NCBI GenBank assembly: GCA_002077065.1
Contig: NAJO01000038.1
Location: forward strand, 248,001-312,000
Reading direction: 5' to 3'
Source: Cryoendolithus antarcticus
Taxonomy: Eukaryota > Ascomycota > Dothideomycetes > Cladosporiales > Cladosporiaceae
Length of the DNA stretch: 64,000 nucleotides
The notes beneath the pieces were generated by a model, which saw only the letters and a list, made by a program, of their open reading frames with translations, ran no database searches and was not told the DNA's origin. The translations under genes were made by a program, and so were the position numbers. Shown here in pieces: positions 1-64,000 of the stretch (position 1 is the stretch's first letter; the number at the start of each line of letters is the position of its first letter).

Positions 1-142
1 TTGTGGACAAGTCGTCGATGACAATACCCAGTCTCCCGTTGCGCCTGCGCCATGCTATATATGCAATCTCATACACCCCATGCCGCTCATAAGTACATAT
101 CAAAGTAGTTCTCTTCGAAGGAAATCCGTTCGATCCAGCCCT

Positions 143-2101
143 CTACGATGCTATAGCCTTTTTTTTCGGTGGTGCACTCTTCACAGCTGCCACATTCGCT
201 GCAGTCAAGGGGGTTGCCTTCGCAGTGCCGTTCAGCTTCGGAGGCCCAGTCACAGAGCCTGCTTTTGAAGGTGCAAGTTTGGTAGCCGGCTGTCTTGCTG
301 TCGTGTTCTTCGCGGCGCCGTTCGCATTGCTCGAGGCAGCAGCTGGTGCAATTCCACCAGCCTTCTTCACAACCGGTACACTCTGTGGTCCTTTCGTCTG
401 CGCTCGTGACGCAGCAACCTTCCTGATTGCACCGCCCGCGCTCTGCACAGCAAGCGTACTCAGCGGTCTTGTGACCATGGCTTGCGTGTTCGCCACTCCC
501 GCTTTGGTTTTGACTTTCGATGCCAGCTGCGTCGCCGCGGGAGACTTTGGGCCTTGACCGGCCGAAATTGCCTGCTGCGTCCTGAGCGCGGCTTGCGTGA
601 CATTCTCTCGTGTGGTCGACGGGAGACTCTCCGACACCGATGGCGCGAACTCGACGCGCTTCGCAATCTCTGGATCACCAGACTTTTGCAACGCACGCTT
701 CATGCCCTTCTGCGTCGTCGGCGTGTCAGCAATCAGCTTGTCGTACACTGGCTTCGGCAAAGGCTTCTTCTTATTTGCAGCTTTGATCGCTTGTCGTATA
801 GCTTCCTGACTTGTTGGAGGCGTCGGTGCTTTCCGCATCAGATCTGCAAGATTCATGTGCTGTGCCTTTGCCACTTGACCCAGCAACATATCGAAGTTCA
901 GCGGCTCTGTCATGTCGATTGCTGACAGTGCTCCAGCAGCTGAGGTAATGGGTCCGTAGATGCTCAGGAACTCGTCCCAGCCTCCGCCTTTGACTTCCGT
1001 GGCAATCGCTTTGCGGTGGTTCGGAGGCCTCTTGCCTTTCACTGCTTGCAAGGCTGCCACTGGCTCATCAGCCGGAAATTGCCCAAACTTGTAGAAGTAC
1101 TCCAATATGTAGTCCTTCTCCCGCCATCGATTGCTCAGCCATCTGGCAAACGCTTCGTCAGTCTCCAGTGGGATCTCGGAAATGCGGTATCGTCGCCAGT
1201 ACATGTTGACAGACTTCGGTGGCCGCCCTTCGAACAGCGAAGACTTCAATGTGAACACATCCTGTCCGTACATCCCCTTGGGCACACCCTCGTACGCAAT
1301 CGTACAGTCATACAACCAATTGGTAGTCTGCTTGAGCTCTTGCAAACAGAACTGCAATCCTGTCGATCGCGGCAACAGCTGATGCTTCATGTCCTTCGTC
1401 CCGGTCTTCTTCGCCCATGCCGCAGATTTTTCTCTCGTCACAGCACTCAGATTGGTCCCCTCAGGAAAGATGAGCAACCACATCTTATCCGCCGGATTCT
1501 TCAGACCGTTCAAAGCTCGCTTGAACCGAAACTTGTCAGTTTCCCACTTTCGACTCAAAAAGATGAAATTGTAGAACTGGGCACTCCATCCGAAGATCGG
1601 TATACTCTTGAGAGACTCCTTCAAGATGATGTAGATGTGCCCATGCATCTTGTTAGTATAAGCCACCCACCACAGATACAGCCAATCAGTATATAATTGA
1701 TGGTTCGCCATCAACACCAGCCGATGTGGGAAATTACATTTTAGGGTACCGTCGTCCATCTGGTACAACTGACCCTTCATGCTCTCGTCGCCACTGACCC
1801 TGACAACAGTGGGAGCCCACCATTGCGTGATGGTCGTCATCAGAACCGCGAAAGACTCCTTCGTCCATGCCATATAGGAGTCGTAGAACTTGGGGTCCAC
1901 CAACTTCAACGGGGCACCGATGAATTGGGAAGCCGAGATCGCCATGATGCCAGATAGAAAAGTCGAGCCTGCCGAGAAGGCCCTTTCTGCTTGCCCCATG
2001 GAGCCATGAAGGATGGGATTCGGGTTGTTGGCACCAGACTTCGTGAGCGTGAGGCCACCGCCGGCGTGGCCAGCGTCTGACTTGACTGAGCTCGTGGCCA
2101 T
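143..2101 (-). CDS. 1-acylglycerol-3-phosphate acyltransferase-like (LPLAT) protein
   Basis: Probable membrane-bound lysophospholipid acyltransferase of the PlsC/LPLAT superfamily, 652 residues from the first ATG. The family moves an acyl group from acyl-CoA to a lysophospholipid, usually at the ER. The catalytic H-x4-D motif is visible as NHQLYTD (residues 133-139) and the substrate-binding motif as FPEGT (212-216), with the usual spacing. The order and length of this core resemble fungal lysophosphatidic/lysocardiolipin-type acyltransferases. After about residue 400 comes a long Ala/Lys/Pro/Thr-rich tail that looks disordered and is not part of the enzyme family core. The frame is open 32 codons further upstream but has no ATG there, so I start at 2101; an upstream exon is possible. 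The substrate cannot be decided from sequence. Confidence 0.85.
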   Translation of the reverse strand: MATSSVKSDAGHAGGGLTLTKSGANNPNPILHGSMGQAERAFSAGSTFLSGIMAISASQFIGAPLKLVDPKFYDSYMAWTKESFAVLMTTITQWWAPTVVRVSGDESMKGQLYQMDDGTLKCNFPHRLVLMANHQLYTDWLYLWWVAYTNKMHGHIYIILKESLKSIPIFGWSAQFYNFIFLSRKWETDKFRFKRALNGLKNPADKMWLLIFPEGTNLSAVTREKSAAWAKKTGTKDMKHQLLPRSTGLQFCLQELKQTTNWLYDCTIAYEGVPKGMYGQDVFTLKSSLFEGRPPKSVNMYWRRYRISEIPLETDEAFARWLSNRWREKDYILEYFYKFGQFPADEPVAALQAVKGKRPPNHRKAIATEVKGGGWDEFLSIYGPITSAAGALSAIDMTEPLNFDMLLGQVAKAQHMNLADLMRKAPTPPTSQEAIRQAIKAANKKKPLPKPVYDKLIADTPTTQKGMKRALQKSGDPEIAKRVEFAPSVSESLPSTTRENVTQAALRTQQAISAGQGPKSPAATQLASKVKTKAGVANTQAMVTRPLSTLAVQSAGGAIRKVAASRAQTKGPQSVPVVKKAGGIAPAAASSNANGAAKNTTARQPATKLAPSKAGSVTGPPKLNGTAKATPLTAANVAAVKSAPPKKKAIAS

Positions 2102-2586
2102 GTTGGAGATATGCCAGGGATTCAGATTGTGAATATCAATGTCGTCCAGATCATCGCTTCGGCCGTTGTTGTAACGGTTTATACTCCTCCGTGACAATTA
2201 TCAGAGAGTGAGGTCGGATGTTATCATCTCGCCTCGCCTACACGTTACATGGCTGCCGTCGTCGTCAGGAAACGACACGGCTGGTCCAGCCACACCCAAT
2301 CCATGCTGCTGTGGCACCGCACATCCCTGTCGCAGCATCCAGGTTTCCCTGCCCTGTGACGTAGGCCCTACCGGGGGAGAAATAGGCCTGGGCGCCACAC
2401 GCGAATAGCTACGCACACGTCCAGCCTCTCTTGTGGTCCTGCCTGTGATTGTATCTTCAAAGAAAGAGCATCCTCTTATTCACATACCACACCTTCCACG
2501 CGACCAATTCTCAAGCCACAGTGCCACACGCCTACCAACGGTCTACTAAACTCAATCCCCACAACACCTCACGCGACTACCACACA
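2102..2586. other. intergenic, divergent promoter region
   Basis: About 485 bases between two divergently transcribed genes (acyltransferase on minus, small unknown protein on plus). No further gene is supported. The region must hold both promoters and 5' leaders; no specific site is recognised. Confidence 0.5.
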
Positions 2587-3218
2587 ATGGCAACCAAACT
2601 CCAGTCCAACGGCGCCGCTAAGGCGCCAAACGGCGTTGCTGCACCCAAGAGGCCCACGACGACACGGGCACCCGTGAAGAAGGCGGCACCGGGCACAACT
2701 GTGCGACCCAAGAGCGCAAAGCCCATCCAGAACAAAGCCGCATCAGTAGCTGGCGACAACCCAAGCCAAGGTGTGGGTGGCGCGTATGCCATAATGGCGT
2801 CTCGCATTGCGAACCGTGTGGCCGAGATGGCGGAGAGCATTACTTTCGTTGAGAGGTACGTCACTCAGACTTCCAATTACTCCAATATTCCCCTCGAGAC
2901 TAACGAATATACAGACAAAAGCCACAAGCCCCTGCATCTCAGCTCGAGTCCGTCCCTGAAGAGAAAAAGAAGCCCCGCAAGCTCGAGATGCGTCTCCCCC
3001 CGTCGGCATCCGACAGCATAGCCTTCTCGGCACCATTCCTCGACAACACACTACAGATGATGCTCCAGCTGCAGAACCGCATGTTGACGAGCACCGCCAA
3101 GCTGAGCAAGAGCGAGGGCGTGGACGAGCAGGTCGTCAAGGAGAATGCTGCTCAGAGCGCGGAGCTGAGTCGCATCATTGCGATGATCTGTGCGGAGAAG
3201 GCAAGGCAGGGGTCGTAG
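2587..3218 (+). CDS. small unknown protein, two exons
   Basis: Exons 2587-2855 and 2915-3218 encode about 190 residues. The 59-nt intron has a GTACGT donor, a near-perfect branch site (ACTAACG) and an ACAG acceptor, and splicing joins the frames exactly. The N-terminal 60 residues are Ala/Lys/Pro/Thr-rich and basic, so probably disordered. The rest is predicted helical: a stretch around residues 70-90, a Lys-rich charged linker after the intron, and a C-terminal helix with Leu/Met/Gln and Glu/Lys. I recognise no domain and no catalytic motif. The regular intron and sustained frame support a real gene; the function is unknown. Confidence 0.7.
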
Positions 3219-3656
3219 GTCTCTCTACAGGATCGAACGTAGTGTAACGAGGAGTGCTTGGTGACGAAAGCGAAGTCACGAACGGGCATCTGCGGTGTAT
3301 TATGTATGCTATGCAAGGCGTATGGAGTCATGTAGGGTAGCATCTATACTATCAATCTAGCGGTCGAGCAACCAAACGGCTATTCAGTAGCGAAAGTGAT
3401 TGAGCGATACCTTTCCCTATGCCTATATCCACCGAAGGTCAGAAGAGCCTGGTGCGACAACAAATTCGCCCACAATGATGCCAGTTTGAGAGAATACACT
3501 GTTTTTCAAAGCCTTTGCTCTGCATTCGGAACTTTTGTTAGTAGTCGGAACCCTCACGGATACGGCAATGCAGCGTTCCACTGCCCGGGGCAAGCATATG
3601 AGCCCGTCATCTATGTTACGATTTTGGAGAGAGCCAAGGTATTATCCATGACCTGC
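3219..3656. other. intergenic, between convergent genes
   Basis: About 440 bases between the 3' ends of two convergent genes. A short open frame on the plus strand (3396-3689) has no recognisable features. I see nothing else. Confidence 0.5.
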
Positions 3657-5621
3657 CTAAGCATCATCGTCGTCTCCCCATCTACTTGAATGCTCTCCAT
3701 CCCTCACCGGCATAGTCACATGGCGGCTCAATGTCGTCTCCAAGACCTCGCTCCTCGGCTCAACAAATTGCCGCAGGCACCATCCAATAGGCGTTGCATG
3801 GATTCGCTTCAGTCCCTCAGCGTCTATGCATGAGGAGCGAAGATAGATCTTCTGATTTTGCGAGTCGGCACGCTCGTACACCGAGTCTGATATGCCAAAA
3901 GCAATCAGTCGTAGTCTGGATCGCGGCAGCCCAGTGTCGGTTGACACGGCTCCAGTTGCTGGAGGTCCTGTGAGAGCGGTATCGATTGTATGTGAGGCAA
4001 AAGAGTGAAAGAGCTGAGTCGCATAGCCTTGGAGGAGGGTCTCGTACTGGATGCGGGGCAGGTGAGCAGGGCTTTTGTTCGTCGGCCAGGAGCTGATGTG
4101 CAATGTCACGACATCGTGGAGGCTGCTCACAGCCGTCTCAAATGCGGTCCAATCTGATGTAGGCGCCTTGAAGATGCTGCGTTCGGGCCAGGCGCAGCTT
4201 AGTTGCTTCAGCGACTTGGCAGCTTTGCAGATCTTATCGAGACTCTCTGTGTCGTAGACGAGCTCCGCATGCTCACTTGGACTTGTCCGGCTGATTGAAC
4301 CAAGTGGATCGTTTGATCCGTGGATGCTGAGAAGCTCGAGTGTCTTGCCGTGGCTTGCGATGCCTGCTGCACCCGGCAAAGCTTTCACGCATTGCATGTC
4401 GATCAGGAGGTCCTCAACGCCGGAGACAAGGCACAGTAGACCGTCCAGCGCTAGCAGTGCCTCGTTCTCTTCGTTGTCTTGATGCTGTACCTCGAGCACT
4501 CTGAGCTTGCGAGGTAGATTTTGAGCTCTACTCAACTCGCCGAACAGCGTTTCCGCAGCGGGGCACTGGTAGACACGTAGATGCTCCATCTTCTGGAAGT
4601 CTACAAACTTACACCATGTGCTGGCACAGTAACGCATGTTGATGCAATGTAGACGGAGTCTGGTCAGGCATTCGAACGGCTTGCACTTGTCGAACGGCAG
4701 CATATGTGCGAACAACGTCCCAGTCAGGAGGCCATGTCCGGTAGCTGAGTCATTGAGCTCACGAGGTACGATGCGGTTAGGCGACGGGCTATGTGACCCA
4801 CCAATATCGAAATGAGGGTGAAGGATGAGCTCTTCTAGCTTCTCCGCCGTGTTCTCGATGAAGATGCGCGAGTGCTCCAGAGTTTCTCGTGTCTCTGGGT
4901 AGACTGCCAGTCTACGCGCATGGTCGAAGAGATTGTGTTGCTTGATAAAGTCGGCTTTCAGCTCAGTCGCGAATGGTCGATCAAGCTGCATGACCTCCAA
5001 CCATGTCATCTTCCTCTGTGTCTTGTACAAGAGAATCAGATTATCTGCCGAGAAATTCTTCCATGGACACCAGCTGTGAGACGTCAGTCAACATGCTCCT
5101 TCAACGATGCGCGCCTCGACTCAGCCATACCTGAACTCCTCGAGGATATCGCGCGGTATCATCTCTAAAATCATCCGCGTTGCAAAGGTCGCCTGTACCT
5201 CCTGATTGCAAGTATCCTCCACATTTGCAAGATACAAACGCAGCACCCTCATCCATCTCAATCCAATGTTGCGTGAGCTCAAGAAAGCAGCGAGCTTCGT
5301 ATCGTTGGCACTGCCCAGGTCCAAAGCGACTGACTCGTAGAGGAACTGCACAGCGACCTCATGAAGCTCTTTGTCGACCAAACAAACGTTCCGCAAGTCG
5401 GTGGGCCGCCATATGTTACTGATGATCGATTGCTTGAGCTCTGTAGGAAGTGTATCGAATGTCTTCTTGCCGATTGGCGGAGGTGTTCGTACGCGACTCG
5501 TAGTAGGCCTGGTGACTGCCGATGCTTCTAAGGTCGCGTTGGCCTCTGTCTCTGTATCGGGTTGGCTGGTTCCCACTTTGCTGGTACCAGTGATAACGAC
5601 TGTATTCTCGTCGTCCGCCAT
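3657..5621 (-). CDS. F-box domain protein
   Basis: Exons 5621-5131 and 5073-3657 encode 635 residues. The 57-nt intron (GTATGG donor, TGACTGAC branch, CACAG acceptor) joins codons cleanly. An F-box-like segment lies at about residues 54-100: Phe-Asp-x-Leu-Pro-x-Glu-Leu, then Ile-Ile, then a Leu-x-x-Val-Cys-Leu-Val-Asp-Lys stretch. F-box proteins bind Skp1 and act as substrate adaptors of SCF ubiquitin ligases. The remaining 500 residues have the Leu-rich scattered pattern of fungal F-box/LRR-like proteins, but no regular repeat can be read by eye. The N-terminus (first 50 residues) is Thr/Ser-rich. The target is unknown; such genes are numerous and fast-evolving in filamentous fungi. Confidence 0.8.
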
Positions 5622-6318
5622 ACCGCCGTTTCCCCAAGTGATCGAACGCTCTTATGCTACTACAAGTGTACTCGCAGTCGTGAAATCTGTGGCCTGAGAT
5701 TGGTGAGAGAACCCTTTGTGTTCAAGACTCTCACAAACACCTCGATGTGCGCTTGACTACCGCAGGCAAGCTGATATGCGCTTAAGCCAAATTCCGCTTT
5801 TCTGGAGAGAAGTGTATTGCTTCGATCGTAAGGATGTCGGAGTCTTGATGGCGGTGGAGGGAGGTCTTTGTACAACTCCCTATCTAGCGATGAAGATATA
5901 AAGGGCATCTGATGATGTCTGAGTAGTGAAGAGATACTTCTAGATGTGAGTGAGGCAGTGTGGAAGGCTGTGAGGCGCATTGCGATGTCGAACGGAGCAT
6001 TATTGCTGAGGCAGCAACCACCACACCGGTGAAGCTCCAGCTGCCTCACTTGGAGCTTGTCTCACATTTAGCGCAGCCGTTCAAGCACTTTACGGATCAA
6101 AGTAAGCAGTACATTGACATTGATGTGTGAAGGTGGATAGCCTGAATAATATATCAACGAAGGGGAGCATAGCATAGGTAGCCATTGATATCACGTCACA
6201 AAGTGGACGCCAGTTGAAGATGAACTTTCACATTTGATCTCTACCGACTTTACCAGCAAGTATATCTCTTCACCACTGATGTAGTAGGCTAGCTATATGA
6301 AAGGAGGACTAATCCGCC
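5622..6318. other. intergenic, divergent promoter region
   Basis: About 700 bases between the F-box gene (minus) and the SET gene (plus). A 129-codon open frame on the minus strand (5660-6049) has no domain-like content and is probably chance. No regulatory site is recognised. Confidence 0.45.
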
Positions 6319-7029
6319 ATGTCCGATAATGTCACCGGCAACATCAAGACGCAACTTCCAGTCCCTTCCAATTGGCCTGAAGACATCGCCTATCTCAATG
6401 ACCTGACCTACTCTGCCGCCGTCACATCCGAGCAACGCACAGCACTGGGTCGTACAACGACCGACCTTGAAGGCCATGCACGCATCACGGCAGAGCAGAT
6501 CGCCACTACCCAGAGCCGAGCTCGCATCCGGATCATCTCAGACCCCAAACACCCAGCCCACAAGCAACGAGGTCTATTTACAGCCAGCGACCTCCCTCCA
6601 GACTCCTTCATACTCCTCTATCAAGGCCACGTGCACACCAACTCCCTCTCGGACACAAACTCCAAATCAGACTACGACCTCTCGCTCGACCGGCTGCTCG
6701 ACCTTTCCGTAGACGCCTGCTCGTCAGGCAACGAGTCTCGCTTCTGTAATGACTATCGCGGCATCACAGAGCGGCCTAACGCAGAGTTCCGAGACTGCTT
6801 CATTCAGGTGCCTAGTGAGAAGCGGGCTGGCGGGAGTAAGTGGGAGAGGCGCGTTGGGATCTTCGTGCTGAGTGCTGGCAATGCTGGACTGCGGAAGAAG
6901 GGGATTAGGGAGGGCGAGGAGGTGTGCGTGAGCTATGGAAAGCAGTACTGGGAGAGCAGGAAGGTCGTGGCAGGGTTCAGGAAGGATGCTGAAATGCTGA
7001 GAGTGGCGACCGCCGCGCTGGAGCTGTGA
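6319..7029 (+). CDS. SET domain protein
   Basis: Single-exon gene of 236 residues. The SET lysine-methyltransferase fold is indicated by three blocks in order: an RGLF-type Gly motif near residue 84 (after a Lys-Gln-Arg stretch), a cofactor-side block with Asn-Glu-Ser-Arg-Phe-Cys-Asn-Asp and Arg-Pro-Asn-Ala-Glu-Phe at about 138-156, and Gly-Glu-Glu-Val-Cys-Val-Ser-Tyr-Gly-Lys-x-Tyr-Trp near 200-212. The last matches the conserved end of SET domains with the catalytic-site Tyr. There are no pre-SET or post-SET cysteine clusters. Similar short SET proteins occur widely in filamentous ascomycetes. Whether the substrate is a histone or another protein cannot be told. Confidence 0.85.
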   Translation: MSDNVTGNIKTQLPVPSNWPEDIAYLNDLTYSAAVTSEQRTALGRTTTDLEGHARITAEQIATTQSRARIRIISDPKHPAHKQRGLFTASDLPPDSFILLYQGHVHTNSLSDTNSKSDYDLSLDRLLDLSVDACSSGNESRFCNDYRGITERPNAEFRDCFIQVPSEKRAGGSKWERRVGIFVLSAGNAGLRKKGIREGEEVCVSYGKQYWESRKVVAGFRKDAEMLRVATAALEL

Positions 7030-7111
7030 TGTGAGGTGAGGCGAGACCACAACTGTCTTTCAACTTCATTTTGATATGGCTGGTCAAGCTGGCGTGGCCA
7101 GAAGTTTGTCT

Positions 7112-8883
7112 CTACGAACGGAATCGGCTATAGAGATTGAGTATCACCTGGCGCTCTGAATACGCGCTGTCTGATGTCAGTGGAACAATCATCTGAAGGA
7201 AGGATCGACTGGGGAGGACTCACACGAAGCCAGCAAAGAATGCCCCGATTCCGCCCACACGCAGGAGATCCCCGAGTAAGCCGTATGCTGCACCGTACTT
7301 CTGCGTCTGGCTCAAGACAACAGGCACCACCGCAGTTGCTGCAATGGCGTACGGAGAGGGTAGCAAGGACGCCATGTCGAAGTCCTGTCACGGAGGTCAG
7401 CATGAGACAAGGATGTGAGCGCAGCAGTGCGGCTTACGACGTTGCGCTCGCTGAAGTAGCTCTTGACATAATCCAGGTTAAAGACAATCCTCAAAACCAT
7501 ATTGACACAATTCGCGTATATCAATCCCTCAGCTCCATGTCCAAGCACCTGCATGAAAGCGTATGCACTGCCAGCAAATCCAGCAAAGAACACCCCCATC
7601 CAAATGCTCTGTCTTCGCAAGTCTTTCGTCGATGCCGTAGCAGCAACGAATGCCTCGCTGACGCCGTTGATTGCGAGAAGAGGTATGTAGTAGCAGTAAG
7701 TACCGAGCACTTCGCCAGCGCCAGTGCTAGACCATTTGGGCCCGGCCACTAAGTTGAGAAGCAGCGGTGCTGCTGATGGTCCGACGGCGAATGCGATCAG
7801 TGACATGATTCCGTAGGCCCGGAGGAGGTCTTGGAGCACCGTAGCTGCTTGCTGGAAACGCGGCTCAGGTCCTACAGTCTTCTCTTTGACCGTCTTTGGC
7901 TTCTCACTCGCATTGCCATCGGGCATATCCGCACACAGCTTAGCGAAGAGATTGCGGGAGCTATCTTCGATGGGTCGGAAGAGCATGCGTGCGATCAGGC
8001 CGCCATAGTTGGCAGATAGGGCGTACATGCCGGTGTCTTTGAGAGTGGCCAGAGCTGTAATGAGGTATTTGTCGCCTTCCGTGAGCACATACTTGATACC
8101 AGTCTGCAAGTACAACGAGAGGCTGAGTGACAGCAAAGGCTTCGAGAACAGGCCAAAGGCGTAGGAAACATCAGGACTGTAGGAACATCAATGAGATATT
8201 GACTTACATGCAAATGTGCATACTACACACCTAGATTCTATCTTGCGTGGCAGGAGCGCGAAGCCCTTGCTGCGCGCAGTAGCCCTCGTCTGGCTGAGGT
8301 ACACAACATTCAATGAAGCAGAATAGGCAAGCTCGCCAACGGCGAATGGCAATAACCCAAGATCAACAGAATTGTAGCGACTCCAGAACACAAGGCCAGC
8401 AGTAGCAAGAGTCTTCATCACGACCGCGGTCGCCTCGGCAGAAGCCCGTACTTTGTACAGCATGTTCTGCTGCACGGCCACAAACCCCGGCTCAGAGACC
8501 AACTCAATCATACAAGCAAAGTGCGCGATCTTCATAGCAACATGTAGGTTCGGCACATCCGGTAGAGTGGTCCTGAGGTACACCTGAGCCAGCGTGAAGC
8601 CAATGAGCCCTCCAGCGGGAATTGACAGGTAAGAGAGATTGATCGCCGCTTGCACGCCGCCATCTGAACGTCGCTGCGTGGCTATGCGGAGACTTTCACG
8701 GGCGAAGTAGAGCGTTGAGATGACGAAGAGCTCGAGCTGGACCGAGACGCCTAGAAGTTCTGGCGAGAGGAAGCGGAGCAGGATTTGGTTCAGGGCGAAA
8801 GTGAGTGCTCGCGAGCCCATTTGCAGTAGAATAAGGAATGTTGCACCTCTGGCCGAGGCCGAGACTGAGTCGTCGGTGGCCAT
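7112..8883 (-). CDS. RFT1: RFT1 family ER membrane protein (N-glycosylation)
   Basis: Multi-pass ER membrane protein of the Rft1 family, needed for handling of the Man5GlcNAc2-PP-dolichol intermediate in N-glycosylation; whether it is itself the flippase is debated. Exons 8883-8231, 8176-7438, 7384-7224 and a short last exon encode about 535 residues. Family-typical blocks are visible: an N-terminal stretch with Gly-Ala-Thr-Phe-Leu and Asn-Gln-x-Leu-Leu-Arg, the Ala-Arg-Glu-x-x-Arg motif, and Gly-x-Lys-x-x-Leu-Thr-Glu-Gly-Asp-Lys after intron 1. Introns are 52-57 nt; the first has a GTGTGT donor. The last acceptor is ambiguous: CAG at 7167 leads to a stop at 7112 (my choice), while CAG four bases upstream leads to a different tail and a stop at 7128. 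Confidence 0.92.
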
Positions 8884-9205
8884 TGTGATGGCGTAAGTCG
8901 TTTCGTTCGAAGGATGAACGTCAAGTCAATAACACGTACTGTCAAGTTAATAGTGGAGGCGCTCGACACGGAAATCCGTGACGATACGGCTCGTCACGTG
9001 CCGGCGTTTCTCACCTCGGCACGGCTTCGCTGTTCGTCCACAGTCGTGTCGATCGTGACTCTCATGATCTGTACAGTATGCGGTGCAGATTGGAGCCAAG
9101 CAGCAAATTGGAGATGTATCGATACCATTCGCTGTCCGGCACGTAATTCTCTGGCTGGGTCAGGTGGCTATTCGATCACTAAGAGTCCAATACCGGAATC
9201 TCAAG
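8884..9205. other. intergenic, divergent promoter region
   Basis: About 320 bases shared by RFT1 (minus) and PEX7 (plus). The PEX7 frame is open for 41 codons upstream without an ATG, which I read as leader. No specific site is recognised. Confidence 0.5.
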
Positions 9206-10225
9206 ATGCTCGAATTCAGAACCGCGGGCTTCAACCCCTATAGCGTCAAGTATTCTCCCTTCTTCGACTCTCGGATCGCTGTAGGGGCAGGAGCAAATTT
9301 TGGACTAGTTGGGAATGGTCGACTCTTTATCCTGAACCTCACGTCCAATGGCATCGTCTGTGAGAAGTTCTTCGAAACGCAGGATTGCCTCTTCGACATT
9401 GCGTGGTCTGAGCAGCATGAGAACCAAATCCTGACGGCTGGTGGCGACGGAAGCATCAAGTTGTTCGACATCGGCGTTGGCGAGTTCCCTGTAGCAGGTT
9501 GGCAGGAGCACAGCCGGGAAGTCTTCTCGGTCCACTGGAACCTCGTCAACAAGGCGACGTTCTTGTCATCAAGCTGGGATGGTACGATCAAGATCTGGAC
9601 GCCGGAACGGAAAGAGAGTGTCACGACCCTACCTGTACATTCGTGCGTCTATTCTGCACAATTCAGTCCACATCACCCAGAGATCGTGACTTCGGTCTCG
9701 CGCGACTCACATCTCCGAGTTTTCGATCTGCGATCGAAGCCCAGTGCACAAAATCACATGACGCTTGCTATACCGATCCATGCGCCGCCCAAAGTGCCGG
9801 TGGTAGGCTACTCAAGTGGCAGCGTCGGACCGACCGAGTGTCTAACCCACGACTGGAATAAGTACCGCGACTCCGTCCTCGCAACTGCAGGTGTAGACGG
9901 GGTGATCCGCACATTCGATCTTCGAAGTCCGTCCGGTCCGGTGAACTTCCTCACAGGGCACGAGTACGCGGTGCGGAAAGTTAGCTGGAGCCCGCATCTC
10001 AGCGATGTGCTTCTCAGTGCTAGCTACGATATGACTTGCCGGGTCTGGACGGATGGATCGAACGATCAGGGAGGTCAGGCGAGGGAACTAGGACGAATGG
10101 ACGCCCATACAGAATTCGCTATGGGCGTTGACTGGTGTTTGTTCGGCGCCGAAGGGTGGTGTGCGAGCTGTGCCTGGGACGAGAGGGTACTGGTGTGGGA
10201 CGTTCGGGAGTTCATGCGCACGTGA
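9206..10225 (+). CDS. PEX7: peroxisomal targeting signal 2 receptor Pex7
   Basis: WD40 protein of 339 residues that carries PTS2-tagged matrix proteins from cytosol to peroxisome. The start is the ATG at 9206, giving the typical Pex7 N-terminus (Met-Leu-Glu-Phe-Arg-Thr, then Tyr-Ser-Val-Lys-Tyr-Ser-Pro-Phe). WD-type repeat ends can be read throughout, such as Gly-Gly-Asp-Gly-Ser-Ile-Lys-Leu-Phe-Asp, Ser-Trp-Asp-Gly-Thr-Ile-Lys-Ile-Trp and Ser-Arg-Asp-Ser-His-Leu-Arg-Val-Phe-Asp. The last repeat ends in Trp-Asp-Glu-Arg-Val-Leu-Val-Trp-Asp. Length and blade order fit the family. No intron is needed. Confidence in Pex7 over other WD40 proteins is high because of the N-terminal block and the Glu-His-x-Arg-Glu-Val-Phe-Ser repeat. 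Confidence 0.92.
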   Translation: MLEFRTAGFNPYSVKYSPFFDSRIAVGAGANFGLVGNGRLFILNLTSNGIVCEKFFETQDCLFDIAWSEQHENQILTAGGDGSIKLFDIGVGEFPVAGWQEHSREVFSVHWNLVNKATFLSSSWDGTIKIWTPERKESVTTLPVHSCVYSAQFSPHHPEIVTSVSRDSHLRVFDLRSKPSAQNHMTLAIPIHAPPKVPVVGYSSGSVGPTECLTHDWNKYRDSVLATAGVDGVIRTFDLRSPSGPVNFLTGHEYAVRKVSWSPHLSDVLLSASYDMTCRVWTDGSNDQGGQARELGRMDAHTEFAMGVDWCLFGAEGWCASCAWDERVLVWDVREFMRT

Positions 10226-10335
10226 GCGCAGTGTCGTGCGAATACGAAACCACAGCTTGCCTTCGAAAGACGAGACTGGGATCAAGTGGGACGATCAACT
10301 TCGAAGCTATTTGGCTGCCTATGCTGAGCTCCATA

Positions 10336-11147
10336 TCATACGCTATCAAGCTGTCTCGCGACCTCGACAAAGCCCTCTTCGCTTTCTCTGACCCAAACAT
10401 CGACCAGTCCCTCCCGATCCTTCAGCTCAGGATGCCGCTCTTCCTGCCTCCTCTCGACATACACTGTCTTCAGTCCACATGCTCGGGCACCTACCAGATC
10501 ATCGAGATGCGCGGCCACCATCGCGCATTCCTCCGGCTTTAGTCCCAGTCTTTCTGCAGCACCAAGATAGATCTTTGGATTCGGCTTGTAGGAGTTGAAG
10601 AGCTCAGCTGAAAAGATCTGCGAGAAGGGCATCCCGCTGTGCTTCACCATGTCTTCGATCAGAGACATGTTGCCGTTCGTAAGAGTGACGGTGATGAGGC
10701 CTGCTTTGTTCAGAGCTGCAAGGCCGTCGACGATGTCAGTCCAGGGGTCTAAGCGGTGCCAGATGAGGCTGAGGTCAACTGTCTGTGAATCCGAGAGTAG
10801 CGAGCCCAAACCATGTTCACTGAGCAATTCTCGGAGGGAGTCGAGGTGGTGCTCATCGACTGTCTTGAACGGTATCGAGCCGTTGGCTGCAGCGAGGGAT
10901 TTGGTGAAGGTCAGGTAGGAATTGCGCCAGGATTGGGCGAAGGTGGCCCAGAAGTCGGCGTTCTTCCGTAGTGGTCAGCAAGGCTCATCTGAAGATTATG
11001 AGAAGTGAATGACACGCAACGCACTTTGGTCGTTTCGCCAGCTCCCTTAGCAGCCGCGGTCAAAGCTTCAGTGACGGTCTTCCGCCAGTCAACGCAAGTC
11101 CCAAAGACATCGAAGAGAAGCGCCTTGGGACGCTGAGTGAGCGGCAT
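10336..11147 (-). CDS. haloacid dehalogenase type II-like hydrolase
   Basis: Exons 11147-11025 and 10962-10336 (62-nt intron, GTGCGT donor) encode 249 residues. HAD-superfamily motifs are present: motif I Asp13-Val-Phe-Gly-Thr with the nucleophile Asp, motif II Thr-Asn-Gly-Asn, a motif III Lys in Ser-Tyr-Lys-Pro-Asn-Pro, and the class-typical Val-Ala-Ala-His-x-x-Asp-Leu block. These patterns fit (S)-2-haloacid dehalogenases, which hydrolyse 2-halo-acids, and their fungal relatives of unknown substrate. Its 3' end faces PEX7 with about 110 bases between. The natural substrate is not known from sequence. Confidence 0.9.
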
Positions 11148-11823
11148 GATCGGTTTAGTAGAGCGAACTCTTGTGCTGTTCTTTATTATGTCGGATTGGG
11201 AGATTCAATGTTGAGCAAGTAAGTCATGGGTTCACTGCAGATAGCGTCTGTTGCTGTATCCTGGGCGAGTAACATTCTCCTTCGCCCACAGTTGATCACA
11301 GCGACTACGGAGCTCAAGCTCAAAAAGCTACCGAGGATGTTTGTCAGACAAATAATGTGGAGATCAATCCCGACAGCTACAGGTATCTCAATGGAGCAAT
11401 ATCACAGATATCTGACTATCGCGACTTGGATTTCGATAGGTTTTTCCTGATGGCCGACGAGATGAAGAGTTGTGGACCGTCTTCCTCAACTCTTGCTGAG
11501 TGCAAGTCCTCCACCATATATCGATCATGAGCTGCTTCCTATACGCACTATGGCGCAATTCACGGGATTGGATGGCAGCTCAAGTAATCGTACAAGCAGT
11601 TGGTAGTAAGCATGCGATAATATCTCTGTCGTATGTCGCAAGTGTCAATAATGTAAGTGATGGTCAAGCTTCACTTCTGCCCTCTTCCCCTTGTTCCTAC
11701 AGGCGCGGCAAGGGCGGCAAGCATGACTAATCACATGCACCCCAATCTGCCACTCACGCGAAGAAGTCTGTACTCTGTCCTCCTCACTCAGCGACAAGGC
11801 GTAGCATCGCATAACTCTTCGCA
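11148..11823. other. intergenic
   Basis: About 675 bases between the 5' end of the hydrolase gene (minus) and the helix-turn-helix gene (plus). Short open frames at 11226-11450 and 11500-11730 have no protein-like features. I see no RNA gene or repeat. Confidence 0.45.
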
Positions 11824-12520
11824 ATGTCGCAGATCAGCGCCGAGAAGCGCAGCATCATCGTGCAGTATAGAGAGATTGATGGGCTAAAGGTGAGTGATCC
11901 TGCGTGTCCTTCCATGCTTGCCAAATCCTCTGAAGATACACGATGCCCTGGACTTCGAAACGCCTCGACATCGTCTCGTCAACAAGCACCTGCAGGTACA
12001 ACGGTTCAAAGCTGCAGCTGATCTCTCACAGTTCACAGAGATAGCAGACCGCATCCCAGGAGTCTCGGCCGACGCCGCACGTAAGATCTGCAAACGCGCC
12101 CACGAACGCGTCGCTAAATCAACAGACGACCCCAACGCTGAGATTGACCACGAAGCACTTCTTCGCGCGGCTCAGGTCGCTCCACGATCCGGTAGGCCAC
12201 GAACACGAGTTCCGGGCGCGAAGAAGTCCCCTCGAGCGCCGAAGACGCCGCATAGTGGTCCGACACCAAACAAGCGACCACGAAAGATGGTTGCTGCTGC
12301 GGATGAGCCTGTTACCGATCCCGCCTTAGTGAACGGTGCCGTAATCACGACCGACCCTGCTCTGACCGCACTCAGCGGGGTGGCTCCCCGGGCACCAATG
12401 ATGCCTAGCCAGATGCTCCCGCCTCTGCTACCACTACGACTTTACGATCCTTCAATGGACCAGCATTTGTTTAATGATATTGCAGTCATTCATGCAGATT
12501 GTATCACCCATGATGGTTAG
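11824..12520 (+). CDS. helix-turn-helix protein, frame runs into a GNAT domain
   Basis: Exon 1 (11824-11889) and exon 2 from 12032 encode 184 residues up to a TAG at 12518-12520. Splicing the 142-nt intron (GTGAGT donor, CACAG acceptor) joins Gly-Leu-Lys to Phe-Thr-Glu-Ile-Ala-Asp. This completes a homeodomain-like helix-turn-helix (about residues 6-45: Lys-Arg-Ser-Ile-Ile ... Ile-Ala-Asp-Arg ... Ala-Ala-Arg-Lys-Ile-Cys-Lys-Arg-Ala). A basic Pro/Arg/Lys-rich linker follows (about 70-115), as in DNA-binding proteins. The last 45 residues before the TAG look like the start of a GNAT acetyltransferase and continue in the same frame after the stop, so the true 3' limit of this gene is unclear. 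It may be a separate gene ending by an unseen intron, or one fused gene. Confidence 0.55.
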
Positions 12521-13026
12521 CTATTGACTTTCTTGCCTCCATTGTCTCACGACAAGATCGTGCACTCTTGGCTGGGATGGTCGGCCGAAGTCGAGCAAGG
12601 CACTCGGGTCATTATCCTGCAAACGATGCTGTCTGAGATGACTGGACATGAAGCAGTCGTTGGCGTAGTCTCCTTGAACATGCCAATAAGCGAGACCGGC
12701 AGTCACAGGAGCGAGGTTGGGCGACTGATTGTCTCGCCACATCACCGACGCCGCGGAATTGCCCGTGCACTTATGGAGCGACTTGAAGCGATTGCTAGAG
12801 ATAACGGAAGGTGGCTGGTTGTGAGTATCGCGCTCATCTGTCCCAACGAGGATGATCACTGACTCTACTCTGAAACCAGATGCTTGACACCAAGGCAGGT
12901 TCTGCGGCGGAGCAGCTATACCCCAGGATGGGCTACAACAGGATCGGAACAATACCGAATTACGGCTTCGACCCCCATGATGGTAGTCTGGTGGACGAAG
13001 TTTTCTACTACAAGGATCTGCGATGA
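12398..13026 (+). pseudogene. GNAT N-acetyltransferase with in-frame TAG
   Basis: A GNAT-family N-acetyltransferase (acetyl-CoA to amine) can be read from a Met around 12398-12413 to the stop at 13026, with a 59-nt intron 12821-12879 (GTGAGT donor, ACCAG acceptor). The acetyl-CoA loop is intact as R/Q-x-x-G-x-A: His-His-Arg-Arg-Arg-Gly-Ile-Ala-Arg-Ala-Leu. It is preceded by the beta-4 strand Val-Gly-Arg-Leu-Ile-Val-Ser-Pro and followed after the intron by a Tyr-Pro-Arg-Met-Gly-Tyr block near the C-terminus. The only defect is a TAG at 12518-12520, between Ile-x-x-Asp-Cys-Ile-Thr-His-Asp-Gly and Leu-Leu-Thr-Phe-Leu-Pro-Pro-Leu, in the same frame. The next codon is CTA. I annotate a pseudogene with the alternatives of readthrough or sequence error; a 75-nt intron (12516-12590) could also remove the stop in frame but would delete the conserved Phe-Leu-Pro-Pro-Leu segment. 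Confidence 0.6.
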
Positions 13027-13081
13027 ACATGAGCGCGGGCTTTGGCTCTGTGCGGCTTGTTGCTATCGAGTACTGGTGTCT

Positions 13082-13924
13082 CTATCTGGTACCGGATTCT
13101 GTCGTCCTATCATCCGTCTCTCCTACTGGACCGAGACTCTCTGCGATCGCCCGCAACAGAGCTTCAGTCACTGCTACACCCTTCTTGAGCGATGCATCAT
13201 CACTATCCGCAGGCACATGCAGGAAAAGCACTGGCCGCTTCTTCCCGTTTGCATTCTCGCTGCTCCCACCCTTCCTCGCGAACCACGCCAGACTATTGAA
13301 GTAGATATAATCGCAAAGGTAGTGACCGGGGTCGTCCGATGGCCGAACATCAAGGTCTCCAAACGCGGTCTGTGCTTCGACATTCTTCCGCCAAGCAGCC
13401 ATGATCTGGTCGTATGCGGTGCTCGTCGTCAGAATCTCCGAGCAGTCGCCAAACTCTATCGACCCGTGGGCAGCGGGCAATCGATTGCCATCAACATCGG
13501 GGTTCTTGTAGCCGTCGCGGTGAGCCTGAGATTCCAGGGCATACCACTCTCGACCCGACGCCATGCCGATATGTAGTACGAAGTCGATGGTCTCGGCATA
13601 GGAGCTCAGCAGAGCAGGAACCAGGTCGTGGACATCCTTGTAGCGGACCGGGATGGCTTCAGGGTGGATAATGAGCCGTACCGGGGCTGTGTGTCTCTCT
13701 GTTGCCGGCAGAACTTGAGGAAGTCGCGTTGCGATTTCGAAGGATGGGTTAGTTGGGAACTTGTCCTGGAATGGCTGCAGGCATGTCAGTAATGCAACAC
13801 GGTAAAATCTCGAAAGCCTTGGTCAACGTGAGCGTACCGCAAACCCCGTGACGAGTATGGTGCATGCTTTCTGTTTCTTGACTTCAGCAGTACCTCCACC
13901 AGTATTTGGAAGGGCTGTTGACAT
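13082..13924 (-). CDS. pyroglutamyl-peptidase I-like cysteine peptidase (C15)
   Basis: Exons 13924-13838 and 13774-13082 (63-nt intron, GTACGC donor, TGCAG acceptor) encode 259 residues. Peptidase family C15 removes N-terminal pyroglutamate from peptides in the cytosol. Family blocks seen: Leu-Val-Thr-Gly-Phe-Ala-Pro-Phe with the Asn-Pro-Ser that follows, His-Ile-Gly-Met-Ala-Ser-Gly-Arg, the nucleophile Cys in Gly-His-Tyr-Leu-Cys-Asp-Tyr-Ile-Tyr, and the catalytic-type His in Leu-Phe-Leu-His-Val-Pro. The intron falls inside the Thr-Gly-Phe-Ala / Pro-Phe motif, which confirms the splice. Its 3' end is only about 55 bases from that of the convergent GNAT locus. Confidence 0.88.
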
Positions 13925-14572
13925 AATGATGATGACAACTTCAAGGCTCAACGATTCCAAATTTTTGTAGATGTAGGGTTATGACAACCTACGATTGACA
14001 CCAATGAGACAATGTGAAGCTGCTGTGTTCACCTACTACGATGAGTAGAGCTCGATAGACGACTTCGGGAAGGTGAAGACGGCTGGAGAGTTGTGCTTGA
14101 TATAGAGTTTGGCGACCGCACCTCATATTCTGCAGGGCAAATGGCCGTTGAACGCTATAGCGGAGCTCTGATGACGACACTGGCACCTCATGCACGCATC
14201 TCTCATTGTTCTGTGTATAAGAAAGTAGGGCAATGCAAGTACCGAAGATTCGAGAAACCCTGCATGACGCAGATCACCTCCAACGACCTCCTCATTTGGG
14301 CTGCAATGGCGTGAGAAGCTTTGCCGTTTAGCAGAAAGGCCAGTGAGTGGCCGTATCTGTGAACTATCCACGATCGACGTAGCCTGTAGTCGTGAAGACT
14401 GGCGGACTGCGGGCCATGATACCGCTACAACTGCTACAGAATATCTACAGGTGAGGTCTCGGTACGGTCGAGATTTCTCCGCATGCGACACCCTAGCTCA
14501 CGAGGCCGCTTCTAGCTGCATGCACGGCGATCCTAGCTTTGTGTAACCACTGGCGTTGTCCTACTGCTAGAC
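13925..14572. other. intergenic
   Basis: About 650 bases between the pyroglutamyl-peptidase start and the SUA5 stop. Open frames on both strands overlap each other around 14093-14546 and none has protein-like composition. Nothing further is supported. Confidence 0.45.
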
Positions 14573-16048
14573 CTAACAGCCAACACGCACTTCTGCAGCT
14601 TTCCGTAGCCGATTCATCACGGCAGCCGCAACGCTACTGTCGGACTCATCGATACCGTCCACTAGTATCGCATCGACACCAGCAAGGTCTAGCTCACGGA
14701 GTGCGGCGAATACGCCTCGTGCGATGTCTGCAACATTCCTGCCTAGAGCGATGTCAAGTACTGCCATATCGCCTGCAGATGTCGGGATCTTGTGACTGGT
14801 GATGACCAATCGCTCATGCTGCTTGTGTAGCGTGTGCAGCATACCGGCGAATCCGCTTGAGGTTTCGTGGTGGCCATTGGTGTGAGCCACAGCCAGGGCA
14901 GCTGCTCGTCGTATCGGCGTCATTCCATCAGCAGCATTAAAGTCCCAGGTCTTGGTCCTGATGAGTCCAATCTTGCTGTGTTGCTGGCAATGCCCAATCA
15001 TCTCCTCGCCGCCAGGTAGTCTTGACCCAGCCTCGAATAATACTACTCTCGCTTTTGGTGAGTAATGCCTATACTTCATTCCCGGCGCCCTCGGCGTTCC
15101 GCTCTTCTCCGCAGCATCTTCGTAGCCCACCCTGACGTCCCCCCAGCCTTCGCACCTCCGCAGCTCCTCGATGCCCACGCCACCAGGTCTGAGAACGATA
15201 GGAGGATTGGACAGTCCATCTACGACCGTGCTCTCCACACCAACACCACATGGCCCTCCATCGATGATCACATCGATCTTGCCCTCAAGATCATGAGCAA
15301 CGTGCTCGGCAGCTGTAGGCGAGGGTTTCGTCGATGCATTCGCGGATGGCGCAGCTATGGGACGTCCAGAGAGTGAGATCAGAGCGAGAGCCAGAGGGTG
15401 ACGTGGTACTCGTGCTCCAAAAGTAGAGAGTCCAGCTGTGACTTCAGGCGCGAGTGGCGAGTTTGATGCATTTGGCAGGATGATTGTAAGAGGACCCGGC
15501 CAGAATTTACGGATCAGAGGCCGGTAGATAGCAGGGATCGGGTCACTATTAACACTCCCGGGATAGCCAGGCTGTAAGACTTCTCGCAGCTGTTGCAGTG
15601 AAGCAAAGTGCACGATCAGTGGATTATCGCTCGGTCGCCCTTTCGCCTTATAAATCCCTTTTACGGCCTCAGATCTCGTAGCGTCCGCACCAAGTCCATA
15701 GACCGTTTCTGTCGGGAACGCCACAGGGACATCTGAGATTCGCAATTGCACCGCAGCGGCGATAACATGCTGAGCATCATGAGTGGTAGCGTCCAGGGTG
15801 ATCTCCAAATGGTCCAGCAGATCGTTGCCTTGCAGTTTTGTGTCGAAGGTGCCCACTTTCGTGACATCGACTGGTAGAATAATGGTCTTGCGCCGCTCGG
15901 GGCTTGAGGATGACATTTTGCGTTTCTTGTTCGCGGGCTCTTCGGATGCGGATGACATTATTGCACTCCTGGTTGTCCAGGGTAGACGGCCGGATTGAGT
16001 GCGGATTCGAGGTATGTGTCGAGGACGGCAACCGCGGAGCACACACAT
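14573..16048 (-). CDS. SUA5: threonylcarbamoyl-AMP synthase Sua5
   Basis: Makes threonylcarbamoyl-AMP from Thr, bicarbonate and ATP for the t6A modification at position 37 of ANN-decoding tRNAs. The YrdC-like domain shows Phe-Pro-Thr-Glu-Thr-Val-Tyr-Gly-Leu-Gly, Lys-Gly-Arg-Pro-Ser-Asp-Asn-Pro-Leu and Ala-Pro-Ser-Ala-Asn. The link to the C-terminal Sua5 domain carries Arg-Pro-Gly and Pro-Gly-Met-Lys-Tyr-Arg-His-Tyr-Ser-Pro. The ATG at 16048 gives 491 residues; a second at 15958 gives 461. The 30 residues between them have seven Arg and no Asp/Glu, like a mitochondrial presequence. The frame is open 17 codons further upstream without an ATG. A single exon suffices. Confidence 0.93.
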   Translation of the reverse strand: MCVLRGCRPRHIPRIRTQSGRLPWTTRSAIMSSASEEPANKKRKMSSSSPERRKTIILPVDVTKVGTFDTKLQGNDLLDHLEITLDATTHDAQHVIAAAVQLRISDVPVAFPTETVYGLGADATRSEAVKGIYKAKGRPSDNPLIVHFASLQQLREVLQPGYPGSVNSDPIPAIYRPLIRKFWPGPLTIILPNASNSPLAPEVTAGLSTFGARVPRHPLALALISLSGRPIAAPSANASTKPSPTAAEHVAHDLEGKIDVIIDGGPCGVGVESTVVDGLSNPPIVLRPGGVGIEELRRCEGWGDVRVGYEDAAEKSGTPRAPGMKYRHYSPKARVVLFEAGSRLPGGEEMIGHCQQHSKIGLIRTKTWDFNAADGMTPIRRAAALAVAHTNGHHETSSGFAGMLHTLHKQHERLVITSHKIPTSAGDMAVLDIALGRNVADIARGVFAALRELDLAGVDAILVDGIDESDSSVAAAVMNRLRKAAEVRVGC

Positions 16049-16470
16049 GTACTGATTTCGGCTATGTCTGCGCCAGAAGAGTGAGGATGGTTGTATCACC
16101 GTGTTGAAAATAATGAAGTTGATGATTGAGTTCGAAGAAATTCAGCGTCGAAGCCGCGAAATTGCCACGCAGTCACGCGATCACGAAATGTATCACTTCG
16201 AGCTGCAACTCACTGCATATCAAGGCGAGACGTCGGATTGAATTAATAGACCTGAACAACATACCATGACAGTCAGAAACACATAAATAAGTATCTTAGA
16301 ACACGTCGAAGAAACTTCGACGTAAGCTGCGTTTCAATGACTGGACAAATTTCACATCATATGCATAAATTCACTAAACTCCCTCGCTATGCCAATGACT
16401 CTCCGCCCATCTTCCCTCATCAGTACCCGCAGTCATGAAATGCTCCATCACATTCACCCTCCGCGTCCCA
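16049..16470. other. intergenic
   Basis: About 420 bases between the SUA5 start and the stop of the zinc transporter, both on minus. It should hold the SUA5 promoter and the transporter 3' UTR. The stretch around 16230-16380 is visibly more AT-rich than the flanks. No site is recognised. Confidence 0.45.
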
Positions 16471-19325
16471 TCATCTCCCAGCACCGCACCAACAACCCTC
16501 CTCTCCGGCCCTCTCCACGTGCACCAAGCAATCGACTCCCTTCTCCGCGCACAATGCGTGTACCCTCTCACCCACCTCACCTAGATCCCCATATCCAGCG
16601 GCAATTACATGAACGACACCACATATCCCTTTCTCGCCCTCTCCGACCCAGAACCTCGGAGCGCCGACACCCACAACACCCCTCTCTTCGGCGATTGCCT
16701 GCAAGCACCCTTTCACGGCGTATTCCTGTTGTTCAGGGACTACAAGCAATAGCTTCTGGCCACTTGAGATGACCAGTGGCACAGCAGCAGCAAAGATCAG
16801 CAAGGCGATGAGGATCGTGGCGAGAGGATCCCAGAGGTACCAAGGCGAGTAAAGGGTCAGGGCTGTGGAGAGTATCACGGCTAGGGAGCCGCCGGCATCG
16901 GCGGCGACGTGAAGGAAGATGCCGTGCATGTTGTCGTTGTGGTCGTGGGAGTGGCCATGTGAGTGGTCGTGAGCTGAGTGATCATGGCCATGCGAGTGTT
17001 TCGGCGGTGTGGGTGGCGCATCGAGCGAGGCAGGCTTAGGTGAGTGAGAGCAAGACGGCGTATGGACATGGCCATTCGAGTGGGCGTGGTCATGCTTATG
17101 GTCGTGGGAGTGGCCATGCGCGTGATTCTCATGCGAGTGGTCGTGGTGGTCGTGTGCATGATCGTGGTGATCATGCTGATCGTGCCGAGGTGCATGCCCG
17201 TGTCCGTGTCCGTGGTCATGTCCATGCCCATGTCCGTGATCATGCCCTGCATGCGCGTGCCCGAATGCAAACAGTCCCACCATGTTCACTAGAAACCCCA
17301 GAGTACTCACTACTAGCAATTCCTTCACTCTTCGCAACTCAGTGCCCTCTAGCATACCCTCGATCGCTTCCCAGACGAACTCCACACTGACCAGCATGAG
17401 AAAGATGCCGTTACCAAAGCCTGCAAGAGTGTTGAGCTTGCCCCATCCATATGGCATTTCAGGACTCGTCGGCCATTTCGAGGCGACTGCAGCGCCGAGT
17501 CCAACTACGAGGCCGAGGCAGTCGAAGAACATGTGGACTGTGTCGGAGAGAAGGCCGAGAGAGCCGCTGAGGTAGCCGTATAGGCCCTGGATTAGCATGA
17601 AGCCGAAGTTGAGGCTATTGATGTCGTTAGTAGAATGCTCTATGAACCGATGTGAAGTGGAGCTTACCATGTAAAGTAGGCTATGCGCCGCGAGTCCTTT
17701 TCAAGCAGTATACCGTGCATGAGACCTCCAGGTGTGCATCGTGCGATAGCGAATTTGGTGAAGATCGAGTGGTCTCCGCTGGGTAGAGTCTTATGTGAAC
17801 GAGTATGTGTATGCGTGTTATGTGCATGATCGTGTGCATGGGTATCATTAGCGCGTGAAGTATCGAAAGAGATGGCGGCGAAAACCATCAGAGGTAAAGC
17901 AGTATTCAGAAGCGTCGTGTACCACGAAGTGGCAGGAAAAATGAGAGCAGCCAGTGCTACGAGCGAGCAGCCGAGCGCTATCGGTAGCTTCGACTGCGTG
18001 CGCATTACTGAGGGTTGGACGAACATCGTCGCTGCAGCCATAGCGGCGATCGAAAGTGTACTTAGCACGATCGCGGGCAGCGAGATGGACGGAGAACGTG
18101 AGAGCACGAGCGAAAGGCCAATCGTGATCACGGACATCACCAGGCCAGCGACGACAGTCACGTTCGTGGGGCCAGGTCCTCGTATAAGTGATGATACCGC
18201 CAGTAGTCTGCCACCGGACTTCGGCATTGGTGCGCTCGAGGCCAAGGTAGGTAGTGGAGCAGGTAGAAGAGCGATGGCCATTGCCAGCGTCAGATAGCCG
18301 AGAAGCACGTCATGTGATGCCACACGTTGCGATATCGCGAGGTCGATCAAAGCGCAGCTAACCATCGCAAGGGCTGTCGCTTTCTTAGCAGTGAGTATTC
18401 GACCCCACTCGTGCAGACTCTGCCGCTGAGCACCATCGACACAACTCCAATCGCTTGCAATGGCTGCAAGCAGCACTAGACCAGTCCTCGCACCACCCAG
18501 CTTCATAGCACCGTAGAATGGCAAGCTGATTGACAGAGCGCTCGTCACGATTCTTTGTGCCAGACCAGAAGGTAGCCGACCGGTACGCCGTGGAATGGGA
18601 GGCGCGTCTTTCCGTCGATCCAGGACACGCTCAGACGCGCGTATCTTCCCTAGCAGCCCCACAAGTATTAAACTTCCTGATGCGAGCGTACAAGCTTCGA
18701 GAAGTCCTGGCGAGTGGCCAAGAGCCTCTCGGCTGACGGGTGTACCTGCTTTGGACACACTTTCTCTCAGTCTGTCCAAGGCTGACAGCGGTGCCGCGAC
18801 ATTTCCAACGGTCGCTGGACTGCCTGGCCCATATGCAGCCGAAGCCAGTATATAGGGTAGCGGGATCAGCATGGCTGTCAACGCCTCGGGGAGCGAGGAC
18901 CATGATGTCGAAGCCGCAGGTATGCTATCCAATGAAGGTCGGTATGCGCCACTACTTGGGTCGGCCGGCCGGCCCAGGTCGGACTCCCCTCTCGTTCTAC
19001 TCTTCATGGAAGCGTTCGAGTGCGAGTGCTTCAATCCGCGGTCATGCGAATGTGCGTGGTCGTGGGTATGCGAGTGGTTCAAGTGATTGTCATGTACGGC
19101 GGAAATGTTTGTCTGGAACGCCTCCGCCCGATCGAGCTCGTGTATTGGCGAGGCGTATGGGCTATTCTCGCGACTCGTTTCATTATGCGTGAAGAGGGCG
19201 CCATTTGAGGCAGCCTTCCGTACGTGTCCATGTTGCTGCGCTGAGCCAGGCGCGAGGTAGATGCCCGAGTGCGACTTGCTGTAGCCGTGGCTAGCGATTG
19301 TCGGCAGGGCATACGAGGACGCCAT
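16471..19325 (-). CDS. MSC2-like zinc transporter (cation diffusion facilitator)
   Basis: Exons 19325-17668 and 17614-16471 (53-nt intron, GTAAGC donor, CTAACGAC branch, ATAG acceptor) encode 933 residues. The C-terminal half is a cation diffusion facilitator: Ser-Asp-Thr-x-His-Met-x-Phe-Asp in one helix and His-Val-x-Ala-Asp-Ala-Gly-Gly in another, the paired Asp/His zinc sites. Between them lies a His-Asp-Gly loop of about 110 residues with dozens of His. The N-terminal half adds many hydrophobic segments and a smaller His-rich cytosolic patch near residues 85-105. This long, two-part architecture is that of yeast Msc2 / animal ZnT5, which move zinc into the ER and early secretory pathway. 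Shares a 340-base promoter interval with ALG1. Confidence 0.9.
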
Positions 19326-19665
19326 ATCGCTCCTGCTTCACAGCCTTGATCTTCAGATCACATGCAAAGCTTCTTGCGCGGCTCCATTGGTGTCCGCGAC
19401 TGTTGCTAAATGGTGTGCTTCAGTTGCAGGTATCTACGTCGCTATGATCGACACGGTCGCTGACGCTGACGCAAATGAGGTCCAAGTGTGGCACGCACAT
19501 CTCCGTGATCAGTGCCCCCTATGCTTCATCTCGAAACACATGCTTCTTCTAGCGTCGTAGGGCGGATCCACTTCACTTTGGGGACCTGCATTAGCGGGCG
19601 AGGTTAATCGATTTGATGGACACTCCTTGTCTATTGATCAAGCTACCCTCTACTGCAGCACTAAT
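19326..19665. other. intergenic, divergent promoter region
   Basis: About 340 bases between the divergent starts of the zinc transporter and ALG1. No specific element is recognised. Confidence 0.5.
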
Positions 19666-21147
19666 ATGTTAATCAGCAACATGGACTGGCTTAGCATCCT
19701 GGAGATCTTTCTGCCGATTGCTCTGGTCTTGTCCACTGCTCTCACAGTGTTCATTATCACACTGCCTGAGCAGTACAGCAACTTTAAACATAGGGTAGTT
19801 CTAGACTCAGACTTCACAGACCCAGATCACAAGGATCCCGGACGATCCGGTCATGCCTACTTCCAACGCCACAAAGACGCAGACGGCACCCTCAGGTGTC
19901 CCACCAGCGTTCAGATCGTCGTCCTCGGCGACATCGGACGCAGTCCTCGAATGCAGTACCACGCCTCAAGCATCGCGGGTCACGGAGGCAAAGTCTCGCT
20001 CGTAGGCTATGTCGACTCAGACGTTCACCCGGACATTCAAGCAAGCAAGTTTATTGATGTAGTACCGATCGCAAGATTTCCTCCAGCATTGCAGACCGAC
20101 AACAAGATATTATTCCTGCTGTTGGCGCCACTCAAGGTCTTACACCAGATCCTCAGCCTCTACATAGCGCTGAGCTACAACGCTCCAGCTTCGAAGTGGA
20201 TGCTTGTGCAAAACCCACCCTCAATACCGACCCTAGCAGTCGTACAAGTGATCTGTTTCTTCCGCAAGACTAAGCTTGTCATCGATTGGCACAACTTCGG
20301 GTACTCGATCCTCGCTCTCCGCTTGGGCTCTACCCATCCACTAGTCCGGCTCTCACACTGGTACGAAGGCTTCTTTGGCAGGAATGCCACAGCCCACTTT
20401 GCGGTCTCGCACGCCATGTGCAAAGTGCTTCTCTCCAAATGGAACATACGCGCTCTTCCCCTTCATGACCGCCCGCCAATGCAATTCCAGCCATTATCGG
20501 CGCTGCAACGGACTTACTTCTTGCACAAGCTTCCCGAGACCTCGTCTCACGCCGCAGACATCTTGGCTAAGAAGACACGCCTCCTCGTCTCTTCCACCTC
20601 CTGGACAGCAGACGAAGACTTCTCCCTTCTGCTAGGTGCCTTGGTCACTTACGCCAAGCTCTCCCTCGCCCAGCCGCTTCCGAAGATCTCGTTGATAATC
20701 ACTGGCAAAGGTCCGCAGAAGGCTCACTACCTCGCCAAGATCGCTCGTCTGACGAACACGAACCAACTACCGAATGTGACTATCTTAACGGCCTGGCTCA
20801 CACCCTCCGATTACGCGTCTCTGCTCGGCTCCGCAGACCTTGGCATCTCTCTCCATACTTCTTCGTCAGGCGTTGACCTTCCGATGAAGGTCGTGGACAT
20901 GTTCGGCGCTGGGCTACCAGTAGCGGGATGGAGTAAATTTGAGGCCTGGGGTGAGCTTGTAAGGGAGGGAGAGAATGGGAGGGGGTTTGGGAGTGAAGAA
21001 GGACTGGTCAAGGTCTTAGAAGAACTGTTTGGTACAGGCGGGGAAGTCGAACTGGCGAAGCTGAAAGAGGGTGCGGTAAAGGAGGGCGAGAAGAGGTGGG
21101 AAGGGGAGTGGATGCCTGTTGCTGGAAAGCTGTTTGGCCCGACTTGA
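19666..21147 (+). CDS. ALG1: chitobiosyldiphosphodolichol beta-mannosyltransferase Alg1
   Basis: Adds the first mannose (beta-1,4, from GDP-mannose) to GlcNAc2-PP-dolichol on the cytosolic face of the ER. 493 residues from the ATG at 19666; a second ATG lies five codons on (19681). One N-terminal transmembrane anchor (about residues 8-32) is followed by a GT33-type glycosyltransferase. Conserved blocks include Val-Val-Leu-Gly-Asp-Ile-Gly-Arg-Ser-Pro-Arg-Met, Val-Gln-Asn-Pro-Pro-Ser-Ile-Pro-Thr, Ile-Asp-Trp-His-Asn-Phe-Gly-Tyr and, near the C-terminus, Gly-Ser-Ala-Asp-Leu-Gly-Ile-Ser-Leu-His-Thr-Ser-Ser-Ser-Gly-Val-Asp. No intron. The 3' end is about 40 bases from the next convergent gene. Confidence 0.95.
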   Translation: MLISNMDWLSILEIFLPIALVLSTALTVFIITLPEQYSNFKHRVVLDSDFTDPDHKDPGRSGHAYFQRHKDADGTLRCPTSVQIVVLGDIGRSPRMQYHASSIAGHGGKVSLVGYVDSDVHPDIQASKFIDVVPIARFPPALQTDNKILFLLLAPLKVLHQILSLYIALSYNAPASKWMLVQNPPSIPTLAVVQVICFFRKTKLVIDWHNFGYSILALRLGSTHPLVRLSHWYEGFFGRNATAHFAVSHAMCKVLLSKWNIRALPLHDRPPMQFQPLSALQRTYFLHKLPETSSHAADILAKKTRLLVSSTSWTADEDFSLLLGALVTYAKLSLAQPLPKISLIITGKGPQKAHYLAKIARLTNTNQLPNVTILTAWLTPSDYASLLGSADLGISLHTSSSGVDLPMKVVDMFGAGLPVAGWSKFEAWGELVREGENGRGFGSEEGLVKVLEELFGTGGEVELAKLKEGAVKEGEKRWEGEWMPVAGKLFGPT

Positions 21148-21185
21148 ATGACCCTACTGGAAGCCAATGGTGCTCACACTACATA

Positions 21186-22961
21186 CTAACAGATCCCAAG
21201 CCACACTCCCATGCCAGTCAACCCTCCGAAGAGAACAGCGATGCCCAAAGCTACCCCACCAGCGACTCGATCTCCCGCTCCTCTGAATCCGGCGTCGCCA
21301 CCAGGGAGCGCACCACTCTTACCCAGCATAACCCAACAGACGATTGCTGCAATAGCCAGTAGAAACACAGCCACCAACACGCCCACAATCTTCCAAACAG
21401 CCCACGAGATAACGAACTCCAACCCCTCCGTCTCAGGCGCGTTAATGTCACTGATTGAAGCCTCCATGAACCCCGACTCCGCATTCGCGAGCCGGTGCGC
21501 CCACTGCACGAACGCGAACCGCCTTCTCCCCAGCTTCGGTCTCCGAAACTGCGCAAGCAGCTTCTCCTCCGTCGTGCCTTGACTCTCAGCTTTTTGACTC
21601 GCAGGACTTTGTGGTGGCGCGATCCAGCCATACCCCGTATCTGCGAGGCGAGATGAAGGGCCGACGACGATGATCTGCGTGAGCTTGAATGGGATCATGT
21701 GGCGATAAGGGCCGAGAAGTTGTGCGTAGGAGCTTCGGAGTGATAGAAAGAGAGACTCGTCGTCATACTCTTTTGGTTTACTGGAGGATCTGGCGGTTGG
21801 GATGTTGGGTGGGTAGTGTACTGGACTCGTCGAGGGTAGCGTGAGTGTGGTCTGACGGCGGCGGTGGCGATTTATGCCAAGTCGTGCGGGAGAGCGGCGG
21901 AGACTGAGGTTCAGGATTGTCTCCTGTCCTGGCTCGACGGAAGGATTGGGAGGTGGTATGGGGATCATCTCAGGATGGCGAGCGCTCTCGGGACTGCTGA
22001 AGGGGTACGGCGTGCGGATCATATGGTCTGGTAGAGAGCCTGGGGAAGCTGTGGTGTCGATGTGTGGTGGCAGGACTTGCACATGCTTCGTGGACGACTT
22101 CGACTTAGCTGTAGGGGGTGGCGACGCCGGATGACTTGGCACGGATATCTTGCGAAGGACTCCTGGACTTCTGGGGTCTGTTGCACTGACCGGGCTCTGA
22201 TTGAAGCGCAGCGAGGCCGGGAGTAATGATCCCCGATCGCCCGGATGCATGGGTGTGAAGGATTGCAAAGTTCGGTCAAGCGCCTCATCGTCGCGCATCA
22301 AGGAATGCAGTGTGATCTCATGAGCGATGGCGTGCGCCGACAAGACTCGCTCGCGCACATCTGTCGCTGATTGTGTTGCCGTAGCTGGTGCAGGAGGCGA
22401 TACTGGTATGACGGAGGACGAACGGTATGCAGGCTCAGGATCTGGTGCAGACCGCGGCTCTTGTATGAGCGAGCTTCGGGGTCGATCTCCTCGCAGCGCA
22501 GAAAGCCGCGACAGCCTGGCCGATCTCCTCTCCGGCGGACTGCTTGGATGATCTGGCAGGAGCTCATCGACAGATCCATTGAAGTCCGTGCTGGGTGTGT
22601 CGACAGAGAAGCGACTCGTGTCCACAGGGCCAGCCGTCTCCCGTGCAGGCGACAGTTGTAAGTAGCCATCGCTCTCCGGCTGCGACGAACGACCGCGCTC
22701 CGTGCGCCGCGGCTCGTCGCCTTTCCGATGCCCACTACCACTCAAGCCATCCTCTGCATCGCCGTCACTGCTGCTGTGGTCGAAGAAGTCTGTAGTGCGG
22801 TGCCCGAAGTCGGCTTGGCTGGCTAGCGACTCCATGTGCATCTCTGGCCGAACACTTCGCACTGGGCTTGTCACTGCGTGAGTGATTCGAGGTGATCGTC
22901 GTGGAGAGTCTACAAGTCTAACACCAGAGTCGTGGGCTTGGGGGATGGTCTGGCCTTCCAT
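21186..22961 (-). CDS. unknown protein with disordered N-terminus and two C-terminal membrane helices
   Basis: Single open frame of 591 residues. About the first 380 residues are Ser/Pro/Arg/Asp-rich and low in hydrophobics, so likely disordered. A folded-looking segment follows (about 395-500: Leu-Phe-Leu-Ser-Leu-Arg-Ser-Ser-Tyr-Ala-Gln-Leu-Leu-Gly-Pro-Tyr, then Phe-Val-Gln-Trp-Ala-His-Arg-Leu). The C-terminus has a strong hydrophobic helix (about 520-548) and a Gly-rich second one ending at the last residue. I do not recognise the family. The long frame, membrane segments and conserved-looking core argue for a real gene. Confidence 0.8.
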   Translation of the reverse strand: MEGQTIPQAHDSGVRLVDSPRRSPRITHAVTSPVRSVRPEMHMESLASQADFGHRTTDFFDHSSSDGDAEDGLSGSGHRKGDEPRRTERGRSSQPESDGYLQLSPARETAGPVDTSRFSVDTPSTDFNGSVDELLPDHPSSPPERRSARLSRLSALRGDRPRSSLIQEPRSAPDPEPAYRSSSVIPVSPPAPATATQSATDVRERVLSAHAIAHEITLHSLMRDDEALDRTLQSFTPMHPGDRGSLLPASLRFNQSPVSATDPRSPGVLRKISVPSHPASPPPTAKSKSSTKHVQVLPPHIDTTASPGSLPDHMIRTPYPFSSPESARHPEMIPIPPPNPSVEPGQETILNLSLRRSPARLGINRHRRRQTTLTLPSTSPVHYPPNIPTARSSSKPKEYDDESLFLSLRSSYAQLLGPYRHMIPFKLTQIIVVGPSSRLADTGYGWIAPPQSPASQKAESQGTTEEKLLAQFRRPKLGRRRFAFVQWAHRLANAESGFMEASISDINAPETEGLEFVISWAVWKIVGVLVAVFLLAIAAIVCWVMLGKSGALPGGDAGFRGAGDRVAGGVALGIAVLFGGLTGMGVWLGIC

Positions 22962-23334
22962 GGCAACAGCTTGGCTGATCTGAAGCAGTGGTATGTAGGG
23001 ATATGTGGGTCGGCTTGCAGACCACGCACTGGCTGGAGTACCTCCAAAGCTTCACAGACTGAACCTCCAGGCGATAACCTTCTTTGCTACTGAATGTTTT
23101 CAATCTGTCTTGTCACCATCTCTTGTCGATTTTACCTAGTCAGTCTTGTGAGGATCCCCATGATGCGAAGCGTGTGATGCGGGCATCCTCAAAACAAATC
23201 GCAAGGAATGCATCAAGATTACCGCCAAGCTTTTCGGGCGACGACTTTGGCTGTCAACGTTACACAACGCACAGCCAACTCATCTCGGGTGTCTGCAAAT
23301 GCTCATGCGAGTCATCTATGCTTCCGTATCATCC
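22962..23334. other. intergenic
   Basis: About 370 bases between the unknown membrane protein start and the TFIIIC gene stop, both on minus. No additional gene is supported; a plus-strand open frame here runs antisense into the TFIIIC gene. Confidence 0.45.
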
Positions 23335-25440
23335 TCATGCGACGAACTTACCGCCACAGTATAAGCACTTGTTGCAGGCCGTAAAGAGTACTCTGGCAAA
23401 ATCCTCATCCGAGTTTCCCGTAGTCTTGTCAGGCATGAGCAGAGCGTACTCGTTCAAGCATTGCACATCGCAGAGTCTACATCGCTTGCTCTGCCCAGGC
23501 TCCTGGACGGACAGAAAGGTGAGCGCACACCGAGAGTACTGATGACCCGCAGGGCATCGTGACCAGAAGAGACTCTCGAAGGGTAGGTCCTGCGAACATA
23601 CGATGCACTTCTCTTGCGAAGCCAGATCTGCTGTGCTATCCTCGGAGAGCTTTGCCTTGACCACTCGAAGGGAGTGAAGTATGCGAGCCGAAAGTAAGCT
23701 TCCCGTGGGTTGAGGAAGGGCGTACCCTACATCTAGGATCGCTTCGATATTGCGAGTGTACTCTGCTCTCGTAAGACCTGGACGAGGCCGAGCACCTCCT
23801 GCCAGAACGGCCAGACGCTCGAGTCGGGCACGAGCGTTCGGGGCGTGATCAAAGATCTCCTTTCTGATTGAGCATACTGAATGCAGAACTGCAGCAGAGA
23901 CTGTCGGAGCTCCAGAGCTCACATCTGTAGAGATCGATTCGGGCATTACTAAACTCTTTATCATCACCTCAGTAGCTGCACTGCCTTGTTGACGCATGCT
24001 GAAGTGCATTATCTCAGCCGAGCCGCCGCACAGTTCATACGAGAGATCGCATTCTCGGGTGATGCTGACTTCACATAAGTCCATGGAAGCGATGAAGTGC
24101 GCAGGACTGCTGTCCGGCTCGCTCACAACGCAGACTGCCACAAGATCGCGTGTAGGCGACGAGGTGATGCCCCATACGATGTCTTGCACATGTCGACCCA
24201 GGCCGTGGGCGATGTTGAATCTTGACTTGCTTTCGTTGATCGCTTGGCGCCATTGCGGTCTGGCAGGCTTTGATGTCGTCTTCAAATCGGCGCCAAGACG
24301 GCACGTTTTCGACGAGGAAGTTGCAAGATGGGAGGTGAAGTGCAGATGAGTTGTACCCTCTGGGTCGGTTGTTTGCGCGAGACCGGTGACGGCGTCCCAT
24401 CGGCCATCAAGATCGTGGGTGTTGAATGCGTTCGTTTCGAGTTCCACCGAGACTATCGCATCCGCTGCGAAGACGACTGCTGTTGTGCTCCTTAATATGA
24501 AATACAGCGGTCCTGTGACGGGAGAAGCATTGGCCGTCGGCAGCGCTTTCACTTCCCCTACGTCCAGATCGACGTTTGATCCCGCAGTGACAACAATACG
24601 CACTGCGTGCAAAACACCAGCATTGATGAAAGCTAAGGAGCTGACCACGCTATCTGTCTCTTGGCTTTCCACTGCCCAGTCACTCCATGCGATATAAGTC
24701 AGCCTTACGTCAACTTCAATTTGTACGTTATGGGCTTCAGCAGGTCGAGTAGCAGCGATGGTATTCGCGGAGATGCGATGTAAGATCTTGACACTCCATT
24801 CACTCTCTGACGAGTCGAATAAGTCGTAGGATGAGCGAACATCGAGAATTAGTAGGTCGCCTCTCCCAGTCGCCACCGCCATGAGCTGACTACTCCGGCT
24901 CGGTCGAGATATGCTCAAGCCAAGATTGCGCATATCGGGAGCCCATGCGAAAGCGTTGATCCTTTGCCAAACCTGCTGCTGCTGAACAGGGCGATTTGAC
25001 AGGCTCTTGTCCTTGTCCTGCTGATACAGCGCTTGAACGGCATGATTGATTAGTAGACATCGATCCCACTGTGTACTGTCATGGGGGCGACCAGTACACT
25101 CCCAGATCGCCAAGACATGGTTTGAGTGTAGCACAGCCAAAGCACAGGTTTTGAACTTGGCTATACCAGACGGTGACCATGCTAGAGAAACGACGTGACG
25201 CTGAGATTGCTCTTCGCCCAATGACCATACAGCCGAGCCCATACCGGCATCCATAGGTGTGATATCCTCTACAGTGAAGACGCTGGCAGGTCGATTTATG
25301 ACATCCCACGTGCCTTTCTGACGAGGTACAAGGATGCACAGCGTCTCGCCAGCTCCAACCGCGATGTGGTTGTCCGCAGACCAGGCAAGAGCTTCGGGCG
25401 CTGTCGGCATGAAAGGGACGCGGATGACCGTGGCAACCAT
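23335..25440 (-). CDS. transcription factor IIIC subunit with C-terminal zinc finger
   Basis: 701 residues. The N-terminal part resembles the TFIIIC delta WD-like domain: an opening Ala-Leu-Ala-Trp-Ser-x-Asp-Asn, Leu-Ala-Trp-Ser-Pro-Ser-Gly and Leu-Ala-Val-Leu, as in the 90-kDa TFIIIC subunit. The C-terminal 90 residues hold a putative zinc finger with Cys-x2-Cys, Cys-x3-His, Cys-x2-Cys and a final Cys-x2-Cys-x2-Cys-Gly-Gly, the arrangement I associate with the TFIIIC zinc-finger family. TFIIIC binds A and B boxes of tRNA genes and recruits TFIIIB and Pol III. I am confident of the family, less of the orthologue. Confidence 0.82.
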   Translation of the reverse strand: MVATVIRVPFMPTAPEALAWSADNHIAVGAGETLCILVPRQKGTWDVINRPASVFTVEDITPMDAGMGSAVWSLGEEQSQRHVVSLAWSPSGIAKFKTCALAVLHSNHVLAIWECTGRPHDSTQWDRCLLINHAVQALYQQDKDKSLSNRPVQQQQVWQRINAFAWAPDMRNLGLSISRPSRSSQLMAVATGRGDLLILDVRSSYDLFDSSESEWSVKILHRISANTIAATRPAEAHNVQIEVDVRLTYIAWSDWAVESQETDSVVSSLAFINAGVLHAVRIVVTAGSNVDLDVGEVKALPTANASPVTGPLYFILRSTTAVVFAADAIVSVELETNAFNTHDLDGRWDAVTGLAQTTDPEGTTHLHFTSHLATSSSKTCRLGADLKTTSKPARPQWRQAINESKSRFNIAHGLGRHVQDIVWGITSSPTRDLVAVCVVSEPDSSPAHFIASMDLCEVSITRECDLSYELCGGSAEIMHFSMRQQGSAATEVMIKSLVMPESISTDVSSGAPTVSAAVLHSVCSIRKEIFDHAPNARARLERLAVLAGGARPRPGLTRAEYTRNIEAILDVGYALPQPTGSLLSARILHSLRVVKAKLSEDSTADLASQEKCIVCSQDLPFESLFWSRCPAGHQYSRCALTFLSVQEPGQSKRCRLCDVQCLNEYALLMPDKTTGNSDEDFARVLFTACNKCLYCGGKFVA

Positions 25441-26297
25441 ATCTGTGATCTGCTTCGTGATGGTTGTGTACGTGAGGTATGAAAGGAGTTCTTCACAGCA
25501 GACGCGTGTTGAACGCGTCCGAAATGAGATGTGCCGTCCAGTCCTCTGAACCCACCGCTACCTCGCACTTAGCATAGAGTGAGGTCGCGAGCAAAGCTTG
25601 CACCGATGTCGTTGTGCCTGGAGTTGCGATTTGCGAGTATGGCCTTTGGCTTGAGCACCGATTGCTGCGAATGTGCCATAGGCGATGCAAAGAGTTGGAG
25701 TTGATGCCAAGGATTGCTCCCACGCGGTGACAGGCCCTGGATCGAGATTAGCGCGAGTCTAATGAACTCTCGAATGGTTTCCACGAACGTCATCCAACAG
25801 CTGCCGACGAAGCGAGTGCACATCAACTGGACTCGCTTAACAAATCTTCCTTGGTAGATGTTGATCTTCAAACGGCATGTCATCTGTGCGACGAGGCGAG
25901 CAAAGCGAGGCATATCGATATCTTCAACGGTTTGTTGCACTTTCAATCGCCCCCTCACCTTAGCATTCCATCGCTGCAAGATTACCTGCTGCATAATTGC
26001 CAGCGATTCGCAATACTTCACTTCACAGTCTATGGGACCTTCACAACATAGCGGTACCTGCAGCGCGCTCTCAACGCCGTATCTACAGCGGGATATCCGA
26101 TCTACGTACCCCTGCCGTGTTCCTATAACGGCAGGGCATTTTGCATATTAGCCCAGCACGCGCCTAGTGGGATTGACGTAGGCATATCAAGCCACAATAT
26201 TCATTCGCTCGTTTACTTCGGCCTGGATCGCTTTCTCGTGTTGCGCGCTGGCGTATATCGGTCGTTGCATATTGTCTGAGCGCAAACAATAAGAACG
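25441..26297. other. intergenic, divergent promoter region
   Basis: About 860 bases between the TFIIIC gene (minus) and the kelch gene (plus). A 150-codon open frame on minus (25569-26021) has an ordinary composition but no recognisable motif or support. A fragment of an undetected gene is possible; I see none that I can defend. Confidence 0.4.
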
Positions 26298-28792
26298 ATG
26301 GCGGATCCCACGCAGCAGCGCCGACGCTCTATTTTCCGCGAGACTGGATTACTGGACGACGTTGCGACTGAAGTGGCGGCTGCGACTGTACAGAATTCGA
26401 GTAAGAGGGATCGGCCTGCTACCGTAAGGTTTCGGAGTAAAGACGAAGTGCGTGTAATAGAACGATACCCTGAGTCTGCACACACAGGTCAGAGGGTACA
26501 CAGCACATCGCCACTGAGCAGCACTGCGCTCATGTATCGACTCGGTGGTCTAGCGTTCATCCTTGCGCTCGCCTTTCCAATGCTACAAAGCACCGGCTTC
26601 CTGGGGCAAAGTGCACTTCCAGTACAGCCTGTCGACGCTGGTGTGATACCAGTGACAGCACGCTCACATGCTGGAGTGGACCTGTCGAGGCGAGACGACA
26701 GTCCGACAGATGTCTGCTTCAGGTGGGCGCAACAGTCGGCGGTGGTAAATGGAACACTGTACTTGTATGGCGGACAGGCTTCGACCTCAGAGGGCCAGAC
26801 GGAGAACACATGGAACAACGACTTCCTCACACTTGACCTGACGAAGTCGTGGGACATCGGCACACCATCGCTCACTGGACTACCACAACCATCTGGACCA
26901 CCTGCTGTGGCTCTGGGTACTCTGTGGAGCTCACATGAGTCGCTATTCCTCTATGGCGGGCAAGTGTCGTGGAAGCCTATCGTCAAGCCGGGTCCATACG
27001 CTACGTGGGAGTACAGCATACCAGACCAGCAGTGGATCGAGCATAGTAACCCGAAGACATCGAGTGGCAAGAGCGCGCCAAGTAATAACGATCCTGTACA
27101 AGGCGCATCAGAAGGTGCATCCATCAGCGTTCCATCGCTGGGTCGAGGTTTTTACTTCGGTGGACATCTGGACGAGTACACCACACAGAGCTGGGCAAAC
27201 TACATACCGCGACAGTACTTGCAGTCGCTTCTCGAGTTCACCTTCCCAGACCGGGCCAATCCTCAAGTTGATGCGCTGAGCAATGGACAGAACGCTGGTA
27301 GTGACGGGAACTACCGCAATGTCACTGAGGGCGGTCTGCAGTCGAAGGCTGGCTTCACTGACCGTGCTGACGGAATATTGGTGTACGTGCCGGGCTTTGG
27401 TGATGAGGGCATCCTCATTGCTATGGCTGGTGGCACGAATGAGACCTACGTGAGTGCCCCCTGTAGTGATGGAGTAGGGCTTGAGCTGACTCAACATTAC
27501 AGACCCAAATGAACAACGTCGACGTCTACGACATCGCAAAGAGCGAATGGTACAAGCAGTCCACCGCCGGCCCTACCCCCACGATGCGCGTCAACCCTTG
27601 CGCCGGCGTCGCAGCTGCACCAGATGGCAGCAGTTACAACATCTACATGTTCGGTGGTCAGAACCTGATACCTTATGGCAATCAGTCCCAGTTCGACGAT
27701 ATGTGGATCTTGACCGTGCCATCCTTCACTTGGATTCAGGTGGATATGAGTAAGCAATCCGTCCCATACGGCCGCAGTGGGCACACCTGCAACGTCTGGA
27801 ACGGCCAGATGGTCATGGTAGGCGGCTACGTTGGCACACAGCTCACCTGCGAAAGCCCGGGTATCTACGTTTTTGACATGAGCAACCTCGCATGGGTGCA
27901 GAAGTATACTGCTATCAGCGCTGGCTCAGCATCTGGCTCTGACACCTCCAGCTCCGCCTCGTCCGCCGCATCTGGCACGGCTGCAGCAGACTCTTCGTCT
28001 CCTTCCGCGTCGTCCTTCGTATCGACTGGCGCCAACAACCCATTCAACCAACAAGCCGCACAGCTATTTAACGGCACGTCACAAGGCGGTCTCGAAGGGT
28101 CTTACGGCTACTCCGTTCCCGCAGCCGTGATCTCAGTCATCGGCGGTGGTCCCACAGGCGGAGCCACTATCACCACACCCGCTGCTTCAGCAACAGCAGG
28201 CCCAATGGCTACAGGCAAGCCAATCACCTATACCGTCACCGACTCATCCGGTGCCACTGTCACCGAGACTGCTGCTCCCGGATCGCCGAATTCAGGCCAA
28301 GCAGCGTCGAACAACAAAAAGTCCGGGCCTAACATCGCCGCCATCGTAGCAGGCGTCATCGCAGGACTGCTGTTCATCGCCGTCTGCTACTTGTTGTTCT
28401 GCACGTACGTCTACCGCAAACAGCTCGCGCTCTACAAACATCATGTCGAGATGGCGCAGCGCCAGGCACGAGGCGAGAAGACTCCCGCAATCCCAGGCCT
28501 CCTGGCATCGGACCAAGCGTCGAAATCATCGTCGGACCGCCGGCGCATGGACATGGGCGGGTACTACAAGAACTCGGAAGAGGCGAGTAGGGTGGAGAGT
28601 GGAAGCAAATACTCAAGCCAGCCACAGACGCTGGTGGGGCAGGGCAACAGCGGCGGCGGGAGTGGAGCTGGGTATCAGAGCCTGCGGCGAGAAAGCAGTG
28701 AGGATGAAGATCTGTTGGGTGGGAGAGAGCCGACGTTCGTTGGTGTGCTTTTGAACCCGAGAAGGAGTTTGAGGGTCGTCAACAAGGACTGA
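26298..28792 (+). CDS. kelch-repeat membrane protein
   Basis: Exons 26298-27449 and 27503-28792 encode 813 residues; the 53-nt intron (GTGAGT donor, GCTGACTC branch, TACAG acceptor) joins frames at a codon boundary. Domains in order: a charged N-tail (1-78), a hydrophobic segment (about 80-100) that could anchor as type II, kelch blades (about 140-570) with Leu-Tyr-Leu-Tyr-Gly-Gly, Leu-Phe-Leu-Tyr-Gly-Gly, Met-Phe-Gly-Gly and Met-Val-Gly-Gly strands, a Ser/Ala/Thr-rich linker, and a strong transmembrane helix (about 665-690). A cytosolic tail with many Ser and acidic residues ends the protein. Related fungal kelch proteins are thought to lie at the cell surface. The partner is unknown. Confidence 0.88.
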
Positions 28793-28993
28793 GCATAATT
28801 TTCTGCGATTTCTATTGACAACGGACATATTGGGCGTTCTGGGCTGGCGCAACGTGTGGGGGACATCGCAGCAATGCCAGCGGCACAGGCATTTCATAGC
28901 GGCATGATAATGAAGCACCCTTTGATACACTTCGTACATCCTATGCTCGTAGGTGTCTTTCTATCAACTCGCTGTAGCCATCCTTTGGTCACG

Positions 28994-29308
28994 CTACCGG
29001 AAGTCAAGCACTCGAGCAGACATCGATGCTCTCTGATCTGGCCATTCGTGAAGCTCAACGTCCTCTAGCAAGTACATTGTTCGTCGCGACCTTCGGCAGA
29101 ACGGGCTCCGTTGGTAGTTGCCGTGGACCGGAAGTACTGAAGCATGTTGTCGACCTGTTGACCCGGCCTCGAGTTAGTGCAATCCACTACCATGCTGCTG
29201 ACGACAGTACGTACGGCAGTAGCTACGCCTTGCAAAGTAGATCGCGACTAATGCCAGTATGCTTGCGATGACCCCAAAGATGAGCTGGATCTTCGTGTCC
29301 TGGTCCAT
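28994..29308 (-). CDS. single-pass membrane microprotein, copy A of a four-member family
   Basis: Exons 29308-29215 and 29154-28994 encode 84 residues. The 60-nt intron has a GTACGT donor, a CACTAAC branch site and a CAACAG acceptor, and interrupts codon 32 after its first base. Residues 1-9 are short and polar (Met-Asp-Gln-Asp-Thr-Lys), 10-26 form one transmembrane helix with Phe-Gly, Ala-Ser and Ala-Leu, and 27-32 are Arg/Cys-rich. The soluble part has Arg-Gln-His-Ala, Leu-Pro-Val-His, a run of Arg, then Met-Tyr-Leu-Leu-Glu-Asp-Val-Glu-Leu-His-Glu-Trp-Pro and Ser-Ala-Arg-Val-Leu. Copies B, C and D share this plan, intron site and phase. No known family is recognised. Without the paralogues this gene would be hard to see. 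Confidence 0.82.
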
Positions 29309-30266
29309 GACCTGAATTTAGGTACAGAGCCTTGACTGGCTAGGCAGAGGAGTCATAAGTCGTGCGCATTCCTTCAATCTGCAGTGCGTGTTGGGCAGAG
29401 TGTGCTCTCGGGTCGCAATGTCGGGTATGGTGGATCAGCTGAATAAGAGACTTGTGCTTCTGTCGAGTGCTCGTGAGCCGAGACTTAGTCCCTAGACAGT
29501 CTCCGATGAGTCGTCCGTTGTAGAGCTAGGAGGGACTCTGATGACTTAGACGGAAGTACTGGCGACAAGAACATGACTGGTGAAGACAGGAAAAGCTGGA
29601 AGATATACTTGACTTCGTGGTCGACAAAGCGAGGCGAGGCACTCTCAATCAGCTGGGCGTGTACTATGATGCAGTCGCTGGAAACGCTTTCCAAGGCAGC
29701 TTTACAGTCGCAGAAGTGCTTTCGCCGCATACAGCGCAGAGGCGAAGGGATAAGTTAGCTGAGCGTCCGCTGGGCAGCGGATATAGAAGGATCCGGAGCG
29801 TCGGCGAGACGCCAGTGCCGACGAGCAAGTGTAGCGATAAGCTGGGCGGCAAGTTGCTTCGCCACAAACGAAGCGACGTTCTCTCCAGTCGGTCCAGGCC
29901 TGCGTCTATTAGCGTCGCTTTCGCTCCACGGATGTTGCTGCGCTCCGACTCGGCCAAGTCTCGACCATCATATAATATCGTACCGCGCTGCCTGCGCAAT
30001 AATCAGCTGATCATTCAAGCATTGTGGTGTTGAAGGGTTGAGACGGTGGCAGGTACGAAGGCTCGCCGTGAATCGACTATCGAGCAAATTGAGTGTACAA
30101 AGGACGTCTTGGGCAATCCTGATGCGACATTGAAGACACTTGTATTACTATTCAAGACGTCCTGTTCTCCAAGTAATTTCCAGCCCTGAGCTCCCGTACG
30201 CCGCCATCCTCCCGCTGGTATCACATCGTAGTCCTACCGTACACTCCGCCTATCCCTCCGGCGTCT
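29309..30266. other. intergenic
   Basis: About 960 bases between microprotein copy A and the RCR gene, both on minus. It includes the copy A promoter. Overlapping open frames at 29617-30033 (both strands) have no recognisable features. I looked for another microprotein copy and found none. Confidence 0.45.
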
Positions 30267-30929
30267 CTACCTCACGACTGGTGGCGGCCCCTTGGGCGGC
30301 GCGTATGCTCCTCCGTACGCCTGCTCAGGCTGCTGCAGCTCGATGGGGTTGTTGTTATTGTTGTTTCCATAGTATCCTGCATTCGCACCTTGGCCATACG
30401 CTGGTGGGGGGTTGTTGCTGTTGTTGTAGTACGGCTGCTGAGTCTGCTGATTTCCATACTGCGGCGCTGCGCTGTTGTACTGCGCAGGGGCGTGGCCAGC
30501 AGGAGTGCGGCCGAGAGTCCAGCCAGTGCCGCGGAAGGGAGCGTGGCCGTTCTTTCGGCGACGGCGCGCGGTGATGCAGCTGTGATGGGTCTGTCAGAGA
30601 TTGTAATAGGTCAAACTCTTGGAAGTTGCAGGCTTACGAGAAGACGAAGAAAATGAAGAAAGCGGCGAGGATGATCAGGGCGAGGACGAGCCAGCGGGCC
30701 CAGTTGCTCCAAGCGCTGTTGCGACATCTTTGACGGCCGTAGGCATCGTAGTAGCAGTTGCTAGGAAGGGATACAGTCAATGTTTGATACTATGAGCCAT
30801 GACTGCGCTGTACGGAGGCTCGCAACAATGACCGAGCGCGTTGCTAACGACTCTCACAGCCATACCGTGTGTGGACAGTGGACCATACCTGTTGTTATTG
30901 TTATATTGTCTTGTTTCGAGCGCAGGCAT
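30267..30929 (-). CDS. RCR-type membrane protein (Congo red resistance family)
   Basis: Exons 30929-30889, 30760-30638 and 30579-30267 encode 158 residues; introns are 128 and 58 nt with GTATGG and GTAAGC donors, and all junctions keep frame. Order: a short Asn-rich N-terminus, a Cys-Tyr-Tyr-Asp-x-Tyr-Gly-Arg-Gln-Arg-Cys segment, one transmembrane helix (about 36-54), a basic Ala-Arg-Arg-Arg-Arg-Lys stop-transfer, then an Asn/Gln/Tyr/Pro-rich cytosolic tail. The tail has a Pro-Pro-Pro-Ala-Tyr site of the PPxY type that binds WW domains of Rsp5-like ubiquitin ligases. Yeast Rcr1/Rcr2 affect chitin deposition and endosome-vacuole sorting of plasma-membrane proteins. A similar role is an inference from architecture. 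Confidence 0.82.
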
Positions 30930-32163
30930 CTTGGCTGAGATCACACGCGAGTCCTTGTGTTCGAAGATCTGGTCGCAAGTCGTCGCACGATAGCAAGATT
31001 TGAGGATTCGTCAGGTTATGTGCGTTGGTAGGTTCCACAATGCGACAGAGATAGGTAGATGTAAGTGACGACAGAAGTCACAGATGGCAAGTGGTCCGGT
31101 CTTTGTACGCCGGATGACGAGGTCAAGCTTGGTGATGGAGATGATCGCTTGGCGTGAACGTTCGATGCGCAGCACTCAGCCACACATCTGATCACGGCGA
31201 GCACGCGGTCTCGCAAATCTAGTCTGCACAGAGGTGGTATTTGCGAGGCATAATTGTCATGACATACACATGTTGAGAGCGTATTCGCTTCTCTCTATCG
31301 ACACCTCCGCAGCCTCACGGCGTGTTCGGAATATTGATTCCATCGCAGCTATGTCACTCATGCCCCAGGGCATCTCCGCCACAGCGATCTTCGACATGAC
31401 GTGCACCCAAGCCAAACTCTCGAAGCAAGGATCGCTCGGCGAGAACCTGGCTCGGCATTTGTCTTGCAAACTCTCCACTTTCTTCGCTAGGCTCAAAACA
31501 GCTCCTTGCGACTGCCAGCTCAGCGTGCATGAGCTTTCAAAGAACACAGCCAATCATCGCGCAAGGACGCGATGTCAAAAGGTATGCGCTGGCATTGGGT
31601 CTGTGCGAGAGGTAGGTGTTTGGGAGGAATTTTGGAGAGCACATCTTGATCTCTTCTTCATCCATTCCCTCATGATTAGGTTGTGTGGCAAAGGAAGCGC
31701 GAGCGACACTGGCGAATTCCTTGTCATGTCCCAACGACATGATTGGGGTTGCAACGTTGACTCTGCGGACGGCATGGCGGGAGGAGGCCTTCAACAATCA
31801 GCACGACACCAAGCAAGACCGATCACTGGCTGCGGAAAGAGCCTCTGAGATGAGGAGCCTCATGAGATGATTGGCAGCATTGTCACTGTACTCGTATACT
31901 CATCTCTCGTGTCCTATGCTGCGCTCCTATTCTCTATGAGAAATACACCGGCACCTGCTTCTGATTCAATCATGCCACCCGCTGGCCGTGAGCAAGGACA
32001 AAAGAGACCCAGAGCTCCCCTAGCCATTGCTGGCACGCAGCTCTCCGCGCTGTCATCCACTCTCATGCCCAGGTAATGTCAGGGTCGTAGGAAAGTCAGA
32101 TCGCTATGCGGTCGTGGCGTCGTATAATGCGGCAATGGCCATGGTTGGCAAAGATACCGGCGC
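30930..32163. other. intergenic, possible undetected gene
   Basis: About 1.2 kb with no gene I can support. A 204-codon frame on plus (31234-31848) has a shadow-like composition. On minus, two adjoining frames (31797-31537 and 31553-31257) look somewhat more protein-like, the lower one with a regular amphipathic pattern (Ala-Lys-Lys-Val-Glu-Ser-Leu-Gln-Asp-Lys-Cys). I could not find splice sites that join them convincingly, and no domain is recognisable. Confidence 0.3.
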
Positions 32164-33080
32164 TCACTTGCTAGCTCTCGCGATGAGCCACTGCAAGACA
32201 GCGTCCAGGTTAGTCTCTTCCTTTGCACTGATGCCGTAGCAGGACACCTCCCGATGCGTCACACGCTTTAGATCGAGAGCCTCGATGATTTGGTCGACGT
32301 TGAGATGGCCTGGAATGTCGGACTTGTTCCCGAGGACGAGGAGCGGGATGCCCTCCATCGCAGGCTTCTCGAGCAGGATGTGCAGCTCCTCTTTGGCGAC
32401 GGGCAGAGCCTCCTTGTCCGCTGAGTCGACGATATATCTGCGTTGTCAGTATATTGGGGTCCAGGAGGCTGTCGCAGGTACTTACACGATGGCGTTCACG
32501 CCTCGGCAATATCGCTCCCACATCGATCGAAAGCGAGGCTGGCCACCGAGATCCCAGCTGCGTGCTGTCAGCATCACGACGTCGACACAGACCCTCCGCG
32601 GAGTCAGCGAGCGTGGAGAATCCCTACCACTTGAGGGTGACATGGCCCTTCTGGACTCGCTTCATGTTGAAGCCTACCGTCGGTATCGAGCTGATGGTCT
32701 TGTCAGCGCACGACACATGCAGCGACTCTGTGCGTAACAACATACTCGATGGTGAATTCACCGCCCTATTCGGTATGTCAGTATGATAGGCAGGAGCGTG
32801 GCTGGTTCAGGTTAGCATACCGCAAGCACGCGCAATAACGAGGTCTTTCCGGCATTCTGCAGACCGATCATGGTAATGTCCATCTCGGTCGCCCTGCAAT
32901 CGCATCAGTACACGGCACATGGCTGCTATCGGACCTCTTAAGTCGATTCATGTTCAAGGACAAAGCAAGTTCAGGCACCAACTCAGTTCGCCTTTACCGC
33001 CACTCACTACCACAACGCAAGACAACATACCAGAACAGGCTCAAGAGCCAATCATACAGCCGCCTGAAGATACCCGCCAT
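32164..33080 (-). CDS. ARL8: Arf-like small GTPase Arl8
   Basis: Six exons: 33080-33031, 32893-32821, 32765-32746, 32690-32628, 32557-32486 and 32437-32164, encoding 183 residues (animal Arl8 is about 186). All five introns (48-137 nt) have GT/AG ends and restore the family sequence exactly. G-boxes: [28 protein letters not shown]. The block [12 protein letters not shown] is Arl8-specific. The N-terminus is an amphipathic helix starting Met-Ala, without the Gly2 of myristoylated Arfs, as in Arl8. The family sits on lysosomes/late endosomes and recruits transport effectors; the fungal role is less studied. Exon 3 is only 20 nt. Confidence 0.95.
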
Positions 33081-33989
33081 CCTGATCACACTTCAGTGTG
33101 TCCGCCGTTGATGACTCGGTAACCTAAGGTATGCTGGCAAAAGCTACTGCGCCTCTCGTGGTAGTGGGTCTAGCGGTCGGCGAAAGAGAAGGTACGGTGC
33201 GCGCCCGAGCGGAACCAGCACAAGCAGCAATTAGTCCTGCGATAATGAAAGGTAAGAGGCAAGGTTCCCCGGTTTGCAGGTTAGATGCAGATGAGCAACG
33301 AGTGGACTGGAAGTGTTGTGGATGGCGCGCTTGGCGAATGTGCAGGTGGATGTGCGGGGCGGTTGGACTGGATCCGCGGGGGAGGGAATTGGTGCTGTGA
33401 GCTACCGGACGGGTAAAGATGCGATAGCTTGGAGACTTCACATTAGCAAAGTGAGAAGTAGAGATCATACTCAGAATACCTTTATTTCGCATATGCCTTG
33501 TGTACACACCGGTCGGCAGCGAGACGCGCGCGAAAGAAAAGTGGCACAGATCTGAAACGCTGTCGCTTGTTCTGGTGATCGCTGCACGAGCCGAGTTCGG
33601 TCCGTCGCCGCCACCTCTGTCCCGATCGTGTTGTACTGCCGCCGCCCGGTAAGACGAGATGGCGTTTCAAGACCACTCGCTCACCCGGAACGAGTTGATG
33701 GTGCACCAGATCACGTCGCCGTTGCACGATTCCGACTATCTCGCGGCTTGGCAGAGCGATGGAAGGTGCAACCGTGGGAGCGGCGGCAGGCGGCCGAAGC
33801 CGAGCCTTATCGATACTTCGGCATTTGAAAGCCCGAAGATTTTCTGAGAGCTTGACAAAAGTTTGGACGAGATAGATTGATTGCAGGTAAGGCCATACTT
33901 GATACTGTTCTGGAGTTACGGCGCATACTATAATGAATCAATACCTCTTAATCTAGACTGTTAAGATCCAATCTTTACCGCAGCACATC
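33081..33989. other. intergenic, divergent promoter region
   Basis: About 900 bases between ARL8 (minus) and the Pol I subunit gene (plus). Open frames such as 33124-33507 on minus and 33659-33847 on plus lack recognisable features. No repeat or RNA gene is seen. Confidence 0.4.
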
Positions 33990-36900
33990 ATGGCGCCCTC
34001 AGCGACATTACCAGAGCCAACATGGAGCACCCAATTCGATACCCTCAAACGACATAAGCTATTCCGAAAGCCACCAGCAGACAAGACAGCATACCCTTCG
34101 CTAGCCCGAGCAATAGAGCCTCATGTTCAATCCTATAACTCGATATTCGTACCCAACGGTCAACTCCACCATGCACTCCAGGACATTGGCACCAAGACCT
34201 TCCTGGACGGTAACCCGCTGGAACCCTCGGAAGAACCTCGCAACAGGCTCCAGATCCGCGTGCGAGAAGTCTTCATGGAGAAGAGTCAGTTGCCACCCAC
34301 CAATAAGGTCGAAGCAATAAAGCGCGAGATCCTCCCAGTGGAGTGCAGAGAACGGCATGTCACATATCGAGGACGCTTCCGAGGTCGCGTGGAGCTCCGA
34401 GTCAACGATGGGCCATGGAAGGAGAGCGTGCGGGACTTTGGCTATGTGCCCATCATGCTGCGGTCGAATCGGTGTCACCTGGAAGGTCTGACGCCAAAGC
34501 AGTTGATTGATCGAAGAGAAGAGACGGAAGAACTTGGAGGGTACTTCGTAGTCAATGGCATTGAGAAGCTTATTCGGATGTTGGTGGTGAACAGACGGAA
34601 CTATCCGATGGCAATCATCCGTCCGTCATTCGTGGGAAGAGGCAACACTTACACGAAGTACGGCATACAAATACGGTCTGTTCGGCCAGACCAGACTTCG
34701 CAGACAAACGTGTTGCACTATCTGAGCGACGGAAATGTGACATTCAGATTCTCGTGGAGGAAGAACGAGTTCCTCGTGCCGGTCATGATGGTGCTCAAGG
34801 CATTATTGGAAACGACGGATCGTGAGATTTACGAGGGTGTACTTGGACGACTGGAAGCGGATCAGCTAGAGGGCAAGCAATTCGTCATCGACCGGGTCGA
34901 GTTGCTGTTGCGAACTTACAAAGGCTACAACCTTTTTGGCCGATCGAGTACTCGAGCATACCTGGGCTCGAAATTCAGGCCCGTGCTCAATGTGCCCGAC
35001 GATTTGAGTGACCATGATGTTGGTACCGAATTCTTGCGAAAGATCGTACTGCCTCATCTCGGGTCGCATGACGTGACGGAAGAGAACGATAGCGACAAAT
35101 TTCGCATGCTGATCTTCATGGTCCGCAAGCTGTACGCTCTGGTCGAAGGGGAGTGCGCCATCGACAATCCTGATGCAGTGCAGAACCAGGAGATCCTATT
35201 ACCTGGCGCACTGTATGGCATGATCATCAAGGAGCGAATAGACGAGTGGCTGCTGTCCATAGGAGTCGCATTACGAGACTGGGGTCGGCAGAATCAGTAT
35301 CCTGCTTTCACGAGCAAAGACTTCGAACGAGATTTTCTGACCAAGACTATCCGGAAGACGAATGAGAACCTAGGCCAAGCGCTGGACTACTTTCTCTCGA
35401 CTGGTAATCTGGTGAGTCCTTCGGGGTTGGATCTGCAACAGACGTCTGGATTCACCGTCGTCGCCGAGAAGATCAACTTCTACCGCTTCATTAGTCACTT
35501 CCGAATGGTGCACAGAGGTAGCTTCTTCGCCCAGCTGAAGACTACGACTGTGCGAAAGCTCCTGCCCGAGAGTTGGGGATTTCTCTGTCCAGTACATACA
35601 CCCGATGGCTCGCCTTGCGGACTGCTGAATCACCTCGCACATAAATGCCGAATAGTGACTACCGAGTCAGATGTCTCGCAGATGAACAAAGTACTCGCGA
35701 CCCTTGGCGTCAACAGCGGATCCATGGCCACTGTCGATGAGCACATGCCCATACAGCTTGATGGCAAGCTGCTTGGGTACTGCTCAGAGAAGCAAGCGAA
35801 GGTCATTGCTGATACAATACGACACTGGAAGGTAGAGGGAAGCCATGGCGTTCCGGCGCAGCTTGAAGTCGGTTACATTCCACCCTCAACAGGTGGTCAA
35901 TTCCCCGGCGTGTTCATGTTTTCTACTGTTGCACGTATGGTGCGTCCGGTCAAGTACCTGCCTCTGGAGAAAGAGGACTTTGTCGGACCATTTGAGCAAC
36001 CTTTCATGTCGATCGCTTGTACTGAGCTTGAGATCACGTCCGGTGACTCGACGCATGTGGAGTATGATCCGACAGACATCCTCTCGATCGTCGCGAATCA
36101 GACACCTTTCTCGGACTTCAATCAATCGCCGAGGAACATGTACCAATGTCAGATGGGAAAGCAGACGATGGGTACACCTGGTACTGCATTGAAGTATCGG
36201 ACGGATAACAAATCATACAAGCTGCAAACAGGCCAAACGCCAGTTGTGCGACCGCCATTGCACAATGAGTACGGCCTCGACAACTTTCCGAACGGCGCCA
36301 ATGCTGTTGTCGCTGTCATCTCGTACACAGGGTACGATATGGACGATGCCATGATACTGAACAAGTCCGCTCATGAGCGCGGTTTCGGACACGGCACCAT
36401 ATACAAGACCAAGAAGCTTGACCTTACAGAAGAGAACAAGAACCGGAGTCGAAGTACAGTCGTTACCAACATGTTTGGGTTCGCCGACGGCGGGGTCGTC
36501 AAATCGCAGTGGAAGGACACACTTGACACAGACGGTCTAGCATTGATCGGTGTCAAGGTCAGAATGGGCGACATCATCGCGGCCTCACACACAGTGGTCA
36601 AAGACCCAATCACGGGCGACTACATCAATCGGGACGGTATCACTCACTTGCACAGGTACAAAGACCCCGAAGAAGCTTACATCGAAGAGATAAAGCTCAT
36701 CGGTAATGAGACAGGGTCCAACGAGCCTTGTCAAGCCCTCAGCATACGCCTCCGTCTGCCTCGTTCCCCAGTCATCGGCGACAAGTTCTCCTCTCGACAT
36801 GGACAGAAAGGTGTACTCAGTCAGAAGTGACCGATGGTCGATATGCCATTCTCCGAGTCAGGCATGCAACCAGACATCATCATCAATCCTCACGCCTTCC

Positions 36901-37631
36901 CTTCACGCATGACTATAGGCATGTTCGTCGAATCCCTGGCTGGAAAATCCGGCGCACTGCATGGTATGGCGCAAGACTCGACACCATTCAAGTTCAAGGA
37001 TCATGAAGGTGAGACAGCAGTGGAGTACTTTGGCCACCAACTCAAGCGCGCTGGCTATAACTTTTACGGTAATGAACCGATGTACTCTGGTATCACTGGG
37101 CAAGAACTCGGCGCAGACATCTACGTCGGTGTGGTCTACTATCAGCGTCTTCGACACATGGTGAATGACAAGTTTCAAGTCCGCACTACCGGACCAGTCA
37201 CACCTCTCACTGGTCAGCCGATCAAAGGTCGTTCAAAGGGTGGTGGTATCCGTGTCGGCGAGATGGAACGAGACGCACTTCTGGCTCACGGTACGGCTTT
37301 CCTCCTACAAGACCGCTTGCTGAACTGCTCCGACTACACGAAAGCCTGGATCTGCAAGTCGTGCGGATCATTCTTGAGCACGCAGCCTTCCTACGCTGGA
37401 CAGTACACCCGCAGCAGGGGTGTTGAGGCTAATCGCGTGAGGTGTAGACGATGTAGTCGGAAGGTCAAGGGTGTCGTGGAAAGTAAGAGTGAGGCCTGGG
37501 AAGATCGCAGTGGGCAGAAATGGCTTGGAGGCGAGGATGTGACTGTTGTTGCTGTGCCGGGGGTGTTGAGATACTTGGATGTGGAGCTGGCTGCTATGGG
37601 GATTAGGCTGGAGTTCAAGGTCGGGCCTTGA
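33990..37631 (+). CDS. RPA2: DNA-directed RNA polymerase I second-largest subunit, with in-frame TGA
   Basis: Second-largest (beta-like) subunit of RNA polymerase I, which transcribes rRNA genes in the nucleolus (A135 in yeast). The frame spans 1213 codons plus the terminal stop, but codon 947 is TGA (36828-36830). Both sides belong to one protein: before it Ser-Arg-His-Gly-Gln-Lys-Gly-Val, the active-centre motif of beta-like subunits; after it [19 protein letters not shown]. The conserved hybrid-binding and wall regions and the C-terminal zinc site (Cys-Lys-Ser-Cys ... Cys-Arg-Arg-Cys) are intact. Family members have Trp at the TGA position as far as I recall, one base change away. No intron can remove it. 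A protein ending at 946 would lack the clamp and zinc site and should not work. Confidence 0.9.
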
Positions 37632-38169
37632 TGTGTGCTTGATGAGAAGTCGGACATGATCATGTACGAAATACCCAGACGTCCTAAGGCACGCAAGACT
37701 CATATCGCTTCGTTGGTGAGATCTTGGTTTCGAGCATGTCAATCCAACAGCATGTGGACCGCGTCACTTAGCGATGGCATGTATCCTATTGCCACTGGCT
37801 GCCCATAGGTGCGGCCTCATCCAATGATCTTCTTGCACCTCCACAGTTGTACCTGAGCTCGCACCCCGCATCGGTACTAGCGTCGTTGTCGTGTCAACGA
37901 CAACTCGGTCAAGTTTACTATTTAACCCAGCCTGAACCCCAGACCCGCGGGCTGCATGGCACCGCCACGCCATCCGAGAGAAAGAACGAGCAGGTGGTAA
38001 GTAACATGTCTTCTTTCTCTCATTCACATCCAAAGGTGTCTCCTAAATATCTGGGACTATCTTCTTCTGTATCAGCTATCTACGTGCAAATCGACCTAAC
38101 AGGCTACTCAAAAAACCGTCGCTTGCTACGATCTAGTTGACAACGAGATCAATCCGCTCGCCGTATGAA
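37632..38169. other. intergenic
   Basis: About 540 bases between the Pol I subunit gene and microprotein copy B, both on plus; it should contain the copy B promoter and leader. An out-of-frame ATG at 38165 lies five bases before the copy B ATG. Nothing else is recognised. Confidence 0.45.
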
Positions 38170-38480
38170 ATGGACCAAGGCACCACAATCGAGCTTATCT
38201 TTGGCATAGTCGCGAGCCTGCTAGCGCTGATAGCAATCTACTTCGCACGACGCACTTCTCATCGTGGGTACTACTCCGCATTCGACAGGCAGGATGCGGA
38301 AGGATAGTCACTAACTCGCTAGATCGTCCTGACGTCGACGTCCTCATACACCGTGACGAGCGACTTACACCACCACGCCGTCTCCTTCGAAGAAGTCGCT
38401 ATCGGCGAGAAGACATTGAGATGCACGAATATTTCGTCGAAGGCATCCAGGGACCCATCACTTGGACTGTGGAGACTTGA
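38170..38480 (+). CDS. single-pass membrane microprotein, copy B of a four-member family
   Basis: Exons 38170-38263 and 38323-38480 encode 83 residues. The 59-nt intron has a GTGGGT donor, a CACTAAC branch site and a GCTAG acceptor and splits codon 32 after base one, exactly as in copy A. The start Met-Asp-Gln-Gly-Thr-Thr-Ile-Glu and the helix Leu-Ile-Phe-Gly-Ile-Val-Ala-Ser-Leu-Leu-Ala-Leu-Ile-Ala-Ile-Tyr-Phe-Ala-Arg-Arg align without gaps to copies A and C. The second exon is the most diverged: Val-Leu-Ile-His, a run of Arg, Arg-Glu-Asp-Ile-Glu-Met-His-Glu are kept, but the Trp-Pro that follows in the others is lost. An out-of-frame ATG overlaps the start region and could reduce translation. 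Confidence 0.78.
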
Positions 38481-39163
38481 TCAGTTGCACACATCGTTGC
38501 AAAAGCTTGAAATTCAAGAATCTGCATCGCGCTGCTTGCTTGGCAGGAGGATAGAACGGCGGCGCTCTCCATTCGGGTATTTGGAGTGGAGTCTAGGCTG
38601 GATTGCGAACTGAGACCTTCGTGGGAACGAAGCACGAGACGCAGGTCTCTATGGCGAGCGGATGCCATGGACACTTCCGCTGCGACCATCAGGAGCTACT
38701 ACTGTAGCAGGGTCTTCTCAATAATGCCCATTGGGGGATCATACATGTGATAGTAGCTTGGTCAATGGCGACCCGGAGTGCAGTGCAATGCTTATTCGAA
38801 GTCTGTTCCGCAAACCCAAGTGCGCTTCTCCAAAACTCTGACGTCACTTCCTCTAGTCATAACATGTATTGTCTCCCATTATCCGTAGCATTCGAGCAAT
38901 AGACTACTGAGGTACGTCTGGGACAGCCTCGACACCACACAATCATCAATGCCTTCTAATGCTTTTCCACTCGCGTTGCAAGTCAGGCTCGCCCACGTGG
39001 GTGTGCTTATAGAAGCAGAAGAGCCTTCTGAACTTCGAAGAACGCCCCGGGGTTTTGCGGAATAGAGGCTACGAAAGCATTGTGGTGTGGCAATTGAAAG
39101 TAGTGTGGCGAGCGTCAAGTGCCAAGCCAATCCTTCATGCACGGTTGAATCTCTCGCCTCTGA

Positions 39164-39224
39164 CGCTCGCCACTCCTCCCATGCATACTGAAGTGTATGG
39201 GGCGAGTAGCTCTGCCACGATGTA
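39164..39224 (+). repeat. direct repeat unit 1 with inner palindrome
   Basis: Begins CGCTCGCCACTCCTCC and matches the unit at 39290 at roughly three quarters of positions over about 55 bases. It contains the inverted arms CATAC (39184-39188) and GTATG (39195-39199), and outer arms CTCGCC / GGCGAG, so it can fold as a nested hairpin. A further inverted partner, GGCGAGCGTC, lies at 39106-39115. Confidence 0.7.
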
Positions 39225-39289
39225 TCGCAGGCACGCCATCCGTACATGCATGCTGCGGCCCTCTAGCTAGTTGCCACTGCTGATATTCG

Positions 39290-39350
39290 CGCTCGCCACT
39301 CCTCCTACGCATACTGAACGGTATGTGGCAAGTCGGTCTGCAGACGTAGG
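39290..39350 (+). repeat. direct repeat unit 2 with inner palindrome
   Basis: Second copy, 126 bases downstream of the first. The inner arms CATAC (39310-39314) and GTATG (39321-39325) are kept while the loop has changed, and the outer arms are CTCGCCAC and GTGGCAAG (one mismatch). Conservation of the arms with loop change hints that folding or symmetric protein binding matters, but two copies are few. Confidence 0.7.
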
Positions 39351-39695
39351 ACGCCTCCAGTTGTTGCCCCCCGGTGGCGTGAATTGCGTTGCGGTCAGTG
39401 AGTATGCCATTTCATGGCCACAATCTGGGTGAGTACATATTGAGTATCGCACGTCCTTTAAATCAGCTTTCCTGGCTCCATTGGCATTCAAGTATCATCT
39501 CTCCACCCTACTTCCCTCCCGAGTCTACAGACGAACACCTCGTAGACAAGGTCAACAAGACACGTCTGTCAAGACCGACCCCGCAGCAGATTTGGGCGAT
39601 CACGTCGAAACAGAGCCGTCGGATCAGAGTACCTCGTAACTATTGAGAGCTGTACAGGCATCTCACACGACTTTGAAGACACAGCCGACCCATCT

Positions 39696-40040
39696 ATGGA
39701 TCAGGACATCAAGGTCCAGGTCATCTTTGGCGTCATCGCAAGTATACTCGCTTTGATTGGGATCTACTTCGCTTGGCGTAGTCGGACTCGTAAGTACCTA
39801 TGAGCCCCTAGCACTATTTCCATGAAACCGATGAGTGATATACCATATGCCCTATGACCGAGACTGATAGAGACAGGTCAACACGCGGGGACAATCCTGC
39901 CCGTTCACAGTTCACAAGTTCAGCCTGATCCGCATCGACGCCCGCGTTGGACTGTCTACATGCTGGAAGACATCGAGGTCCATGGGTGGCCAGAGCAGAG
40001 GCACGCAATTCTCACTCCGCGAATTACAGAGACCGTATGA
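39696..40040 (+). CDS. single-pass membrane microprotein, copy C of a four-member family
   Basis: Exons 39696-39789 and 39877-40040 encode 85 residues. The 87-nt intron (GTAAGT donor, GACAG acceptor) splits codon 32 after base one, as in the other copies. The start is Met-Asp-Gln-Asp-Ile-Lys-Val-Gln and the helix is nearly that of copy A, with Trp in place of one Arg after it. The second exon opens with Arg-Gln-His-Ala and Leu-Pro-Val-His as in copy A and has Val-Tyr-Met-Leu-Glu-Asp-Ile-Glu-Val-His-Gly-Trp-Pro-Glu-Gln-Arg. The terminal TGA overlaps the ATG of another open frame (ATGA at 40037-40040). No known family. Confidence 0.82.
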
Positions 40041-40282
40041 CCTCCGCCAAGTCGGTCCCGCCTCCTAGTCAATTTCGCTTCACTGTGACATTGACAACCG
40101 CGCAAGGCCGGGCGCAGGACGACATTCGGTCGATCAAGACCAGGACGGTGGAGATCTTGCGACGACTCACGGACCCTACCGTGTCGCACGTCGAGACGGT
40201 TGCGGTACATGCTGGAAGGGGAGAGATTCTGTACAACCTGAGAGCCGCGTTGACGTCTGGACGAGTGCTTGGAGGAAAGTGA
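40037..40282 (+). CDS. possible small ORF overlapping the copy C stop
   Basis: An 81-codon open frame whose ATG overlaps the stop of copy C. The translation has an alternating beta-like stretch (Phe-Arg-Phe-Thr-Val-Thr-Leu-Thr-Thr) and a helix-like Ile-Lys-Thr-Arg-Thr-Val-Glu-Ile-Leu-Arg-Arg-Leu-Thr, which looks more like protein than chance. However, eukaryotic overlap of this kind is unusual, no homologue is recognised, and copies A, B and D have no similar frame after them. It may be a chance frame or a missed downstream exon. Confidence 0.25.
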   Translation: MTSAKSVPPPSQFRFTVTLTTAQGRAQDDIRSIKTRTVEILRRLTDPTVSHVETVAVHAGRGEILYNLRAALTSGRVLGGK

Positions 40283-41349
40283 GGAATTTCGGATAGAGAT
40301 AGAGTCTGAACCTTCGCATGGGTCTACGAAGGGACCACAGTATTAGATGCCTGACGTGGATTCTTCGTCGCCACCCTCAGCCTCGCCTCACACAGATATC
40401 AATCGATAGATATGTCAGGGCATATCGACATCATCTGGTCAATTCAAGTGATCCCACAGTGGCTGCCTGTCCGCACATCAGATCTCGTCCGTCACAGTTA
40501 TGATGGCACGCGCCGTCACTGCACATCCAGAATCGCCAACAGACTCGCCGGACTGCTTGAATGTTGGCGAGCGAGCCTCGTTCAGCAACCCAGACCTCGA
40601 CCGATACTGTCCGAAGGCTTTGGGCAGTGCCAATTGGTCGGCGTGTAGCCGCTAGATCCACCGGCTATGCAGAATGTATGAGACTTCATGCTCGATGGAC
40701 GTCGTGGAATGGTGGAATGATGCCTGGATAGTGCTCAACACAGCCACGCGATCGTGCGGCCATACTACACTAGACACGGTTTAGCGTCCGAACCTTGACA
40801 TGCTTGGCATGGCCCCACTTTCGCTGTGCCCAACCCCGATGATCTGGTGAAGCGAATGTCTATCCGCCGGCTTGCATGTGTCTGAGAGTGCTGTGTTCTA
40901 CCCTTCGGTGCCCCTGCTCACAGTCGCGAGCAGTATGCCACCGCATCATCTCTGCCACTGCTACTTAAAGGCAGCCTTCTCTCCCTCCATATGAAGGCAC
41001 TTACATAGTCTCCCGCAATGATCCCGAGCTTGTACTATACTGTTATACCACATGTCCAATGCATTTGATATGACATCCTCATCCTGTTGAGTGGACTTAA
41101 GCTGGGAAAGGCGGCGCTGTACTGAGTCGGTTGTGCACTGCTATCGAAGCTTTCGCGGGCTTCATATCCACCTCGATGTTCCATGTCACCGTCGACAAAA
41201 TCAATCAAAATCAAACGGGACTCGCGTCGTTCTCCACGGACGACATCTGGACATTACCTCGAGACCGTAAACAGTCTTGACAGTATTTATCGCCGCCGCT
41301 GTCGCCCCCAAGCCGTATCAGTGGCTCGAATCGTTTCATCGACGTCAGG
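40283..41349. other. intergenic
   Basis: About 1.07 kb between copies C and D. Short open frames only; none has recognisable features. The last 150 bases should include the copy D promoter. I found no remnant of another family copy. Confidence 0.45.
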
Positions 41350-41659
41350 ATGATGAATCAAGACACCCTCGTCCAGCTTCTATTCGGCCTAATCGGATCC
41401 TTACTTGCCCTCGCGACGATCTTCGTTGCGCTTCGATACCGCATTCGTAAGTCTCATACCAGCTCTAATGCTCGTTCGACATTGACCGACAGCGATAGGT
41501 CACACCCGACCCACGTTGCCCCTCTACCACAACAATATGCACTTGCTAACACGCCGCCGGGCTCGACGAACGATGTACATGTTGGAGGATATCGAGTCGC
41601 ATGGCTGGCCAGAGGAAAGGTTGGATGTTCCGTCCGCTCGGGTGCTAGAGGTGGAATAG
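41350..41659 (+). CDS. single-pass membrane microprotein, copy D of a four-member family
   Basis: Exons 41350-41446 and 41499-41659 encode 85 residues (one extra Met at the start: Met-Met-Asn-Gln-Asp-Thr). The 52-nt intron (GTAAGT donor, GATAG acceptor) splits the corresponding codon after base one. The helix is more diverged (Leu-Leu-Phe-Gly-Leu-Ile-Gly-Ser-Leu-Leu-Ala-Leu), but exon 2 is very close to copy A: Arg-Arg-Ala-Arg-Arg-Thr-Met-Tyr-Met-Leu-Glu-Asp-Ile-Glu-Ser-His-Gly-Trp-Pro, ending Ser-Ala-Arg-Val-Leu-Glu. So the helix and the tail evolve at different rates in different copies. The gene ends about 165 bases before the convergent RPN3 stop. Confidence 0.82.
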
Positions 41660-41825
41660 TAGTTGATGATGGCATGTGTAATGGATTGTACGACCGCATT
41701 GTGTAGGACGCTTATCATTGTTGCTGATTAGCTGTTGCTTCGTCTATCAGTACAAACCTTCCGTCGTTTTGACCGTTTATGTCAGTGCCCTTGCTACCTT
41801 GACACTCGTCCTCGTACATCAGTCC

Positions 41826-43455
41826 CTACATCCCCTCGAACCCTCCCTCATCCCCCTCATCAACATCGCCCTCTCCCTCAATGATCTCCTTCGCGATCTC
41901 CCTCTCCCGCTCCCTAGCCTTCGCAGCCTCAGCAATCTCCTGCTTATGCTTGTGCATAGGGTACCTCATAGCCATCACACACTCGTCCCTCATACCAAGT
42001 AGCGCACTGATCCTGGCATGGAAAGCCTCACTGGGCTCTGTCGTGCCGTAAGCGTCCTTGGGAGGCGTCGTGAGCATGTGCCCGTTCTGGTGATCAAGCG
42101 AAGCTTCGATCACGCCGTCGCGGATGGCTTTGGCGGTGATGTACTCAGCTGACTCTTCGGAGGAGATGTGCAGACGGGTGCAGATGTCGCGGAGGGAGAT
42201 GCGGGAGTAGGAGAGGGAGAGCATGCGGACGCCGGTCTTGATGACGTTTTGACGGAGGCGTTGAATTAGGGTAAAGGTGCCGTCTTTGCGGAATTGCGCG
42301 GAGTGGGTCTCAACACACTTCAGGAAGGCCTCAAGATCGCCGACGCGCACTGCTTGGACGAGCTTGAGGTAGGGGTAAAGTGCAGATTCGAGTTGGGGCT
42401 GGCGGAAGAGGGAGCGTTCAGGGATGTCGCCCATGAGGAGCTCGACTACTATGAGGAGCTTCGTTGCTTGTTGGTAGAAGCCTATCGCTGGGCCGGATGT
42501 GGGAGACTTGCGGGTGGCGGATACGAGGTGTTCTTGTGCCTGCGTGTAGGCCAGCTGAATGGCGCGCACTCGGCCAAGGTAGTAGAGATAGCGGCATACT
42601 TGATTGTTGGATGCGGTTGAAGGAAACTGTGTTTGTGCGATGAGGAGATCGGCCTGGGTGATGTCGGCTGTGGAGATGTAGCTGCGAAGGAGAAGTACTG
42701 TGACAGCCGCCTCGGTGTCGGCATCCTTTCGAATTACGGCAGATCTCTGCGCTTGCAGTAGCTTTGGTCGAATCTCGATGACCGGAGACTGCCGTGATGG
42801 CGGCTTAGGGTCGAGCTGTTCGTGAAAGAGTGAGTAGTAGAAGTAAGCCTTGGCGCCTATCGGATCGAGCGTTCTCCGGTTGAAGCTCCGCAGCTTGTCA
42901 ACAAACTTATCGCTGAAGTCCGCACCCTTTTGATATTGCTGTGTGTCATAGAGATAGACCTGCACTAATCAGCGTTGTGTTCTCACTTTCGTTTGCTCCC
43001 ATCACTCCACATACCTGCACCAGCACGCCCAGGTACGACCAGATCTCGGGTATCACTTCCTCATCGCCGCCCTTCACTGGCGTACTCGATCCATTCTGCA
43101 GTACCTCTCCCTTCTGTGGCAAGACTGACTCCAGCACCTTACGCGCGGAAAAGTCTGGCTTCGGGAATGCTGTTCTTATACCATGTAGTATGGGCGCGGG
43201 CGTGTTTTTTGCCTTCCGAACGGTCGATATTGACCGCAGAGCGCGGAGTGTGAAGCGCGCATCGAACGTCTCCACTGCCTGTGCTAGCAGAATGAAGTTG
43301 TCGGTGATTACTAGAGGCAATTGTCAATATGGATATCTTCAGCGCGAGGCAACGCAGGTGTACGCACTGCGCTCAACGGACTTCTCTTGGACTGGGGCGA
43401 CGGCTTCGGCCTGCTTGTCGCCATTGACGGCATCGATGTCCATCTTGTCCGCCAT
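41826..43455 (-). CDS. RPN3: 26S proteasome regulatory subunit Rpn3
   Basis: Non-ATPase lid subunit of the 26S proteasome (PSMD3 in animals), 505 residues. Exons 43455-43368, 43310-43015 and 42959-41826; introns of 57 and 55 nt (GTGCGT and GTATGT donors) keep frame. The C-terminal half has the PCI domain with helical repeats, including Tyr-Leu-Tyr-Tyr-Leu-Gly-Arg, Gln-Ala-x-x-Lys-Leu-Leu-Ile-Val-Val-Glu-Leu-Leu-Met-Gly-Asp-Ile-Pro-Glu-Arg and a winged-helix segment Ser-Tyr-Ser-Arg-Ile-Ser-Leu-x-Asp-Ile. The tail is highly charged (Glu/Lys/Arg then Asp/Glu/Gly), typical of proteasome lid subunits. Confidence 0.95.
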
Positions 43456-43825
43456 CCTGAGTTGTGTGAGGAGAGGAGGTTAATGTGCAGTATTGTTGGT
43501 GTTGTCGCGTGCAGTCGTAGTGACGTTCAAGCCAGCGTTCATAGTCGAAAGTCAAGACGCGGCCTCATTCCGCCTGGAGCTCGGAACTCTCATTATGTCA
43601 GCGACGCGCTCAGACGCGACTTCACTTCACTTGCCTTGTGTTGATTTCGTGGTCTTGCAAACGTTGCACAGCCAGCGCGGCTTGACAGTGTACTCTGCGA
43701 ATGAATAACTGATCTAATGAGTCACTCGAATGAAGGGTAAGAATCACCTTCATCGGATCTATTGGATTGCTGGGACTGGGCTTCCACCCTGCTTCGTTGA
43801 AGGGAAGTCTGCATAGCACATAACC
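43456..43825. other. intergenic, divergent promoter region
   Basis: About 370 bases between RPN3 (minus) and SPC34 (plus), holding both promoters. I looked for a proteasome-type control element (GGTGGCAAA, known from yeasts) and did not see it. Confidence 0.45.
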
Positions 43826-44563
43826 ATGGCGTCCCTCCTCTCGTCTCATCTGGAACAGATTTCCCTCTGCTCCACTTCCATAGCCGACCTCTCCTTCCCT
43901 GGTCCAAAGATCTTCATGAATGCTCTGCTCTCAACCCAAGACATTACGGCTCTGATCCGCGACACCGAAGCTCATGAACGCGCCTTGTACCATCTCGCAG
44001 CCCCATCTCTGCCTCAGAAGCCTGCAGCTACAGACTACAGCCAGCACGCGACCCAGGCATCTCGACGGGCAACAGTCTACCCTGCCTATGCAGCCCGGCA
44101 GCCCAAGAACAAAGCTGTCGCTGCAGTTTTGGGAGGAGATCTCTACCAAGCTACCCGTCGCCCGGAAGCCGGATTGCGGCCAAAAGGCGAGATCGATGTC
44201 GAAGTCCTACTGCAAGGCGCCGAGAAGCTGGCGGCAGTCTACCCCATCCCCGGCGCTACGGCAAGGATGTCTGAGTTGCGACGGCGCCAGCATCAGTTGG
44301 AGGCTAATGTGGCGCACTATGAGGAGAGAGTGGCGAGGCAGACGAGGGAGCTGGACAGGATGAAGGGACGGTGGGAGAGTGGCGATGGAGTTGCGGATGG
44401 CGAGGCAGTAGAGGAGCAGCAAGGGATGGATGAGTGTGAGGTACTGACGAAGGAGGATCTTGAGAGGGAAGAAGAGGAGGTCAGAGAACTCGAGAGGAAG
44501 AAGCGAGGACTGGAAGAACGGGTCACTGGGATGGAGCGGGACCTTGGGGGATTGATGAGATGA
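43826..44563 (+). CDS. SPC34: DASH complex subunit Spc34
   Basis: 245 residues, single exon. The DASH/Dam1 ring couples kinetochores to microtubule plus ends in fungi. The N-terminus matches Spc34: an opening Leu-x-x-His-Leu-Glu-Gln-Ile, then Phe-Pro-Gly-Pro-Lys-Ile-Phe-x-Asn-Ala-Leu-Leu, Asp-Ile-Thr-x-Leu-Ile-Arg-Asp-Thr-Glu-Ala-His-Glu-Arg-Ala-Leu. The C-terminal 110 residues are a strong coiled coil (Glu/Arg/Leu heptads, then Glu-Glu-Glu-Glu-Val-Arg-Glu-Leu-Glu). Length agrees with the family. Confidence 0.9.
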   Translation: MASLLSSHLEQISLCSTSIADLSFPGPKIFMNALLSTQDITALIRDTEAHERALYHLAAPSLPQKPAATDYSQHATQASRRATVYPAYAARQPKNKAVAAVLGGDLYQATRRPEAGLRPKGEIDVEVLLQGAEKLAAVYPIPGATARMSELRRRQHQLEANVAHYEERVARQTRELDRMKGRWESGDGVADGEAVEEQQGMDECEVLTKEDLEREEEEVRELERKKRGLEERVTGMERDLGGLMR

Positions 44564-44859
44564 AGACGCTCGATTGATGGCTTGTCACAGCATGCAGTCC
44601 ACGATTGTGACTCATCCTTCTCAATGCCAATCCCAAGTCGAGGCAGATGCATGCTCTCAACCCCCAAAACGCCACAGTCGACACTGTACTGAGTTCAGTG
44701 GACCGAGCTGTTCGAATTGGTCGACGAGGATCAAAGCCGTCATCGCCTCCGAAAAGCAGTCGGGAAACAAGATCGCTGCCATTCCGGCCGAGCCACGCCA
44801 CGCCTATCACACACGGGATCCGGCTTTTAGATCTGGCTTTATTGCGGGATTGACGCAGC

Positions 44860-45820
44860 TCAGTAGTCATCATCGCCATACCGGCCCTCGTTTCGGCCGG
44901 CATCGTACGAATCGTCGACACGATCACGGAAGCGGTCCACGTCGTCGCCGAAACGCTCGACATCGCCAACCTTATCGCCGGCCCACTGAGATAAAGTTAG
45001 CTTCTCCTTAGCCACGGCGCAAGAGAACAGGACTTACGTTCGCCACATTCTCGGGAGCATCCTCGACATCGTCGACCGCGTTGTCCCACTTCTGCTCGAC
45101 GCGACCATCGAAGCGGTCGATGCCTCCCTCGATGTCCTGAGGAATGCCCTCCACTTCTCCGACCTTGTTGCCGGTCCACCTGGATATTAGTAGTCAGTCA
45201 AACGAGCACTGGTCAAGAGAATGGAGGGAACGCACTGCGCAGCATTTTCCGGGAAGTTCTCAGCGTCGTTTTCCCAGCGTCGCTTGTCGCCATCCCAATC
45301 TTGCTCTAGCATTATGCGTCAGTTCAATAGACTTCACTCCAAGTCAAGGAGAATACTCACTCAGTTCCTCGCCCTCATGCATAGCCAACGCGCCAGCTCC
45401 CAACCCCAACGCCGCGCCGCCCAGTCCATACGCGAGCCCATGCCCGCCCTTTTTCTGCTGTTCCTGGGCATACCCTCCACCGTACCCGCCCTGCTGACCG
45501 CCGTACCTTGGCCCCCCGCCATAACTCTGCTGCCCTGCACCGTACCCACTCTGCTGCCCGCCATACCCGCCTTGCTGCCCGCCGTACCCACCACCAGGGA
45601 ACTGAAACGTGCGCTCCCCAGTCTGCTCGTTAATGTAGATGAGACGGTTCTCGCGATCGTCCCAGCGTGCCACCCAGGGGTAGGGTGGCTGAGGTGGTGC
45701 ATTGTTGCCATAAGATTGGCCGTAGCTGCCGCCTGGCTGATTGTAGTCCACGGGTTGCTGTTGTTGATTGTTATGGTTGCCCATGAAGTTCTCGGCCATC
45801 TTTTCGAGGAAGCCTGCCAT
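44860..45820 (-). CDS. WW-like domain protein with internal Trp/Asn repeats
   Basis: Exons 45820-45361, 45305-45236, 45179-45038 and 44985-44860 encode 265 residues; introns are 52-56 nt with GTGAGT, GTGCGT and GTAAGT donors. A WW-like domain at about 46-75 has Trp-Val-Ala-Arg-Trp-Asp-Asp and Tyr-Ile-Asn-Glu-Gln-Thr-Gly-Glu, but the second signature Trp is Phe (Phe-Gln-Phe-Pro). A Gly/Tyr/Gln repeat region follows (77-130), then a Gly/Ala/Leu hydrophobic patch (134-149). The last 115 residues contain two copies of a Trp-(Glu/Asp)-Asn ... Pro-Glu-Asn-x-Ala-x-Trp-x-Gly-x-Lys-Val-Gly-x-Val-Glu module. Function unknown. Confidence 0.85.
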
Positions 45821-46693
45821 GTTGGGTGTTTGGAGGTATGAAAGTGATGGTTGAGATGATGAGTAGGTGGAGATTGGATCAGAGTATGAAATTGATAGGC
45901 TTGGAGTGGAAGTAAGATTGAAGTAGGAAACAGCAAAGGTTCTAGACTTGTTCACCGCGACCTACACGTGGGGTAATGTGCAGCAAGCAGCATGCCAGAT
46001 TGCGTCATGGCGAGAGCACAACAGCTCGCCGTGCTGTAGCACACATTCCAGCACGCTATCATTGACTGCGTCCAGTGAGAGAAACATGTCAGGAGACGGC
46101 CATTGAGGAAATATCGATGGCTCAAGAAAGAGCTATGAGGCTGGAGTCGAGCGCCGATCTTGAAGGCTTGTGTAAGGCTTATCTCTGAAGCCAAGCCGCT
46201 ACCAAGCTTTCGATGGATTCTTGGGGCGAGAATCGCTCTTGCCTTTTCCTTCATGAGAATGCTGCAGTCTATCGAGACGTATCCGCTTTGCAGACCGGAA
46301 GTATTATTGTTGCGAGGGGCTCCATCGAATGCACGGAGATGGCCCCCTGTCTATCGATACACTGATCGACAGCAATTGGTCTGCCGACCACCACTGAATG
46401 ATGGTCTATTATGGCCTCAGTAGGCTGAACGACATTCGTCATGCGAATGGCAGAGACTGGAAAGCCTTAGCATCATTGGAGTCGCGGATGGGTCGAACGG
46501 GTCTTCTGACATGCTGACCATTTGCTCGCGCGACATTGGGCGAAAGCGGTTGACTCATGAACGGCCCCTACAGCCGTCTTGTCGTGATCGATCTCGTACA
46601 ATCCGTACTTAGGGTCGCTCAAGCTGATACTACAGTGTCGCCGTACTTCACAGTCATCACATTACCTCGATTCGACATGCTGTTCCGAAAGCC
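45821..46693. other. intergenic, divergent promoter region
   Basis: About 870 bases between the WW-like gene (minus) and the F-box-like gene (plus). The frame of the WW-like gene is open upstream of its ATG but reads as leader. Other open frames show nothing recognisable. Confidence 0.45.
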
Positions 46694-47502
46694 ATGGAAT
46701 CATCAAATTTTCCACTCAACCTGCTCGAGGTGCTACCCGCCGAACTCGTCAACGAGATAATTCGTCAAATTTACTCCGAAAACCTCCTAGTGAGGCTCAA
46801 TGCCAACAACAACAACGTAAGCTATCGTTGTCCGTTCCGTAACCGCAGACTTATCTTAACGCTAACGAAAATGGCCGGCAGCTGATAGCCGCTCTCCTCG
46901 TGAACAAGCGCATAGGAGCCGAAGCAGCGCAGGCTCTATATCGGAACGTGACATTCTTCTTGTGTGGTCCTAAGCCTGGTCTCAAGCGGACACAAGCCTT
47001 TCTCGACTCAGTCGGTCCAGCGAATCTGGCAAACATTCGTAGTATCGAAGTCTGCTTTTCAGGCGGACACAGACACAGGCTATCGATGCGCGGTATTGTA
47101 GGTCAACTAGCTGTGCGACTGCCTCACCTTACCCGCCTAAGGGTGCATATGATTCCGGGATTGGAGGGAGCCGATAGTCCATACAAGACTGCGTTGAGGA
47201 TGTTTTGCGAACAGCGGCATCTCAAGGATCTGAGTATGGAATATCACTGCAGAAGGGGAAACAAGGCGTTGCACTGGACTTCTGAGTATGCGTTCACCCG
47301 CTCGGAGATCTATTGGATGATCGAGAATGGTTATCGTAAGCTTGCCAGGCTGCCCGATCAGATGTATCTGCGGGTCGACGATGCGGTTTTGTCTAGAGCT
47401 GTGGCGTTGCATGCGTTCGATGCGTCGCTGAGTGGTAAAACGTGTTGGATGCGTATCAACGAAGCTGGAGAGGAAGTAGAGTACCACGAATTAAATATAT
47501 GA
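46694..47502 (+). CDS. F-box-like protein
   Basis: Exons 46694-46816 and 46882-47502 encode 247 residues; the 65-nt intron (GTAAGC donor, CGCTAACG branch, GGCAG acceptor) joins at a codon boundary. The N-terminus (Leu-Pro-Ala-Glu-Leu-Val-Asn-Glu-Ile-Ile-Arg-Gln-Ile, then Leu-Ile-Ala-Ala-Leu-Leu-Val-Asn-Lys) has the pattern of short fungal F-box-like proteins, and Ala-Leu-Tyr-Arg-Asn-Val-Thr-Phe supports it. The rest has strands such as Ile-Arg-Ser-Ile-Glu-Val and Leu-Thr-Arg-Leu-Arg-Val, as in effector-like F-box proteins of dothideomycetes. Function unknown. An alternative ATG lies 15 bases upstream. Confidence 0.7.
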
Positions 47503-47666
47503 AGCAGCCGTTGAGAAGCTGCCTCCAGCAGGGCTAGGATGGCACCTGTGGTGCGACTCATACTTGCTCTAGGTCCTGCAGACTTCTGGAAACGCGTAGG
47601 TACTATGAGGTGGCTTATACGTACAGATATTACAACTACTCGATACACTTCCCACAGCACTCAACC

Positions 47667-49309
47667 CTACTCCTCCCTCTCCTCGCTAAGCTCACTCCCA
47701 CTACTCTCCTTCTTCCCCTTCTTCCCCTTCCCCTCCGCCTTCACCTTCTTCTTCGCCTCCTTCTCCCCCTTCCGATCAATCTGCTCCTGCAGCCTCCTCC
47801 TCTCCGGCTCTCCCTTCCTAGCCAACTCTCTTTCCAACCTCAGGAACTCCTCACTTTCGATATCCATTCCCACCATACTCTCCAGCAACTTAATCTCGGT
47901 AGCCCAGATCTGTTTGTCCTCCTTGTCTTTCCCCTTGTCATCTTTGACGTTGTTGCCATCTGCGTCTTTGACTTCGATTGGCGTTTCGAGGATTAGGGGT
48001 AAGCCTTCGAAACGAGGTTCATTGACGATGTTGTGGAAGGCGCGGAGGCCGAGGAAGCCAGTGCCTATGTTTGCGTGGAGATCCCGATGGGACTTGAAGG
48101 GCGCTTTGGAGTCGTTGATGTGCATTGCTTTGAGGTACTTCATCCCCACCTTCTCCTCGAACGTCTCAAGCGTGGCTTTGAACGCTTCTGGAGAGCGAAG
48201 ATCCCAGCCTGCTGCAAAAGCATGGCAAGTATCGAGACAGACACCGACGCGGTCTTTGTTATCTACGAGTGCGATGGTATCACGCAGGTCTTCGAAAGTT
48301 GAGCCCAGGACATTGCCACCCGCTGCCATATTCTCGAGGAGCGTCACGACGGTTGAGGTCGCCGCGTGGGCGCGATTGATGTTGCTAGCTAGATGCGCTA
48401 TTGCTTTTGCGCGATCGCCATTCGTCGAATTCGCGACGCCGGGATGGAAGTTGTATAATTTGATGCCGAGACGCTCGCAGCGTTGGAGGTCGTCGAGGAA
48501 GGCATCGTAGGCCTGCGATGTCCGATCTGCGTCTGTGTGGGCGAGATTGACAAGGTAGGAGCCGTGAGGGACGACGTGCTTGGTCTGGTCGTAGGAGTGG
48601 CTTTTGCAGTGCTCATGGAAGGACGAGGCTACTTCGTCGACTAAAGGTGGATTCACCCATTTGCGTTGCGACTTCAGAAAGAGGGCGAAAGCGTTGGCCC
48701 CGATGTGGACGCTGTTCACTGGTGCATTTTGGACGCCTTGAAGAAGTGTAAGTTGAATTTCTTGTACTGCCTATGAACGCTATGAGACTGACCTCCTGCA
48801 CTGCTGATGTGAGCGCCAATGAAGAGCCTATGGCCGACTGTACGTGCAGCAAGAGGCATCGCTTCTGCTTCCTTCTCCTCCTTGGTCTTCCGCTTGCGGA
48901 CGATCTTCGGCTTTGCTGCCCCGTCCTCGTCTGCCTTGGTCTCGAATATGATCGCCGCTTTCTTGGTAGAGCGTTTCTTGACTTTCGGAGCCTCACTGGC
49001 ATCGGCCGCACCCTCTACAGTCTCCTCTTGGATCGCAGTCTCCACGCCCTCGGCCTTGACCTTTTTGCCGGCGCGCTTTCTTTTAGGCTTTACGTCTGCA
49101 GGTGTCCCCTCGTTGATCGCTTTACCCTCGATGACCTCTTCCTTGACAACCGTTGACCTGACCATAGTCTTCCTCTTCTTCGCAGGCGGTGGAGAGATGG
49201 CAGGGCCAGCGTCCACGACTAATGAGGAACTCTCGTCGATATTCTCTGGCGCCGAAGACAGACCCGAGTCCTCATCGCTTGGATCGGGTACGGTCTTGCG
49301 CTTGGGCAT
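47667..49309 (-). CDS. APN1: AP endonuclease IV Apn1
   Basis: Endonuclease IV family enzyme that cleaves DNA 5' of abasic sites and removes 3' blocks in base-excision repair. Exons 49309-48793 and 48736-47667 (56-nt intron, unusual GTCAGT donor) encode 528 residues. Splicing restores Gly-Ala-His-Ile-Ser-Ser-Ala-Gly-Gly-Val-Gln-Asn-Ala. Metal-site blocks are intact: Asn-Phe-His-Pro-Gly, Leu-Leu-Glu-Asn, Leu-Asp-Thr-Cys-His-Ala, His-Ile-Asn-Asp-Ser-Lys and Leu-Glu-Thr-Pro. An N-terminal extension of about 160 residues and a C-terminal tail of 50 are very Lys/Arg/Glu-rich with likely nuclear localisation signals (Pro-Ala-Lys-Lys-Arg-Lys). Confidence 0.95.
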
Positions 49310-50002
49310 CTTCGAAGCAGATCCTGTAAATGCTATTATCCTCTGGCAACAGTATCAGATCGCTGAGTGAACAACGCCGCAATCCCACATTCGAGTTGCC
49401 CAGATGGATGCCGTGCGATGCTACCGCACTGTACTTGATGGTGAAGCGTGTCGAGGTCGTGCTTTCCCGACGTGCTTAGCGCGTTTGTTCACCGACGCTA
49501 GCGCAGGAACCCGAGAATGACCCGGACTCCATTTCGAGGGCTCCCACGCCCACGATTGTAGACATAAACGTCCCCAAAACGAAGACGGAGAAATCGACAT
49601 CACTGCGGCCTAAAGGCGGTCGCTACTCATGACCGATATGACGACTAACCTACTCCCATCGTCTCGAGGGCGCAATCGTAGTCCATCGCATAGGATGATT
49701 CCGAAAGACTACCCAATCCCCGAACCGCGACTTCAGGGCCATCATAGACTCGAAACCGCTTTGTGAGGTCCTCCTCGACAGCTTGTCGATTTGTGCCCTG
49801 CTGCTTGGCAGAGTCGCCCTTCCCGGTAGCGAGTTCATACTTTCATCAATTCCACTCCCGTTCCCTGCGCCTCCGTTTGCTCAAACGGACATGGATCAAA
49901 GGTGGGATCTTTGTGATCTGCCTTTCATTCCACTCCTTTCTATCTCCTTGGGGTATATTCCCTTCGTATACTCACCATTCTTGTTCATCAGCAAGAGCCA
50001 CC
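49310..50002. other. intergenic, divergent promoter region
   Basis: About 690 bases between APN1 (minus) and the zinc-finger gene (plus). The 200 bases before 50003 are pyrimidine-rich (many TTCC/CTCC runs), as is common in fungal promoters and leaders. Nothing else is recognised. Confidence 0.45.
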
Positions 50003-50991
50003 ATGGCAGAATGCCGTTGCTGCCCTCGCACGTTCCGCACCCAGGATGCAGCGAACCAGCACATGAACGCCGTGGATCATTGGCCTGAATGTCAGACCTG
50101 CTCACGTACCTTCACCAGTCATCATGCCGCTCGGCAGCATATGAACGCTCTGAATCATTGGACTCCACGCTACGAGTGCGGTACCTGCGACGATGCCTTC
50201 TCAACTAATTGGGAGCGAAACGAGCACGAAGCGGACGAGCACTATCAGTGTGAAGATACGCATTGCGGTCGCAGCTTCTGGGCTCAGCAAGAGGCCAGGG
50301 AGCACATGGACGAGGAGGGTCATTGGAGGGTGCATTACTGTCAGGCTTGCGATCGTGGGTTTCAGAACGAGGTATGATCCCCCTGTAAGCAATCTCGTAG
50401 TGCATTCGCTGACTTCGACGCAGAACAACCTCCGCATGGTACGATGAGCCATCCTCGGGCCTTGCAAACACTACTGACCTTGCCCTGCAGCACATGAACA
50501 GTCGCTTCCATCGCGGCAACAGCATCACCTGTCCCAAGTGCAACGCCTCCTTCACAGCCGCCAGCGGCCTCATGCACCACTTCGAGACCGGCTCTTGCCC
50601 CTACGCACGCTACCTGAACCGCGAAACCATGCACGAGTTGGTCCGCGACCGCGACACTGCCGGCGTCATCACCAACAAGCAGATCGGCTGGCACACCAAC
50701 GATAACGAGAGCTATGTCGCCAGCTCGGCATCCTGGAACGGCCATGCGTACGAGTGCTACCTTTGCCACCGCGACTTCAAGACCTTGAGATCGTTGAACC
50801 AGCATCTCGACTCACCAACGCATAAGCAGAAGATCTATCACTGCTGCGGACGGACTTGCGGAAAGCAGTTTACGACACTCGCGGCTCTGTTCGGCCATTT
50901 GGAGAGCGAGTCTTGTGGCGCGACGAGGTTTGAGAGCGTACAACAGAATGTGGCGAACGTTTTGAGTGGGAGGGCGTTGACATTCCGCTGA
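50003..50991 (+). CDS. C2H2 zinc-finger protein with a 15-nt exon
   Basis: Exons 50003-50371, 50424-50438 (15 nt, five codons) and 50491-50991 encode 294 residues. The micro-exon supplies Asn-Asn-Leu-Arg-Met and completes a finger of the Phe-x-Asn-Glu-Asn-Asn-Leu-x-Met-His-x-Asn-Ser-x-x-His type across two introns of 52 nt. Cys-x2-Cys / His-x4-6-His pairs recur about six times, with the spacer Ala-x-x-Gln-His-Met-Asn-Ala in the first two. The later part has a Gly-Leu-Met-His-His-Phe-Glu-Thr-Gly-x-Cys module seen in fungal zinc-finger proteins, and a final Cys-x3-Cys-Gly-Lys-x-Phe finger. Nucleic-acid binding is likely; the target is unknown. Confidence 0.85.
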
Positions 50992-51678
50992 GCAAGAGGG
51001 GCGGGAAGCCAGAGATGTTCGAGAGATTACTGCTCAGAGGCGCTCAATCAGGCTTGACTACTGGAGCACGCTGCGTTGGAAGCTGCGCGCGATCACAAGA
51101 CCTCCGCTCCATCGAATCACATTGATCATGAGCTTTGGCAAGCGCTGCCAAGTCAGTCTAGGCTACGCCCGCATACATTGAGATGAGACTTCTCCGCAGG
51201 CTATCGGGCATCATCTGGGCTTCTTGCACGAGGTCCATGGGATGGATTCCCGGCTGACGAGTGGACCGTTACTGATCCACTGTAATTCGTGGACTCTGGC
51301 CTACGTCTAATGTCTTTGTCGCTTTTCAAGACTTGAAGAGCCGATGTTCTGGCTGTATTTCTCTCGAGATCAAGATCAACAGCTGTCGTAGGTGCAGCAT
51401 CAGGCTGCGCTAGGTAACGAACTTCATGCGTTACACATGCAAGGCTGAGAGACGCTTGACTTACCCCTCTATGCGACTTACACTGAAGAGAGTATATGAA
51501 GGTGCCAACGAGCCTCTCAAGACTCTGTGTTGTCTTTCCATCATCTCCGCCTGTTCTTCACATCTCTCTCCATCTAAAATCTTCCGCACTTCCGCAATCC
51601 ACGACCAAGTTGAAGCATCACGTGAGCTACCCCAGGTTCCTCCCGATGCACACCACTGACAAGCCCAGCTCCGTCAAT
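50992..51678. other. intergenic
   Basis: About 690 bases before the small secreted protein gene. The 5' leader of that gene may begin here; its frame is open upstream and includes an alternative ATG at 51646. No other feature is recognised. Confidence 0.45.
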
Positions 51679-52113
51679 ATGCCTTCAATGACGAGCCTCC
51701 TGGGCCTAGTCATCTTGGCTCTTACATCAACCGTCGCCGGTGCGCCCACCGATGGTCCAAACGATTATCTCGCCGAAGCCCTCGAGAAACGCGCCGATGC
51801 ATGGATCGCCGGCCAGTCGCAGTGCCCGCGAGACAACCTCACAGTCTACACCGGCCCAGCCGGCGGCAGATACCTGATCAAGTGCAGTGTGGACACCGAG
51901 GCGGGCGGCTACCTGGCTGAGTCGCCCGCTAACACAAACACACCGACAAACTTCGTGGATTGCATGGCGTTGTGCGGTCATTATCCCGGCAAATGTACCC
52001 GTGTATCTCACATCGGAGCGCCCGTGTCGGATGGGACCTGCTATTTGAAGGGCTCGACGGGTAACGTGAAGGGCGCTGACCAGTATCATAAGGTTGGCAC
52101 GAAGATCAACTAG
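51679..52113 (+). CDS. small secreted cysteine-containing protein
   Basis: 144 residues from the ATG at 51679. A clear signal peptide (about 1-22: Leu-Leu-Gly-Leu-Val-Ile-Leu-Ala-Leu then Val-Ala-Gly-Ala) is followed by a short pro-region ending in Glu-Lys-Arg, a Kex2-type site (near residue 37). The mature part has Cys at Gln-Cys-Pro, Lys-Cys-Ser, Asp-Cys-Met-x-x-Cys, Lys-Cys-Thr and Thr-Cys-Tyr-Leu-Lys. The Asp-Cys-Met-Ala-Leu-Cys ... Cys-Tyr-Leu-Lys order resembles the PAN/Apple-like domain of secreted fungal proteins. Function unknown; an extracellular or effector-like role is an inference. I prefer this start over 51646 because the signal peptide then begins at residue 1. Confidence 0.8.
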   Translation: MPSMTSLLGLVILALTSTVAGAPTDGPNDYLAEALEKRADAWIAGQSQCPRDNLTVYTGPAGGRYLIKCSVDTEAGGYLAESPANTNTPTNFVDCMALCGHYPGKCTRVSHIGAPVSDGTCYLKGSTGNVKGADQYHKVGTKIN

Positions 52114-52376
52114 CGCGTAGAAGGTATTGCACGTCTGTGGGGGACGATATGGTAGAGTGGAAGGGTCCAGAGCTGGTGGGTTGAAGTAGAGGTAGTGAGA
52201 GCCATGATACTGTTGCAATAATGTAGATATCCCTATCTACCATGCATTGAAGACGGGTCACAAAGCAGCTCACATCGATATCACTTAGCTGACACGAGCG
52301 AACAAGTAAGACGTTGCGTAGCCCTTCTCAGCGTCCCTAGTCGAATCCCACACCAACCTGGCCCTCCACGTCCACC

Positions 52377-53318
52377 CTATCCAACATAAAACCCACACCT
52401 ACACCCCTGATTCAACTCCTCATCGCTCCCCTGCCCCTTGCACCCCGAACACCAATCATCCCTACTCCCATAACTCCTTGCCCCGAACTCAAACGTGAAC
52501 GCCGGCTCGTCTTTATTCCACCCAGGCACAAAGACATCCGTCGCCAGCTTCCACACCTTGATGAGTTTATCGCCGCCGAAGTAATCGATCTTCAGTGGCA
52601 ACGCGCACCCATCAGCCAGCTCGTCCTTCCCAACACGATACGTAGCAACGCTATGGCACTCCGCGTCGTAGAGTCCGAGGGTCGAGAACCGCGTGTCCAA
52701 GGAGAGCTGGTAGTTCCCGCTCGCCTGCGGTGTGCACAGCACGTCTTTCGTCTCTGAATACTCCATCGGCTCGTCCTGGATGTTAGCGAGAGTGCAGATC
52801 CCGACTTCGAAACCGCATTTACACTGCGAGACGGGGCGGAGCCCGCCATCAGTGTAGTACGTGTTGCATCCTCCGCACTCCTTGCCGTGAGCGTCGTAAT
52901 GTTTGCCATCGAAATCAAACGCGAACCACGGCGCTGCGACGTCCCAGTCAATGCCGCCTACGACCAACGGCTTGCCGGGGAAATGGTCCATTTCATATGG
53001 CACGCCGCAGTCGTTACCGCTATCGTCGGTACCGTAGGCGGCGACGGGAACGCAGGTAGGGTCGAAGATCACGAAGCCTGTTGAGCCTGAGATACCTGCG
53101 AGAGCATTTCCGGAGTCGAAGGTAGGGACGGAGATTTGGCTTACGACGAGGCCGAATTGCTATTGGCCTTCGCTGCCGGGCGTGCAAAGCGAGTCTGGGA
53201 CGCCTTGGGCCTTGAGGTCTTCGACGTCTCCGAGTTTGTTGATTAGGACGCAGGCGGCGCTTGTGAGACGGAGGAAATTGAGAGTAGCCGCGAGGCCTGC
53301 GATGTTGATGGAGAGCAT
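52377..53318 (-). CDS. secreted two-repeat protein interrupted by a TAG
   Basis: The frame runs 313 codons from the ATG at 53318 to a TAG at 52377, with one internal TAG at codon 53 (53160-53162). The N-terminus is a likely signal peptide (about 1-22). The protein consists of two repeats 150 residues apart: each starts Leu-Cys-Thr-Pro and ends with Cys-x-Gly-Cys ... Cys-(Lys/Arg)-Cys-Gly-Phe. Aligned without gaps, the internal TAG (position 53) falls opposite Tyr 203 and is followed by Gln in both repeats. So the stop lies inside the domain, not at a boundary. The local sequence is CAA-TAG-CAA-TTC. It is either a recent nonsense mutation, a leaky stop, or an error. No known family is recognised. 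Confidence 0.7.
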
Positions 53319-54856
53319 GATGGTGTTTTAGAGTTTTGCGGCGGAGATGTGCTAAGTGTGGGTTGCGACAGATGTGAGGATGTCGATCTGAGCGTGGTAT
53401 GTAGCAGGAAATGCCGGACAGAGATGGTGATACTTATATCTGGCGGAGGCGTGCGACTGAACGGGCATATATACTACTAAGAAGGCGTAGGTATTTGTCT
53501 TACCGAGCGTAAACATACACCGCATGCCGAGACCGTAACTGTCACTAATGATAGACGACATTAGCTCTCCGGCCACGTCTGACCACAGGTTCGTGTTGGT
53601 GTCGTTCCCTAGCTCAGGCTATAGAGGCAATCAGCAATGCTTGGTGTGAGGAATGCGTCGAGGTGCCGCCTCCAGTCGTTGCTCTCGTAGCGGCTGAGTA
53701 CTAGCGCATCTCGTACCTTAGTACATCCTACGGAGATAATGCTTTGACGCAGCTTGACACACCTTGACGAAGGATGACTTTGTCACGTTCAGCCTCTGTC
53801 AAACCACAGGCTCTGCTAGCAGTTGATGCGATGCATTCGCGAAAGCAGCGCAGTGCACGAAGATGGCCACAATAACCCGAGGTGCACTCTCAGACTTTTT
53901 GGTGAATGGCTCTGTGGAACGACTGGCATCCTCGAGTTCTCACAGTACTCAGGCGCACTCTCCAATAGCCCCTCGGGGAATGAAAATGCTTTCCAAAGGT
54001 CGGTAGCAAGTCTTGAGCGTTTGTCAACGGTACGACCAACGTCGAGAATCGTGCTGGCGATGCCGATGCAGGTCAATCGGCTGGAAAGCGGTCATCCTTC
54101 GACACATGCCACCCTGGCTTGCCAGTATGTGTACGAGATTGATGTATTGGAAAGATGTGATTGCCTGCTCTCGGAGAAGCACGATTCTTGATCTGCCAGC
54201 GAGTGGTATGTTCAACAAAGAGCTGAAACGCGCTCGGAAGACTGAGGCTTGCATGGGCGCCGGAGGTAGCTAGTAGGCATGAGTGCAGTAGTATGTTGCG
54301 GTCTCTTGTATCTCCATCTCCGCCTGCGCAAGAATTGCACGATAAGGGATTATATGATTGATATGTCGAATGATGATGTTCACTTCACTCTGAAGGCTCA
54401 GCACGTGATTACACATCGGATTGCCTTGTTCGGGTCGAGCCGAGCTGTCACATGCATTGTGCATGAACAGCTCAGTTATTGGTAGGGCCGCTGCCGTGAA
54501 CCACCACCTCACTCGTACAATTGCCTCCTCTGACTCCGCCAGCTCGCCGATCATATCACTTACACCGTGCCAATTAGTACCACTATTACTTGAGAACGAG
54601 GATTGGCACAACTACATTCATTGCTGCCGACCGACGCGGGGACAGCGACACCCATCGCGTGGAAGTGAAGTCGACATCGTTGCAGTACGGCACACCCGAG
54701 CACACGAGAGCCAGTGTACGACGATCCACTTTGATAGATGTCGCGCTGCTAGTCAGCGCTTGGCCAAGCATCACCACTTACACCCGGTGACGACTAAACG
54801 CCCCGAGGGATCGCCCTTTCGTCATCGCCGCAACGCGAGCCGGAGTATCCGCAGCC
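53319..54856. other. long intergenic stretch
   Basis: About 1.5 kb between the secreted-protein gene (minus) and TAF12 (plus). Open frames such as 53823-54191 and 54421-54915 on plus lack recognisable content. No repeat, RNA gene or microprotein copy was found. Confidence 0.4.
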
Positions 54857-56737
54857 ATGGCGCAACAGCAGATGATCCGCCCAAATCAAATCGACACTCT
54901 ACCATATCTCGATGATGACACTAGGAAGCACTTCAAAAGCGGTTTGACGGGACTATGGCAGCAGTACGAAGGAAGCCCTGAGGGCAGTCCGGCCAAGAAC
55001 GAGGCGCGAAGTCGCATACAGCAGGCGAGCTCGAAATTGATGCAGAGGATGTCAAGTGGGAATCGCCCTGGCTCGAGCAGTAACGGGCAGCAGCCGCGAC
55101 CGCCACAGATGAATGGGCAGATGCCGCAGCAGGGGCAGATGGCTCAGCAGGGGAATGGAGCGCAGATGGCACAGCAGATGCAGCAGCAACAAGCACAGCA
55201 GCAGGCACCGGCACAGGCACAGCAAAACTCCCAGGCCGAGCTTGTACAGCTGCAGACGAGGGTCAAGGCGCAGGTCACGGCACTCAATGTCTTTCCAGAA
55301 CCGACGATCAGTAGCAAGGAGGAGTTCGACGCGTACAAGCTCAAGTTCCAGAACATGTACGGGCAGCACCTGCTAAAGAGGGCGCGCGCCGAGGTCGAGA
55401 TTCGAGCGGTGCAAGCTCTGATGAAAGATGCGCGAGACAATGGCAGAGAGTCGTTGGAGGAGTGGAAAACTCGAGGCATGGCAGCACAACAAGCGCAACA
55501 AGCAGCAGCAGCGGCAGCGCTCGCCCTGGAGCGAAAGAACAATGAGAACAAGATCGCATATACTAATAAGCAGAACCGTGCGCAGGGCGGTCAAGCACAG
55601 GCACAGGTTGGTGGTCAAGCTCAAAGGCCAGTGACGCAGAACGGCGGTCAAGGTGATGTCAAGATGGAGCAGCGAATGTCCGCATCACCACCGCAACCGC
55701 AGAATCAATTCACGCAGCAGCAGCCGGGTCAGATGCCACAACAACAAGTCCCACAGCACCTGCCGCAACAGCAGACTCCGCAACAGACAATGCATCAACA
55801 AACCCCGCAGACTGCCACTCAACCTCAGATGCCGCAGCAAAACTATCCACAGCAGAACATGGCGCATCAAGGCATCCAGCAACAGCAGCAGCGTCAGCAG
55901 ATCAACACCCAGCAAGCAGCGCAATACGGAAATCAGCAATACCAAACACCCCAATCCGCCGTCCCGCAAAGCGCAATGTCCACCCAGCCCTCAGGTCCAC
56001 CTCGACCACTCACACAGAGCGATGCGCTAAATCGCGCCAACTCCTACAGCCAAGCCCAACAACAATCCACCTCCAACCCGCAACCCCCGCAAGCCTCCCA
56101 ACCAATGCAAACCCCCCACGGCACAATGTTAGCCTCCACCCTCCAGTTCCCCCAATCCGCCACTCAACATACGCCCACCTCAAGCGGCTTCCCACAAACC
56201 ACAAACCAGCAATTCAACAGCGCGAACACCAAATTCCCCATCCCCAAAACGCTCTCGCTCGGTCCAAACACACAGCAGCCCGTGGCAGGCCCTGCCTCGC
56301 GCCCAACAATGCTAAACCAATCCGGCCTCCTCCACGCGCCCGGAATCCAAAAACCACCCCCGTTTACCCTCGAAGGCGAAGGCGACCACGTCCTCTCCAA
56401 ACGCAAACTCGACGAGCTCGTACGCCAAATCACCCACTCCTCCGATCCCGCTGATGGCCTCTCACCCGACGTCCAGGAATCCGTGCTGAGCATGTGCGAC
56501 AACTTCGTCGACAACTTGATCCAGAGTAGTTGTCGACTGGCGAAGTTGAGGCAGGGCCAGACGTTGGAGTTGAGAGATGTGCAGATGGTGCTTGAGCGGA
56601 ATTATGGGATCAGGATTCCGGGGTATAGTTTGGATGAGGTGAGGAGTGTGAGGAAGTTTCAGCCTGCTAGTGGGTGGGTGGGGAAGGTGCAGGCTGTGCA
56701 GGCGGCTAAGGTTATGGGGGGTGGGAAGGGGGATTAG
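54857..56737 (+). CDS. TAF12: TFIID/SAGA subunit Taf12
   Basis: 626 residues, single exon. The histone-fold domain lies at about 510-590: Leu-Ser-Lys-Arg-Lys-Leu-Asp-Glu-Leu-Val-Arg-Gln-Ile, then Asp-Asn-Phe-Val-Asp-Asn-Leu-Ile-Gln-Ser-Ser-Cys-Arg-Leu-Ala-Lys and Leu-Glu-Leu-Arg-Asp-Val-Gln-Met-Val-Leu-Glu-Arg-Asn-Tyr-Gly-Ile-Arg-Ile-Pro-Gly. This is the H2B-like fold of Taf12, which pairs with Taf4 in TFIID and Ada1 in SAGA. The first half is extremely Gln-rich (CAG/CAA/GCA tracts near 55080-55260 and 55700-55960), as in fungal Taf12 proteins, and includes a predicted helical segment (about 130-225). Confidence 0.93.
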   Translation: MAQQQMIRPNQIDTLPYLDDDTRKHFKSGLTGLWQQYEGSPEGSPAKNEARSRIQQASSKLMQRMSSGNRPGSSSNGQQPRPPQMNGQMPQQGQMAQQGNGAQMAQQMQQQQAQQQAPAQAQQNSQAELVQLQTRVKAQVTALNVFPEPTISSKEEFDAYKLKFQNMYGQHLLKRARAEVEIRAVQALMKDARDNGRESLEEWKTRGMAAQQAQQAAAAAALALERKNNENKIAYTNKQNRAQGGQAQAQVGGQAQRPVTQNGGQGDVKMEQRMSASPPQPQNQFTQQQPGQMPQQQVPQHLPQQQTPQQTMHQQTPQTATQPQMPQQNYPQQNMAHQGIQQQQQRQQINTQQAAQYGNQQYQTPQSAVPQSAMSTQPSGPPRPLTQSDALNRANSYSQAQQQSTSNPQPPQASQPMQTPHGTMLASTLQFPQSATQHTPTSSGFPQTTNQQFNSANTKFPIPKTLSLGPNTQQPVAGPASRPTMLNQSGLLHAPGIQKPPPFTLEGEGDHVLSKRKLDELVRQITHSSDPADGLSPDVQESVLSMCDNFVDNLIQSSCRLAKLRQGQTLELRDVQMVLERNYGIRIPGYSLDEVRSVRKFQPASGWVGKVQAVQAAKVMGGGKGD

Positions 56738-57322
56738 GGATGCGTGGTTGGTAATGCTGTCCTTTGAGTCGCAGAAGTGCGGGGTTTACTTGGGATTTTG
56801 CGTGGGTCTCAGCGTTGGCGCTGGAAGGTGTATCGTTTGGAATGGTAGACTTGAAATTTCCGTCCGGCAGACGATGGTAAAGGCTGAGTAGGCAGAAGTC
56901 TGAAAGCGCCGCAAGGCAGAGCGTCTTTGCTCTTCGGCCTCAGTCTGAAATCGTTGCAGAGAGCTATGCCCTTGCGCAGACCTTTGTGTTGTCTCGGCGG
57001 AGGTGGTAAGTCTGAATTCCTTAGTTGCTGAACCGCCACAGTCGGTAGTCTTGATACAGCGGTCTGCCCATCTCTCTCGCCTTACCTTCGTACAACGAAA
57101 CGACAGATTGGAGCTAGGGAGAGAAGGCGGAGTACATGTCGAAAGTTGAGGTAAAAGAACTGCGATCGTTGGGTATCAGTGACACTAATGATGAGGTGCG
57201 TGGCAAGTTTTCCAAAGCACACAGCTGCTCACTCTATGTACAGTCAATGTCTTCGATTCTCACATGTCTGTCCGTAGTGCCAGGTAAGTCACCAAGTGTG
57301 GTAATTCCGATCTACTCAGTCC
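56738..57322. other. intergenic, between convergent genes
   Basis: About 585 bases between the TAF12 stop and the HET gene stop. It should be 3' UTR from both sides. No gene is supported; a plus-strand open frame at 57136-57489 overlaps the HET gene end. Confidence 0.45.
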
Positions 57323-59464
57323 TCAGACCAGTCGAAAGCTTCGTATCTGCCACGGTCCGCGTTTCAATGCCTGTTTCAAGAGTGAGGGTTCGGGGTCCCT
57401 GTAATTACGTTCTACTTCGTCCTCAGTCCATTGCGGAAATTGGTGCAGGAACAATCGCCTCCACGTGCCATCACCACAACTTTCGATGACCATGCAATGC
57501 AATACATCGTCCTCGTTCTCGTTCATTAACTTGGACGTGACCAGAAGCTGGAGTACCGCAAAATCTTGCCCGTCATGAGCGATGTGGTGTTGGTAATATT
57601 CGCCGCTATCACAATCGCGGCGAAGATCTTGCAATATATCGTGCGCAGGGTGGTCTGGCTCGGGTTGCAGCGCAGGATCTGGGATCGAGATGGAGGCCGC
57701 ACTCATGTCTATGTGGCCATAACTGAGGCGGCCAAAGGCATCTCCGCTGGCCGAAATGATCTTCACCGCTTGTATATCGGCAAGGGTAGTGGAAAGTCCA
57801 AACGAGTCATACGGTCTTACTCCTCCAGTCGTGGACGCCCAACTCCAGGACGGGGCGCAGTACTCAGGGGCGTGCGCTCGAGACTCTTCCGAGGTGGAGT
57901 CATGTACTGTCTCGCTCAGAGCACTATGATTCACGGAATGCCAGCATAGCTCGTACGCCAGATTGCCATCGAGCGACCCGGGGGAATCCCATAATCCAGC
58001 CACGTAACTACCACCTATAGCGCTGTGAAGACGTTTCGCCAGACCACCGATGGCAGGCAAGCGATCGCTGGCGTCCGTCATCTTTCTCGTGGAGTAATTT
58101 TGCACTATAGACCTCCAGGATTGGATTAGGGCTTCGACATCGCGGTCGCGTGCGTTCCGACGACTTTCCACTACTGCCGACTTGCTTAAGCCGTGCCATT
58201 CTCCAAATGAGTGAGTCTTCCGATATACATCGTCGATAATCCCAGAGCTGCACTCGAAAGAAACGTGCGCAGTTCCGAAGCTCAATGTGCGTGGAGCAAG
58301 TATCCCTGAGAGCAAAAGTCAATGGTTGAGTCACAGGTCGCATCAATTAGACTCACGCTCTTGCAGTGTCCAGGCTCTTTGGTGGAGGGCAGAAATGAAG
58401 AGATGTTCCCATGTTGAGACAGGTTGCGTAAGGCGGACGTAAAGAAGCACTGGAAAGTCTTGCCATTTCACAAGCACGCCAGGTTCTGGTCTTGCGTTCG
58501 TCTCGAGGAAGCTCTCGTACACGGCGGAGGCCCCTGACGCCTCAATCGTAATCTGCGAGCCAATATATATATCACCCATCTTACAAATCTCTGTATCCTG
58601 GTCCAATGCGTCATCTTGCCGAATGCATAGTGCGTCAATCCAGAGGTACGCAATACCGAGATCTCGCACGCATCTAATGGCGTCTCGAAAAGTCATTGGT
58701 AATTCATCTTCGGCGAAGCCTTGCGAAAGCCAGGACTCGGTGTCGTTCCGCAGCGTCAGAGATTGAGGGCCCCCCCAGCAGTATGAGAGAGTGGCATATG
58801 GAGCATTCAATGAGCCGTCGTGTACCAGGCGGATACAATCTTCAGCGACTTCCAGAAGCCGCGATGGGCGCCTCCGATCGAGACGCTGTTGCGGAACGCA
58901 CACCTCATGATGGGCTTGACACGTGGCCACCCAAGACCTTGCGAGGCCAAGACGCTCAGCAATGCTGATGAAATGATATGCCAGGAAGTCTTTATCCGCG
59001 TAAGTGAGGCCATTGTCAGAGCGACAGATCATGAACTCCGCCAATAACCCATAGCCGCGGGAGTCTTCGGGCCCTTGCTGCATAACTTTTATCATTGATG
59101 CAAGCCGTACGTCAACATTCGGTCCCACGGTAAAGTAAATCGGCCATTCAGGGTACGCACTTTCTCTATCTTGTGCTGAAGTCAAGACGGCTTGACAAAG
59201 ATCGCAGCTCTCAGCGCTGGCCACTAAAGCGCGCATATTGGGAAGGTGCTCGTAAAATGCGTCATCTCCACGATGGAAATACCTCTCCCCGGGCCAGTCT
59301 CCAGGATCCTCCCCGACGTCTTGGGCTGCTAGTCGATTCTGTTTCCAAGCGTCGTAGGCTGCCTCGCGCACTGCCCGTGGTCGCTCTTTTGCGTGGAGCA
59401 GTTTTCTGAGGTCGAGACCTGCGCAGAGCTCGCAAAGGCGAGTGCTGGCCGAGTCATCGTTCAT
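57323..59464 (-). CDS. HET-domain protein
   Basis: Exons 59464-58357 and 58305-57323 (51-nt intron, GTGAGT donor, CTCAG acceptor) encode 696 residues. The heterokaryon-incompatibility domain spans roughly 220-400: Tyr-Ala-Thr-Leu-Ser-Tyr-Cys-Trp-Gly, Leu-Pro-Met-Thr-Phe-Arg-Asp-Ala-Ile, Leu-Trp-Ile-Asp-Ala-Leu-Cys-Ile-Arg-Gln-Asp-Asp, Met-Gly-Asp-Ile-Tyr and, across the intron, Arg-Ala-Trp-Thr-Leu-Gln-Glu-Arg-Ile-Leu-Ala-Pro-Arg-Thr. A Cys-x2-Cys at the N-terminus and a long C-terminal region with Pro-Ser-Trp-Ser-Trp-Ala are usual for the class. Some HET proteins cause cell death on fusion of unlike mycelia; most have no known role. Confidence 0.92.
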
Positions 59465-60225
59465 GTTTCGCTGAGCACATTAGAGAAGTCTGGAAAATTC
59501 AAGCCTACCTTCCGCACATGGGTCCTTATAGCGTGTCTTGGGCGCCACGTCGTTGAGCTCTGCGCGGAGCCTGTGGCACACTTACACTGAATGCCGTCTA
59601 CGGGCGTGAGGCGCAGTGCAGCCAGACACGGTAAGATATTGAGGCTGTGGGCTCGAAGATGTAGCGAGGACCAGAGCATATCGTGATGTCGGCTTCGCAG
59701 GCGTGCTGAAACATGCTGGAAAGGGAAAGGGAATTGCGGACGTCACTTATTACCTTAGGCCATGGATTCGAATCGAAATGCCGTTCATCATACACAACAT
59801 CTTATCCATGTTGACGGGATGAGCGAACACACAGCATGCCGCACGAAAGTAAACGACTGGTCTGTATCAAGCACAATGACGCGCAGTCTGTCTCAGCATC
59901 GCCTGCAACGGAGTCACCTCCAGTATGATAAGCTTGTAGCTTGTCAAAGGGCGCGATTTCGCCGCTGGACTATGGCGCCGTCGCCTCGACGATGAATGAC
60001 CACTGCATCTCCGGAACAAGTCCTCTCGTGTGCGCGACGAGATGTCCGTCGTCAGCATGCCGAAGGGCGCATTTATTTCTCTGACCTCTCATCATTTTCC
60101 TAGTGAAAGCCGAAGGTCAATAGATCAGACTACATAAGGGAGTACAATTAGTCTTATTGTGGGCAAAATGCTCATTCAATCAACCTTTCTATCTTTTCGC
60201 ACTCTCCCATCTCTCTGTGAACCCC
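59465..60225. other. intergenic, divergent promoter region
   Basis: About 760 bases between the HET gene (minus) and the dehydrogenase gene (plus). Short open frames only; nothing recognisable. Confidence 0.45.
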
Positions 60226-61278
60226 ATGGCCTCCAGCATCCTCACCTCCCGCACAGTCTTCCGCCGCACCCCAAATTCACGGACTCTCTTCCACTCCTCA
60301 GAACCCCTCCCAAACCCCCTTCCCCCAACCTCCCTCCTAATCGAAGTCCACGCCATAAGCCTAAACTACCGCGACAGCAACATCCTCAACGGCACGAACC
60401 CCTGGCCAACCCTCGCAAACGGCATCCCATGCTCAGACGCAGCCGGCACAGTCGTAGCCCTCGGCTCGCACGCCACACGGTTCGCAATCGGAGATCGCGT
60501 CTCGCCGATCTTGGATCAAGATGCAATCACAGGCGATGAGCAAACCCGGCGATGGCTGGGAGGCGAGATTGACGGCGTACTTGCGAGCCATATTGTAATG
60601 GACGAGCAAGTCTGCGTACGGATTCCGAAGCACCTAAGCTGGGCAGAAGCAGCGTGTCTCCCCAACGCCGGGCTAACGGCGTGGAGCTCATTGATCAACG
60701 CTCAAGGCGAGCTCCCAGCGGGTCACACAGTGCTTCTCCAAGGCACCGGAGGCGTGAGTATGATGGCGCTAAAACTCGCCCTAGCCGCTGGCTGGAAAGT
60801 GATCATCACTTCCTCATCCGACTCCAAGCTCGCGGTTGTGCGGGCGCTGGGGCCAGAGGGACGGGTGCAAGGGATCAATTACCGCTCTGAGCCTGCGTGG
60901 GAGGAGAGGGTGCTTGAGCTTACTGGTGGCAGAGGCGTAGATCTTGTCGTTGAGAACGGTGGGATGGAAAGTCTTGTGCAGAGTCTGAAGGCTGTGAGGA
61001 AAGGTGGGACGATCAGTCAGGTTGGGTATTTGGGCAAGCAGGATACGGCTGCTCTTGCTGGGTTCGTGAGCTTACTGATCGACAAGACTGCTACTTTGCG
61101 GGGCATTAATGTTGGGTCACGGCGGGAGTTTGAGAAGATGAATCGGTTTATTGAGGTGACTGGGTTGCGGTTTAATGATGTGGTCGGTCGGGTGTATGGG
61201 ATAGATCAGGTGCAAGAGGCTTTGGAGACACTGCAGGCTGGGTCGATCAGTGGGAAGATCGTCCTTGCACTGAAGTAA
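60226..61278 (+). CDS. zinc-independent medium-chain dehydrogenase/reductase
   Basis: 350 residues from the ATG at 60226; the frame is open for 23 codons upstream without an ATG. Medium-chain dehydrogenase/reductase fold: catalytic-domain start with Ser-Leu-Asn-Tyr-Arg-Asp, Gly-Asp-Arg-Val, then the Rossmann motif Gly-Thr-Gly-Gly-Val-Ser at about 181-186 with Ala-Leu-Lys-Leu-Ala after it. There is no catalytic-zinc Cys at the usual position and no structural-zinc Cys cluster, as in NAD(P)H quinone oxidoreductase-like and zinc-free alcohol dehydrogenase-like members. The substrate cannot be predicted. Confidence 0.9.
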   Translation: MASSILTSRTVFRRTPNSRTLFHSSEPLPNPLPPTSLLIEVHAISLNYRDSNILNGTNPWPTLANGIPCSDAAGTVVALGSHATRFAIGDRVSPILDQDAITGDEQTRRWLGGEIDGVLASHIVMDEQVCVRIPKHLSWAEAACLPNAGLTAWSSLINAQGELPAGHTVLLQGTGGVSMMALKLALAAGWKVIITSSSDSKLAVVRALGPEGRVQGINYRSEPAWEERVLELTGGRGVDLVVENGGMESLVQSLKAVRKGGTISQVGYLGKQDTAALAGFVSLLIDKTATLRGINVGSRREFEKMNRFIEVTGLRFNDVVGRVYGIDQVQEALETLQAGSISGKIVLALK

Positions 61279-61438
61279 TAAAGCTTGGTGCTCTCGAGAC
61301 GCTGCGGTAATGCAGATTTGTGCAATTGCATTGTGAAAATGCTCAATGCTGTTCGCTAATCTATATCAAAGTCATCCATGCATTCGTCACTTACGAGGCC
61401 CCTATGCTTCCATTTCACGCGAGATCGCCTGACGTCTC

Positions 61439-63292
61439 TCATCGCACATTCCACACCTTGACCGCCCCATCAACCCCACAACTCACCACCTCCCCCTCAG
61501 CCGTCCAACACACAGCCCCAACCCCCTCCTTATGCGCATTCAACGCCTTCACCCTCCTTCCCGGATCCTCAAGACTCCAAACAAACACATGGGTATCCAG
61601 CCCCCCACTGACTGCAAACTTCCCATCGCCACTCCAAGCAATAGAATTCACCCTTCCACTATGCGCACTCCAGCGATTCGTCTCTAGCTCCCACTCCGGG
61701 TTCCGGGATGTCGGCGCGCGGTAGACGAGGATCTTGCCGTTCGCGAGACCGGCTGCTAGATGTGTGGATTGCGGGGAGAGGGAGAGGGCTGTGGGGTTTG
61801 AGGGGAGGGAGGGGAGGGTTGTTATGGGTGTCAATGCGGTTTGTAGAGTGGGCGTGAGGGTAAAGAGAGTTATTTCTGGTTTTGTGGAGGAGGCGGCTGC
61901 AACGAGTGGGCCAAGGGCGCAAAGGCTTGTTGGTGGGCTGGAGAGCGGTAGGTGGGTGAGCTCGGAGGAGGAGCCGTAAAGTGTGATCCCGCGGCCGTCG
62001 GCGACGAGGGTGTAAGGTTTTGAGTCGATGGTTGTTGAGGCGATGGCTTTGGGTTGGCCATTCGTCTTCGCGGGTGAGGAGGCGAAGCTGTTTTCCGAAG
62101 CTGAGATGGTTCGTAGTGTGTCGTCCCAGCCGATTGACGACAGTGTCGAGCCGTCGCTCATGGCTGCTAGCCCAGAGCCGTAGGCCGTGTGTCCCTCGCC
62201 GGCTATAGGATACGCCACTTCGTTCTTCAGATCCCAGACCAGCGTCCGTCCATCAGACGAGGCAGTCCAGATCTTGCCACTGCCAGGCACAGCCACCGCA
62301 GCCGTAATCGCCTTCGCATGCCCACTCACAGTCATGACGGGCCCTTCGTCCCTCCCCTCACAAAAGTAATTCAGATTCCCATCCAAATCAATCGAAATGA
62401 TCATCCTATCCTCCCGTCCAGGCACCCACACAACACCCACCTGCTGATCCCCCACAGCCCCCTTCTCGCCGCCCATCCGCCAGAACCTCGTGCATTCCCC
62501 ACTCTCCGCGTCCCAAACCCTCACCGTCCGGTCCCCGGAGCAAGTAACAAACCTCTTGCTGTCCGGCGCCCAGCTAACCCCAAACACACTCCCCGCATGC
62601 ACACCTTTGCCCACCTCCCTCACCACCTCCCCAGTCTTGCCGTCGAAGACGAAGATCTTCCGATCACTGCCCACACTAACAAACCTCTCCCCATCAGGAC
62701 TAAACTGCACCCCAAGCACATACTTCTCATGCCGTCCCCTAACATTACTCTGAAACTTGAACGGCACGCCGTGATACCAACACAAACTTGCATCATCACT
62801 CCCCGTCACAGCTCTTATAGGCCTCTGCTTCCTCACATCCACGCAATTGACCTGCCCCGCATGTCCGCTGATCTCGCCAACACTATTCCCAGAGTCCGCC
62901 GTGATGCAAGCCCCATACCTCTCCCTCCCATCGCCCACCGCAATAATCCTCGCCGAGTCCCCATCCCACGCCACGTCCCTGATTCTGCCCGCAATAACCT
63001 CATAGCTCCCCTTCGTGTTCTCGCACCCCACTGAGTCCCAGATCTTGACCGTGCCCGAGGTGTCGCCTGAGGCTATGTAGAAGCCTGAAGGGGAGAAGCG
63101 GGCGATTGTTGGCGCAGCGGTGTGGGATGTGTATTGTTTGCAGTCTGAGGGGGAGTCGATGGAGCGGACGTAGACGGTTTTGTTGGCGCAGTAGGTTATG
63201 TGTGTGCCTTTTGGGTGGGCTGAGATGGGGGTTGAGGAGCCCCGCGTTGTGGAGGGGGAGGGGGCGAGGAGGGTGCGGAGGGTGAGGGACAT
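61439..63292 (-). CDS. AIP1: actin-interacting protein 1 (WD40)
   Basis: 617 residues, single exon. WD40 repeats throughout, in the two-propeller arrangement of Aip1/WDR1, which binds cofilin-decorated actin filaments and speeds their disassembly. Family-typical segments: an opening Pro-x-x-x-Arg-Gly, then Ile-Ala-Ser-Gly-Asp-x-Ser-Gly-Thr-Val-Lys-Ile-Trp-Asp, Gly-Arg-Ile-Arg-Asp-Val-Ala-Trp-Asp, Phe-Val-Thr-Cys-Ser-Gly-Asp-Arg-Thr-Val-Arg-Val-Trp-Asp, Gly-His-Ala-Lys-Ala-Ile-Thr, and a last blade ending Val-Lys-Val-Trp-Asn-Val-Arg. Length matches fungal Aip1 (about 600). Confidence 0.93.
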   Translation of the reverse strand: MSLTLRTLLAPSPSTTRGSSTPISAHPKGTHITYCANKTVYVRSIDSPSDCKQYTSHTAAPTIARFSPSGFYIASGDTSGTVKIWDSVGCENTKGSYEVIAGRIRDVAWDGDSARIIAVGDGRERYGACITADSGNSVGEISGHAGQVNCVDVRKQRPIRAVTGSDDASLCWYHGVPFKFQSNVRGRHEKYVLGVQFSPDGERFVSVGSDRKIFVFDGKTGEVVREVGKGVHAGSVFGVSWAPDSKRFVTCSGDRTVRVWDAESGECTRFWRMGGEKGAVGDQQVGVVWVPGREDRMIISIDLDGNLNYFCEGRDEGPVMTVSGHAKAITAAVAVPGSGKIWTASSDGRTLVWDLKNEVAYPIAGEGHTAYGSGLAAMSDGSTLSSIGWDDTLRTISASENSFASSPAKTNGQPKAIASTTIDSKPYTLVADGRGITLYGSSSELTHLPLSSPPTSLCALGPLVAAASSTKPEITLFTLTPTLQTALTPITTLPSLPSNPTALSLSPQSTHLAAGLANGKILVYRAPTSRNPEWELETNRWSAHSGRVNSIAWSGDGKFAVSGGLDTHVFVWSLEDPGRRVKALNAHKEGVGAVCWTAEGEVVSCGVDGAVKVWNVR

Positions 63293-63604
63293 GGTCGCTG
63301 AGTATGCTAGAGGGGATAGGTGGAGAGGATGTTAAAGATGGGAGGGTACAGGTAAGCTTGCTGTAGGCTGAAACATTGGAAAGCTCGCGGGATCCCTGCA
63401 TGGGTGACGAATGCGGGACAGGAACAGGACATGGTGGGGTGCAGCAATGACATATAACATCATGCAGCCTTCCTCACTTCAAGGCCACAATCCAAAGAAT
63501 TTGAGGGAGTCTTCTCGCTCTCTGAGCTCATCTGATATGCAGGATATCGCATGCTAGGTACCTGAACGCCATCGCTAACCCTGAACGTGCAGATTCGCAC
63601 CTGA
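63293..63604. other. intergenic
   Basis: About 310 bases between the AIP1 start and the stop of the partial gene at the window edge, both on minus. It should contain the AIP1 promoter. No specific element is recognised. Confidence 0.45.
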
Positions 63605-64000
63605 TCATGCAAAATGTATACCCTCCTCATTGAACGCCACGAGCATTCTCAAGAAGTCTCCCTCGTCGCACAATCTTGCTCGCTTATTCTCGAGCTGCGT
63701 GTCGGTAGTCAGGACTTTGTTGACCTTCGTTCTGACCAGCGCTGACACCCGACCTCGAGCTTTGCGTGCAGGCGTCTTGACACGAGGCGCAGGCTCCTTG
63801 AAGAATGAGGGCACATCGTCTTCGTCATCTAGGTCCATCGCACTCGGCTCCTCTGCCTCTTCCTCAACCGGTGCCATATCGACATCCATCGATGCCTCCA
63901 CAGCAGCAGGATCGAGTGGAGAGTCGTCCAGTATAATCTCATTCTGTGCACAAAACGTCCTGTAATTACCCTCCAACATGTCCATCACACTCGTCGTCCC
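63605..64000 (-). CDS. partial gene, C-terminal part of an unidentified protein
   Basis: The frame is open from the right edge of the window to a TGA at 63605, giving at least the last 131 residues of a protein whose start lies outside. The visible part has an acidic stretch (Asp/Glu/Met-rich, about 30 residues), a basic Lys/Arg/Pro linker, then a compact-looking end with Leu-Cys-Asp-Glu-Gly-Asp-Phe-Leu-Arg-Met-Leu and Phe-Asn-Glu-Glu-Gly-Ile-His-Phe. The end block looks conserved, but I do not recognise the family. Exons upstream cannot be seen. Confidence 0.7.
   Translation of the reverse strand, partial: GTTSVMDMLEGNYRTFCAQNEIILDDSPLDPAAVEASMDVDMAPVEEEAEEPSAMDLDDEDDVPSFFKEPAPRVKTPARKARGRVSALVRTKVNKVLTTDTQLENKRARLCDEGDFLRMLVAFNEEGIHFA

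Follow-up and report, generated by a model that had tools for sequence, protein, structure and literature searches.

A probably lineage-restricted family of two-exon genes for predicted single-pass membrane microproteins in Cryoendolithus antarcticus

Results

The window, a 64,000-nucleotide stretch of the Cryoendolithus antarcticus genome, contains four small two-exon genes, g1 to g4 (Table 1). All four introns are GT...AG introns in phase 1, and the positions, strands and splicing proposed by an earlier interpretation of the letters alone (the sequence-only reading) held for every gene. The predicted proteins comprise 84, 83, 85 and 84 residues, with 19 of the 85 alignment columns invariant. 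The sequence-only reading had the first three lengths right and gave 85 residues for g4, a count that requires initiation at the ATG at 41350 (MMNQ...); translation from the Met-Asn-Gln start that it described, at 41353, yields 84. No tRNA gene was found in the window.

Table 1. Exons and introns of the four gene models (positions in the window)
Feature	Position	Strand	Remarks
g1 exon 1	29215..29308	-	94 nt; N-terminus and predicted membrane helix; homeolog m117a on C117
g1 intron	29155..29214	-	60 nt, phase 1, GTACGT...CACTAAC...ACAG
g1 exon 2 and stop	28994..29154	-	Basic tail, YLLEDVELHEWP
g2 exon 1	38170..38263	+	94 nt
g2 intron	38264..38322	+	59 nt, phase 1, GTGGGT...CACTAAC...GCTAG
g2 exon 2 and stop	38323..38480	+	Most divergent tail; EDIE present, no WP; 13.0 bits, chance level
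g3 exon 1	39696..39789	+	94 nt; homeolog m66a on C66
g3 intron	39790..39876	+	87 nt, phase 1
g3 exon 2 and stop	39877..40040	+	VYMLEDIEVHGWPEQR
g4 exon 1	41353..41446	+	94 nt, from the second of adjacent ATGs (41350/41353); homeolog m66c on C66
g4 intron	41447..41498	+	52 nt, phase 1
g4 exon 2 and stop	41499..41659	+	MYMLEDIESHGWPEER

We evaluated the relatedness of the four genes by a leave-one-out approach, in which a profile built from three genes was searched, exon by exon, for the fourth. Exon 1 scored 56.2 (g1), 42.4 (g2), 45.5 (g3) and 33.2 (g4) bits, and exon 2 scored 46.3, 13.0, 42.8 and 42.9 bits, respectively. To set the chance level, we resampled the window 20 times from a first-order Markov model; the highest score over all four profiles was 13.4 bits, and the best score in the real window outside g1 to g4 was 13.2 bits. 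Given these two maxima, seven of the eight exons exceed chance and g2 exon 2 does not, so the proposed similarity over both exons stands except for this one exon. What assigns g2 to the family is its exon 1, the position of its intron and the presence of EDIE at the spacing seen in the other members. A match at 40095-40238 (at most 13.2 bits) scored no better than the resampled sequence and was rejected. A first pattern search was uninformative, with 6 matches versus 4 for the reversed pattern.

The union of six query searches of the genome yielded 14 loci in five clusters, of which 12, homeologs included, gave intact models and 2 are broken; the family had thus been undercounted at four members. 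The loci fall into two clades, A (83 to 85 aa) and B (73 to 80 aa), which are homologous (hhalign probability 98.5, E value of 2.9e-15), with weak similarity when the tails alone are compared (probability 48.7, E value of 1.8e-4). All 12 intact models, each of which we built at the conserved intron site, have an exon 1 of 94 nt followed by a phase-1 GT...AG intron. A weak match on C63 (E value of 0.03) sits in a long Ser/Gln-rich open frame and was attributed to chance.

In a database of 5.8 billion proteins, the B-clade model m76c proved identical, letter for letter, to the C. (Rachicladosporium) antarcticus protein P0002, in agreement with the splice model built for this gene. P0002, encoded outside the window, is an annotated member and the only one of the 12 intact members returned; the description of the family as unannotated-looking therefore suits most members but not this one. 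Homologues with a conserved frame, whose absence outside this genome would have counted against the sequence-only reading, were obtained from two other species: P0001 from Oleoguttula sp. CCFEE 5521 (clade A, E value of 8.1e-34) and P0003 from Rachicladosporium sp. CCFEE 5018 (clade B, E value of 4.3e-19) are both colinear with the family. No relatives beyond P0001, P0002 and P0003 were found by these word-based searches (A1 at E values up to 1, A2 and A4 at E values up to 10; 410, 1163 and 50 candidates), which cover the database proteins sharing 5-residue words with the query. The hypothetical proteins LTR95_011831, B0A48_13440 and B0A51_05660 are family members. No paper on these three was found in the literature searched, which included few subscription journals, and no title or abstract among the matches listed described the family. 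The A/B family appears to be new and lineage-restricted.

In line with the earlier proposal that the genes are under selection, four homeolog pairs showed purifying selection, with a pooled dN/dS of 0.22 over 325 codons, substitutions of 79/55/147 at the three codon positions, a dS of 0.77 to 1.33 per pair and pS≤pN in 0 of 2,000 bootstraps for each pair. The constraint is moderate, since dN/dS estimated by YN00 was higher (0.16 to 0.48; 7 of 11 pairs). The family homeologs evolve far faster than their neighbours RPA135 (dS 0.80, dN/dS 0.004, 266 codons) and RPN3 (dS 0.69, dN/dS 0.013, 380 codons).

We also compared coding and noncoding identity within homeolog pairs. For g3/m66a, identity was 0.67 in exon 2, 0.73 in the intron and 0.67 to 0.73 upstream; for g4/m66c, the downstream flank (0.77) exceeded exon 2 (0.62); and for m76c/m105b, the downstream flank and exon 2 were equal at 0.66. 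Upstream identity was only 0.38 to 0.49 in g1/m117a, g4/m66c and m76c/m105b. The high flank or intron identity of some pairs is a pattern that homeologous synteny would produce just as a dispersed repeat would. It is scarcely probable that the loci are mostly neutral, decaying relics of a once functional gene or a dispersed noncoding repeat: 2 of the 14 are broken and the g2 tail is divergent, but the other 12 are open with the intron site kept, pS exceeded pN in every bootstrap of the four pairs, and relatives exist in two other species.

By eye, the broken copy m66b lacks the aligned ATG and the splice donor, and m117b carries a frameshift in exon 1. The g2 stretch had no match in the examined part of C66, which carries m66b as an extra copy. 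The sequences show gain and loss among tandem and homeologous copies. Such copy-number differences between homeologous loci, together with the broken copies and the moderate dN/dS, might be expected in variable clusters of selfish or killer-like proteins, namely membrane-active intracellular toxins or proteins of the incompatibility type. We give this explanation a slim chance, as selection is purifying overall rather than diversifying and the homeologous flanks are retained around the clusters. The homeologous copies provide ready-made comparisons.

A single membrane helix, as anticipated, was predicted by both hydropathy and AlphaFold2. In 14 of 14 proteins, one hydrophobic stretch (19-residue hydropathy maximum of 1.88 to 2.63) is followed by positive charge: the N-side of the helix carries a charge of -1 or -2 and the next 15 residues carry +1 to +4. 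AlphaFold2 placed a helix at residues 3 to 34 of P0001, with block pLDDT values of 83 to 95 for residues 1 to 30 and 51 to 55 beyond, in a model that is weak overall (mean pLDDT of 65.6, pTM of 0.31, 3 sequences). Within the helix, F11, S16, L18 and I23 are invariant and G12 nearly so; periodic conservation on one helix face was not significant (permutation P value of 0.17). The basic side of the predicted helix is probably cytosolic.

The hydrophobic segment at the extreme N terminus, together with the small size of the proteins, their fast evolution and their tandem copies, would also suit secreted small proteins or pheromone-like precursors, in which that segment would be cleaved off as a signal peptide to release the basic tail. 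This is very unlikely, because the acidic N-side and the positive charge after the helix, seen in 14 of 14 proteins, reverse the charge order of a usual signal peptide; moreover, 10 of 12 models lack cysteine and no repeated unit was seen in them.

Acidic motifs of the [DE]x[DE] type can recruit ER-exit or Golgi coats. All but one of the 14 tails contain such a motif, and basic residues adjoin the helix, as would be expected of trafficking adaptors that carry cargo while their cytosolic motif engages a coat. We regard this role as unlikely, since the motif is short and likely to arise by chance in acidic tails, and the intact m66a lacks it.

Discussion

Altogether, the sequence comparisons establish that these two-exon genes are homologous and share an intron site, that they are under purifying selection and that they have relatives in two other species, confirming the original observation and supporting its interpretation. 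We put at about even the chances that these are lineage-restricted, protein-coding single-pass membrane microproteins of 73 to 85 aa that serve a membrane protein, either as small accessory subunits or as regulators. The role for a larger membrane protein, the step that we infer, is the most likely one. The short acidic N terminus would lie outside or in the lumen and the basic tail in the cytosol, following the positive-inside rule, and the conserved helix would pack against its own copies or against a larger protein in the membrane. The tail, with its basic run, LP[LVI][YH]-like element and acidic [DE]x[DE], could serve as a linear docking or ER-exit/Golgi-sorting signal, and its variation from copy to copy would tune partner or place. 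The proteins might thus resemble the yeast proteolipids Pmp1/Pmp2, which regulate Pma1, the H+-ATPase of the plasma membrane. Counting against an accessory-subunit role, the genes adjoining the family look like housekeeping genes. A narrower version, in which a clade-specific set of interchangeable single-helix regulators of one membrane pump or transporter, expanded to about a dozen copies in this Antarctic rock fungus and shared with near relatives, adapts membrane function to cold and desiccation, is unlikely. PMC12560822 describes transformation and RNAi silencing in a rock fungus named Rachicladosporium sp. (CGMCC 3.30118); should this fungus carry the family, it would allow functional tests.

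Comparisons with Pfam, NCBIfam and PDB sequences gave weak matches throughout. For g1 to g4, every Pfam match listed was below its cutoff. The top family for g1 was DUF202 (PF02656; 16.8 bits versus a cutoff of 23.4, E value of 0.0094), matched over profile positions 37 to 68 of 68, that is, the helix and adjoining residues; a second member matched it at a weaker E value. No proteolipid family was among the 7 Pfam families matched at E values up to 1 by the 13 members scanned (best E value of 0.0094). A profile search of PDB sequences returned one chain at a nonsignificant E value of 0.33.

Pmp1 and Pmp2 are very small fungal proteins of about 40 aa, each crossing the membrane with a single helix and basic on the cytosolic side. 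The two are duplicates, and PMC6521590 describes them as supporting ATPase activity. The family resembles them in very small size and in a single predicted helix followed by a basic side, its orientation being predicted. It differs in that its genes contain an intron, the tail is longer and bears an acidic motif, and intact copies number 12 when homeologs are included.

With 73 to 85 aa (below 100 aa), a conserved coding frame and a pooled dN/dS of 0.22, the predicted proteins match smORF-encoded membrane microproteins in size and in coding conservation. A survey of conserved fungal small ORFs of up to 80 residues covered 31 genomes, according to the available part of PMC7394265, whose main text does not contain the word "Dothideomycetes." As far as that part describes them, the genes reported here are like those ORFs in being conserved, about 80 codons or fewer, and easily missed by standard annotation, but the A-clade genes are unlike them in encoding 83 to 85 aa and in being spliced. 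Spliced fungal genes of about 80 codons can escape the catalogues, as illustrated by a family under selection of whose 12 intact members the database searches returned only 1.

Results

A sequence-only reading had described four tiny spliced genes, here g1 to g4, as paralogues encoding single-pass membrane microproteins, and we found all four in place. With the intron placed at the conserved site, the g1, g2, g3 and g4 proteins comprise 84, 83, 85 and 84 amino acids; the lengths originally given thus hold for the first three, but the 85 residues claimed for the fourth are obtained only if the first of two adjacent ATGs is used as the start. The introns (60, 59, 87 and 52 nt, respectively) are all phase 1 and GT...AG, and 19 of the 85 alignment columns are invariant. 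When a profile built from three genes was used to search the six frames of the window for the fourth, the g1 to g4 scores were 56.2, 42.4, 45.5 and 33.2 bits for exon 1 and 46.3, 13.0, 42.8 and 42.9 bits for exon 2. The top match was 13.4 bits over 20 first-order Markov resamplings of the window (all four profiles) and 13.2 bits in the real window with the four genes set aside. Seven of the eight exons are therefore above chance, the exception being exon 2 of g2.

Coordinates of family genes, duplicated blocks and other features (window positions unless a contig stretch is named)
Feature	Position	Strand	Counterpart	Identity
g1	28994-29308	-
g2	38170-38480	+
g3	39696-40040	+
g4	41350-41659	+
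Homeologous block	35609-37635		contig C66	89%
Homeologous block	41346-43631		contig C66	84%
Homeologous block	39082-40214		contig C66	72%
Homeologous block	28792-24929		contig C117	86%
Homeologous blocks, contig C76	~3 kb each		contig C105	85% and 79%
Window blocks overall	24929-28792 and 35609-44958 (with gaps)		same assembly	72-89%
Segment holding g2	37635-39082
Repeat upstream of g3	39164-39341		upstream of m66a, L038 2578-2755
Broken copy m66b	L038:4789-5095
Broken copy m117b	L039:5079-5401
ORFs presumably resembling HET-domain (heterokaryon incompatibility) protein	58343-59479 and 57323-58318	-
Very His-rich ORFs, presumably cation-diffusion-facilitator-like zinc transporter	16471-19337	-

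The family proved larger than the four members first described. Querying the genome (46.97 Mb in 149 contigs, the window being C82:248001-312000) with six proteins (g1, g3, m76c, g4, g2 and P0003) gave 10 to 12 family loci per query and at least 14 in their union, in five clusters: four loci on C82, three on C66 (m66a-c), two on C117 (m117a-b), three on C76 (m76a-c) and two on C105 (m105a-b). An extra match on C63 was judged to be chance and rejected. For strain CCFEE 5527, an assembly of 47.4 Mb with 267 contigs and 18,781 genes is on record (PMC5502844); its contig count is unlike ours, and the strain analyzed here may or may not be that one.

Twelve models are intact: exon 1 measures 94 nt in each and is followed by a phase-1 intron of 52-87 nt; donors were set by us at the conserved site, so that 12/12 shows a usable site and is not an independent prediction. 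For one model, m76c, an independent check exists, because it matches database protein P0002 (B0A48_13440, Cryoendolithus antarcticus) letter for letter. Judged by eye, most members show CTAAC- or CTGAC-like branch sites, m66b lacks an aligned start codon and a splice donor, and m117b has a frameshift in exon 1; both broken copies lie near intact ones.

Homologues were found outside this genome. Among annotated database proteins, the scope of a search that does not imply absence from unannotated eukaryote genomes, the only relatives were P0001 (LTR95_011831, Oleoguttula sp. CCFEE 5521), P0002 from this genome itself, and P0003 (B0A51_05660, Rachicladosporium sp. CCFEE 5018). The four genes had been called unannotated-looking; the database returned m76c (as P0002) but none of the other 11 intact models, so that one model in 12 seems to be represented there. 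In the NCBI taxonomy, Oleoguttula belongs to Teratosphaeriaceae and Cryoendolithus to Cladosporiaceae; Cryoendolithus antarcticus is also known as Rachicladosporium antarcticum. Clade A (g1-g4, m66a, m66c, m117a and P0001) separates from clade B (m76a-c, including P0002, m105a-b and P0003) with FastTree support of 1.0, the inner B branches being poorly resolved (0.00 to 0.90). Profile comparison found the clades homologous (probability 98.5, E 2.9e-15), with a weak alignment of the tails alone (48.7, E 1.8e-4).

Selection on the genes, also claimed, was borne out in four syntenic homeolog pairs, i.e., duplicated-block counterparts (g1/m117a, g3/m66a, g4/m66c and m76c/m105b; 325 codons from eight of the 12 intact models). 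Pooled changes at codon positions 1, 2 and 3 numbered 79, 55 and 147, with dN 0.23, dS 1.02 and a ratio of 0.22; pS exceeded pN in 2000/2000 bootstraps, for every pair and for the pool. By NG86, 10 of 11 pairs had ratios of 0.08-0.28 and one pair was saturated; YN00 ratios were 0.16-0.48 in the 7 pairs for which it gave an estimate. Since the neighbours RPA135 (C-terminal part, 266 codons; dS 0.80) and RPN3 (380 codons; dS 0.69) gave ratios of 0.004 and 0.013, the family is constrained yet fast-evolving. A rival reading would make the copies neutral relics. Exon 1 identity was 0.79-0.83 in all four pairs, and the claim that exons are alike while introns and flanks differ held in three pairs against intron and upstream flank. 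It failed for exon 2 of g3/m66a (0.67; intron 0.73, upstream 0.67-0.73) and for the downstream flanks of g4/m66c (0.77 versus 0.62 in exon 2) and m76c/m105b (0.66 in both).

The claimed single membrane helix was recovered as one predicted hydrophobic stretch in 14/14 proteins (19-residue mean 1.88-2.63; second peak ≤0.37), with a charge of -1 or -2 on its N-side and +1 to +4 over the next 15 residues. The N-terminus would probably lie outside and the tail in the cytosol; a rival is that the proteins are secreted peptides. AlphaFold2 modeled P0001 (three sequences) with helices at 3-34 and, shorter, 64-70 (pLDDT 83-95 in blocks of residues 1-30, 51-55 in the rest; mean 65.6, pTM 0.31). All 14 proteins share helix residues F11, S16, L18 and I23, and 13 share G12; periodicity of conserved positions on one helix face was not significant (p 0.17). 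[DE]x[DE] occurs in the tail of 13 of the 14 proteins and WP in that of 6 of the 8 clade A members, P0001, which has WL, not being among the six. Any role for these helix residues and tail motifs is putative.

Discussion

The four-gene observation is confirmed, and its interpretation is supported and enlarged. The family clusters sit within duplicated blocks, and such homeology would point to a hybrid or whole-genome-duplicated fungus; a study of Dothideomycetes phylogeny attributes "massive gene duplication" to Rachicladosporium (PMC7325674). The segment holding g2 has no counterpart in the examined C66 stretch, which carries m66b as an additional copy, so copies were gained and lost; the g4 stretch aligns to both m66b and m66c. 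A small tree paired g3 with P0001 (0.85) and m105b with P0003 (0.90), not with their homeologs m66a and m76c. There is a hint that homeologs might predate species splits (hybrid origin), the proteins being too short to settle this. Upstream of g3 lies a 52-nt direct repeat, its two copies lying 126 nt apart and 85% alike; judged by eye, it has a near-palindromic internal symmetry. Related sequence precedes m66a.

That these are real coding genes is almost certain. The proteins may serve a larger membrane protein as small accessory subunits or as regulators, a tentative role that we favor because the helix is best conserved and no part looks catalytic; rivals would be membrane-active selfish proteins or trafficking adaptors. 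Coding genes, topology and accessory or regulator role, taken as one statement, we regard as evenly poised between right and wrong. The closest working parallel for the proposed regulator role is Pmp1/Pmp2. In S. cerevisiae, losing both is reported to cut Pma1 activity by half, whereas loss of the Candida orthologue leaves growth, filamentation and biofilm not significantly different (PMC6521590). The family proteins gave no Pfam match to a Pmp1/Pmp2-type family, and membership is therefore not claimed. They form a new, lineage-restricted family of a kind already known, the small membrane proteins.
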